Shown here piece by piece: positions 1 through 49,317 of a DNA stretch of 49,317 bases. The notes beneath the pieces were generated by a model. The model was not told the origin of the DNA. It did no database searches and worked only from the letters and a program-made list of their open reading frames with translations. Both the position numbers and the translations under genes were made by a program. Origin of the DNA: Candidatus Phocaeicola faecipullorum (GTDB taxonomy: Bacteria; Bacteroidota; Bacteroidia; Bacteroidales; Bacteroidaceae). How positions within the stretch are numbered: position 1 is the stretch's first letter; each line of letters opens with the position of its first letter. The DNA lies in contig JAHLFB010000075.1 of NCBI GenBank assembly GCA_018884025.1, forward strand, positions 1-49,317. The letters run 5' to 3'.

Positions 1-111
1 TTCTGAAATAATATGTTTATCTTTGACCATAGCTTTTAGTATTGAGTCCTTTTTGATAGCACTTAAAGATACTCATTTTCTGCGAAATACAGAACTAAAA
101 GCTATACTTTT
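1..111. other. possible end of an inserted element next to the broken susD
   Basis: This stretch replaces the expected continuation of the susD gene. A 12-bp inverted repeat, ATAGCTTTTAGT at 29-40 and its complement at 94-105, lies inside it. On the minus strand an ATG at position 30 opens a frame of ten codons (MVKDKHIISE) that runs off the window edge. This would fit the left end and first codons of a transposase gene, but too little is visible to name a family. It could equally be the far side of a deletion junction. Confidence 0.3.
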
Positions 112-465
112 TTACTTGCGAAACTTGAATACATTTATTGTGTAATACCACTCGCGCCATGGCCACCATGTAATATCGGAAGTTACCTCGGCATTAAGAT
201 CATCAAAAGGCAGGTACCATACCTGAGAAGAGTTCCAAGCTTCATCACCACGGCATACATCGATAGTGTAGCCTACACGTGCATAAGAACCTTCCATACG
301 GATATGGTTATAGGCAGCAATAACACTTTCTTCCAAATCATCGGCATTGAAACCGAAAGTGCTTGAAGTCTGTTGATTAGGATTAATCATTTCAAGTCTG
401 TCAATACAAGAAGTAAATGTTCCTAATCCGAAAAGGAGAGCAAGTGAATATATATTTAGTTTCAT
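112..465 (-). pseudogene. SusD-like outer-membrane lipoprotein, truncated after 117 residues
   Basis: SusD proteins cap the SusC transporter at the cell surface and hold glycan for import; they are normally about 500-600 residues. Only the N-terminus is present: a lipoprotein signal peptide with the lipid-attachment Cys at residue 20 (FTSC), then a SusD-type start (NPNQQTSS, DDLEESVIAAYNHIR, WPWREWYYTINV). After INV the sequence departs from the family and stops within five codons, FKFRK. The gene begins 36 bp after the susC stop, the usual susC-susD arrangement. An insertion or deletion has most likely removed or separated the rest. The remaining part might lie beyond the window edge. A functional short SusD is very unlikely. 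Confidence 0.8.
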
Positions 466-501
466 ACGATATATTTTTAGTATTTATATATTGGATGACA
501 A

Positions 502-3500
502 TTAGAATGTAAAATGAACTCCGCACATGAATGTACGCGCTGTTGGATATGAACAGAAGTTATAACCCGGTGTGAATGTACCACCTGCATAATCCACATT
601 ATAGCCATGATAACCGGTAAATGTATGCAAGTTCTGTGCAGATACATATAGACGTACATCTGATACATACTTACCAAACCATTCATTAGGGAAGTTATAA
701 CCTAATTCCACATTTGCAATTTTCCAATAAGCAGCGTTCTGAATCTTGCGCTGACTGAAGAGGTCATTCCATGCAAGGCTGGCATTATTGGTTATATAAG
801 TACGTGGAACGTCTGAGATATAAGTGCTTCCATCTTCACTGAAACGGTTGGCATCAAGAATAGCAACGGCTTTATTACCCCAACCATAGCAAGAGTTCAA
901 AGAGTTGTAGATGTCATCACTTACATGATAGTTCAAAGCGCCGAAAGTAGAGATACTTAAATCAAAACCTTTATATTCAAAACGTGCGCTAAGACCGAAG
1001 TTAACCTTTGGCAGACCACTGCCAAGTACAACTTGGTCATATGCATCCACTTTACCATCAGGAGTACCGTCAGGACCACTTAAATCTTTATAAAGACAGT
1101 CACCAATCTGGGCACCTTCCTGTGTTGCATGGTTATCCAAGTCTTCTTGTGTACGTGCTATACCCTCATACACCCAACCATAGAACTGACCGATTTCTTC
1201 ACCTACGTTTGTTATATAAGCTCCTGAAATATAAGAGTCTGTACCGAAACCTAATGAAGTTACACGGTTTTTCAATGTACTGAGGTTACCGGAGAATTCA
1301 TATTTGAAAGGATTGTCATGATTACGATAAGTAGCAGAGAATTCAAAACCGGAGTTTTCCATAGATGCCGCGTTCATCGTCACTTTTTCATTAGAGACTC
1401 CAGCCTGCTCCGGCACAGGTACCTCATACAGCAGGTCTGTACTTGTATTCTTATACCATTCGGCAGTGAACTCCAGTCTATTGCGGAAAAATGCCAAGTC
1501 CACACCCACATTATACGTTTTCTTCTTCTCCCAAGCTAAATTGTTGTCCACAAAGGTAGAAATTGCCGAACCTGTAACAGGCGAATTATTGAAGCTGTAA
1601 GTCATATTGTTACGCGCCATCACCGCCTGATACATGTACTCACCGATATTCTCGTTACCAAGCTCACCATAGCTACCACGAACCTTGAACATATTTACAA
1701 CATCAGTATTGAAAGGGAAGAAATTTTCCTTATCAAAACGCCAACCTACAGATACTGAAGGGAAAGTTCCCCAACGTATGCTTCTTGTCAGACGAGAGCT
1801 GGCATCTCTACGAACTGTCGCAGAGAACAAATATCTGTCATCATAATTATAGTTTATACGACCGATATAAGATAAAATAGCATGCTTATACTCAAAACTT
1901 TCCGAATATGTATCCGAACCGTTCTGGAGTTGGAGGAAATAAGGTTCAGTGAAATCCAATCCCCATCCTGTCAACAAGTCTGTGTTTTCTTCTTCAAAAG
2001 TCTGACCGGCAATCACATTTATATGATGATTTCCTATTGTACCATCATAAGTAAGCACATTTTCAATCAATGCATCCGAGTATATACGTGAAGCTTTTGT
2101 CAGGCGTTCATTGCTTTTTGCCAAATAAACACGGTTACTCTGTACCCATGAAGGAATCCATGTAAAATCTTTACAGTTGGTCTTACTGTAAGAAAGATTC
2201 AATTTATAATTAAGTTTATGATTCTTGCTGTCAACACCAATCATTTTGAGAAGGTCAACATCTGCCGATGCAGTTCCCACAAATCTGTCAACACGTGTAT
2301 TACGCTGCATCAGATTATTTATAAGCAATGGGTTGGATGCAGAGATATCACCATGTATGTCATCATAATAAACTCCGTAACCGTAAGCATCGTAATTGAA
2401 GTCTTTTGCAATACCAACTTTGTCGTCCAATACCCATGTTGACTCATCGTAAGCCTTTATGGTAGGCTGCATAAGCAAAGTTCCACGAAGAACGTTAGTT
2501 ACATCACCATATAATCCCTGAACATATTCCGAAGCATTTGACAATCCCATGTTATCCTGATCTGAATGGGAATAAACAATACTGGTATGGAATTTCACAA
2601 ACTTAGTGTCCATAGTATTGTTGACACGTGCTGTAAAACGTTCATAATTAGGACCTGCACCTTCAAGAGTTCCTTTCTGGTTAAAGTAGTCCAATGCTAC
2701 ATTATAAGTATTGTGTGCGCCACCACCGGAAAGATTTACATTATGATTCTGGCGGATACCTGTCTTGAATACTTCTTTAAACCAATCTGTATTGGTGTCA
2801 TCCTGGAAACGGTATTTACCTGTAGCACTGTCAAGATGATATCCTCCCGGAATAGGAGTATCAGAATTAATACATGCCTGACCGACATATTGACTGTACT
2901 GGTCTGCATCCATTACATCATATACATTGTTAGGAATATAATCGACACCAAAATATCCGTTATAATCTACTTTCAGAGGTTGGTCTTTCTGTCCACGTTT
3001 TGTAGTAATGATAACCACACCATTAGCAGCACGGGAACCGTAAATAGCAGCAGCAGAGGCATCCTTCAACACCTGAATTGTTTCTATATCATTAGAAGAG
3101 AAATCACGTATGGAAGTTCCCATCGGAACACCGTCAATTACATAAAGAGGAGCAGTACTTCCGAAAGAACCGATACCACGGATACGAACTGAAGGATCGG
3201 CACCAGGCTGACCGTCAGATGTAATTTGTACACCTGCTACCTTTCCTTCAAGCATAGAAGATATATTTGAATGTGAAACCTGTTTCAAAGCTTCTGCATC
3301 TACTACAGATACAGCTCCTGTCAAATCTGATTTTTTCTGTGTACCGTAACCTACAACTACTACCTGGTCAAGCATCAAATCGTCTGTCTGCAGTTGAATC
3401 GGTTCCAGGACTGCTCTATTGCGAACAGCTATTTCACGGTCCTTATATCCGACATAACTTATCAATAAAACAGAGTTACCAGGAACCTCAATCTGGAAAT

Positions 3501-3711
3501 TTCCATCAAAGTCGGTTGTTGTTCCCGTTTGTCCATCTTTAACTCTGATAGTAGCACCAAGCAAAGGAAGACCTTGCTCATCAATAACCTGACCACTTAC
3601 CTTAATTGAAGGAGATTGTGCCACGGCAGCCAAAGCAGATGAAGGATATACCATTGTTCCTCCAAAGGCACATAAACCAAGCATTGCAGAAAAAATAAAT
3701 TGTTTTTTCAT
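502..3711 (-). CDS. SusC-family TonB-dependent transporter (arabinose-polymer locus)
   Basis: Outer-membrane barrel that imports oligosaccharides using TonB energy, paired with a SusD lid. The ATG at 3711 gives a signal peptide (MKKQFIFSAMLGLCAF); upstream in-frame codons offer only a TTG. After it come a carboxypeptidase-regulatory-like domain at about residues 35-115 (VSGQVIDEQGLPLLGATIRV), the SusC signature VVVVGYGTQKKSDLTG, a plug domain (VRIRGIGSFGS, PLYVIDGVPMG, VLKDASAAAIYGSRAANGVV) and a long beta-barrel ending in aromatic FTF. Length, 1069 residues, is normal. Its susD partner downstream is truncated, so the pair may not work. The substrate is inferred from the adjoining sensor and the GH43/GH51 enzymes: arabinan or arabino-oligosaccharides. 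Confidence 0.93.
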   Translation of the reverse strand: MKKQFIFSAMLGLCAFGGTMVYPSSALAAVAQSPSIKVSGQVIDEQGLPLLGATIRVKDGQTGTTTDFDGNFQIEVPGNSVLLISYVGYKDREIAVRNRAVLEPIQLQTDDLMLDQVVVVGYGTQKKSDLTGAVSVVDAEALKQVSHSNISSMLEGKVAGVQITSDGQPGADPSVRIRGIGSFGSTAPLYVIDGVPMGTSIRDFSSNDIETIQVLKDASAAAIYGSRAANGVVIITTKRGQKDQPLKVDYNGYFGVDYIPNNVYDVMDADQYSQYVGQACINSDTPIPGGYHLDSATGKYRFQDDTNTDWFKEVFKTGIRQNHNVNLSGGGAHNTYNVALDYFNQKGTLEGAGPNYERFTARVNNTMDTKFVKFHTSIVYSHSDQDNMGLSNASEYVQGLYGDVTNVLRGTLLMQPTIKAYDESTWVLDDKVGIAKDFNYDAYGYGVYYDDIHGDISASNPLLINNLMQRNTRVDRFVGTASADVDLLKMIGVDSKNHKLNYKLNLSYSKTNCKDFTWIPSWVQSNRVYLAKSNERLTKASRIYSDALIENVLTYDGTIGNHHINVIAGQTFEEENTDLLTGWGLDFTEPYFLQLQNGSDTYSESFEYKHAILSYIGRINYNYDDRYLFSATVRRDASSRLTRSIRWGTFPSVSVGWRFDKENFFPFNTDVVNMFKVRGSYGELGNENIGEYMYQAVMARNNMTYSFNNSPVTGSAISTFVDNNLAWEKKKTYNVGVDLAFFRNRLEFTAEWYKNTSTDLLYEVPVPEQAGVSNEKVTMNAASMENSGFEFSATYRNHDNPFKYEFSGNLSTLKNRVTSLGFGTDSYISGAYITNVGEEIGQFYGWVYEGIARTQEDLDNHATQEGAQIGDCLYKDLSGPDGTPDGKVDAYDQVVLGSGLPKVNFGLSARFEYKGFDLSISTFGALNYHVSDDIYNSLNSCYGWGNKAVAILDANRFSEDGSTYISDVPRTYITNNASLAWNDLFSQRKIQNAAYWKIANVELGYNFPNEWFGKYVSDVRLYVSAQNLHTFTGYHGYNVDYAGGTFTPGYNFCSYPTARTFMCGVHFTF

Positions 3712-3948
3712 TTTAAATGGTATTAAATTTAAATTTTTCAATAAACCAATTAGATTGTTCTAACATAACAAAGATGAGTTTTATTCATTTCTACCCAGAT
3801 AAGATTAATACAATAACCTATAAGGAAAAATCTTTACGTTACGGTATAATATCGTATTCTGCAAGTCCCTTGCAAAATACCAATGACTGTTTTTGTAGCA
3901 TTCTCCATAATACATTCTTTTAAAATATAACAAATTATTTTTATGCCA

Positions 3949-3956
3949 CAAAAATA
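3949..3956 (-). promoter_or_regulatory. -7 promoter box for susC
   Basis: Read on the minus strand, TATTTTTG matches the Bacteroides -7 consensus TAnnTTTG. There is no TTTG -33 box at 19-21 bp; a repeated operator sits there instead. This is typical of an activator-dependent promoter. The leader to the susC ATG is long, about 240 bp. Confidence 0.55.
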
Positions 3957-3975
3957 TAGGAGATAGCCAAAATGA

Positions 3976-4008
3976 AAGTGGACAAAAAAAGATAATAAGT
4001 GGACAAAA
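3976..4008 (-). promoter_or_regulatory. HTCS operator, two direct repeats 21 bp apart (susC side)
   Basis: On the minus strand TTTTGTCCACTT occurs at 4008-3997 and again at 3987-3976, exactly 21 bp (two helical turns) apart. The inner copy ends 19 bp before the -7 box. The same core TCCAC(C/T)T, with the same 21-bp spacing, is found in front of the GH43 operon on the other side of the HTCS gene. One further copy in opposite orientation, GTCCACCT, is at 4034-4041. The rest of the 411-bp gap from 3712 to 4122 holds only a short palindrome (CCTGATTATCAGG, 4090-4102) just after the HTCS stop. Confidence 0.65.
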
Positions 4009-4122
4009 GCATACAAAACATGTTTTTACTTAAGTCCACCTATTAATATCTGATTTATACACTTTATAACTTACAAATCATTATTTACACCTGATTATCA
4101 GGCTATATCAGTACACTTATTG

Positions 4123-7100
4123 TCATTTATCCTCCATTATGCTGCTCGGCGTTACATTGAAATGCTTCGTAAAGCAGCGTGTAAAGTATTTAGGATCGTT
4201 GAACCCGACCTGATATGCAATCTCTGATATGTTCATATTATGTGTCACCTTGTTTTTCAACAAAAGTTCGCGTGCAAGATTCAGTCTGTAGTTTCTCATA
4301 AACTGATTTGTAGACTGTCCCGTCAGACTCTGCATCTTCTTGTTCAGAAGACTCTTGCTCATGCCCATGGCATTGATGAAATCGGCGACATCAAAATCAG
4401 GGTTCATGTAATTTTCTTTTACCACTTTCATTGCCTTGTCAAGAAACTTCTTGTCGCCCGACTCTTCATCTATTTCCAAAGAATCTACATCCATTGTAAG
4501 ATAGAACTTCTGCTGGAAACGCTTTCTGTTTTCCAATATACCTGAAATTCGTGCCAACAATAAATTCTCATCGAAAGGTTTCAACAGATAGGAGTCTACA
4601 CCAGCTTTATAACCTTCCAGTCTTGCTTCGTCCGAAGTCTTTGCCGTAAGCATAAGAATAGGTATATGTGATATAGAGAAATCACTCCTTATCCTATGCG
4701 ACAGTTCCATTCCATCCATCACAGGCATCATAAGGTCGCTGATTACGAAGTCTACATTCGAAGAACTCAGGACATGCAGCGCCTCCTCACCATTCGATGC
4801 TTCCAGTACATTATAATATTCTGCCAGAATGGACCTTATATAATCTCTCATATCCTTATTGTCCTCTACGATAAGAATATTCAGTTTGCCGTTCTTTTCA
4901 GGCGACAAGGATACTTCGTCATGTTCGTCATCATACACTTCATCTACTATCTCATTCTTATCTCCTCTTTCTACAGGCAATAATATTCTGAAGGACGAGC
5001 CTTGCACCGGATTGTTCATAGCAACTAGACTGCCTTCCAGCAGTGTTATAAGTTTCTTGCAGAGATACAGCCCTATGCCCGTTCCACTTTGTCCGCTTAC
5101 CGACTCCAGGCCCTGATTATCTGCCTGATAAAAGCGGTTGAAGATTTTCTCAATATCGCCTTCGGGTATTCCTTTTCCGGTATCTCTTACACATATGTAC
5201 AGTTTCTCTCCACCGTTGTCGTTCACTGTTGCAGCGTAAACAGATACCATGCCTCCTTTCTCTGTAAACTTTATGGCATTGCTTATAAGATTTGTTATTA
5301 CCTTACGCATTATATCTTCATCGAACATCATATATGGATTGTCGATGCGCTTATAAGACTTCAACGTAATGCCATGATCGCCTGCAAACGCGACAAAAGG
5401 GGTAAGCAAGTCATCGAGGAACGTATTTATATTTCCATGATGGCATATAATCTTCATCCTTCCATCCTCCACTTTTCTGAAGTCCAACAGCTGATTTATC
5501 AGCGAGAGGAGATATTTGCTGTTTTTCTCAACCAGATTGAGCTGCTCGATAACCTGCGGATTATAACTCAGCTTCAAGGCCCTTTCGATAGGACCTACTA
5601 TAAGCGTAAGTGGGGTTCTGAACTCATGTGTGATGTTTGTGAAGAAAGTCAGTTTGTCAATAGTCAGTTCCTCTACCTTGCGGGACATTTCAAGTATCTT
5701 GTTTTTCTGTTCCGTTATCTGAATATTCTGTTCTTTCAACAGTCCGTTCTGTTTTGACAGTTCCTCCGTCTGTACAGAAAGCAGTTTCTGCTGTTCTTTG
5801 AGTTCACGGGTACGTTCTTCTACCTTGTCATGCAGTATAATCTGCTGTCGTTTCATCTCGTTAAACCTCCAAATTACTATTCTGTAGCCAATAATAGCCA
5901 ACAGTAGCATAACCGACAAGACAAACCACGGGGTCTTGTAGAAATATGGCGAAACTTCTATCTGAAGTCCATTACCCGCACTTATCCAGTTCTTACCATC
6001 GGGGGTATATCTCAACTGGAAGCTGTATTTTCCCGGTTTCAGATTAGTATAAGTCACCGTGCGTCTGTCTCTTCTCGTATCTATCCAGTTATCATCGAAA
6101 CCCACAAGGCGATAAGAATATGCCGCCAACGAAGAAGGATTATAATCGAGGGCTGCAAACTCTATAGTCAATGACTTGTCACTTTCATGAAGTTCCAATA
6201 GTCCATCTTCAGGATGGCATGCCCCACCTATTACGTTTATTCTGGTGATAGTCAACGGGAAATTCATACGGCTTTCCTTTTCCATCACCGGATGTACTTC
6301 GGAAAGGCCTCCCAAGCTTCCCAAATAGATTTTCTCACCATTGCCGGACACAGCAGTGGCATTCCAGTAGAAATTATCTGATGGCAATCCGTCTTTAGAC
6401 GTATAACCTACAAACATATCATCCTTGGGATAATACCTTGAAAGTCCATTTACCGTAGTAATCCAGATATTGCCATACCAGTCTTCCTGTATGCCACGCA
6501 CATTATTACTTATCAACCCATCCTGAACATTGTATGATGAGAACACGTAATTCTCGCCTTCTTTTACGGCACAATATATCCCTGCACCGTTGCTGCCAAT
6601 CCACAAATCACCGTTTCCGGCCTCATGAACACTTGTGATTCGTTCACCCTTAGGCATATTCACTCCGTCGGTATATTTCTTATAGACCAACTCACCGCGT
6701 GAATAAGCCTTGAGGTCCACTCTCAACAATCCGTAAACGGAAGACAGCCATAAATCCCCTGCTCCGGAAATACAGCCTCCCAAAGCATTTATATTTACTA
6801 TCTCTTTCTCAGCATCCTTGAAAGGCTCTTTTACAGTATTATCCTTCGGATTATAGACGTATGCACTATGCTGTGAACCAATCCAAAGTAAATCATTTAT
6901 TCTGTCATAAATTAATGTAGATATAAAAATGTCATCTATACCTTCTATTCTGTTGAAGAGTTTGCCAGTTCCCGTTTTCCGGTTTATCCATCCTACGCCT
7001 CCTCCCCATGTACCTACATAAAGTCTTTCCTTTCCATCGAGAGCCAAAGAACTGACAGTGTTATGACTGAGATAAGAAGGCGCATCTGTCGTGAAATGGA

Positions 7101-8343
7101 TAAAACCGTTCATTCCCTTGGGTTTACAGTTGAGTCCTCCCTCTACTACACCTACCCATAACGTGCCGTCATTGTCTTCAATGATTGAGTTTACAAGATT
7201 TCTCGACAGACTGGATGCCTGGTTCTGCAAATGCAGATAATTTGTAACATATAAGCGTGAAGCATACATTTTTGCAAGCCCACCTGTTTCTGTACCTATC
7301 CACACAATATCATTTCCATCGTCATAAAAAAGTACATTGACAAAGTTTGAGTTTAGCTGAGAACCACCTCCCAATCCGCCTTCATCGTCATTTATAACAT
7401 GCTGGAAGTTGTCATAGACAGGGTTGTAGATATTAAGCCCCATCAAAGTTCCGACAATCAGTGTTCCATCCCCTGCCGATGTGATATCTGTTATATAGTT
7501 CTGTGATAAAGAATGTCCGTCCTCCCTATTGTGCATATAATATCGCACAGTATCTGTCAATATGCTGTATCTGAGCAGACCGAAACTTGTTCCTATCCAT
7601 ACGTCATTATTAAGAACGTGCATGCAAAATACTGACTGACCATACAAAGAGGCTAAAGATGATGAAGCAGCATTAGGCTCCTGCCACTCCATAACCGTAT
7701 CAGCTACGCGACAGAGCATATTGTCTTTCTGAAACCATATATATCCATTAATCTCACATAGTGCGGTACCACGCTCGTTCGTATTGGCATGCGATACTTT
7801 TATTACGTCACTCACGCCACCCTTATCATCAAGCACCACCTTATAAAGAATGTTCTTGCTACTCAACCATATATTGCCCGACTTGGAAACAAGCATCCCG
7901 GATATAGGAGAATCCATAAATGGCATTAAGGAAGAGGCCACTTCCGATGTCCTTAAGTCGAGGTCGTTTATAGATATAAGGTCTATTCCGTCATCGCCGG
8001 ACACCCATAAACGTCCAAACCTATCTTCACATAAATGGCTTATAAAGTTAGATTTCAGTTTGTTCGTTCCTGTATTGGTACTGAAATTCACAAACTCATA
8101 TCCATCGTATCGGGAAACACCTCCTCCCATAGTGGAAAGCCACAGATATCCACGACTGTCCTTTACCACATCATCAACAAAGACATGTGGCAAACCGTCC
8201 TGCATTGTGATACAGGAAAAAGTATATCTGTTTGTGTAGTTCACAATTTCCTGCCTGTCTGCATTCCTTGCGGATGACTGCAGTATTCCCACAATACAAT
8301 ATAATATAAACAATGAATAAGATAGAATGTGCTTTAAATTCAT
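4123..8343 (-). CDS. hybrid two-component system sensor/regulator (HTCS), arabinose-polymer locus
   Basis: One protein of 1406 residues that senses a periplasmic oligosaccharide and activates transcription. Order seen: N-terminal signal/anchor; two-bladed-propeller periplasmic sensor built of Reg_prop repeats (for example GYLWLSTMGGGVSRYDGYEF, LWVGVVEGGLNCK); Y_Y_Y domain near residues 730-795; membrane helix at about 804-826; coiled coil; histidine kinase with phospho-acceptor His906 in THEFRTPLTL; ATPase domain with DTGKGIPEG and GTGIGLYLCKKL; receiver domain with Asp1203 in SDLMMPVMDG; C-terminal AraC-type DNA-binding domain (ISEIAYQVGFNDPKYFTRCF). All key residues are present. It sits between susC and the GH43/GH51 operon, and both promoters carry the same repeated operator, so it very probably controls both. 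Confidence 0.95.
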   Translation of the reverse strand: MNLKHILSYSLFILYCIVGILQSSARNADRQEIVNYTNRYTFSCITMQDGLPHVFVDDVVKDSRGYLWLSTMGGGVSRYDGYEFVNFSTNTGTNKLKSNFISHLCEDRFGRLWVSGDDGIDLISINDLDLRTSEVASSLMPFMDSPISGMLVSKSGNIWLSSKNILYKVVLDDKGGVSDVIKVSHANTNERGTALCEINGYIWFQKDNMLCRVADTVMEWQEPNAASSSLASLYGQSVFCMHVLNNDVWIGTSFGLLRYSILTDTVRYYMHNREDGHSLSQNYITDITSAGDGTLIVGTLMGLNIYNPVYDNFQHVINDDEGGLGGGSQLNSNFVNVLFYDDGNDIVWIGTETGGLAKMYASRLYVTNYLHLQNQASSLSRNLVNSIIEDNDGTLWVGVVEGGLNCKPKGMNGFIHFTTDAPSYLSHNTVSSLALDGKERLYVGTWGGGVGWINRKTGTGKLFNRIEGIDDIFISTLIYDRINDLLWIGSQHSAYVYNPKDNTVKEPFKDAEKEIVNINALGGCISGAGDLWLSSVYGLLRVDLKAYSRGELVYKKYTDGVNMPKGERITSVHEAGNGDLWIGSNGAGIYCAVKEGENYVFSSYNVQDGLISNNVRGIQEDWYGNIWITTVNGLSRYYPKDDMFVGYTSKDGLPSDNFYWNATAVSGNGEKIYLGSLGGLSEVHPVMEKESRMNFPLTITRINVIGGACHPEDGLLELHESDKSLTIEFAALDYNPSSLAAYSYRLVGFDDNWIDTRRDRRTVTYTNLKPGKYSFQLRYTPDGKNWISAGNGLQIEVSPYFYKTPWFVLSVMLLLAIIGYRIVIWRFNEMKRQQIILHDKVEERTRELKEQQKLLSVQTEELSKQNGLLKEQNIQITEQKNKILEMSRKVEELTIDKLTFFTNITHEFRTPLTLIVGPIERALKLSYNPQVIEQLNLVEKNSKYLLSLINQLLDFRKVEDGRMKIICHHGNINTFLDDLLTPFVAFAGDHGITLKSYKRIDNPYMMFDEDIMRKVITNLISNAIKFTEKGGMVSVYAATVNDNGGEKLYICVRDTGKGIPEGDIEKIFNRFYQADNQGLESVSGQSGTGIGLYLCKKLITLLEGSLVAMNNPVQGSSFRILLPVERGDKNEIVDEVYDDEHDEVSLSPEKNGKLNILIVEDNKDMRDYIRSILAEYYNVLEASNGEEALHVLSSSNVDFVISDLMMPVMDGMELSHRIRSDFSISHIPILMLTAKTSDEARLEGYKAGVDSYLLKPFDENLLLARISGILENRKRFQQKFYLTMDVDSLEIDEESGDKKFLDKAMKVVKENYMNPDFDVADFINAMGMSKSLLNKKMQSLTGQSTNQFMRNYRLNLARELLLKNKVTHNMNISEIAYQVGFNDPKYFTRCFTKHFNVTPSSIMEDK

Positions 8344-8365
8344 AAATCCAGGTTTTAATTATCCA

Positions 8366-8373
8366 CAAAAATA
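8366..8373 (-). promoter_or_regulatory. -7 promoter box for the HTCS gene
   Basis: TATTTTTG on the minus strand, a match to TAnnTTTG, 22 bp before the HTCS ATG. The following bases GTGG are the same as after the susC -7 box. No clear -33 TTTG is seen. Confidence 0.45.
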
Positions 8374-8429
8374 AAACCTATTTCCTAATTTCATACTACT
8401 ACAGGCAGAGTTTTTCCGGCATTTGCAGG

Positions 8430-8461
8430 TTTATCCACCTAACATGTTTATTTGTCCACCT
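8430..8461 (+). promoter_or_regulatory. HTCS operator, two direct repeats 21 bp apart (GH43 side)
   Basis: TTTATCCACCT at 8430-8440 and TTTGTCCACCT at 8451-8461 are spaced by exactly 21 bp. The second copy ends 20 bp before the -7 box at 8482. The motif, spacing and distance to the promoter match the operator in front of susC on the other side of the HTCS gene. Confidence 0.65.
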
Positions 8462-8481
8462 GCCTAACAAGAACAGGGAGG

Positions 8482-8489
8482 TATATTTG
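8482..8489 (+). promoter_or_regulatory. -7 promoter box of the GH43-GH51-GH51 operon
   Basis: TATATTTG fits TAnnTTTG exactly and lies 22 bp before the chosen GH43 ATG. There is no TTTG at normal -33 distance; the HTCS operator occupies this position. Confidence 0.6.
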
Positions 8490-8511
8490 CAAAAAATTAA
8501 TTTCTAACAGT

Positions 8512-9492
8512 ATGAAAAATAAGATTAGATTATTGATTGTTACATTTCTTGCAAGCTTCGTATGCCACACATTGTATGCAGCGAAAAAAGACACTACTTT
8601 CGTAGCCAAAGGCAATCCTGTAATTACACACAAATACTTAGGCGACCCGGCTGCTTTGGTACACAACGGTACGGTATATATCTATGCCGGACACGACGAA
8701 TGTCCTGAACCACATCAATATTATCTGATGAATGAATGGTGTATTTTCTCTACCAAGGACATGAAAACATTCACCGAACATTCATACACCCTTAAAGCAA
8801 AAGATTTCAAATGGGCTAAGGGTGACGCATGGGCTAGTCAGGTAATAGAAAGAAACGGTAAATTCTACTGGTATATAACAGTGGAGCATGCTACTATACC
8901 GGGAAAATCAATCGGTGTGGCAGTTGCAGATTCTCCAAAAGGTCCTTTCAAGGATGCAAGAGGCAGTGCGTTAATCACCAATGATATGACTACAGAATAT
9001 ACTTCGATAGGCTGGGACGACATTGACCCTACCGTAATAATAGACGATGACGGACAGGCATATCTGTTCTGGGGTAACACTCAGTGCTATTATGCAAAAC
9101 TGAAAGAAAACATGACAGAGCTTGACGGCCCTATCATCCCGATAAATCTTCCACGCTTCACTGAAGCTCCATGGATACACAAACATGGCGACTGGTATTA
9201 TCTGTCGTTCGCATCGGAATTTCCGGAGAAGATTTGCTATGCCATGAGCAAAAGCATCAACGGACCATGGGAGTATAAAGGAATACTGAACGAACTGGCC
9301 GGAAACTCAAACACTAACCACCAGTCAATAATAGACTTCAACGGTAAATCGTATTTCATTTACCATAACGGCGGAATAAATACCAATGGAGGCAGTTTCC
9401 GACGCTCTATCTGCATTGACCGTTTATACTATAATGAAGACGGAACGATAAAAAGAATACAGATGACGAGCGAAGGTATCACAAATAAATAA
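8512..9492 (+). CDS. GH43 glycosidase (alpha-L-arabinofuranosidase/arabinanase type)
   Basis: Five-bladed beta-propeller glycosidase of 326 residues; GH43 enzymes invert the anomeric centre and mostly cut arabinose or xylose linkages. The ATG at 8512 gives a signal peptide (MKNKIRLLIVTFLASF...YAA) and follows the -7 box correctly. Catalytic triad is visible: base Asp45 in GDPAALV, pKa-modulating Asp172 in DIDPT, and general acid Glu218 in FTEAPW. Typical GH43 strings DDDGQAYLFWGN and YNEDGTIK support the call. It is the first gene of an operon with two GH51 enzymes and lies behind an HTCS operator, so an arabinan or arabinoxylan side-chain role is likely. Whether it is exo- or endo-acting, or a xylosidase, cannot be decided here. 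Probably periplasmic. Confidence 0.9.
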   Translation: MKNKIRLLIVTFLASFVCHTLYAAKKDTTFVAKGNPVITHKYLGDPAALVHNGTVYIYAGHDECPEPHQYYLMNEWCIFSTKDMKTFTEHSYTLKAKDFKWAKGDAWASQVIERNGKFYWYITVEHATIPGKSIGVAVADSPKGPFKDARGSALITNDMTTEYTSIGWDDIDPTVIIDDDGQAYLFWGNTQCYYAKLKENMTELDGPIIPINLPRFTEAPWIHKHGDWYYLSFASEFPEKICYAMSKSINGPWEYKGILNELAGNSNTNHQSIIDFNGKSYFIYHNGGINTNGGSFRRSICIDRLYYNEDGTIKRIQMTSEGITNK

Positions 9493-9518
9493 TTATTTTA
9501 AAAATCAACATAAAAAGC

Positions 9519-9526
9519 TATTTTTG
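9519..9526 (+). promoter_or_regulatory. possible internal -7 box before the first GH51 gene
   Basis: TATTTTTG in the 62-bp gap between GH43 and GH51 fits TAnnTTTG and lies 28 bp before the ATG at 9555. No -33 box or HTCS operator is seen nearby, so this may be a weak constitutive start or chance in AT-rich DNA. Confidence 0.35.
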
Positions 9527-9554
9527 TATCACAAATAAAATTAATACTTTTCCC

Positions 9555-11534
9555 ATGAAAAAACACTTCACATTATTAAGTGCCTTAGCCCTCACAACAT
9601 GTATGGGCATCAGCGCACAAGAGGTAAACAATATGGTTGTTCAGACCAACAAAATCGGTGCTGAAATACAGCCTACTATGTACGGACATTTCTTCGAGGA
9701 CATCAACTATGGTGCCGACGGAGGACTATATGCAGAACTTATAAAGAACCGTTCGTTCGAGTTTCCACAGAACTTTATGGGATGGAATATCTTCGGCAAT
9801 GTAACTTTGCTGGATGACGGCCCGTTCGACAAAAACCCTCACTACGTACGACTGGGAGATCCGGGACATGCGCACAAGCGTACAGGTATCGAGAACGAAG
9901 GTTTCTTCGGAATAGGTATCAAAGCCGGCGAAAGCTACCGTTTCAGCGTATGGGCAAGGGGTGAAAACCAGAAAATCACTATGGAACTCATCGACAATGC
10001 TTCTATGGGAGAAACACAGGTTATAACTTCGCAGACATTGGATATCAACTCCAAGGACTGGAAGAAATATGAGATAAAGCTTACTCCGGAACAGACATTC
10101 GCAAAGGCTCACTTGCGTATCTTCCTTGCATCTGCAGGAACTGTTGACCTGGAGCATGTCTCATTATTCCCTACCGACACATGGAAAGGCCGCGAAAACG
10201 GATTGCGCAAAGACCTTGTACAGGCTCTTGCTGATACAAAACCGGGAGTGTTCCGTTTCCCAGGAGGATGTATAGTGGAAGGAACAGACCTTGCTTCGCG
10301 CTATAACTGGAAAAACTCTGTAGGCCCGGTTGAAAACCGTCCTCTGAACGAAAACCGCTGGCACTACACTTTCCCTCACCGCTTCTTCCCTGACTATTTC
10401 CAGACATACGGAATGGGATTCTACGAACTCTTCCTGTTGGCAGAAGATATGGGTGCAGAACCATTGCCTGTACTTAGCTGCGGTCTTGCATGCCAGTTCC
10501 AGAATGAAAACGAAGAAGCACACGTGAAGGTTTGCGACCTTCAGCCTTACATACAGGATGCTCTCGACCTTATCGAGTTTGCAAACGGAGCTACAGACAC
10601 CAAATGGGGAGGCCTTCGTGCCGAGATGGGACATCCGGAACCGTTCAACTTGAAATTCATCGGAATAGGTAACGAACAGTGGGGTCCTGAATATCCGGAA
10701 CGTCTGAAACCATTCGTAGAAGCTATCCGCAAGGCATACCCGGATATGAAGATTATAGGTTCGTCAGGTCCTAACTCTGAAGGTAAGGACTTTGAGTATC
10801 TGTGGCCAGAAATGAAGAAACTGAAAGTTGATTTGGTGGACGAACATTTCTACCGTCCTGAAGACTGGTTCCTAAACTCTGGCAGCAGATATGACAACTA
10901 CGACCGCAAAGGTCCGAAAGTATTTGCAGGCGAATATGCATGCCACGGCAAGGGCAAGAAATGGAATCATTTCCATGCGTCACTTCTTGAGGCTGCTTTC
11001 CTTACAGGCGTAGAACGCAATGCCGACATCGTTCATATGGCTACATACGCTCCGCTGCTTGCACATGTTGAAGGATGGCAGTGGCGTCCTGACCTGATAT
11101 GGTTCGACAATCTACGCTCTGTACGCACATGCAGCTGGTATGTTCAGAACCTGTACGGACACAACAAGGGAACAAACGTAATCCCTCTCACTATGGACAA
11201 GAAGGCTGTAAGCGGCCAGGAGGGACAGAACGGACTTTTTGCAAGTGCGGTATTGGACAAGGAGAACAATACTTACATTCTGAAAGTTGTCAATACTTCG
11301 GACAAGAGCCAGAAGCTGAACATCGAATTCAAAGGCCTGAAGAAATCAGTATCACTCGTCAACGGCAAGTGCATCACTCTTCATTCTGACAATTCCGACG
11401 CAGAAAACACTCTTGACGAACCAAACAAGATTGTTCCTGTGGAAAAGGATATCAACATCGAAAAGAACATCCTGAACACCGAAATCGGAGAAATGACATT
11501 CGCAATCTATAAATTTGAAATATCTAAAAAGTAA
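9555..11534 (+). CDS. GH51 alpha-L-arabinofuranosidase with N-terminal carbohydrate-binding-like insert
   Basis: Retaining arabinofuranosidase of 659 residues that removes arabinose from arabinan or arabinoxylan. A signal peptide (MKKHFTLLSALALTTCMGISAQ) points to the periplasm or beyond. A beta-sandwich resembling the CBM4/9 fold follows the first GH51 strand, about residues 65-205 (SFEFPQNFMGWNIF...HVSLFPTDTW). The catalytic (beta/alpha)8 barrel carries the acid/base Glu374 in GIGNEQWG and nucleophile Glu460 in FAGEYA; a C-terminal beta domain completes the enzyme. It differs strongly in length and architecture from the next GH51, so the two are not a recent duplication; they probably attack different arabinose linkages. 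Only 3 bp separate it from the second GH51 gene. Confidence 0.93.
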   Translation: MKKHFTLLSALALTTCMGISAQEVNNMVVQTNKIGAEIQPTMYGHFFEDINYGADGGLYAELIKNRSFEFPQNFMGWNIFGNVTLLDDGPFDKNPHYVRLGDPGHAHKRTGIENEGFFGIGIKAGESYRFSVWARGENQKITMELIDNASMGETQVITSQTLDINSKDWKKYEIKLTPEQTFAKAHLRIFLASAGTVDLEHVSLFPTDTWKGRENGLRKDLVQALADTKPGVFRFPGGCIVEGTDLASRYNWKNSVGPVENRPLNENRWHYTFPHRFFPDYFQTYGMGFYELFLLAEDMGAEPLPVLSCGLACQFQNENEEAHVKVCDLQPYIQDALDLIEFANGATDTKWGGLRAEMGHPEPFNLKFIGIGNEQWGPEYPERLKPFVEAIRKAYPDMKIIGSSGPNSEGKDFEYLWPEMKKLKVDLVDEHFYRPEDWFLNSGSRYDNYDRKGPKVFAGEYACHGKGKKWNHFHASLLEAAFLTGVERNADIVHMATYAPLLAHVEGWQWRPDLIWFDNLRSVRTCSWYVQNLYGHNKGTNVIPLTMDKKAVSGQEGQNGLFASAVLDKENNTYILKVVNTSDKSQKLNIEFKGLKKSVSLVNGKCITLHSDNSDAENTLDEPNKIVPVEKDINIEKNILNTEIGEMTFAIYKFEISKK

Positions 11535-11537
11535 CTT

Positions 11538-13073
11538 ATGAAGAACATCGTTTTATCTATTGCCATGATGGCAAGCGTATCGGCTTTCGCACAGCAGAAG
11601 GCTACGATAGAAATATATCCTGAAAAAGGTAACCAGATTATACCGAAAGAAATATACGGACAGTTTGCCGAACATCTTGGTACATGTATATACGGCGGAC
11701 TTTGGGTAGGCGAAGACTCGAAGATTCCTAACATAAAAGGTTATAGAACAGACGTTTTCGAGGCACTGAAGAAACTGAAAGTGCCTGTACTGAGATGGCC
11801 GGGAGGATGTTTTGCCGATGAATACCACTGGATGGACGGTATCGGTCCTAAGGAAAACCGCCCTCGTATGGTGAACAATAACTGGGGTGGTACGGTAGAA
11901 GACAACAGCTTCGGTACTCATGAGTTCCTCAACCTCTGCGAAATGCTCGAATGCGAGCCTTATATCAGCGGAAACGTTGGTAGCGGTTCGGTAGAAGAAA
12001 TGGCAAAATGGGTGGAATACATGACATCGGAACAGGGAAGTCCTATGGCAAAGCTTCGTAAGGAAAACGGACGCGAAAAGCCATGGAAAGTAAAATACTT
12101 CGGAGTAGGTAACGAAAGTTGGGGATGCGGTGGAAACATGCGTCCGGAATATTATGCCGACCTGTATCGCCGTTATTCTACTTATTGCAGAAACTATAAC
12201 GGAAACGTCCTTTTCAAAATTGCAAGCGGTGCGAGCGACTATGATTACAACTGGACTGAGGTGCTTATGCAGAACGTAGGCCACAGAATGGACGGAGTGT
12301 CACTCCACTATTATACAGTGACAGGATGGAGCGGCAGCAAAGGCTCGGCTACCAAGTTCACAAACGAGGATTATTACTGGACAATGGGCAAGTGTCTTGA
12401 AATAGAAGATGTACTGAAACGCCACATCGCCATCATGGACAAGTATGACCCTAAGAAACAGATTGCCCTGATGGTGGACGAATGGGGTACATGGTGGGAT
12501 GAAGAACCGGGAACTATCCCAGGACACCTTTACCAGCAGAACACACTGCGCGACGCTTTCGTGGCTTCACTCACTCTCGATGTGTTCCACAAATATACAG
12601 ACCGCGTAAAGATGACAAACATCGCACAGATAGCAAACGTTCTTCAGTCAATGATTCTGACAAAAGACGATAAAATGGTACTGACTCCTACATACCACGT
12701 GTTCGAAATGTACAACGTACATCAGGATGCTACATACCTGCCATTGAACCTCGAATGTAACTACAAGGTGGTAAGGGACAACAGAGAAGTGCCTATGGTG
12801 AGCGCTACAGCATCACGCAAGGACGGACTGACACACATCTCGCTGTCAAATGTCGATTTGAACGAGGAACAGGAAATCACAATCAAGCTTGACGGAATGA
12901 ACATCAAGAGTGTTTCAGGAAGAATCCTTACTTCTGACAAGATTGACGATTACAACTCTTTCGAAAATCCTGACGTAGTATGCCCGAAAGAATTCAAAGG
13001 CGCAAAAATCAGCAAGAACACACTAATCGTGAAACTGCCGGCTAAATCAATAGTAACACTGGAGCTTAAATAA
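11538..13073 (+). CDS. GH51 alpha-L-arabinofuranosidase (AbfA type)
   Basis: Compact GH51 enzyme of 511 residues, the usual size for this subgroup. Signal peptide [19 protein letters not shown], so it is exported. Barrel motifs include [14 protein letters not shown], acid/base Glu193 in [11 protein letters not shown] and nucleophile Glu315 in MVDEWGTWW; the C-terminus forms the usual jelly-roll. It begins 3 bp after the preceding GH51 stop and is followed by a terminator at 13110, so it closes the GH43-GH51-GH51 operon. Expected product is free L-arabinose from short arabino-oligosaccharides. No arabinose catabolic genes are present in the window. Confidence 0.94.
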
Positions 13074-13109
13074 AGCGAAAGTACAATTAAGTAAACAGAT
13101 AAATTGCAA

Positions 13110-13150
13110 AGAGCCATATTCCGATAACGGGATGTAGCTCTTAACTTTTT
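13110..13150 (+). terminator. terminator of the GH43-GH51-GH51 operon
   Basis: AGAGCCATATTCCG pairs with CGGGATGTAGCTCT across a four-base ATAA loop, with one mismatch and two wobble pairs, followed by a T-rich tail ending in TTTTT. It lies 36 bp after the last GH51 stop. Confidence 0.75.
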
Positions 13151-13176
13151 GTTATGTTTCCGGACATCTGCAACAA

Positions 13177-13185
13177 GATTTCCCG
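13177..13185. repeat. target-site duplication, left copy
   Basis: GATTTCCCG directly abuts the left end of the insertion sequence; an identical copy abuts the right end at 14481. Nine bases agrees with the 8-10 bp duplications of the ISAs1 family. Confidence 0.9.
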
Positions 13186-13207
13186 CAGGGCTGACGCATT
13201 ACTTAAT
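13186..13207. repeat. left terminal inverted repeat of the IS
   Basis: 22 bp that match the right end (14459-14480) as an exact reverse complement. The match stops at both the inner and outer boundary. The outer end CAGGGCTG is of the type seen in ISAs1-family elements. Confidence 0.95.
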
Positions 13208-13273
13208 AAACTGATAATCAACCTGAGTTTGATAAGTTCAATGATATAATCTACCTATAATTACTTTTTTCTT

Positions 13274-13281
13274 TACTTTTG
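13274..13281 (+). promoter_or_regulatory. -7 box for the transposase
   Basis: TACTTTTG fits TAnnTTTG, 28 bp before the transposase ATG at 13310. No clear -33 element. Confidence 0.5.
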
Positions 13282-13309
13282 TCCTATATTTTCAAGTTAA
13301 AAACATCCA

Positions 13310-14467
13310 ATGGAAATCATCTCAATACTCCGTACAGTAAAGGATCCTCGTCGTGAACATTTAAGAGAACACAGTTTCGAGTGTATATTTTATATCGCAA
13401 TGGCCGCAGTCATAGGCGGTGCAGAAAGCTGGTATGAAGTTGCCGATTTCGGTAAGATGCATGAATCTTTCTTCCGCTCACGCATAAAGGACTTTAAATG
13501 TGTTCCTTCTCATGACACTTTCAATCGTGTCTTTTCCCTTCTTTCTCCCGATGAACTCGAAAAGGGTTTCCGTACCTGGATACGTGAAATTTGCGGTAAA
13601 TACCGTGGCCTTGTATCCATAGACGGTAAAGAGATATGCGGTGCCCGTGAAGAGAAGAGCGACGGCAGTTTTGAGTCTCTCCGCATAGTAAGTGCCTGGG
13701 CATCAAGTAATGGTGTTTGTCTTGGTCAGGAAAAGGTAAGTGAAAAGAGTAACGAAATAAAGGCAATACCATTGTTGATAAAGGCTCTTGACCTTGAAGG
13801 CTGTATAATTACCATTGATGCCATTGGCTGCCAGCATGAAATAGTCGATACAATCATAGATGCAAAAGCGGAATATCTTATAAGTTTAAAGAAGAACCAG
13901 AAGAACCTTTATGAAACTGTAGAGGGCTGGTTCTCTGATATTGACATCTATGGAAACAATATTGACGGAAGAGGCCATATACCGAAGACAAGATACAGGT
14001 ACAGCATAACGGAGGAATGTTCACATGGGCGCTTCGAGAGGCGTGTGTGTCAGGTATATAACAATGGCCTATTGTCTAAACTCCTGGAATGGAAGGGGGT
14101 AAACTCAGTGGTTTGCCTGACCAATACGAAGAAATATATCAAGTCAGGAAAGACTACGGTAGAGAAACACTATTACATAACATCACTTCCTTTGGATTCT
14201 GACCGTATAATTTCAACAATCAGAAGTCATTGGAGTATAGAGAATAATCTTCACTGGCAGCTTGATGTGTCATTCAATGAAGACAGCCAGAAGAAAAAGA
14301 AAAATGCAGCACAGAACTTTTCTCTACTCAATAAGATAGCCATGACGCAACTAAAAAACAACAAGAGGAAATCAAGCCTTAAGGGTAAAAGAAAAATGGC
14401 GGGATGGAGCGATGAGTTTCTTGCTGAACTTTTAGATGCGCCATGGCAAAATGAAGAAATTAAGTAA
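13310..14467 (+). CDS. ISAs1-family DDE transposase
   Basis: Cut-and-paste transposase of 385 residues, a normal length for ISAs1 (H-repeat-type) elements. An N-terminal DDE-associated domain (ILRTVKDPRREHLREHSFECI) is followed by the catalytic core: Asp105 in VSIDGKEI, Asp170 in ITIDAIGCQ and Glu311 in RSHWSIENNLHW. The reading frame is intact, and its last codons and stop lie inside the right terminal repeat. The ATG at 13310 follows a -7 box and leaves about 100 bp of left end before the gene. Confidence 0.96.
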   Translation: MEIISILRTVKDPRREHLREHSFECIFYIAMAAVIGGAESWYEVADFGKMHESFFRSRIKDFKCVPSHDTFNRVFSLLSPDELEKGFRTWIREICGKYRGLVSIDGKEICGAREEKSDGSFESLRIVSAWASSNGVCLGQEKVSEKSNEIKAIPLLIKALDLEGCIITIDAIGCQHEIVDTIIDAKAEYLISLKKNQKNLYETVEGWFSDIDIYGNNIDGRGHIPKTRYRYSITEECSHGRFERRVCQVYNNGLLSKLLEWKGVNSVVCLTNTKKYIKSGKTTVEKHYYITSLPLDSDRIISTIRSHWSIENNLHWQLDVSFNEDSQKKKKNAAQNFSLLNKIAMTQLKNNKRKSSLKGKRKMAGWSDEFLAELLDAPWQNEEIK

Positions 14468-14480
14468 TGCGTCAGCCCTG
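14459..14480. repeat. right terminal inverted repeat of the IS
   Basis: Exact reverse complement of 13186-13207. It overlaps the 3' end of the transposase gene, including its stop codon. Confidence 0.95.
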
Positions 14481-14489
14481 GATTTCCCG
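14481..14489. repeat. target-site duplication, right copy
   Basis: GATTTCCCG, identical to 13177-13185, directly after the right terminal repeat of the IS. Confidence 0.9.
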
Positions 14490-14498
14490 ACAGAGAAA

Positions 14499-14586
14499 GC
14501 GTTACACGTACGTGTAACGGGTGGAACACGAACGTGAAACGAGCGTAACACCTACGTGTGACGCGCGTTACACGAACGTGTTACGC
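14499..14586. repeat. array of four tandem 22-bp palindromes
   Basis: Four back-to-back imperfect palindromes with an exact 22-bp period, centred at 14509.5, 14531.5, 14553.5 and 14575.5. The first contains the perfect 20-base palindrome CGTTACACGTACGTGTAACG. The shared core is ACAC(G/C)NACGTG. Units differ by several bases, yet most changes keep the palindrome. The array is GC-rich compared with its surroundings and lies 26 bp after the stop of the second HTCS gene, between convergent transcription units. It may form stacked RNA hairpins ending transcription from both sides, or bind a dimeric protein. I do not recognise a named family. Confidence 0.85.
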
Positions 14587-14612
14587 CAAATATATACGGG
14601 AATTTCCGGATA

Positions 14613-17600
14613 TTACTTCTGTTGCTTTATATATTCGGTAGGAAGACAACCGATATACTTCTTAAAACTTGTAGCAAAATAAGACGGGGTGCTGAACCCG
14701 ACCATGGAGCTTATCTCAGCAATGTTGTAACGTCCCTCCTTTAGCAGACGGCATGCCTCGGAAAATCTGATTTTCTTTATAAACTCTATTGCCGATTCTC
14801 CTGTTATGGCTTTCAGCTTGAGATGCAGATTTGAACGGCTCATGTTCATCTGACTTGCAAAATCCTCGGTAGAGAAGTCTGTATTGTCAAGATTCTTTTT
14901 GACTATCTCCACAGCTTTCTTAAGGAGTTCCTCATCTACAGGATTGAATGTCACTTTCTCCGGCTCTACTGTAAGCTCTTTGGAATAATGCTCCAGCATA
15001 CGGCGGCGCGTACGCATCATGTTCTGTATCTTCGAAATCACTAAAGAAAGCGAGAACGGTTTCGGAATATAGTCGTCGGCACCTGTTCCCAAAGCCTCTT
15101 TCTGGTCGCTTAGGTCTGTTTTTGCCGAAAGCATTATCACTGGGATATGGCTTGTAGATACGTTCTGCTTGATGTTTTTGCATAACTTCACTCCGTCCAT
15201 GACAGGCATCATCACGTCTGTTATCACTATATCGACTGTGTTCTTCTTAAGCAGTTCCAATGCCACTTCGCCATTCTCCGCCTGAAGCACAGTGAATACT
15301 TTTGACAAACCGGATTTCAAATAATGTCTAACCTCGTCATTATCCTCTACCACCAGTATTGTACCTCTTTCCAGACTGTCATCATCTTCATCAACGCCTT
15401 TTACATCATCATCTGAATCGATGAAAAACATTTCTTTGGTATTGGTGAAATGTGCCGGTGTCTCTGTACCAGGCAAACTTCCGGCAATCTCGTCCTCTTT
15501 ATACACTGAAATATTCTGAGGCAGGTAAACGTAGAACGTACTGCCCTTGCCCGGTTCGCTCTCCAGTTCTATAGTTCCATGATGCAGTTCTACCAGACGC
15601 TGCACCAGCGACAGGCCTATACCGCTTCCTATATGCTCGGAATCCAACTGGAAAAAGCGCTCGAATATCTTCTTGTGCTTGTTCGGCGCTATGCCTACTC
15701 CGGTATCGGATACGCTCAATACCAGAAAACCGTCTTTCAACGACAGATTAACGGTAATACTTCCTTCCTTGGTATATTTGAACGAGTTGGACAAAAGATT
15801 ATTCAATATAATCTCAATGTATTTTGCATCGGCAAGGACTTCTGTACCGTCCAGGTCGGATACAAGATTATAAGACAGCGATTTGTGCTTAGCAAGTTTC
15901 TCGTAGAAAGAGAAACATTCCTTTACTACGGAATATATGTTGCTTTTTTCCACTCTTAGCTTGAACACACCAAGCTCGGCACGTCTGTAATCCATCAGCT
16001 GATTAACCATATGCAGCAGACGCGTAGTATTTCTCTCTACAAAACCCAGCTGTTCTTTCATCCATTTATCCGTAGTACGCAACTTCATTTCCTGCACAGG
16101 GGCCATGATAAGAGTTAGCGGAGTACGCAGTTCATGCGATATGTTTATGAAGAAACGCATCTTCATCTGATTTATTTCTTCCTGATGTATTTTTTCCTTA
16201 TGCTCCATCTCAAGCTGCGCCTGCATCTGTTTTTTAATCCAGAAATGCCTCAGAACAAGAGATATGACAATCACAACCAGAACAAATATAAGAGTGCGTG
16301 CCCACCAGGTTTCATACCACACAGGCAGTATTCTGATGTAAAGTGTTTCAGGATTGTTGTTCCATTTTCCATCATTATTGGCCGAACGTACCTTGAAACA
16401 ATACTCCCCGTGAGGAAGATTTATATAGGAAACAGAACGGTTGGACTGCACCTGAGTCCAGTTTTCATCATACCCCTCAAGCTTGTATGAAAATGTATTA
16501 TGCTGTCCTGCCAGATAATTTGAAACAACGAATTTAAGAGTAAATGAGCGATGAGAATTATCAAGAGTGATACTGTCCGTATCGGAAATATGTTTCTTCA
16601 ATATTCCTGTATCATCGCCCGGGCGTACCTCTCTGTCGTACAGCATCAGCTTTGTTATCACCGGACTCGGAGAATAAGGATTGTCAATAAGAAGTTCCGG
16701 ACGGAATGTTGTTATTCCGTTTATACCTCCGAAATAAAGCTGTCCGTCGGACGTACGGCAATGTGAATACGAATTAAACTGGTTACTCTGTATGCCATCG
16801 TCTATCGTAAAGTTTCTGAACTTATCGTTCAGCGGACTGTAACAGCTGAGTCCCATATTCGTACTTACCCATATATTGCTGAAAGAATCTTCTTCTATAC
16901 CATAAACCACATTGTTCGGCAATCCATCAGCATCCGAAAGATGAATAAGTTCCCCATTCTTGGTGTCTATACAATAAAGCCCCATCCTTGTACCTATCCA
17001 TATACGTCCGTCTCCGGCCTGGTATATACATTGGGCAGTCTTTATATTACCGATACCTTTTATCCCGAACGATGTTTTTTTGAGTTTACCGTCTTCCACC
17101 GAATATTTCAGCATCTCGTCGTCAAGAGCTATCCAAAGACAGTCGGAAGTATCCTTATACATTGCATATATTGCCTTCCCGAACACGGAAGCATCTGTTT
17201 CGGGAGTAAAAGAACCGTCAGCGGTATTATAAACAAATAAACCGTTAAGAGTGCCAAGCCACAAAGTCTTGCTGTCGCGCGGCAATATTACATATATACT
17301 GTTGGAAGGCGAGTTTATCTCGCTTATATATCTGTGTCTTATGCTACCCGTCCTGCGGTCGATTTCCTTCATTCCGCCTGCATGAGTACCCACATATACC
17401 TTGTCTGAAGCCTCGTCAATATATACGGATTTCACATTATTTGACTCACGTGATATACCATCATCACCTGAATCGAACAAATAAAACCTGAAAGTGCCAT
17501 CCGCAGGGTTATAACAGTTTAGTCCTCCATCATTTGTACCTATCCACAGCCTCGATTTCTCATCCTCAACTATACAGCTCACCACATTGTCGCTCAATGA

Positions 17601-18653
17601 ATTCTTGTAAGGTTCATGCCTGATGTTCCTGAACCTGTTCTTCAAAGGATGATAGTAATTAAGGCCGCCGAAGAATGTTCCAAGCCACATTCCTCCCTGA
17701 TTATCCTTGTATATGCACCTTACAGAACGCTGACTGAGGCTTTCCGGGTCAGTCTGGTCATTAGTGTAGGTTATAAAAGAATCGCTGGACTTCACATAGA
17801 TGTTAAGATCGTTGAAGGTACCGACCCACAGTCTTCCGTTTGAATCTTTCGCCAGAGAACGTATATAGTCGGAACTTATGCTCCCCTTTTTCCCGTCATG
17901 ACGATAATGTGCCATATCTCCGCTACGGACATCAAGCACAACCAGACCGCTTCCTTCTGTTCCTATCCACAATTCATACAGATTCATTATCAACATGGTC
18001 TGTATTTTAAATCCTAATTTATACGATGAAGACAATACCATTTTATTAGTATCATACGAATAAGCCAGGATTTCTCCATCAAGGCAACCTACATATATAG
18101 AATTATTTACCTTATATAGACATGATACATTCTTATCTGCAAGTCCGGCAGGCAGCATAGTGTCAGAATAGGTCGAAGAGGAAACATCAAGCACCAAAAG
18201 TTTATTTCCCGAATTGACCATATATTTACCGTCGGACAGTTCGACAATATCAGTCACAAGTACATTCTTTCTGTCCTTAATAAGAAAATTCACAAAACTG
18301 TCGGTAGCCCTGTCGTAATACGAGACTCCCTTGTCAGTACCGATAAACACACGGCCTTTACTGTCGGTCATTACGCATCTGGCTATATCACCTGCGATAG
18401 AAGTAGAGTCTTTATCGCTATGACGGTATATTGTAAATTCATAACCGTCATAACGGTTTACACCATCGTACGTGGCAAACCACATATTGTCGGCATTATC
18501 CTGAGTAATGGAAAAAACCGTACTTTGCGAAAGTCCTTCGTTTATGGATATATGCGAGAATGTTATGTCTTCCGTATTGAAAGCCATAACACTGCTACTA
18601 AAGATAAATATGAATATATTTAACAGAATAAGACTGTATCTTGATAACCTCAT
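14613..18653 (-). CDS. second hybrid two-component system sensor/regulator (HTCS)
   Basis: Full-length HTCS of 1346 residues with N-terminal signal sequence (MRLSRYSLILLNIFIFIF) and periplasmic Reg_prop propeller repeats (MWFATYDGVNRYDGYEF, RLWVGTFNDLNIY, MWLGTFFGGLNYYHP). A Y_Y_Y domain at about residues 690-755 and one membrane helix at about 765-785 follow. The kinase has His840 in ISHELRTPLTL and ATPase motifs DTGVGIAPN and GSGIGLSLVQRL; the receiver has Asp1146 in TDVMMPVMDG, and the protein ends in an AraC-type domain. All signalling residues are present. Its target is unclear: the nearest candidate is the divergent heparin lyase gene beyond tatA. The start is 48 bp after the tatA stop in the same direction, so co-transcription is possible. 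Confidence 0.95.
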   Translation of the reverse strand: MRLSRYSLILLNIFIFIFSSSVMAFNTEDITFSHISINEGLSQSTVFSITQDNADNMWFATYDGVNRYDGYEFTIYRHSDKDSTSIAGDIARCVMTDSKGRVFIGTDKGVSYYDRATDSFVNFLIKDRKNVLVTDIVELSDGKYMVNSGNKLLVLDVSSSTYSDTMLPAGLADKNVSCLYKVNNSIYVGCLDGEILAYSYDTNKMVLSSSYKLGFKIQTMLIMNLYELWIGTEGSGLVVLDVRSGDMAHYRHDGKKGSISSDYIRSLAKDSNGRLWVGTFNDLNIYVKSSDSFITYTNDQTDPESLSQRSVRCIYKDNQGGMWLGTFFGGLNYYHPLKNRFRNIRHEPYKNSLSDNVVSCIVEDEKSRLWIGTNDGGLNCYNPADGTFRFYLFDSGDDGISRESNNVKSVYIDEASDKVYVGTHAGGMKEIDRRTGSIRHRYISEINSPSNSIYVILPRDSKTLWLGTLNGLFVYNTADGSFTPETDASVFGKAIYAMYKDTSDCLWIALDDEMLKYSVEDGKLKKTSFGIKGIGNIKTAQCIYQAGDGRIWIGTRMGLYCIDTKNGELIHLSDADGLPNNVVYGIEEDSFSNIWVSTNMGLSCYSPLNDKFRNFTIDDGIQSNQFNSYSHCRTSDGQLYFGGINGITTFRPELLIDNPYSPSPVITKLMLYDREVRPGDDTGILKKHISDTDSITLDNSHRSFTLKFVVSNYLAGQHNTFSYKLEGYDENWTQVQSNRSVSYINLPHGEYCFKVRSANNDGKWNNNPETLYIRILPVWYETWWARTLIFVLVVIVISLVLRHFWIKKQMQAQLEMEHKEKIHQEEINQMKMRFFINISHELRTPLTLIMAPVQEMKLRTTDKWMKEQLGFVERNTTRLLHMVNQLMDYRRAELGVFKLRVEKSNIYSVVKECFSFYEKLAKHKSLSYNLVSDLDGTEVLADAKYIEIILNNLLSNSFKYTKEGSITVNLSLKDGFLVLSVSDTGVGIAPNKHKKIFERFFQLDSEHIGSGIGLSLVQRLVELHHGTIELESEPGKGSTFYVYLPQNISVYKEDEIAGSLPGTETPAHFTNTKEMFFIDSDDDVKGVDEDDDSLERGTILVVEDNDEVRHYLKSGLSKVFTVLQAENGEVALELLKKNTVDIVITDVMMPVMDGVKLCKNIKQNVSTSHIPVIMLSAKTDLSDQKEALGTGADDYIPKPFSLSLVISKIQNMMRTRRRMLEHYSKELTVEPEKVTFNPVDEELLKKAVEIVKKNLDNTDFSTEDFASQMNMSRSNLHLKLKAITGESAIEFIKKIRFSEACRLLKEGRYNIAEISSMVGFSTPSYFATSFKKYIGCLPTEYIKQQK

Positions 18654-18701
18654 TGCGCAATTGTGTTTCCAAAGTATAACTAAGCCCCGACCATAACAGG
18701 C

Positions 18702-18914
18702 TTATTTCACTGCATCTTTTTTCTCTTCATCAATAGATGTAGATTCCTTAACGGATTCTTCTATTCCGTTCACTCCATCCTTGAAGCTTTTAACACCCTT
18801 GCCCAATCCTTTCATAAGTTCCGGTATCTTCTTACCTCCGAACAATAACAAGACTATCAGTGCAATAAAAAGTATCTCCTGGGTTCCAATACCCAATAAT
18901 AACAATGTGTACAT
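18702..18914 (-). CDS. tatA: TatA/E-type twin-arginine translocase subunit
   Basis: Small protein of 70 residues, typical for TatA, which forms the pore-related oligomer that exports folded proteins across the inner membrane. One membrane helix ([15 protein letters not shown]) is followed by the conserved hinge [16 protein letters not shown], an amphipathic helix ending near [10 protein letters not shown], and a charged acidic/basic tail. No tatC gene is visible in the window, so the translocase partner must be elsewhere. The gene is followed by the second HTCS at 48 bp and has its own -7 box. Confidence 0.92.
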
Positions 18915-18936
18915 AACTATTATTTTTTAATGATTA

Positions 18937-18944
18937 CAAATATA
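18937..18944 (-). promoter_or_regulatory. -7 promoter box for tatA
   Basis: TATATTTG on the minus strand, an exact TAnnTTTG match, 22 bp before the tatA ATG. No -33 TTTG at the expected distance. Confidence 0.5.
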
Positions 18945-19257
18945 TAAAATTAATTAGGAAAGTTGATTCAATACAATAACATATGCCATCGAAGATAATA
19001 ATTGATACATTTATTTAACAGCATTTTCAAAATGACATACAGGTTTATAAATATTCATTTTTCATAAGAAAACATCAGGTTAATTTACATTGCAAATGTA
19101 ATTATTATGTATTTCTCGCTAATACACAAATGTATAAATAAAGCCGATTCATGTATAATAGACAATTTTAAAATCTTATTCAACAGTTTTGATATATTTC
19201 AGCACCAAATCAAAGTCATTTAGCATTTTTGAGAAAGTATAATGCAGATACAAATAC

Positions 19258-19265
19258 TAAATTTG
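19258..19265 (+). promoter_or_regulatory. -7 promoter box for heparin lyase II
   Basis: TAAATTTG fits TAnnTTTG, 29 bp before the ATG at 19295. The nearest TTTG (19228-19231) is 26 bp upstream, longer than the usual spacer, which suggests a regulated promoter. Confidence 0.5.
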
Positions 19266-19294
19266 CAGATATAACAAGATAATTATTTACAACC

Positions 19295-21610
19295 ATGAAA
19301 AGAAGAAGCATCATCATGCTGTTAAGCTTCCATTTCTTTTTAGGAGGCGGCTTATCGGCACAAACAAAAAGCACCGTAGAATGGCGCGAAGTAAATGGTG
19401 TAGAAATTCCTGTTCCACCATCTGAACATCCGAGATTGTATTTACGCTCGTCCGATATCCCTGAACTTAAACAGAGATTGAAGAACCCGGAAATAGCAAA
19501 GACAATAAAGAAGATGGAGAAACTGAGTAAAAACAGGACTCCTGAAGAAGAGGCTAAGGCTCCGGCAAAATCCGGGTTCAGATATTATGCTGAAATGCGA
19601 GGCGTAACAAGCCGGGTACAGCTTGATGCATTGGACTATCTGGTGAACGGAGAGAAATCAGTTGCCAGAAAAGCCATAACAGCCATGCTCGACACATTAC
19701 GCAACACTAATTATGGAACGAAAGGTGACCTTTCAAGAGCCAGCGGCTCAATGCTGATGTGCGGTGCAATGGTTTACGACTGGTGCTACGACCAGATGAA
19801 AGATTCTGAAAAGAAAGCATACATAAACGAATTTGTCAGAATAGCCAAGACTATGGAATGCGGCTATCCTCCAAAGAATACAGAACCTATAGCAGGACAT
19901 TCTTCGGAATGGATGGTACTGAGAGATATGCTCTCGGCCGGTATTGCAGTATATGACGAATATCCTGACATGTACAATTATGTAGTAACAATGATGTACA
20001 AGGACTATATTCCAGCCCGCAACTTCATCTATTCGGGACATAACTATCATCAGGGCAGCAGTTATGCAAATGTACGCTTCAGCAACGACCTTATATCTCT
20101 TTGGATAATGTCACGCATGGGTGCAGGAGCGATTTATGACTCGGCACAACAGTTCGTTTTATACGATTTCATCTACAGAAGACGTCCTGACGGACAGGTT
20201 CTTCCTGCCGGTGATACCAATCCTAACAGAAAAGGCGTTGCCAATTACGCTCTTCCTGCTCTATTGGCTTACAGCTACTACAAAGACTGCTATCTGGCAT
20301 ACGAATATGAACGTACAAAGAAGATTGACAATCACTGTCTGATATTCGACATCCTGTGGAAAGACCTTAACGTTGAGCCTAAAGGTCCTGAAACACTCCC
20401 TCTTACAAAATACTCCGGAACACCGTTCGGATGGATGATTGCCAGAACAGGATGGGATGAGAACAGCGTAATAGCAGAAATGAAAATAAACGAGCATTAT
20501 GTAGGAAACCATCAGCATCTTGACGGAGGCTCATTCCAGATATATTATAAAGGTCCATTGGCACTTGATGCAGGAACATATCAGGGAAGCTCAGGCGGAT
20601 ATAACAGCCCGCACAACAAGAACTTCTTCAAGCGCACAGTAGCCCACAACTCACTGCTGATATTCAATCCTGAAGAGAAATTTGAATGTCATAGCTATGG
20701 AGGCGAAGACAGGACTCCTTTTGCCGGTAACGACGGAGGACAGAGAATGCCAGGCGACGGATGGAACACTTGCCGTTCATTCAAGGACTTGCTGAGCGAC
20801 GAATATACTACGGGAAAAGTCCTTGCACACGGAACCGATGCGGACTACATGGCACCGGACTATTCTTATCTGAAAGGTGACATAACAAAGGCATATTCCG
20901 ACAAGGTAAAAGAAGTAAAACGCTCGTTCGTATTCCTGAATTTGAAATCAGAGAATATTCCTGCCGCATTGATAGTTTTCGACAAAATTGTTTCATCAAA
21001 CCCTGAATATAAGAAACAGTGGTTGCTCCACAGCATTGAAGAACCGACTGTAAAAGACGGAACATTTACCATTAAACGTACAAAAGACGGAGATTCAGGT
21101 ATGCTTTACGACACTGTGTTGCTACCGGAAAAAAGCAACTTAGATATTAATACCATCGGAGGCCCTGGTAAGGAATTCTGGGTTAACGGCGAGAACTACC
21201 CTAACGAGCCACGTACTCCAGACCCGACAAACGAAAAAGGTGCATGGAGGGTTGAGTTATCTCCAAAATCTCCTGCTAATGAGGATTACTTCCTTAATGT
21301 GATACAGGTAGCTGACAACAAATGTAAAAACATGCACAAGCCTACACTTCTGAAAAGCGACAAGACTGTAGGAGTAGTAATCTCCGACAGAATTGTGACT
21401 TTCAGCAAAGATAGTAACACGCTTTCCGGAAAATTCAGCATCGACATCGACGGAGAAGGAACTTTCAAAATTGTCATGACTGACATGAAATCCGGAACAT
21501 GGCAGGTAAAAAAAGACGGTGAAGTATTTATCCCATATAAATGGGTACGTTTTGACGACGGAATACTGTCGTTCGAAGGAGGAAAAGGACATTACGAGTT
21601 TTCAAGGTAA
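19295..21610 (+). CDS. heparin/heparan sulfate lyase II (PL21, HepII)
   Basis: Polysaccharide lyase that cuts heparin and heparan sulfate by beta-elimination. The 771-residue length is nearly that of Pedobacter heparinus heparinase II (about 772). Signal peptide MKRRSIIMLLSFHFFLGGGLSAQ, so periplasmic. An alpha-helical toroid fills the N-terminal half and a beta-sandwich the C-terminal half. By direct count the catalytic residues known for HepII are at the same numbers: His202 and Glu205 (GHSSEW), Tyr257 (SSYANV), His406 (NHQHLD); the structural zinc ligands His408 and Asp425 are also present. A third zinc His is likely His451 or His466. It stands alone with its own promoter and terminator; no sulfatase or GH88 is nearby. 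Function confident, family number slightly less so. Confidence 0.9.
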   Translation: MKRRSIIMLLSFHFFLGGGLSAQTKSTVEWREVNGVEIPVPPSEHPRLYLRSSDIPELKQRLKNPEIAKTIKKMEKLSKNRTPEEEAKAPAKSGFRYYAEMRGVTSRVQLDALDYLVNGEKSVARKAITAMLDTLRNTNYGTKGDLSRASGSMLMCGAMVYDWCYDQMKDSEKKAYINEFVRIAKTMECGYPPKNTEPIAGHSSEWMVLRDMLSAGIAVYDEYPDMYNYVVTMMYKDYIPARNFIYSGHNYHQGSSYANVRFSNDLISLWIMSRMGAGAIYDSAQQFVLYDFIYRRRPDGQVLPAGDTNPNRKGVANYALPALLAYSYYKDCYLAYEYERTKKIDNHCLIFDILWKDLNVEPKGPETLPLTKYSGTPFGWMIARTGWDENSVIAEMKINEHYVGNHQHLDGGSFQIYYKGPLALDAGTYQGSSGGYNSPHNKNFFKRTVAHNSLLIFNPEEKFECHSYGGEDRTPFAGNDGGQRMPGDGWNTCRSFKDLLSDEYTTGKVLAHGTDADYMAPDYSYLKGDITKAYSDKVKEVKRSFVFLNLKSENIPAALIVFDKIVSSNPEYKKQWLLHSIEEPTVKDGTFTIKRTKDGDSGMLYDTVLLPEKSNLDINTIGGPGKEFWVNGENYPNEPRTPDPTNEKGAWRVELSPKSPANEDYFLNVIQVADNKCKNMHKPTLLKSDKTVGVVISDRIVTFSKDSNTLSGKFSIDIDGEGTFKIVMTDMKSGTWQVKKDGEVFIPYKWVRFDDGILSFEGGKGHYEFSR

Positions 21611-21652
21611 ATTACATAAGTATTACGCCTGAATAATACGGGCGATAAAGCG

Positions 21653-21691
21653 AGAGCCGCATTCGTTGGGGAAACGGATGCGGCTCTTTTA
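21653..21691 (+). terminator. strong hairpin terminator after heparin lyase II
   Basis: AGAGCCGCATTCGTT pairs with AACGGATGCGGCTCT with almost no mismatch around a short G/A-rich loop, followed by TTTT. It lies in the gap between convergent heparin lyase and GH97 genes and may also stop the GH97 operon, though its minus-strand tail is less T-rich. Confidence 0.85.
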
Positions 21692-21718
21692 TGTAAGTAA
21701 TATCAGTTTTTGTATGGA

Positions 21719-25679
<3,961 letters not shown>

Positions 25680-25706
25680 AAATCTTTCATATTATAATAA
25701 TATATC

Positions 25707-27539
25707 CTAATTCTGTTTCTCACAAGAAATTTTATTAGTATTGAAATTAATGGTTATAGTGTATGTACCGGCCTCCTGTTCAGACAGTTTCCATTTATAG
25801 TCTTCACCAGAATTCCTTTTATCTATATCTGTATCATTAAAGATACTTGCATTCTCTTTTTTCGCAAACACAAAATTTCCGCTGAAAGCATCTGCTGTCG
25901 GACCGTCTAAAGAGAACTTAATCTCACCGGCATTCAGATGTCCTGTCCACGTAAATATATTTCCGTTCTCTTCAGACTGAGTCATTTCAACCATACCGTC
26001 CCAACTCCATTCTGCAGGTGTAGCATCGCCAATCATCCATACATTATTATACAGAGCCGTAACATCATCTTGTTTCCTTATCACGACTTCCAATGTCTCT
26101 GTGTTAAGGCTCACGTAATATTTACCTGCCTCGGAGATAGTAAATTTAATATCTTCTCCATCCGCTGGTTGAGTAGCAAAGTATTTTGCTTTGCTATTAT
26201 TAACCAGATCTTTAACATATCCAGGCCACCATTTATCTGGTATTCTCTGGCATATGAATTTTAATTCTCCACTGTTTAAATTGCCGTTCCACTCAAAAGT
26301 CTTATCCGCCTCATTATAACTCATCTCCGTAGCATTCATTATCTTCCAGTCTCCCGGAGTAGCATCTCCTATAAGATATAATTCCGGGGCAGGTTCCTGT
26401 ACACTTATAGGCTGAATATTTACATCAAGAGAAGATGTATTCGCCGTAATTTTATATATTCCTGGCTTATCTATGTCGAAAGATATGTCCTGTTCTGAAG
26501 ACGGCGCAGTTTCAAAGTAAACCATTTTATTATCATCATTAGCATCCTTTGCGTATCCAGGCCAAAACATTCCTGAGATATTCTGACAAACAAATCTGAA
26601 ATTACCAGTCTTCAGAGTTCCTTCCCATTCAAAAGATTGAGAATCCTCTATATAATTCATTTTAGTAGCTTGAGGCACATCCCATCCACCTGTTGTAGCA
26701 CCTCCTATAAGATATAATTCCGGTTCCGGCTCCTCCACATCAATAAGATCAATTACAACATCAAGCGTAGAAGTATTAATAGTAACACGATATACTCCAG
26801 GGGCATTTATCATAAATTTCACATCATCTTCTCCGGCTGGTTCAGTAGCAAAATATTTCGCCTTACCTTCATTATCAGGATCCTTTACATATCCCGGCCA
26901 CCAGGTACCAGACGTGTTCTGACATATAAACCTGAAACCATTCTTTAACAATGTACCTTCCCAAGTAAATACATCCTTGTTTTCCGCGTCCATTGTCATC
27001 AACGTAGCCTGTTCTATGTTCCATCCTCCAGGAGTAGCGTCACCGATAAGATACAATCTCAAGGTACGATACTTATAAGGTTGCACATCAAACACAACAA
27101 CATTTGAAATCTGTGTTTCTACAGAAGGATCCGAAACCACAGCTGTTACTCTTGCTTCAAATGTATATGTCTCTTCATCATCAACAGGAATGTTCCATAC
27201 AGTCTTCAAACTATCATTAAGTTCCTTGTTAGTATAAGATATAAAATGAGAATCTGTCTTACCTATATTCTTCTTTATTCCACCCGCGAAATTATTATCT
27301 TTTAAATCCATCTCGAAAAGATATGAAATAGCAGCTCCGGTTCCTTGATTACTTCCGGCTCCCCAACTGAATTTTACTGCTTCCTTATCTTCCACAAACT
27401 GACTCAATACAACAGTATCTTCTGATATTTCAAGTTTTAAAGGAGTACTACCTTTATCTAATTCCATTTCATCCTTTTTACAAGACCCCAACATCAATAT
27501 GCTTAATACGATAAGCATTAAATTATATATTATTTTCAT
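25707..27539 (-). CDS. SusE/SusF-like surface glycan-binding lipoprotein with four repeat domains
   Basis: Surface lipoprotein of 610 residues (Cys20 in LMLGSCKKD) that captures glycan for the SusCD transporter. An N-terminal SusE-type fibronectin-like domain (to about residue 155) is followed by four domains of about 100 residues, each starting with a variant of LYLIGDATPGGW. The first three share a WPGY motif (TWWPGYVKD, MFWPGYAKD, KWWPGYVKD) that may supply the stacking aromatics; the fourth lacks it and ends the chain differently. The ATG at 27539 is preferred because in-frame codons further upstream would overlap the susD stop. It lies between susD and the GH66 gene, so dextran or isomalto-oligosaccharides are the likely ligand. 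Confidence 0.88.
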   Translation of the reverse strand: MKIIYNLMLIVLSILMLGSCKKDEMELDKGSTPLKLEISEDTVVLSQFVEDKEAVKFSWGAGSNQGTGAAISYLFEMDLKDNNFAGGIKKNIGKTDSHFISYTNKELNDSLKTVWNIPVDDEETYTFEARVTAVVSDPSVETQISNVVVFDVQPYKYRTLRLYLIGDATPGGWNIEQATLMTMDAENKDVFTWEGTLLKNGFRFICQNTSGTWWPGYVKDPDNEGKAKYFATEPAGEDDVKFMINAPGVYRVTINTSTLDVVIDLIDVEEPEPELYLIGGATTGGWDVPQATKMNYIEDSQSFEWEGTLKTGNFRFVCQNISGMFWPGYAKDANDDNKMVYFETAPSSEQDISFDIDKPGIYKITANTSSLDVNIQPISVQEPAPELYLIGDATPGDWKIMNATEMSYNEADKTFEWNGNLNSGELKFICQRIPDKWWPGYVKDLVNNSKAKYFATQPADGEDIKFTISEAGKYYVSLNTETLEVVIRKQDDVTALYNNVWMIGDATPAEWSWDGMVEMTQSEENGNIFTWTGHLNAGEIKFSLDGPTADAFSGNFVFAKKENASIFNDTDIDKRNSGEDYKWKLSEQEAGTYTITINFNTNKISCEKQN

Positions 27540-27564
27540 AACTATCTTCTTTATTGATTTATAA

Positions 27565-29049
27565 TTAATATCCTGGATTCTGTTCAAGATTACCGTTAGC
27601 TTCTATTTCCTGCTGAGGGATAGGCAACAATAAATGTTTCTCTTGTGCATTAAGTTTACCTATAGAATGCAGGAATTCAAGACCTTTACCATCCTTCATA
27701 CGTATAATATCAAACCACCTGTCTCCTTCAAATGCCAATTCCATGCGTCTTTCATGAAATATCTTATCACGCATTTCATCCTGTGTAAGTCCTTCAATCT
27801 TACTTCTGTCAGTCAATCCAGCACGTGCTCGAACCTCATACAATGGTTCTTCAGCTTCTGAAGTCCTTCCAAGTTCATTCAAAGCCTCTGCCTTCATAAG
27901 TAAAACTTCAGCATATCGCATAACAACAAAATTTGCCGGACTTGTATTATAATCCATCGATATAGACTTAGGCACTAAAAACTTACGCACGTTATACCCT
28001 GTTGAAGAATAAGAAGAAGAATAAGTCTTTCCATCAAATAAAGGACAACCGGAATACAGAACCGTTTTATCCTTACGAAGATCTCCTTCTTCATATTGGC
28101 TTACAAATTCACCTGTAGGCTGATTCCAACCGTAACCTCCGGCAACCATATCTGAGTTTCTTGGTCCCATATATGTACTGAGCCACGAAGCCTGGTTCTC
28201 ATTACTCCAGAAATCATAATTAGTCTTGCCATAATATTGCACTTCAAAAAGCGACTCCTGTCCGTTTTCTTTCTCAGGATTGAAATTGTCACTATAGTCA
28301 CTATTTAAAGAATATCCCTGTTTCTTTATTTCGTCACAATATTCTATTATTTTATCATAGTTTTCTCCACGTGTGAGATAGACCTTCGCAAGCTCTCCCA
28401 TCGCAGCACCTTTTGTAGCACGCCCGATATCATCAGAAGTATATGACGATTTTGTAGGAAGTAAATCAATAGCCTTTTTAAGGTCATCAATGATAAGTTG
28501 ATAAATTTGTTCAACTGACGCACGTTTAGGCTTCAGGTCATCGTCAGGAGTCTGAGGTTCTGTCAATAAAGGAACTCCCCCAAACAAACGTACAAGTATA
28601 AAATAATAATGGGCACGTAAAAAATAAGCCTCTCCTAAACAACGATTCTTTATATCCTCATCAATATCCATTCCCGGAACATTTTTCAACACATAATTAC
28701 AACGCAGAATTCCAGGAGCTGGTCCTCTATAAATATCCAGTACACCAAAATTATCTGTTGTAGTAATAAAATTAGCCAAATCCTTTGTTTCAATACCGTC
28801 AGTACCTCCACCTGCACCAACTTCACTGTTTCCTGCCACAATATCCAATGTCCATATTCTCATATTATACAATTTCGCCCACTGCAAAGGCTGGTATGCA
28901 CCATTTACGGCGGCTATGGCATCTTCTTCAGATTGGAAACTCTTTGTCGCATCAATCGAATCCCACGGTTCCTTGTCCAGGAAACCGCTACATCCACTAA
29001 AAATCACAGATAAAGCCGACAGGCATAAAACTCTACTATATTTGTTCAT
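27565..29049 (-). CDS. SusD-family outer-membrane lipoprotein (dextran-type locus)
   Basis: Surface lid of the adjacent SusC transporter, 494 residues. Lipoprotein signal with Cys20 (VIFSGCSGFLDKEP), N-terminal SusD region (SFQSEEDAIAAVNGAYQPL), helical TPR-like core (LGEAYFLRAHYYFILVRLFGGVPLL) and the C-terminal RagB/SusD signature (VVMRYAEVLLMKAEALNELG, RRMELAFEGDRWFDIIRM), ending in EQNPGY. It follows the susC stop by 33 bp and precedes the susE-like gene by 25 bp. Complete, with no sign of damage. Confidence 0.95.
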   Translation of the reverse strand: MNKYSRVLCLSALSVIFSGCSGFLDKEPWDSIDATKSFQSEEDAIAAVNGAYQPLQWAKLYNMRIWTLDIVAGNSEVGAGGGTDGIETKDLANFITTTDNFGVLDIYRGPAPGILRCNYVLKNVPGMDIDEDIKNRCLGEAYFLRAHYYFILVRLFGGVPLLTEPQTPDDDLKPKRASVEQIYQLIIDDLKKAIDLLPTKSSYTSDDIGRATKGAAMGELAKVYLTRGENYDKIIEYCDEIKKQGYSLNSDYSDNFNPEKENGQESLFEVQYYGKTNYDFWSNENQASWLSTYMGPRNSDMVAGGYGWNQPTGEFVSQYEEGDLRKDKTVLYSGCPLFDGKTYSSSYSSTGYNVRKFLVPKSISMDYNTSPANFVVMRYAEVLLMKAEALNELGRTSEAEEPLYEVRARAGLTDRSKIEGLTQDEMRDKIFHERRMELAFEGDRWFDIIRMKDGKGLEFLHSIGKLNAQEKHLLLPIPQQEIEANGNLEQNPGY

Positions 29050-29082
29050 AGAATAATACTTTTAAAATTAAACATCAAGGTA

Positions 29083-32000
29083 TCAGAAAGAAACATTAAG
29101 TCCAAATGTTATATTTCTAGAAACAGGATATACATTATTGTCGTCTCCTGTACCGGAAGATATTTCAGGGTCTAAACCAGTGTATCTGGTTAATGTTAGA
29201 AGATTTTGACCTGATACATAAAAACGAACAGAAGACATCAAAGCCTTTTTACTTATTCTTTCAGGTAAAGTATATCCAAGTGTAATATTCTTCAGCCTCA
29301 GATACGATCCGTCTTCAATAAACCTGTTGGACGTACGAGTATTCTTATTGGGATCTCCAAATACCGCACGAGGCATAGAATCACTCGTTCCTTCACCTCT
29401 CCAACGTTCCAACACTGTAGTCATCTGATTTTGCGCTACAGACATAGCCTCTAAAGACGCCCTATTAGAGTTATAAATCTTGTTACCGGCCACACCTTGG
29501 AAATACACCTCAAGATCAAAATTTTTCCATGCAAAAGAGTTGTTCATGGAAAATGTCCATGACGGAGTTGGATCTCCGAGGAATGTTCTATCATCATCAT
29601 TTATAATACCGTCATTATTAAGATCCTTAAACCTTATGTCACCTACCGACGTTCTGTTATACGGGTCATCTCCTGCTGTCTGGATAGCATGATTATCAAC
29701 TTCTTCCTGTGTCTGGAATATGCCATCGACAACATACCCATAAAAGGAACTTGCCGGATGTCCTACTGCATGAATATTATTTCCGAAATATATCGGTACA
29801 TCGCCATTAAGACTAAGAATCTTATTAGTATTATATGATGCGTTTACAGTTGTCATCCAGGAAAACTCTCCTAGCATGTTTCTTGAGGTCATTGATACTT
29901 CAAAACCTTTATTCCGCATTTTTCCGGCATTGATTTTTGGAACATTTACATCCGAATATCCTGTAGAAATAGGCACAGACATATCTACAAGCATATCATT
30001 TGTATTTTTCACATATGCGTCAAGACTGAGATTCACCCTATCATTAAACATCGTAAGGTCAGCTCCGATATTATATTGTTCAACCTCCTCCCAACGTACA
30101 TTTGGATTAGGCATAACTGACGGAGCAATAGCATTAACCTGATTTCCATTAAAATTATACTGTATTGTCTGCCATACGGACGCATAAGCATAATTACCTA
30201 CACTTGCCTGATTACCAGTCAAACCATATCCAGCCCTAAGTTTCATATCACTTAACCAAAAACTCTTTTTAAAGAAAGACTCTTCCGACAATCTCCATGC
30301 CAAAGCTACTGAAGGGAAATTCGCCCAACGGTTTTGCTTGCTGAATCTGGAAGAGCCATCCCGACGAACAGTGGCTGTCAACAAATATTTATTATCATAT
30401 GTATAATTTATACGTCCCAATAAAGAAAGTAAAGCCCAATCACTACCATTACCATAAACATTAGGTTCCAATGTTCCATTGTCTAATTGTTGTGCTGTAG
30501 GACTTATAAATCCCATGATAGAGCCTCCCATATATTCATAAGTATTTGTTTGGGCTGAAGAACCAATCATGGTAGTCAAGACATGTTTATCATTAAAAGT
30601 TTTATTAAATGTCAACGTGTTATCCCAAAGTATAGTCAAACTTTTATTGTATTTCCTTGAAGCATACGATTCTTCTTGCGCAATAGGTTCCCAGTCATAC
30701 TTGGGAGTCCATCCTTTTTCATCCCAAAATAATGCCTGTACACCTGCTATAGATTTAAAGGTCAACCATTCCCATGGAGTTATTTCCGCATAAATATTGC
30801 CAAGCATATTATATCCTTTAGTACATGATGTATTACTATACATTTTTCCTATAGGATTAGCAATATCACCAACATACATTGCCTGTCCAACCGGACCAGC
30901 CCAGCTTCCGTCTTCATTCTTTATTTCCTGAGTAGGTAATGCAAGCATGGTATTCTTTATATTATACTCACCTTTTGCTTTCACATCATGGTTCAACGAC
31001 AATTTATTACCCATTTTCAACCATTTAAACAATTGCGTATCCATATTGAACTGTACAGTAAAACGATCATATTCTGTAGTACGTACTATACCGTCTTGAG
31101 TGAAATATGCTGCTGATACATAATATGTAGTTTTATCATTCCCACCTGAATAACTCAAAGAATAATCCTGCGTAGCTCCTGTTTGGAATAATTCATTTAC
31201 CCAATCTGTTCCTTTTCCCAACAACGTAGGATCTTCAAACAACGGGTTCTGAGGTTGGGCATTAGCAGTCATCATCTCATTATGTAAAGATGCGAACTGG
31301 GTTGCATCAAGCAAATCCAAAGTCCGTTTTACACTTTCAATACCATAAGAAGCCTTAAATTCAAAACGAGGAGTTGAATTTGCCTTACCTTTTTTAGTAG
31401 TAATAATAATTACTCCATATGCTCCTCTTGAACCATATATGGCAGTTGCCGACGCGTCTTTTAAGACATTTACAGTCTCAACATCATTCATATTTATCAT
31501 ATTCAGAGGAACATCAGTCGGTACTCCATCTATGACAAGCAATGGATCACTACCTACAATAGAACCAATACCACGAATTTTCATTGAAACATTATCTCCA
31601 GGAGCACCATTTGAAATAACCTGTAATCCTGTAGCTCTTCCCTGAAGTGCTGCTCCCAAACTTGAAGATGGTTGTTTGCCCAAATCCTTGGCAGAAACTG
31701 AAGATATAGCTCCTGTCAAATCATTCTTTTTCATAGTACCATAACCTACAACAACGACTTCGTCAAGTACTTCTGAATCTTCTTTAAGTACGATATCAAA
31801 GAAAGTTTTACCTTGTACAGGTATCTCCTGAGTAGAATACCCAACAAATGATACTACCAATGTACTTTCTTTAGAAACCGATATGGAAAATTTCCCATCA
31901 ATATCAGTTATAGTTCCATTAGTTGTTCCTTTTTCAAGAACACTTGCCCCAATAACAGATACACCAGTATCATCTACAATATTTCCACTGACTAAAACTT

Positions 32001-32100
32001 GTTGAGCAAAAACATTTAAAACTGAACACAATGCCATAAAGACACATAGGAATCTGATTGCAATTCTTGGCAATCTTTTCTTCTTCTTTTTCATGTACAT
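29083..32100 (-). CDS. SusC-family TonB-dependent transporter (dextran-type locus)
   Basis: Outer-membrane importer of about 1005 residues. Start: ATG at 32100 (MYMKKKKKRLP) or 32094; the codon before is TTG. Lysine-rich n-region then signal helix (IRFLCVFMALCSVLNVFA); carboxypeptidase-regulatory-like domain (VSGNIVDDTGVSVIGASVLEKG); signature VVVVGYGTMKKNDLTG; plug (MKIRGIGSIVG, PLLVIDGVPTD, VLKDASATAIYGSRGAYGV); barrel ending NITFGLNVSF. First gene of the susC-susD-susE-GH66-GH97 operon. It likely imports isomalto-oligosaccharides made by the surface dextranase; substrate is inferred from context only. Confidence 0.95.
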   Translation of the reverse strand: MYMKKKKKRLPRIAIRFLCVFMALCSVLNVFAQQVLVSGNIVDDTGVSVIGASVLEKGTTNGTITDIDGKFSISVSKESTLVVSFVGYSTQEIPVQGKTFFDIVLKEDSEVLDEVVVVGYGTMKKNDLTGAISSVSAKDLGKQPSSSLGAALQGRATGLQVISNGAPGDNVSMKIRGIGSIVGSDPLLVIDGVPTDVPLNMINMNDVETVNVLKDASATAIYGSRGAYGVIIITTKKGKANSTPRFEFKASYGIESVKRTLDLLDATQFASLHNEMMTANAQPQNPLFEDPTLLGKGTDWVNELFQTGATQDYSLSYSGGNDKTTYYVSAAYFTQDGIVRTTEYDRFTVQFNMDTQLFKWLKMGNKLSLNHDVKAKGEYNIKNTMLALPTQEIKNEDGSWAGPVGQAMYVGDIANPIGKMYSNTSCTKGYNMLGNIYAEITPWEWLTFKSIAGVQALFWDEKGWTPKYDWEPIAQEESYASRKYNKSLTILWDNTLTFNKTFNDKHVLTTMIGSSAQTNTYEYMGGSIMGFISPTAQQLDNGTLEPNVYGNGSDWALLSLLGRINYTYDNKYLLTATVRRDGSSRFSKQNRWANFPSVALAWRLSEESFFKKSFWLSDMKLRAGYGLTGNQASVGNYAYASVWQTIQYNFNGNQVNAIAPSVMPNPNVRWEEVEQYNIGADLTMFNDRVNLSLDAYVKNTNDMLVDMSVPISTGYSDVNVPKINAGKMRNKGFEVSMTSRNMLGEFSWMTTVNASYNTNKILSLNGDVPIYFGNNIHAVGHPASSFYGYVVDGIFQTQEEVDNHAIQTAGDDPYNRTSVGDIRFKDLNNDGIINDDDRTFLGDPTPSWTFSMNNSFAWKNFDLEVYFQGVAGNKIYNSNRASLEAMSVAQNQMTTVLERWRGEGTSDSMPRAVFGDPNKNTRTSNRFIEDGSYLRLKNITLGYTLPERISKKALMSSVRFYVSGQNLLTLTRYTGLDPEISSGTGDDNNVYPVSRNITFGLNVSF

Positions 32101-32132
32101 CAATTTTAATTAATAACAAAACTTTTCATTGA

Positions 32133-32140
32133 CAAAAGTA
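32133..32140 (-). promoter_or_regulatory. -7 promoter box of the dextran-type operon
   Basis: TACTTTTG on the minus strand fits TAnnTTTG, 32 bp before the susC ATG. No -33 TTTG is present, as expected for a promoter that needs an activator, here probably the SusR-like protein encoded upstream. Confidence 0.5.
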
Positions 32141-32181
32141 AATTATATAATTCTACAGAAGTACACGATATAGAAAAAATA

Positions 32182-32198
32182 TAGTCTATTTAGTCTAT
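32182..32198. repeat. tandem TAGTCTAT direct repeat upstream of susC
   Basis: TAGTCTAT occurs at 32182-32189 and 32191-32198, about 40 bp upstream of the -7 box in the 174-bp gap after the SusR-like gene. It could be the activator site for this operon. The sequence is AT-rich and short, so this is tentative. Confidence 0.35.
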
Positions 32199-32274
32199 AT
32201 ATATCAGATATAATATTAATAATCAACAATTTACCATTAGTAATAATAGAGAAAAAAGTAGTATATTATAAATC

Positions 32275-33903
32275 TTATTTTGATATATTCATGACTTTAT
32301 TTTCAAAATCTTCACGGGCACATGCTGCCCTGTTTCTAATTCTGGTACGATAATTGTAAATAGTTGTTACCGAATATCTCAAGAACTGGGCTATTTTTAC
32401 GCTATCAGTTATTCCTAAACGTATTAATGCAAAAATTCTAAGTTCTGTATTAAGTAATTCACCTTGTTTAATTTGAATAGGTTCTGTCAGTAAAGAATTA
32501 AAATCATCTACAAAATTTGGATATATCTGTAAGAATGTCGTATCAAAACCAGTATAAAAATCCTTTAATTCAGCCTCAATAAAAGAAGAAGACTTTAATA
32601 ACTTATATAAATCATCCAATTTCCCTGCAGATGCTATTTTGTTTAAATGATGGCGATACTGTTCTATTTTATCAAGATAAACCGAACATTGATTCAAATA
32701 ATGACCAACATATTCCTCTTTAATATAATTTGATTCTGTCAAAGATTTATTCATATCAATAAGTTTCTGATTAGCCTCTTTTAATTCAGAATTCACTTTA
32801 GATAATTCATTATTTATTTTTATCAAGTTCAATCGAGCCACCGTTATTTTCTTTTTTTGCAAATAAAAAATGACAATGGCCACAATAAGACATAACGATA
32901 ACACACTAATGGTAAGCAATGTATTCTTCAACCGTTTCTGGTGATTAATTTCTTTCAGATGATAAGACTCATTTATAATTGGAAACATTTTCTGCACCTC
33001 CAATATTCTCCATCTAGCGTTACATTTTACAGCATCATCCATACATAGTGTCACATATTTATAGGCCCTGTCAATATCTCCCTCTTCATATAGCATTACT
33101 GCAAGCCTTCTTAAAGACACATATTCTCTGACAACAGATTTTATATCACCGATAGAAGACAATATAAGATACTTCTTTTCATTATATTTATCATTTATAC
33201 CTCTATATGATTCAGATAGCGTATAGTATAATATTGCTTTATCATGTAAACTAATGTCTGATTTATTTAAATATTCTTTTATCAAACATATTGCTTTATT
33301 ATAATCACCATTGAAATTATATGAATCGGACTTTACAATAACATATGGCAATGTTCCTTCCTGATTATATGCCACTATAGAATCACGATATCTGTTTGTT
33401 TCATGAAGATATCTATCACGCATAATATCTACTGTTACGAAATCAGCCAAGAGTCCATATATTGTTCTATATGTATGAAAATAATAAGGAAGTAGAAAAC
33501 CTGGCAGCTCATCTTGCTTAATCCCATCCATTATCTCTAATGATTCTTTAAACATACCAAGCATACATAAAGTTTCAACTATATTCATACTGGCATCATT
33601 GATATAATCTTTATTATTTATACTCAATGCCAATTGATATTTTTCATGAGCAATTTTTAATGACTTGTTAGTATCATAATTCCTATATGCATCAAACAGT
33701 TTTCCTAAAATCTGATATTTACTTTCTTTTGAGGTAGCATAACGAAACATATCCTCCAATAATAACAACTCTTTTTCTTTTGCTTCCTCATATTCACTCC
33801 TTTTATTAATTTCTTCATCAAGCTGCAATAACAAAGTATTATTATTAGAAAAAAGAACATTAACGTATAACAATAATAATAAATAGAAAAAAATTCGTTT
33901 CAT
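32275..33903 (-). CDS. SusR-like membrane-anchored transcription regulator (TPR, coiled coil, HTH)
   Basis: Protein of 542 residues. Signal-like start (MKRIFFYLLLLLYVNVLF), TPR-like helical sensor region in the periplasm (about 40-310), one membrane helix at about 328-348 (TISVLSLCLIVAIVIFYLQ), an Asn/Lys/Glu-rich coiled coil at about 352-392, a helical region typical of the DUF6377 group (GHYLNQCSVYLDKIEQYRHHL), and a C-terminal LuxR-type helix-turn-helix at about 482-525 (LNTELRIFALIRLGITDSVKIA, SVTTIYNYRTRIRNRA). This matches the architecture of SusR-type glycan sensors. It lies just upstream of the susC operon in the same direction and probably activates it on dextran. The gene is extremely AT-rich, more so than its neighbours. 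Confidence 0.85.
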   Translation of the reverse strand: MKRIFFYLLLLLYVNVLFSNNNTLLLQLDEEINKRSEYEEAKEKELLLLEDMFRYATSKESKYQILGKLFDAYRNYDTNKSLKIAHEKYQLALSINNKDYINDASMNIVETLCMLGMFKESLEIMDGIKQDELPGFLLPYYFHTYRTIYGLLADFVTVDIMRDRYLHETNRYRDSIVAYNQEGTLPYVIVKSDSYNFNGDYNKAICLIKEYLNKSDISLHDKAILYYTLSESYRGINDKYNEKKYLILSSIGDIKSVVREYVSLRRLAVMLYEEGDIDRAYKYVTLCMDDAVKCNARWRILEVQKMFPIINESYHLKEINHQKRLKNTLLTISVLSLCLIVAIVIFYLQKKKITVARLNLIKINNELSKVNSELKEANQKLIDMNKSLTESNYIKEEYVGHYLNQCSVYLDKIEQYRHHLNKIASAGKLDDLYKLLKSSSFIEAELKDFYTGFDTTFLQIYPNFVDDFNSLLTEPIQIKQGELLNTELRIFALIRLGITDSVKIAQFLRYSVTTIYNYRTRIRNRAACAREDFENKVMNISK

Positions 33904-33966
33904 TATATTAGTATTCTTTATATGATTCTTATTATCAGTTTTATATAATAAACAAAAGTGATATCA

Positions 33967-33999
33967 CAAATATAGTGAAATTTGTTCTAATAATTCAAA
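33967..33999 (-). promoter_or_regulatory. -33/-7 promoter of the SusR-like regulator
   Basis: On the minus strand TTTG (33999-33996) is followed after 21 bp by TATATTTG (33974-33967). This is one of the few promoters in the window with both elements at the normal Bacteroides spacing, which suits constitutive expression of a sensor. It is 63 bp before the ATG. Confidence 0.6.
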
Positions 34000-34012
34000 C
34001 ATACAATAAAAC

Positions 34013-34052
34013 AAAAGCTTCGTTATTAACAATAATCAATAACAAAGCTTTT
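34013..34052 (-). terminator. hairpin terminator after the BtuB-like receptor gene
   Basis: On the minus strand AAAAGCTTTGTTATT pairs with AATAACGAAGCTTTT (one mismatch) around a 10-base loop, and is followed by GTTTTATTG. It lies 16 bp after the receptor stop and before the regulator promoter. Confidence 0.7.
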
Positions 34053-34068
34053 AATAATAATGCCATAT

Positions 34069-36129
34069 TTAGAACTTAAACCTATAGCTTGCTCCTGCCC
34101 TTACCCATATTCCGGGTTGAGGAATATTGCCATGGTCATAGTATGTCTTGTTCAGAAGGTTGTTTCCTTCTACATATATCTTATACTGAGGCGCATTCCA
34201 TGAGAGTCGTGCATCTACAAGCGAGTACGGCTCGTATGGCACCATCGAATTACCTTTCTGGTAATTACCCATACGGTCCTGCCAGCGGTATGACACATTC
34301 ATCTCAAGCAGTTTCCAGATTCTGAAGTTTGCTTGCGCCACGAACTTATGTCTGAGATACTCCAATGCATATTTCGACTGTAGATTTGGCGTAGTTTCCT
34401 TATCCTGGTCAATATAGCTGTAAGACACATTGACCGTACGCACAAAAGCATCGCGCTGTATCAGTTCGCGTATATCAACAAGAACAGAGGTCTCAGCACC
34501 CATTGTATTGATTACGGCATGATTAACCGACTGCCATGGAGCGTCATCGCCTTGCGATATATCCTTTATCCAGTCTATCATGTCCGTTCCGTGATAACGG
34601 TACAAGCTCAGAGTACCACGTATTCCCGGACGAAGATACTTCACCCCAACTTCCACTGCCTGCATTTCCTCAGGTTTCAGATACTTGTCGGCTTTATGAC
34701 CTCCAACGGAATAATACAGTTCTGTAAAAGTAGGCATACGCAATGAAGTGTTGTAAGATGCATAAACCTTCCAGTCGCGCGCGAACTGATAGCTGGCATC
34801 AACACCCGGATAGAAACGGAACTTCATTTCATTTCCGGTGTTCTTTACGGCTATCACTCCCGCTGAAAGAGTGAAACGCCTCAACACAATATTATGTTCC
34901 AGATGAAAACTCAGATTGGTCCTGTTAAGTCCGAGAGTAAAATCGGCATCAGCACCGGGAACTTTTACCGGAGAATTGAGCGGTTCTCCAAGCGATGTAC
35001 TCCTTACACCTTCATTTCTGAACTCCGCTCCGAATGCCGTCTTTCCGAGGAATGTCTGGATGTGGTTGTTTAGATTTACACCATATACATCGGTCTGATG
35101 ATAATTGAAAGGAGATTTTTCCGGCATTCCACGATAAAATTCAAATCTGTCGTCCGAACGGTTCCAATAGACAGACGGCTTGAAATGATAGACATCACCC
35201 TTGGTTTCCGCCTGAACAGCAGTGTAATACTTCCTTACGTGCTCGAACTGCTCGTCGGAAAGATTACTGTAGAAAGTGTTCGCACCATAATCCTTGTTTG
35301 TGAAACCTGCATGCCAGCGCACATCCACCTGGTCGTTCTCATATCGTCCCTGATAGAAGAGCCTTGCATACTTGAAATCAGCATTAAGATTTCCTGCCTT
35401 GCTACGACTGAATCCGTCACTACGGCTGTAACTGCCAGAGACCTGGTTACTCAAACCATTCTTCACATGGCTTACCATAGCTCCACCTTTGAAATAGCCA
35501 TAAGAACCGCCGTCGGCAAACACCTCTGCCCCGCTGTCCTTTGCAGTACGCGTAACGATATTGATAGCTCCCACCAGCGATGATGTGCCATACACACGTC
35601 CCGCAGGTCCTTCCAAGACCTCGATACGTTCTATTTCACTTAATTCAACAGGAAAATCGGCCGCGTTATGGCCAGTTTGTGGGTCGCAGATGTTTATTCC
35701 GTTCAGAAGGATAGTAATTTGGTCGAACGTTCCCCCACGAATACTTATGTCCGTTTGTACTCCCATGTCACCGCGCTGTCGGACATCAACGCCGGCGGCA
35801 TACTTTAACAGGTCGTTAATACTCTGTACAGGGGCGGCGGCAATAGCCTCGCGGTCGAGTACAGTCACGATTCGTGCTGCCTGGCTCACTGTGAGCGGCA
35901 CACGGCTACCGGTTACCTCCACTTCCTCCAGCTCATACAGTTTCTCGCCTGCATTGTTTTTCTCGGCAGTCTGGGCTGATATACCAGAAACAGGTGCAGA
36001 TGCCAGCATAGCTACTGTCATCACCCCGATACTTACCGGAGATTTCAATGTGGAGAACACTGCATACGAGCGATTGGAATAGCGTCTGAAACGCATAGTC
36101 CGGCTGCTTTTCTGAATGTTTTCTTTCAT
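34069..36129 (-). CDS. BtuB-like TonB-dependent outer-membrane receptor
   Basis: Barrel receptor of 686 residues without the carboxypeptidase-like N-terminal domain or signature of SusC, so a cofactor or metal-complex receptor is more likely than a glycan importer. Long basic n-region before the signal helix (SIGVMTVAMLASAPVSGISA), TonB box region (LEEVEVTGSR), plug (SINDLLKYAAGVDVRQRG, ISIRGGTFDQITILLNGINICDPQTGHN, IERIEVLEGPAGRVYGTSSLVGAINIVTRT) and a 22-strand-type barrel ending RAGASYRFKF. The nearest known group is BtuB (cobalamin), but there is no cobalamin riboswitch upstream and no btuF/C/D nearby, so the ligand is open. Its base composition is clearly more GC-rich than the neighbouring regulator gene. 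No susD partner. Confidence 0.85.
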   Translation of the reverse strand: MKENIQKSSRTMRFRRYSNRSYAVFSTLKSPVSIGVMTVAMLASAPVSGISAQTAEKNNAGEKLYELEEVEVTGSRVPLTVSQAARIVTVLDREAIAAAPVQSINDLLKYAAGVDVRQRGDMGVQTDISIRGGTFDQITILLNGINICDPQTGHNAADFPVELSEIERIEVLEGPAGRVYGTSSLVGAINIVTRTAKDSGAEVFADGGSYGYFKGGAMVSHVKNGLSNQVSGSYSRSDGFSRSKAGNLNADFKYARLFYQGRYENDQVDVRWHAGFTNKDYGANTFYSNLSDEQFEHVRKYYTAVQAETKGDVYHFKPSVYWNRSDDRFEFYRGMPEKSPFNYHQTDVYGVNLNNHIQTFLGKTAFGAEFRNEGVRSTSLGEPLNSPVKVPGADADFTLGLNRTNLSFHLEHNIVLRRFTLSAGVIAVKNTGNEMKFRFYPGVDASYQFARDWKVYASYNTSLRMPTFTELYYSVGGHKADKYLKPEEMQAVEVGVKYLRPGIRGTLSLYRYHGTDMIDWIKDISQGDDAPWQSVNHAVINTMGAETSVLVDIRELIQRDAFVRTVNVSYSYIDQDKETTPNLQSKYALEYLRHKFVAQANFRIWKLLEMNVSYRWQDRMGNYQKGNSMVPYEPYSLVDARLSWNAPQYKIYVEGNNLLNKTYYDHGNIPQPGIWVRAGASYRFKF

Positions 36130-36162
36130 TGGTTAATAATTAAATTGATTAAAAATGCGGGG

Positions 36163-36170
36163 CAAAGGTA
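36163..36170 (-). promoter_or_regulatory. -7 promoter box for the BtuB-like receptor
   Basis: TACCTTTG on the minus strand, the commonest form of the Bacteroides -7 box, 33 bp before the ATG. No clear -33 TTTG. Confidence 0.6.
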
Positions 36171-36174
36171 CAAA

Positions 36175-36425
36175 AGTTTAGATAGAAAACAATAGATGGC
36201 TAAATTCACACAGTCGATACGATAATATGACCAACAACGGTTTTCAACAGCATGAAAATACTTTATCAACATTTATCAACAATATGTTAATAAGCTGTAT
36301 ATCAAATAATATTACAACCTATATACACCTGTATATCAACAGCCCATAAATAGATATCAACATATATGTTAATATCAATAGAAGCAATAACATCTGAATA
36401 AATAATAGAGTAGGTATAGGCAATA
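36175..36425. other. AT-rich intergenic stretch with TATCAACA repeats
   Basis: No gene is seen. TATCAACA occurs four times on the plus strand, at 36264-36271, 36274-36281 (10 bp apart), 36334-36341 and 36355-36362 (21 bp apart), with related TGTTAATA strings between. The 9-mer TTATCAACA is one to two bases from a DnaA box, but no dnaA or other origin gene is near. This may be a binding region for a regulator of the receptor gene or simple-sequence drift. Confidence 0.4.
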
Positions 36426-36474
36426 TTAAAGGAGATAAAGTATGTTTCAATGAACATTACTTTACCTCCTTTAA
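36426..36474 (-). terminator. hairpin after the phosphoesterase operon, copy A of a repeated element
   Basis: Arms TTAAAGGAGATAAAGTA (36426-36442) and its near-complement (36458-36474) form a 17-bp stem with one imperfect pair. It lies 42 bp after the last stop of the operon, so a terminator role is likely although the tail is not a clean T-run. A closely related hairpin, copy B, lies at 48037-48088 after the U32 gene; both copies have the same orientation and share flanking bases such as AAGCAATA. Confidence 0.6.
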
Positions 36475-36516
36475 TTTTCAGATAAGCAATAGCTTCCTGA
36501 CTCCTTTAATCAATAA

Positions 36517-37935
36517 TTATTTCACTTCAACAGATTCAACATATTTGTTTCCAAATCTGTCTGTTACTGTCACTTCAATGTTTTTTGCTCCTTTCGATGG
36601 TTTTACGGAGAAGAAACAATAATCATTTGCCTGCGGAGTTGTCCCTTTGGACTTTAAAGTACCGTCAGCATGGCTCCTGCTCAAGTACATTGTGTAATCA
36701 GGGTCAACTGAAGAGAACGGCTTCATTTCCCCTTTATTCTTTCCGTCTTCTTTCCATTCCACTTTCCAACCTTCATCCCAGTTCCATACCTTAACGCATA
36801 ATTCATCAACATGGTTAGGGAAAGTTCCTATAGGATAAACCTTAATCTGATAATTTCTCGGCTTGGCCAAAGTCTTGTAATGCCACTGCAATCCAAGAGG
36901 AGAAGACTCAAACACCTGATAGCCCATAGGAGTCCCATCATAAGCATATTTACAATTGCCAAGCCACCACGCACCACCTATAGAGGCAACCATGTGTTCC
37001 CTTACATTAGGGCGTAACAATATGTTTGAATGAATATGTGTATGACCTGTAAGAATTGACACATCGTAATCCTTAAGAATATCCATCAGTTCTTCCGCAC
37101 CTTCCAGTTTTTTGTCAATATAATAGATATAAGCCGGAGCATGCATTGCCACAAACACATGAGAACCCTTTGGTATGTATTCAATATACTTTCTCACCCA
37201 TTGAAGCTGGTCGGACGTAATCCTTTCATCATATTTGCGGTTCCCTTTGTAATCAATATTATCAAGAACTATATAATAATCACGTCCCATATTGAAAGCA
37301 TAGTAATTAGGACCGAATGACTCTTTATATACAAGCTCGCTCTTCTTGTTGTCGCTGAAATACTCTTCATGGTCATGATTGCCTATGACAGGATATACGG
37401 GATAGCCCAAGGTTTTCAAGTCATCCTTGAACCTGCCATAAGTCTCCTGATTATCCCATACCATATCACCAAGCAATATAGCAGCTACAGGAATACTTCT
37501 GTCCATGTATTCCTTTCCATAGTTTCTCAGGTCAGGCAGAGCCTCATTTTCCATTCTGAGATATGCAGTATCATTACCCGGCTGTGTATCGCCGACGGCA
37601 AACATGGTATATCTGCCTTGTGGGACGCTGTACTCGAAAAGTTCGAAATCATGTTTCTTTGCCGAAACCGACTTGTAAAAGCATGGTGTTCCTGTAGAAT
37701 AAGAAGCCACATAGCCCGAAGGTGTCACAACATAAATGAAATCAGATAAAGAGGTATCTGTATCAAGTTTGTAGTTCCCAAGAGAATCTGTAGTTGTAAA
37801 GTTCACTCCATCTGTAACTACAACCTCACTTATTCCCTTTTTTCCACAAAACACTTTACCTGTTATCTCTTTTGCGCAAACATTTATACTGTTTGCCAAA
37901 AGAATAAAACTCAAAAAATATATATTGCGATTCAT
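36517..37935 (-). CDS. exported calcineurin-type metallophosphoesterase (operon end)
   Basis: Phosphoesterase of 472 residues using a two-metal centre. Signal peptide (YFLSFILLANSINVCA), then a small N-terminal beta domain (about 25-100, ITGKVFCGKKGISEVVVTDG), the calcineurin fold with all five metal-binding blocks (Asp116 in GDTQ, Asp157 in GDMVWD, Asn186-His187 in GNHDHE, His265 in MHAP, His298/His300 in GHTHIH), and a C-terminal beta domain ending in VTDRFGNKYVESVEVK. This N-core-C layout is common in Bacteroidota exported phosphoesterases. It shares this architecture with the first gene of the operon, so the two are paralogues. Substrate unknown; position suggests a phosphorylated compound handled by the SusCD pair. 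Confidence 0.9.
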   Translation of the reverse strand: MNRNIYFLSFILLANSINVCAKEITGKVFCGKKGISEVVVTDGVNFTTTDSLGNYKLDTDTSLSDFIYVVTPSGYVASYSTGTPCFYKSVSAKKHDFELFEYSVPQGRYTMFAVGDTQPGNDTAYLRMENEALPDLRNYGKEYMDRSIPVAAILLGDMVWDNQETYGRFKDDLKTLGYPVYPVIGNHDHEEYFSDNKKSELVYKESFGPNYYAFNMGRDYYIVLDNIDYKGNRKYDERITSDQLQWVRKYIEYIPKGSHVFVAMHAPAYIYYIDKKLEGAEELMDILKDYDVSILTGHTHIHSNILLRPNVREHMVASIGGAWWLGNCKYAYDGTPMGYQVFESSPLGLQWHYKTLAKPRNYQIKVYPIGTFPNHVDELCVKVWNWDEGWKVEWKEDGKNKGEMKPFSSVDPDYTMYLSRSHADGTLKSKGTTPQANDYCFFSVKPSKGAKNIEVTVTDRFGNKYVESVEVK

Positions 37936-37958
37936 TTGTTAATCATCTAAATTTAAAA

Positions 37959-39464
37959 TCATCTTACCTGAACAAGTTTGATATTGTCAATAAACCAACG
38001 TTTGTAGACAGAACTTCCTGTTGTATCTTTATTATCACCCCAACCGTCAGACTTTATACTTATTCGCGTATCTTTTGTTATTTCAATTCCTTCAATAAAA
38101 ATTTCAGCATGTAACCACTCAAGCTTGTCGACAGTATCTACAAAACTATGTCCAATAGGTTCCAATTCTGTTACATCACTTCCATTTGTAATAGAAACAA
38201 TAATGTTCACAGGGTCGAATTTTCTTGTTCCTCCAACCATAGGAGCCCAATCGAAAGATAATTTCAGTTTTGAGTTTTCCGGAATATTATCTATTGAAGG
38301 CAAAGTTAAACCAGCTTGATAATCTGTCTTACCGAATTTAAGATAACAATCCTGTAAATAAATTGCATTTCCCGGAATCTGTTCCAGACCATATCCACGA
38401 GCCAACAAAGCTTCAGACGCCAATTGTCCTTCAGGATTCTTTGCCGAATATATCTGCGGTGCACTACCAGAACCATCATTCTCTACCGTCTGTCCGGCAC
38501 CGCTATTCTCTGCCCATGGCTTCAACCACTCAAAATTTTCAGAGAAGTATATAACCTCATATACTCCGTCATCCTGTATTGACTCAAGGACAATTCTTAC
38601 AACAGGAGCCGCCGTTCCGGAATAATAGCCTTTCAATATCACATAATGACCATTCAAATTGCTATAATCCCCAGAAACATCAACCAAAGAAACTGAGTTT
38701 GCAGCACCTTCTATTGTTATGACATTATCCAGGAACACTCCTCTTAAAGTAACATATTCCCTTTTGTCGGAAGTGTAGGAATCAATCTTGTCTGTAATTT
38801 CAACAGGTTGCGGATGATTTATTTCATGACCTTTGGACAACACAGTAACTTTATCGCAAATGATATTGGACAGCTTATATGTATCGGACTCTTTCGTTCC
38901 CATTATATATACTTCATCGCCAACCTCAACATTCTCGGATGTCTCAATGTAAATGTTACTGTCGAAAGAGGCACTTGTGACAATACATCCGCCAGTTGTC
39001 ACCGCAGAGACATACGCGCCCGGGACTATAACTACTGTTCCATCTTCCAATGACAATACATCAGATACTGAATATTCCTTACAGTCGCGGTATTTGTCTC
39101 CATCCTGTGAGACCTTCACTTCTGCCCTGCTGGACAGAGTACTTCCTCTAAACACCACTGTAGCCTCTCTCGGATTGTCTATCGAACCATCTCTCATATT
39201 CTCAGACACGGATATCGTAACTTCCGTGGTTCCTGAACCTGTAGCCGGTGTAACTGTGACCCACTCTGGAATTTCCTCCATGTACCATTCCGCATCAGAG
39301 TAAACTGTTATTATTTTCTCAGTCGGATTCTGAGCAGAAAAAGTCAAGGAGCTCGTACTTGCGAGAACCGCACGCGCCACATTATCTTCTTCCTTACTAC
39401 AACCGCAAAGTAAAGCAACCATGAGGCACAACGCCGGCATAAATATTTTATTTGTAAATTTCAT
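37959..39464 (-). CDS. BACON-domain surface lipoprotein, probable substrate-binding protein
   Basis: Lipoprotein of 501 residues (Cys22, VALLCGCSKE) without recognisable catalytic residues. A BACON domain at about 33-120 (SSLTFSAQNPTEKIITVYSDAEW... broken here for length; ends EVKVSQDGD) is followed by OB-fold-like/DUF5689-type modules (about 130-310, GDEVYIMGTKESDTYKLSNI; YVTLRGVFLDNVITI) and a C-terminal jelly-roll domain (about 315-500, IYFSENFEWLKPW; KRWFIDNIKLVQV). It sits directly after susD, the usual slot for a surface glycan-binding protein. The OB-like modules are often found beside nuclease or phosphatase domains in Bacteroidota, which agrees with the phosphoesterases in this operon. 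Ligand not identified. Confidence 0.75.
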   Translation of the reverse strand: MKFTNKIFMPALCLMVALLCGCSKEEDNVARAVLASTSSLTFSAQNPTEKIITVYSDAEWYMEEIPEWVTVTPATGSGTTEVTISVSENMRDGSIDNPREATVVFRGSTLSSRAEVKVSQDGDKYRDCKEYSVSDVLSLEDGTVVIVPGAYVSAVTTGGCIVTSASFDSNIYIETSENVEVGDEVYIMGTKESDTYKLSNIICDKVTVLSKGHEINHPQPVEITDKIDSYTSDKREYVTLRGVFLDNVITIEGAANSVSLVDVSGDYSNLNGHYVILKGYYSGTAAPVVRIVLESIQDDGVYEVIYFSENFEWLKPWAENSGAGQTVENDGSGSAPQIYSAKNPEGQLASEALLARGYGLEQIPGNAIYLQDCYLKFGKTDYQAGLTLPSIDNIPENSKLKLSFDWAPMVGGTRKFDPVNIIVSITNGSDVTELEPIGHSFVDTVDKLEWLHAEIFIEGIEITKDTRISIKSDGWGDNKDTTGSSVYKRWFIDNIKLVQVR

Positions 39465-39495
39465 AATAGCCTATATTATATTTTACACATATTAT

Positions 39496-41304
39496 TTAGA
39501 AATCAAGACCATCATCCCATCCCGGATTCTGTGTCAGGTTCTTGTTTAAAGAACGCTCGTTGATAGGAATCGGATACAGATAATCACGCTCCTCGTTGAA
39601 ACCGTTGCGTACTATGTCCTTATGGCGATACACATATCCGCTGTTATCGCCAGTAAGCGTAATGTCCTTACCTATTTCATAAACCAACACCCCTTCTCCG
39701 GCTTCAGGTTTGACGCCACCATTCGCATAAAGTATTACGTCCGCTTTTCCATCACCGCTCAAATCATATTCTCCGGGGCCTGGGAAATACATACCATAGA
39801 TGTCCTGGTCAACGCACGCTCCGGCTTTCCAGCGTACCAAATCGTCGAAACGGAAACCTTCCTGCATAAGTTCGATGGTACGTTCGCGGCGTATTTCCAA
39901 TATCACGCCTTTGTTGCTGCCTGTCACATTAGGATATCCATGTTCCTCAGACGAGAGATAACGGTCAGGATTGGCATTCGCCGCATCCATATCCAAGTGG
40001 GCATCGTTCATGCCTACACGGTCGCGCAGCAGATTAATGGATATATTCAGGTCTTCCTGATTCAATGTTCCCAATTCAGCCTTAGCCTCGGCATAGTTCA
40101 ACAAGACTTCAGCATAACGATATACCGGAAGGTCGCAGGTAGAATAGCTCGGACGGTCCACATTTCCGCCACATGCTGTCGGATCTTGTACGAATTTAAT
40201 AGGCTGATAGCCGGTAATGCTGGTCGATAAGTCCGGTGGAAGTACTGTAGTAGTACCGATACGAGTATATCCGGGAGTACGGATGCTCTGTGCCAGACGA
40301 GGGTCTCTGTCCTTGACCTCTTCAGCAAACTTCATTTCCTGCCAACCCTGTTTGTCGGTAAATCTGGTTCCATCTTTCATCAGATACGTATTCACCATCT
40401 TGCGTGTCAACCCCGGCTGTCCCTGAGTGGCAACCAACGCATGTCCGGTTGCATTGTGGTATATATGCAAACCGAAGTCGAAGTTAATGGCAAGGATATA
40501 TTCGTCCGGATTGGCATTTTCCTCGGCAAAGAGCATCATGTAGTCACTTTCCGGATGTCCGGTGGAATACAACTTATAAGGACCATCATGCATAATCTCA
40601 TAAGCCGCCTTAGCTGCCTGGTCAAGATAATAAGTATAATCGTTACCTTCCAAAGTCAAGTTGTGATACTTGCGGTAAGTTCCCTCGTAAAGGCAGAACT
40701 GAGCTTTCAGCGCCAACGCTGCCCAGCGGTTCACACGGTAAGGGCTGCTCGGCTCTTCTTCTCTGGTGGGAAGGTTATTAATGGCAAATTCAATGTCTTC
40801 TAACATCTTGGTCATGACCAATTCGCGCGAGTCACGCGGTTTGTAGAGGGCATCGTCAGAAGAACCCAACTCAACATCATACCAAGGCACATCGCCGAAA
40901 CGTTTTACTTTTTCAAAATAGAAGTATGCCCTGAAGAATTTGGTAAGTGCTGTATATTTGGTTACGGCTGCCTTGTCCTCACATTTGTCTATATTAGCCA
41001 GGAGGGTATTCATCTTGCGCAAGTCCGTCCAGCTCCATCCTCCACCGGAGGCGGGAACAGTACGTTTGTTTCCTCCGATAATTTCGTCCGACAATTTCTG
41101 CTGCACATAAATGTCACTCTGGTCATCGTAAGGCGACTTGTCCAACAGATTATTGTAGAAACTGTTGCTGAAAAGCTGTAAATCGCTCTCTGTCTTGAAA
41201 TAATCATCCTGAGAGATTTCACTTTTCGGGCTTAGGTCAAGCATACTGTCACATGAGGATAATCCCACCGAAAGGCTCAAAGCCGCTATAATAAATCGTT
41301 TCAT
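39496..41304 (-). CDS. SusD-family outer-membrane lipoprotein (phosphoesterase operon)
   Basis: SusD lid protein of 602 residues. Lipoprotein signal with Cys18 (VGLSSCDSML), N-terminal region SQDDYFKTESDLQLFSNSFYNNL, TPR-type helices (KYTALTKFFRAYFYFEKVKRFGDVPW) and C-terminal signature (LPVYRYAEVLLNYAEAKAELG; RRERTIELMQEGFRFDDLVRW), ending TQNPGW. It is longer than the SusD of the dextran-type locus, mainly through an insert near residues 480-560. Begins 30 bp after the susC stop. Intact. Confidence 0.94.
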   Translation of the reverse strand: MKRFIIAALSLSVGLSSCDSMLDLSPKSEISQDDYFKTESDLQLFSNSFYNNLLDKSPYDDQSDIYVQQKLSDEIIGGNKRTVPASGGGWSWTDLRKMNTLLANIDKCEDKAAVTKYTALTKFFRAYFYFEKVKRFGDVPWYDVELGSSDDALYKPRDSRELVMTKMLEDIEFAINNLPTREEEPSSPYRVNRWAALALKAQFCLYEGTYRKYHNLTLEGNDYTYYLDQAAKAAYEIMHDGPYKLYSTGHPESDYMMLFAEENANPDEYILAINFDFGLHIYHNATGHALVATQGQPGLTRKMVNTYLMKDGTRFTDKQGWQEMKFAEEVKDRDPRLAQSIRTPGYTRIGTTTVLPPDLSTSITGYQPIKFVQDPTACGGNVDRPSYSTCDLPVYRYAEVLLNYAEAKAELGTLNQEDLNISINLLRDRVGMNDAHLDMDAANANPDRYLSSEEHGYPNVTGSNKGVILEIRRERTIELMQEGFRFDDLVRWKAGACVDQDIYGMYFPGPGEYDLSGDGKADVILYANGGVKPEAGEGVLVYEIGKDITLTGDNSGYVYRHKDIVRNGFNEERDYLYPIPINERSLNKNLTQNPGWDDGLDF

Positions 41305-41334
41305 ATATATGTTTGTCTGTTAGTTGAATAATGA

Positions 41335-44300
41335 TTAGAATGTGATGTCAACCCCGAACATGAATGTTTTCTGCCAAGGATAGTACATACGGTTGTAAGT
41401 GTCATTGCTGCGGTCGAAAGCTGATTCCGGATCAATGTATTTAGTATGCTTCTTCAGCGGCGACCAGTAGCATAGGTTCTCACCTGAGAAGTAGATACGT
41501 GCCTGCTCAACACCTATTTTCTTTGTAAGGTTCACCGGAATGGTATAACCTACAGTAAGATTCTTGAAGCGCAGGTAGCGAATATTCTGCAAGTAACGGT
41601 CATTAACCTTACTTAGAGGACCGGAAGTGGCTGAATATGCCATCGGGCGTGTAAAATATGCATCCTTATTGTCTTCTGTCCATACCTCATCCATGAAGTT
41701 CTTCTGAAGATAAGTCAGATACGGATAAGTATAAGCTCCCCAGAACTGTGCGGCATGTGAATCAGGATACCAATAGTGATTTCCAGTTCCTTGGAAGAAT
41801 ACAGATACGTCAAATCCATACCAGCGTAGGCTTGCGTTGAAACCGTACGAAAGACTTGGAAGAGAGTTGCCCAATATCTTGCGGTCTCCCGGATCATCCA
41901 CAGAATTGCTGCCGATGTCCAATTTCTTGTTATCGTTCAAATCGACAAACTTAAGGTCACCTCCCTGCCATCCGCCGGTTATGCGGTTGTTGATATAGCT
42001 AAGGTCAACTTCCTTGGCGTATGCCTGCGCCTCTTCGGTAGTCTCGAACAGTCCGTCTGTCACGAATCCCCAAATTTCACCCAAACGCATGCCTTCGTAA
42101 TAATCTTTGGCAAAAGTCTTGTCCTTGTTGTCGTATTTGGTGATGTAACTCTTATAGTCGCTCATGTTAGCCCCAAGGGTATATTCCACCGGACGTCCAG
42201 CAAGTTCGAACTGGTCTCTCCAGCTTACTGCTATTTCATATCCTCGTGTCTGCAGGTTGGCTGTGTTCATGTCCGGCACACTCGCTCCATATACAGCCGG
42301 CAGCTCGATACCATCGGTCAGCATGTTCAATGTGTTACGCACATATCCGTCCACAGTTATGTTCAGTCTGTTTTTCAACATTGTAAAGTCGAAACCCAAG
42401 TCCCACTGCTGGCTTGTTTCCCAAGTAAGGTCAGACGATACCGGCGCTCCCAATGTAGAGTACTTCGCCATCGAGCTGCCTTCGCCAAACGAATATCCGG
42501 CAAAACTACTCACTGTTACCAATCGCATGTAAGTGTAATACGACGATACATTCTGGTTACCCAGACTACCAAATGAGGCTCTCATCTTCATATTGTCAAT
42601 ATAAGGAGTCAGCGGTTTGAAGAATGGTTCCTCCGAGATACGCCAGCCCAATGAACCTGATGGGAAAAATCCCCAACGGCTTCCGGAAGCAAAGCGCGAA
42701 GTACCGTCATAGCGTCCACTCACTTCAAACAGGTAACGGCCCTTATAATCATAATTCAGTCGTCCGAAGAAACCGGCCAGCGCATATTCATTCTGAGCTC
42801 CATCTACTCCTGTCACCACCTCGCCTTCTTCATTAACTCCAACAAGGTTAAAATCGTCAAGCGAAGTGGAAGTCAGATTTTCACCGAAAGCCGAAATGTT
42901 TTTCAGTCGCATGGTCTCGTAGTTGAATCCGGCCACTGCTGTAAGATGATGCTTGTCGTTGAAAGTATAGTCAAAGTTGGCAAAGACATTTGCCGAATAG
43001 TAGTTGCGTGTATTCACCGACTCATCCAGGCGATTGGCTCCGGCACCCGTAGTATAATACTCCATTTCAGCATCAGGATATTCCCTGTAAGGGATATTGT
43101 TTGAGCGGCTGGTATTGCGTGTCTGATATAGGCGGTAAGTAAAGTCGGCAGTAAGGCTCAACGGTTTTATCGGCGTAATGACCAGACGGGTTGTATTCGA
43201 GAAATCATTCGTACGGTTCACATTACGGTGCGACCCTTCGCCAACGATGATATGTCGTCCGTTACCCACCTTATAGTCTATATAAGGAGTGCCGTAAAGC
43301 CATGAACCATCAGGATTCTTCATAGGGAAGCAGGCAAGAGCATGATTTGAGCTGTAAGCCAGAGTGTTCTCCACACTTCCGTCTCCCTGCGAAGTATATT
43401 GGGAGCCGTAAAAAGAAGTGTTGTTGGTCATTGTTGCCCACTTGTTGATACGGAAATCAAGTTTAGAACGCAGGTTATACTTGCGGTAAATATCGGGATT
43501 CATTCTCAGAATACCTTTCTGATAGTCATACGCTCCGCTCACCATATACTTCACGTCCTTATTCCCTCCACTGATAGAAATATTGTGCTGCTGTGTGGGA
43601 TGTGTGTCATCGAACATCATTTCCCACCAGTCGTAGTTTCCATAATACACCCACTGGCGGCGTCCGTTTCTCATTTCTTCCACCACCCACGGACGGTCAG
43701 GATTCTCTGTTTTGTCGTTAACGCGTGCCAGCAACTGACGCATATCCTCGTCAGTATAATTAATATAGTTCTTACCGTTCTCCGCTTTACGGAAAAGGTT
43801 TACAGTATAAACAGACCAGTAACCTGTGTCTTCGTAGTCAGTCGATGTAGTAGGCGATTCCCAACCCAAACGGCCGCTGTAACGCACTGTAGCTTTTCCT
43901 TCATTTGCTGCACCAGATTTGGTCGTGACCAAAATCACACCAAATGCCGCACGCGCGCCATACACAGCTGCCGCCGAAGCATCCTTGATAACAGAAATAG
44001 ACTCTACGTCATTGGGGTTAATACGTTCCAGTTCGCCCACCGCACCATCAATCAGCACCAATGGCTCCGCACTATTGATAGATGTGGTACCGCGCACATT
44101 AATTGAAGGAGAGCTTCCCGGTACTCCGGATGAAGTCGTAATGTTCAAACCAGGGACAGAACCTTGAAGCATATTGGTAAGAGAGTGAGAGACTCTGTTC
44201 TCCAAGGATTTGTTATCCACCATTGTCACGGCTCCCGTAAGGTTTACCTTTTTCTGAGTACCATAACCGATTACTACTGCCTCGTCCAACATGATGGCAT

Positions 44301-44604
44301 CTTCCTGCATATATACCACTATATCATTTTGTCCGGGTTTCACCTTAACCTTCTCGGTGATATAGCCCACATAAGAGAAATTCAGAGTCGCTCCGGAGAT
44401 GGGTATCTGAAGTTCGAAAACTCCGTTTATATCAGTCACACTTCCCCTGGAACTGCCTTCAATGCCGACTGTTACCCCGATAAGCGGTTCCTGCAAAGCA
44501 TCCAGTACCCTACCTGAAATAGCTCTGTTCTGTGCCGACAAAGCGGAAGCACTGCCTGTCAGCAACAACAACAGCAAAAAAACATACGAATTGAAAACTT
44601 TCAT
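41335..44604 (-). CDS. SusC-family TonB-dependent transporter (phosphoesterase operon)
   Basis: Outer-membrane importer of 1089 residues. Signal peptide MKVFNSYVFLLLLLLTGSAS, carboxypeptidase-regulatory-like domain (ISGRVLDALQEPLIGVTVGIEG), signature AVVIGYGTQKKVNLTGAV, plug (INVRGTTSINSAEPLVLIDG, VIKDASAAAVYGARAAFGV) and a barrel ending TFMFGVDITF. It is the third gene of a six-gene operon behind a metallophosphoesterase and a PHP-domain protein, and precedes its susD by 30 bp. The cargo is unknown; the enzymes around it are all phosphoesterases rather than glycosidases, so a phosphorylated or phosphodiester-containing substrate is the best guess. Confidence 0.95.
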   Translation of the reverse strand: MKVFNSYVFLLLLLLTGSASALSAQNRAISGRVLDALQEPLIGVTVGIEGSSRGSVTDINGVFELQIPISGATLNFSYVGYITEKVKVKPGQNDIVVYMQEDAIMLDEAVVIGYGTQKKVNLTGAVTMVDNKSLENRVSHSLTNMLQGSVPGLNITTSSGVPGSSPSINVRGTTSINSAEPLVLIDGAVGELERINPNDVESISVIKDASAAAVYGARAAFGVILVTTKSGAANEGKATVRYSGRLGWESPTTSTDYEDTGYWSVYTVNLFRKAENGKNYINYTDEDMRQLLARVNDKTENPDRPWVVEEMRNGRRQWVYYGNYDWWEMMFDDTHPTQQHNISISGGNKDVKYMVSGAYDYQKGILRMNPDIYRKYNLRSKLDFRINKWATMTNNTSFYGSQYTSQGDGSVENTLAYSSNHALACFPMKNPDGSWLYGTPYIDYKVGNGRHIIVGEGSHRNVNRTNDFSNTTRLVITPIKPLSLTADFTYRLYQTRNTSRSNNIPYREYPDAEMEYYTTGAGANRLDESVNTRNYYSANVFANFDYTFNDKHHLTAVAGFNYETMRLKNISAFGENLTSTSLDDFNLVGVNEEGEVVTGVDGAQNEYALAGFFGRLNYDYKGRYLFEVSGRYDGTSRFASGSRWGFFPSGSLGWRISEEPFFKPLTPYIDNMKMRASFGSLGNQNVSSYYTYMRLVTVSSFAGYSFGEGSSMAKYSTLGAPVSSDLTWETSQQWDLGFDFTMLKNRLNITVDGYVRNTLNMLTDGIELPAVYGASVPDMNTANLQTRGYEIAVSWRDQFELAGRPVEYTLGANMSDYKSYITKYDNKDKTFAKDYYEGMRLGEIWGFVTDGLFETTEEAQAYAKEVDLSYINNRITGGWQGGDLKFVDLNDNKKLDIGSNSVDDPGDRKILGNSLPSLSYGFNASLRWYGFDVSVFFQGTGNHYWYPDSHAAQFWGAYTYPYLTYLQKNFMDEVWTEDNKDAYFTRPMAYSATSGPLSKVNDRYLQNIRYLRFKNLTVGYTIPVNLTKKIGVEQARIYFSGENLCYWSPLKKHTKYIDPESAFDRSNDTYNRMYYPWQKTFMFGVDITF

Positions 44605-44637
44605 AAATAGATATTTTGTTTAAATAGTAATTGAGTA

Positions 44638-45726
44638 TTAAAAACTGAATTGACAGTCAAGCCCTTTTCCGGGTTTTACCACCATATTGGTAACCTCAAA
44701 GTTCACTTTACCTGATGTAATGCCGGCATCGCCCAGCTTTACCGTGATGGTATGTTTTGATTTCGGCTCAATGGTATATGTCCTGAAATATATCAGATTG
44801 GCGTCGTGCTCTCCCTTCTTAAGATAGAAAGGCAGGTCTGAATTGTTACGGACAACAAACTGTACACGTTTTTCATTCTTGTTTATCTTTTCGATGGTTA
44901 CCGACTTTCCGAACAGTTCTCTCAGCCACTGTTCTTCACCGATAATCATATCCTTAAAGAATACTGCTGTCCTGCGGTTATCCAACGCCTCCCTGATGCC
45001 TTCCGGAGTACGTTCCTTGGCAAAAACCAATGTCATTGTACGGTGTTCACCCTTATTGAAGTCAATATTAGTCTGTATCGGTTGATGAATGTCGGATGTT
45101 CCTATCATAGTAAGTTTCTTGTCAAGACACCACTGCAACGCTTCCGGATAATAATGCTCACCGTTTGCCACCTCTATGCCCTGCATACATCCGTTATTGT
45201 ACAACTCGGTATGTTCCTTCCACCATTTTGTTTCTTCCGGCTGCTGTGAGTCCCATCCCGGATGATTCCAGAAGATAAAGGCTTCCTGCGATTTGGCAGC
45301 CTGGAAAGCATCCTTATAGTCTTTGGTGTCCAACGGATTACTGTCTGTCAGGAATATGGCATTGTGATGTCCCGGAGCCATAGGACGGGTAATCTCGCTT
45401 CCTTTGATAACAATCACATCCTTATTCTTGGCATAATCCTTCATAATCTCGTACGAGCGGTTATGGTCGGCCTGTATGTCTTTCTTATGCGGCCTGTATT
45501 CGATATGCTCCGTGATGGCAATGGCATCCAACCCTTCGGAATATGCCTCGTCAACTCTCACAGTAGGCCAAACCAGACCATCTGAGAACACAGTGTGCAT
45601 GTGAAAATCACATTTCAATGTTTGATACTTGTCAAGGTCCGGTATATCAATGCTTTTATCAACAGCTTGTCCGAATCCCATTTGTACAATCCCGCATAAG
45701 GCGAGAGACAGAAAAAGTTTTTTCAT
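44638..45726 (-). CDS. exported PHP-domain phosphoesterase
   Basis: Protein of 362 residues with a signal peptide (MKKLFLSLALCGIVQMGFG). The PHP domain covers about residues 35-265 and shows the metal-binding set of this superfamily: His42 and His44 with Asp49 in DFHMHTVFSDG, Glu73-His74 in ITEHIEY, the GSEITR strand, His120-His121 in GHHNAIF, a His in FWNHPGW, and Asp-x-His in TSDIHQ. PHP proteins hydrolyse phosphomonoesters or phosphodiesters with a trinuclear metal site. The C-terminal 90 residues form a beta domain seen in secreted Sb-PDE-like members. It lies between a metallophosphoesterase and susC, consistent with stepwise dephosphorylation of an imported or surface-bound substrate. 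Confidence 0.88.
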   Translation of the reverse strand: MKKLFLSLALCGIVQMGFGQAVDKSIDIPDLDKYQTLKCDFHMHTVFSDGLVWPTVRVDEAYSEGLDAIAITEHIEYRPHKKDIQADHNRSYEIMKDYAKNKDVIVIKGSEITRPMAPGHHNAIFLTDSNPLDTKDYKDAFQAAKSQEAFIFWNHPGWDSQQPEETKWWKEHTELYNNGCMQGIEVANGEHYYPEALQWCLDKKLTMIGTSDIHQPIQTNIDFNKGEHRTMTLVFAKERTPEGIREALDNRRTAVFFKDMIIGEEQWLRELFGKSVTIEKINKNEKRVQFVVRNNSDLPFYLKKGEHDANLIYFRTYTIEPKSKHTITVKLGDAGITSGKVNFEVTNMVVKPGKGLDCQFSF

Positions 45727-45782
45727 AATCTGAGTCTTTTAGTTTTTATAGTTTATAGTTGTTTTTAAAAACGATAACCGTT

Positions 45783-47774
45783 TTAGCGGAGCCTGTACGC
45801 TTCGGTAGAGAACTCTTTGGGACGTTCCATCAACTCCGTCCATTCATGTTCGAACTCATCACGCACAGTAATGACGAGATCCGTATCGGCATCAACAGCT
45901 TTCACTTTGAAGAAATGTGTGAACTTTTCAGTAATGAAGCTAGGGGTAGATGTCAGTGTAGATGAGTTGAAACGTTTCACACTTAGAGCTGCCACATGCA
46001 GCGGGTCATACGCCCACACCTCTTTCGCCTCAAGCTTGTTGCCATTCTCATCAGTCACGTCCAATGTCCAGTTTGAATTCCAGTTCCAGATATTTATCAG
46101 TACCTCATTATTCGTGTTAACAGGGTAGGCGTCAACATAACGTTGAAACTTAGCCTTTACCGAAGCCGGCACACTTGCCGGCATCTGTGGAACATCGGCC
46201 AAAGAGAAACTCACATTGTTCAGGTCATAACTACGGAACTGATAATCCTCAGTCCATCCGGTTGATTTATATATCCATTCTATGTCTGTTCCGTTTACAT
46301 CCCATATAGAGTATCCCCCCGGTGTTCCGTCAGGACTTATATGTACCCCGGGAGTTAAATGTCCTGACCACCACCATGAAGCACATATCGCACCTGCATT
46401 ATGTTCGTAAACCTCCTGTCTGCCTGTCACGGCTGCTTCCGGAGTCACGTTAAAGCTCAGGTGAGTATGTCCGGTAACAAAATGCACCTTATATCCTTTC
46501 AGTGTATTCAGCAATTGTGTAGTGTTCAAAACATCGTGGTCCATCTTGAACCCTTCCGTCTCCGACGGATAGAAAACCTGTGCATGCATTACCACCACCA
46601 ACGGAGTCGATTTGTCCACATAGGCCAAATCCTTGGCAAGCCAGTTCAACTGCTCTAAAGACACACGCTTCTCGTAGTCGCGAGAGGTTGTCCCATCGTA
46701 GTTGCTACAGTCAATGTCGTCCAACACTACATAGTGAACTTTCCCGATATTGAATGAATAGTACATAGGAGCAATGTAATCAGTGAAACGACTTCCTGCA
46801 TCCTGATCGTCAGTAGATTTATAGTCATAGTCATGGTTACCTATGGTATGGAAAATCTGAAGCCCCTTTACCTGACTGTTTATTGTATTAAGATACTCAG
46901 GAAGGGCATAACTATTCGAATACCAGTACAAATCCCAAGTCATGTCGCCCAACGTGATGGCATACATCTTTTCATGCTGATGCAAGGTGCGGTAACTGTT
47001 CAAATCCTCAGTAAAGTTCATGAACTGTCCTAAGTCCCCCGTACGGTTGGCAAGGTGCATATCCCCCAGCATGAGCACCTTGTAGTCATCCTGTCCTTCT
47101 ACAGCTGTAAGCGAGAAATCCACACGTTCCAAAGTGGTGGCATCCCCTCTCATTATTTTATAGAACTGAGGCAAAACTCCATTGGCAGGAACCTCATATC
47201 CTGAAGGTATGGAAATAAACACATATCCCCATTTCTTTTCCGATTCCAACTGATAGATACCGCGCTCATCAGTCACGCTTACCTCTATCCCATCCGAAAC
47301 GACAACACCCTGCACCGGACTACCGTCTGCCGACACCACACCATAAACCGTAGTTCCGGCATCAGGTGTGAAATCCAAGTCCTCTACTATATTAATATAT
47401 GTCTTGCTTATCAACTTCTTCCTGTTATCACGCTTGATATATAAGACGTAATAGCCGGTCTTTATCTCATTACTTAAACTTATGGTAAAACTATCTGCCG
47501 CTATAGACAGTATAGGACAAATATAAGAGATACCGTTTTCGGACTCCAATATAATATCATCTGTATCAATCAACGAACTTGTATTGGCACCCGCAAACGT
47601 ATATTCCCCTCCTACACTTACCTCTATAAGAGAGGGGACATCAAAGTCAATATCAAAACTATCTTTGATTTCATTCAAAGGTTCGCCACATCCTGAAGTC
47701 AATAAAATCAAGACCAAAAGCGACAGCACACTGCGCAACGAAACTGTTTTTAAGCAAAAATAATATTTACCCAT
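45783..47774 (-). CDS. calcineurin-type metallophosphoesterase lipoprotein (operon start)
   Basis: First gene of the operon, 663 residues. Lipoprotein signal with Cys29 (LILLTSGCGEP), so probably outer-membrane bound. An extra N-terminal beta domain (about 35-130, VPSLIEVSVGGEYTFAG) precedes the N-domain seen in the last gene of the operon (GVVSADGSPVQGVVVSDG), then the calcineurin core with MLGDMHLA, GDMTWD, GNHDYD, VMHAQV and GHTHLS, and the C-terminal beta domain (VINIWNWNSNW-like, VRDEFEHEWTE). All five metal-binding blocks are present. It resembles the 36517-37935 product but carries a lipid anchor and extra domain, so the two may act at different places: surface and periplasm. Confidence 0.9.
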   Translation of the reverse strand: MGKYYFCLKTVSLRSVLSLLVLILLTSGCGEPLNEIKDSFDIDFDVPSLIEVSVGGEYTFAGANTSSLIDTDDIILESENGISYICPILSIAADSFTISLSNEIKTGYYVLYIKRDNRKKLISKTYINIVEDLDFTPDAGTTVYGVVSADGSPVQGVVVSDGIEVSVTDERGIYQLESEKKWGYVFISIPSGYEVPANGVLPQFYKIMRGDATTLERVDFSLTAVEGQDDYKVLMLGDMHLANRTGDLGQFMNFTEDLNSYRTLHQHEKMYAITLGDMTWDLYWYSNSYALPEYLNTINSQVKGLQIFHTIGNHDYDYKSTDDQDAGSRFTDYIAPMYYSFNIGKVHYVVLDDIDCSNYDGTTSRDYEKRVSLEQLNWLAKDLAYVDKSTPLVVVMHAQVFYPSETEGFKMDHDVLNTTQLLNTLKGYKVHFVTGHTHLSFNVTPEAAVTGRQEVYEHNAGAICASWWWSGHLTPGVHISPDGTPGGYSIWDVNGTDIEWIYKSTGWTEDYQFRSYDLNNVSFSLADVPQMPASVPASVKAKFQRYVDAYPVNTNNEVLINIWNWNSNWTLDVTDENGNKLEAKEVWAYDPLHVAALSVKRFNSSTLTSTPSFITEKFTHFFKVKAVDADTDLVITVRDEFEHEWTELMERPKEFSTEAYRLR

Positions 47775-47796
47775 ACCTATTAATTAAAATCCAGCA

Positions 47797-47804
47797 CAAA
47801 GATA
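47797..47804 (-). promoter_or_regulatory. -7 promoter box of the phosphoesterase operon
   Basis: TATCTTTG on the minus strand fits TAnnTTTG, 22 bp before the ATG at 47774. No -33 box is seen. The rest of the gap up to 48036 shows no gene and no obvious direct repeats. Confidence 0.55.
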
Positions 47805-48036
47805 GATATAGGTTAAAAACAGAGATATGAATACGTACAACGACAGCAAATGGTATTACAATATTAACTGCTATGAAACAATTCTGCAACATCAGTTGCA
47901 TTACAAATACTAAAATCCGGGAGAACAATCAGAAGAGGAAAAGTGTTTTCATTTGCATCATTTCACACGTGCAGAATGACGGGGAAGCAGATATAGGAGT
48001 AAAGAAGGTATAACTGTAAAGGAAGTATGGTAAAAT

Positions 48037-48088
48037 TAAAGGAGATAAAGTACCTGTTCCGGTGAACATTTACTTTACCCCCTTTAAC
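48037..48088 (-). terminator. hairpin after the U32 gene, copy B of a repeated element
   Basis: TTAAAGGAGATAAAGTA (48037-48053) is identical to the arm of copy A at 36426; the opposite arm (48072-48088) pairs with two imperfect pairs. It lies 29 bp after the U32 stop and is followed on the minus strand by AATTTTACC. The shared block extends at least over TGAACAT and AAGCAATA on the stop-codon side. Probably the terminator of the U32 gene. Confidence 0.6.
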
Positions 48089-48117
48089 TCCAAATGAAGC
48101 AATAACTTCTGATTTGA

Positions 48118-49317
48118 TTATTTCTTTTTCAGTTCCTCGGCAGGAACCACACGATAGAGTTTGTCGCTGGGACGGATTCTGTCGGGTACCTTGAACGATA
48201 CATGGACACCTTTCTTCACCACATCCACCGGTTTGAGGTTTACACGTGCCTCTTCCAGGTTTACATACATTGCCCCGGTAGTAGGACCGGTGATGAGCAG
48301 CTTGTCGCCGACCTTGATTTCTGTAGCCTCGATGAGGAATTCGGCAACACCGATATTTGAGAAATATTTTATGCCGCGTCCAGCATATACCTTCCTTTCC
48401 GTGGCCTCAGAGCCGTAGTTTTTGCTCCACTCGCCAAGACGCTGACCAAGATAGTATCCGTTCCAGAAACCACGGTTGAACACTGTCTTGAGACGTGTAT
48501 CCCAATCGGCTTTCTTTTCTTCAGTGAATGTACCGTCAAGATATGACTGGATGGCTTCCTTATAGCATTCCACTACTGTACGAACATACTCCGGTCCGCG
48601 CGCGCGTCCTTCTATCTTGAACACGCGTACTCCGGCCTCTATCATCTCGTCCATGAAATGTATGGTCTTAAGGTCCTTGGGAGACATGATATACTGGTTG
48701 TCAACTTCCAGTTCTATATCGCTTTCCTTATCCTTTACTATATATGAACGGCGGCATACCTGCATGCATGCGCCACGATTGGCAGATGCATTAAGCTCGT
48801 TAAGGCTGAGATAACATTTTCCTGATACGGCCATACACAATGCACCGTGGCAGAACATCTCTATTCTTACTTTCTCGCCCATCGGACCTGTTATGTTCTC
48901 CTCCTGAATGGCATCGTATATCTTACGTACCTGTTTCAGGTTAAGTTCACGTGCCAAAACCACAACATCGGCAAAGCGTGAATAGAACTTCAACGCCTCA
49001 GCATTGCTGATATTGAGCTGTGTAGAGAGATGCACTTCCTGACCTACCTGATTACAGTATGCCATGACAGACACATCGGCTGCTATTACCGCGCTGATGC
49101 CGGCTTCCTTAGCCGCATCCACAATCTTGCGCATCAGCTCTATGTCCTCATCATAAATTATAGTGTTTATGGTGAGGTAGCTTTTTACTCCATGCTCATC
49201 GCACAGGGCGGCAATCTCACGCAAATCGTCAATTGTGAACGTGCTTGCCGAACGGGCACGCATGTTAAGGCTTTCAATACCGAAATAGATGGAATCCGCT
49301 CCGGCATTAATGGCTGC
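48118..49317 (-). CDS. U32-family protein (TrhP/RlhA type), C-terminal part; runs off the window
   Basis: The frame is open to the window edge (its first visible residues are AINAGADSIYFG), so the true start lies outside and about 400 residues are seen. U32 proteins were named peptidases, but studied members hydroxylate RNA: TrhP makes 5-hydroxyuridine at tRNA position 34 and RlhA modifies 23S rRNA. Visible features: beta/alpha barrel (SYLTINTIIYDEDIELM, VVVLARELNLKQV), the cysteine cluster that may bind iron-sulfur (EMFCHGALCMAVSGKCY; RGACMQVCRR), the FKIEGRAR motif, and a C-terminal beta domain (EVGDKLLITG-like). A housekeeping gene, transcribed toward the phosphoesterase operon and ended by its own hairpin. 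Confidence 0.9.
   Translation of the reverse strand, partial: AAINAGADSIYFGIESLNMRARSASTFTIDDLREIAALCDEHGVKSYLTINTIIYDEDIELMRKIVDAAKEAGISAVIAADVSVMAYCNQVGQEVHLSTQLNISNAEALKFYSRFADVVVLARELNLKQVRKIYDAIQEENITGPMGEKVRIEMFCHGALCMAVSGKCYLSLNELNASANRGACMQVCRRSYIVKDKESDIELEVDNQYIMSPKDLKTIHFMDEMIEAGVRVFKIEGRARGPEYVRTVVECYKEAIQSYLDGTFTEEKKADWDTRLKTVFNRGFWNGYYLGQRLGEWSKNYGSEATERKVYAGRGIKYFSNIGVAEFLIEATEIKVGDKLLITGPTTGAMYVNLEEARVNLKPVDVVKKGVHVSFKVPDRIRPSDKLYRVVPAEELKKK

Follow-up and report, generated by a model that had tools for sequence, protein, structure and literature searches.

Two matching repeat modules that flank an HTCS gene in Candidatus Phocaeicola faecipullorum are very probably activator operators of the regulator encoded between them, which appears to be an arabinan sensor of the BT0366 type; its binding to them is something we infer from sequence. 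The same repeat also stands beside related regulators that are kinase-less, and these probably descend from an HTCS of this type.

The HTCS locus and its two repeat modules

The DNA analysed, hereafter the window, is a stretch of 49,317 nucleotides. As judged from its genes, the locus within it is a PUL for arabinan and corresponds in type to that of BT0366 in B. thetaiotaomicron, with a related HTCS among arabinan-PUL neighbours (GH43, GH51 and outer-membrane transport genes). In Pfam the HTCS exceeds the cut-offs of all seven families (Reg_prop, Y_Y_Y, HisKA, HATPase_c, Response_reg and HTH_18/HTH_AraC), so that one protein combines a periplasmic sensor, a histidine kinase, a receiver and an AraC-type HTH. 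A TonB-dependent transporter gene lies on one side of it and a divergent GH43, GH51, GH51 set on the other. The features are as follows.

502..3711, minus strand: susC-like transporter (TonB-dependent) that the susC-side operator is predicted to control; an earlier TTG start at 3741 is given in the ORF list
3949..3956 (read 3956-3949), minus strand: -7 type promoter box of susC, TATTTTTG, 19 nt after the inner core
3976..4008, minus strand: predicted susC-side operator, direct repeat TTTTGTCCACTT / TTTTTGTCCACTT with a 21-bp period, from the sequence and its relatives
4123..8343, minus strand: HTCS of 1406 aa, assigned as a BT0366-type arabinan sensor/regulator by Pfam and homology
8430..8461, plus strand: predicted GH43-side operator, TTTATCCACCT-10-TTTGTCCACCT with a 21-bp period, from the sequence and its relatives
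8482..8489, plus strand: -7 type promoter box of the GH43 operon, TATATTTG, 20 nt after the inner core
8512..9492, plus strand: GH43 glycosidase gene with its ATG at 8512, leading the divergent operon
9555..11534, plus strand: GH51-type alpha-L-arabinofuranosidase, by sequence analysis
11538..13073, plus strand: second GH51-type alpha-L-arabinofuranosidase, by sequence analysis

The ORF list also gives the GH43 gene an alternative TTG start at 8452, inside the operator. A second HTCS of the same family is encoded in the window at 14613-18653.

According to the original prediction, TCCAC(C/T)T occurs in direct repeat with an exact 21-bp period on both sides of the HTCS gene, and this was confirmed to the letter: the susC-side cores are TCCACTT at 4003-3997 and 3982-3976 on the minus strand, and the GH43-side cores are TCCACCT at 8434-8440 and 8455-8461 on the plus strand. 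The predicted promoter spacing, with the inner copy ending 19-20 nt before a TAnnTTTG box, holds at 19 nt on the susC side and 20 nt on the GH43 side, and the modules are indeed mirror-placed, both pointing outward from the HTCS gene. One further TCCACCT, at 4035-4041, stands unpaired.

Taken singly, the TCCACYT 7-mer shows no enrichment (15 copies in the window, shuffle mean 12.13), and pairs with up to three mismatches are at background (15 versus 12.29); since single cores and loose pairs occur at chance level, they were set aside as evidence. The distinctive thing is the perfect TCCACYT pair, of which the window holds two. No TCCACYT pair arose in either intergenic stretch (381 and 168 bp) in 20,000 first-order Markov reshuffles. 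A motif-blind geometry scan covered both strands of the 49,317 bp. It looked for TAnnTTTG boxes outside ORFs of at least 150 aa that follow, after 19-20 nt, a 21-bp direct repeat with at least 10 of 14 bases in agreement, and the two modules were its only results.

The organism's own genome contains three seven-mer pairs, and the reversed-pattern control likewise three, which means that across the genome the bare pair is no rarity. As a further operator the third pair was rejected, because it sits within a 542-codon open frame. The fuller half-site reads TTTRTCCACYT, and when TTTRTCCAC is required in both copies the own genome gives exactly the two sites of the window and the control none. The background frequency of the single 7-mer and the equal pair counts (3 and 3) speak for a reading of the repeats as generic elements of PUL promoters, or as chance products of AT-rich DNA, an alternative to which the comparison of loci below returns.

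Conservation of the repeat with the regulator

Within the genus, an orthologue of the HTCS was present in 22 of 61 genomes (E up to 1e-250; window included). The original prediction had named as refuting evidence a loss of the repeats from orthologous loci that keep the genes. On comparison the repeats were conserved: on the GH side, up to 450 bp upstream of the HTCS, 21 of the 22 loci have the pair with at most one mismatch (18 exact), and on the susC side, up to 600 bp downstream, 14 of the 22 do (10 exact), the downstream flank of one counted locus, L145, ending at 144 bp. In some of the other genus loci no pair lies within the 600 bp because susC is further off or the contig ends. The long pattern TTTRTCCAC-N12-TTTRTCCAC gave 16 matches in 12 of the 61 genomes, and its reversed control matched in none of the 61. 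All 12 genomes are among the 22 with the orthologue, and none of the 39 genomes without it has the pattern (Fisher p = 3.7e-7, a value that is too small because the genomes are related). One of the 16 matches lies about 32 kb from the HTCS of its genome, before a susC 84% identical to that of the window.

For the wider comparison, the window and 24 fetched loci were joined with relatives, of which the best 80 of 567 were taken, to give a set of 105. Those left out were L047-L053, L056 and L065 (same contigs as fetched loci, judging by length and score), L063 (protein identical to that of L140), L066, L075, L081 and L099 (cut by contig ends) and L091 (1,129 aa, at a contig end). This left 48 loci with a full-length HTCS and 42 with a short regulator, many of them close relatives and hence not independent. 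Beside the full-length genes, drawn as they are from the best 80 of 567 and the fetched loci, an exact TCCAC pair with period 21 occurs in 41 of the 48 loci, and in 44 with one mismatch allowed. The 23 other periods from 12 to 35 gave exact pairs in a mean of 0.17 of these loci (maximum 2), and with one mismatch in a mean of 2.7 (maximum 7). Among permutations of TCCAC at period 21 on the GH side, the exact word came top with 37 of 49 loci (one a duplicate) versus 10 for CACCT, the latter mostly the same sites shifted. Of the exact sites, 29 of 36 on the GH side and 22 of 25 on the susC side are followed by TAnnTTTG after 19-20 nt.

Exact pairs are kept down to 41% HTCS identity (L086). The first gene after the pair varies by lineage (susC, GH43, GH51 or a 769-aa gene), suggesting that the repeat tracks the regulator rather than one target. 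Four of the 48 loci had no pair in the tested flanks even at one mismatch: in one of them (L037/G007) no GH43 or GH51 gene was found nearby, and the other three (L072, L088 and L115) encode rather diverged HTCSs.

These data bear on the alternative that the repeats arose by chance or belong to PUL promoters in general. The sharpness of period 21, the specificity of the word and the co-occurrence with the regulator in the genus all argue against it, as does the control of 16 loci around other HTCS matches, where an exact pair was present in only two (L031 and L033); as candidate operators both were rejected, since they lie inside coding frames. We consider this explanation extremely improbable. 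We find it just as improbable that the repeats serve the window's second HTCS, even though that regulator is of the same family and encoded on the same stretch: in the nearest orthologous loci (L034-L036) the operators are kept while other genes follow the GH51 genes, and the motif-blind scan found no such repeat around the second HTCS. What remains is a direct repeat of about 21 bp upstream of PUL genes, conserved in orthologous loci. Its conservation, its period and its co-occurrence with the regulator support the original reading of the modules as the binding site of the HTCS between them.

The BT0366 system, AraR and a proposed mechanism

Operators of this architecture are already known. 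For 16 HTCSs of B. thetaiotaomicron, operators were predicted in 2013 as direct repeats with an average of 21 bp, and HTCS_Ara-1 is among the regulons named, according to the available excerpts of that paper (Ravcheev 2013, PMC3878776). The modules described here are likewise direct repeats of two conserved sites at about 21 bp; beyond the 2013 prediction, the footprint now extends over 48 full-length loci from several families, with a steady promoter gap of 19-20 nt, and to kinase-less regulators too. As far as the accessible parts of the respective papers tell, BT0366 shifts the BT0365 promoter and BT0367-BT0366 fragments (PMC5061871), a BT0366 chimera binds near its own PUL in ChIP-seq (PMC3404733), and BT0366 binds arabinohexaose and longer oligosaccharides but not shorter ones (PMC3243724).

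As a probe for BT0366-type loci we used the AraR oligonucleotide of the BT0365 promoter, as printed in PMC4666351. It matched exactly in none of 399 family genomes and with two mismatches in 2 of 119 genomes of one genus, yielding two B. thetaiotaomicron-like loci, L139 and L140. The genomes searched contained no BT0366 itself, and these two loci stand in for it. Relative to the window, their HTCS is 48% identical, GH51 72% and GH43 71-73% (over 226-256 aa, GH43 being cut by the locus end). As in the window, both sides of the HTCS bear a pair, which in these two loci reads TCCACC-N15-TCCACC; their susC is of another type (best match 37% over 355 aa). The BT0366 PUL (BT0348-BT0369) also resembles the window in having the HTCS between outer-membrane transport genes and a divergent glycosidase set, although in the window that set consists of GH43 first and then two GH51 genes. 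The EMSA fragments published for it, as far as the available text of PMC5061871 describes them, occupy the same two positions as the modules of the window.

The probe also bears on whether the repeats might be sites of another arabinose regulator, such as AraR, and merely neighbour the HTCS. In L139 an AraR site (29 of the 31 bases of the published BT0365 oligonucleotide, 8729-8759) adjoins the operator, whose core starts at 8767; the AraR site adjoins the HTCS pair in L140 as well, and dual control has been described in print (PMC4666351, in excerpt). According to the same excerpt, the AraR of Bacteroides, a member of the NrtR family and thus of a different protein family from the window HTCS, controls arabinose and arabinan promoters through an inverted-repeat site. 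By our reading, its sites in the printed oligonucleotides follow the pattern GTGT-N7-ACAC, unlike the TCCAC direct repeats. AraR was rejected as owner of the repeats, since positions 1-20000 of the window contain no exact GTGT-N7-ACAC and since, in the genus, the long operator pattern is confined to genomes with the HTCS orthologue; we regard this alternative as very improbable.

The preferred reading thus remains that the HTCS itself uses the repeats. In the mechanism that we infer, whose inferred parts are binding, activation, ligand, operon extents and polymerase contact, a periplasmic arabino-oligosaccharide (the ligand being suggested by homology) would trigger the kinase, and the receiver would become phosphorylated. 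Two AraC domains would then bind next to each other, one per TTTRTCCACYT half-site, on the same DNA face and separated by two helical turns. The inner copy stops at the position expected for a -33 element, and from this position the regulator, once bound, would bring RNA polymerase to the TAnnTTTG promoter. One module would drive susC and the genes after it, and the other the GH43-GH51-GH51 operon.

Kinase-less relatives and their probable operators

The 42 short regulators, found among the best 80 of 567 relatives and the fetched loci, are 958-1,052 aa long and come mostly from Prevotellaceae. Eight of them were given to Pfam: all eight have Reg_prop, Y_Y_Y and the AraC HTH, and in none of the eight was HisKA, HATPase_c or Response_reg detected at E up to 0.01. 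By eye the 42 fall into two junction classes, class A with 33 members (32 from Prevotella, Segatella or Prevotellaceae and one from Bacteroidales) and class B with nine, mostly from Bacteroidales or Bacteroidia, which retains a coil resembling the pre-kinase coil. A full HTCS is encoded in one Prevotella locus (L085), so the short form is not universal in that genus.

Class A seems, from its sequences, to keep a scar of the last helix of the receiver. A profile of that helix, built from full HTCSs, matched 31 of the 33 class A proteins with up to 20.8 bits (nine of the 31 below 8 bits), always just before the DNA-binding domain, and none of the nine in class B; 29 of the 33 score above the best shuffled linker (2.7 bits), some match being given by 31 of 210 shuffles. 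A quick tree was built from 63 rows (30 of the 48 full HTCSs, 22 of the 33 class A, all nine class B and two outgroup proteins). In it, classes A and B each form one clade, and both are nested inside the full HTCSs; columns filled in fewer than 70% of the rows had been dropped, just 32 rows can hold kinase and receiver, and the outgroup branches are long. The sister placement of the two classes has a support of 93 and is not starred, so that one or two losses are possible.

Two short-form loci come from strains rather than MAGs (Segatella copri strain Indica, L092, and Prevotella sp. P5-92, L095), which makes an assembly fault unlikely. A tblastn search with the kinase-receiver stretch of the window, meant to reveal kinase and receiver encoded as separate genes close by, matched in 2 of the 42 short-form loci (L104 and L094), with flanks of 10 kb or to the contig end. 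Kinase loss is not confined to the BT0366-type family: of five more regulators (933-1,040 aa) in the genomes of L092 and L095, three (L152, L153 and L156) are Reg_prop-Y_Y_Y-AraC proteins without kinase or receiver. In the same check L154 proved to be an ordinary HTCS, and L155 had no HTH in the frame taken. No 21-bp repeat beside the three kinase-less proteins passed the motif-blind scan.

Eight residues of the second helix-turn-helix are kept with or without the kinase: N1382, D1383, K1385, Y1386, F1387, R1389, C1390 and F1391 are invariant in all 90 full and short relatives. In 14 paralogues (17 were intended, and three that yielded no domain by pattern were excluded), the N, D, K, R and C are present in only 6, 5, 6, 5 and 8, respectively, F1387 being invariant there too. 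The lysine K1336 of the first recognition helix is present in 47 of 48 full HTCSs; among the short forms, class A has it in 7 of 33 proteins and class B in 5 of 9. A lysine in contact with the receiver has been described (PMC11253607, available in part), and by our own equation K1336 may correspond to it.

In class A, an exact pair lies downstream of the regulator in 27 of 33 loci (28 with one mismatch) and upstream in none; other periods gave at most one exact pair, and the gap to TAnnTTTG is 19-20 nt at all 27 exact sites. A susC 68-78% identical to that of the window was found in 29 of the 33 loci. In the tested flanks of class B the exact TCCAC pair is absent, and with up to one mismatch it occurs downstream in seven of nine loci and upstream in one. 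Three loci (L096, L111 and L113) do have exact TCCAC pairs upstream that overlap the called ORF, so the class B count depends on the called start. With a relaxed core, T(C/A)CAC, period 21 is found upstream in seven of the nine and downstream in seven, with none at other periods from 16 to 27; this core was picked after seeing the class B sites, and the upstream count takes in the first 45 nt of the called ORF. In L092 the short regulator is followed by susC, susD, a gene without a Pfam match and GH43. In S. copri DSM18205, the arabinan-induced genes NQ544_10425-10440 are homologues of GH43, SGBP-B, SusD and SusC, according to the part of PMC11784079 that could be consulted.

Taken together, the data make it probable that the BT0366-type HTCS of Prevotellaceae and some other Bacteroidales lost its kinase and receiver by one or two deletions, becoming a membrane-spanning one-component activator of about 1,000 aa (sensor, membrane helix and AraC domain) that still uses the 21-bp TCCAC repeat, with an unchanged type of promoter box 19-20 nt further on; in class A the neighbour is mostly a susC sharing 68-78% identity with that of the window. 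The signal would be passed mechanically via the membrane helix, with tandem binding independent of receiver phosphorylation, or else a kinase would act in trans. ToxR and CadC are membrane-bound one-component activators with a periplasmic sensor, a membrane helix and a cytoplasmic DNA-binding domain. The kinase-less relatives would work like them, with sensors and DNA-binding domains of different families, and, unlike them, apparently descended from an HTCS through loss of kinase and receiver. In the literature searched, which covered few subscription papers and some sources in part, we recognised no description of a kinase-less BT0366-type regulator or its operator; the retention of an operator across the loss of a phosphorelay was likewise not found in print there.

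For one HTCS operator there is now a base-level footprint, in which half-site, period and promoter distance are steady across many species and from which reporter and footprinting tests can be designed directly. The kinase-less relatives amount to a natural experiment: regulators with and without the phosphorelay share their operator and DNA-binding helix and have related sensors, so that the contribution of the HTCS kinase and receiver becomes testable.

Probable operator pairs and their neighbourhood

In the Bacteroides thetaiotaomicron-like loci, which serve as stand-ins for the BT0366 arabinan locus, the HTCS pair is immediately preceded by a site for AraR, another regulator of arabinose genes (in L139, positions 8729-8759, with the core of the pair from 8767). 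The AraR site and the HTCS pair sit close together in these loci, a compact arrangement for dual control. Positions 1-20000 of the window gave no exact match to an AraR-like site (GTGT-N7-ACAC). In genome G030 the predicted operator (L141, 4457) also stands before a susC that is roughly 32 kb away from the HTCS orthologue there, and this susC is a possible remote member of the regulon.

Between the HTCS gene and susC the window carries a lone TCCACCT (4035-4041, plus strand) that has no partner at 21 bp. In two of the nearest orthologous loci (L034 and L036; genomes G015 and G018) a 332-aa gene occupies this interval, with an imperfect pair before it and an exact pair before susC.

Other genes of the window

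112-465: 117-aa frame, resembling the first part of the gene that follows susC in relatives
13310-14467: DDE transposase gene, lying after the second GH51 gene and before the second HTCS
14613-18653: second full HTCS, from a domain search

The 117-aa frame ends at 112, near the contig end. A motif-blind geometric scan of the window found no 21-bp repeat near the second HTCS. In the nearest orthologues the position of the transposase is taken by other genes, which appear oxidoreductase-like by eye.

Split and kinase-less regulators

One HTCS relative (L018; G032:C88:118565-122652) matches two separate open frames of 1,002 and 429 aa, one corresponding to the sensor part and the other to the kinase-receiver-AraC part.

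Three further Reg_prop-Y_Y_Y-AraC regulators showed no kinase or receiver in Pfam:

L152, 1206-4121, minus strand
L153, 4658-7483, minus strand
L156, 3911-7033, minus strand

They come from Segatella copri Indica and Prevotella sp. P5-92, and their DNA-binding domains differ from those of the BT0366-type short forms. Kinase-less relatives of the HTCS are thus a recurring feature, not confined to the BT0366-type short forms.
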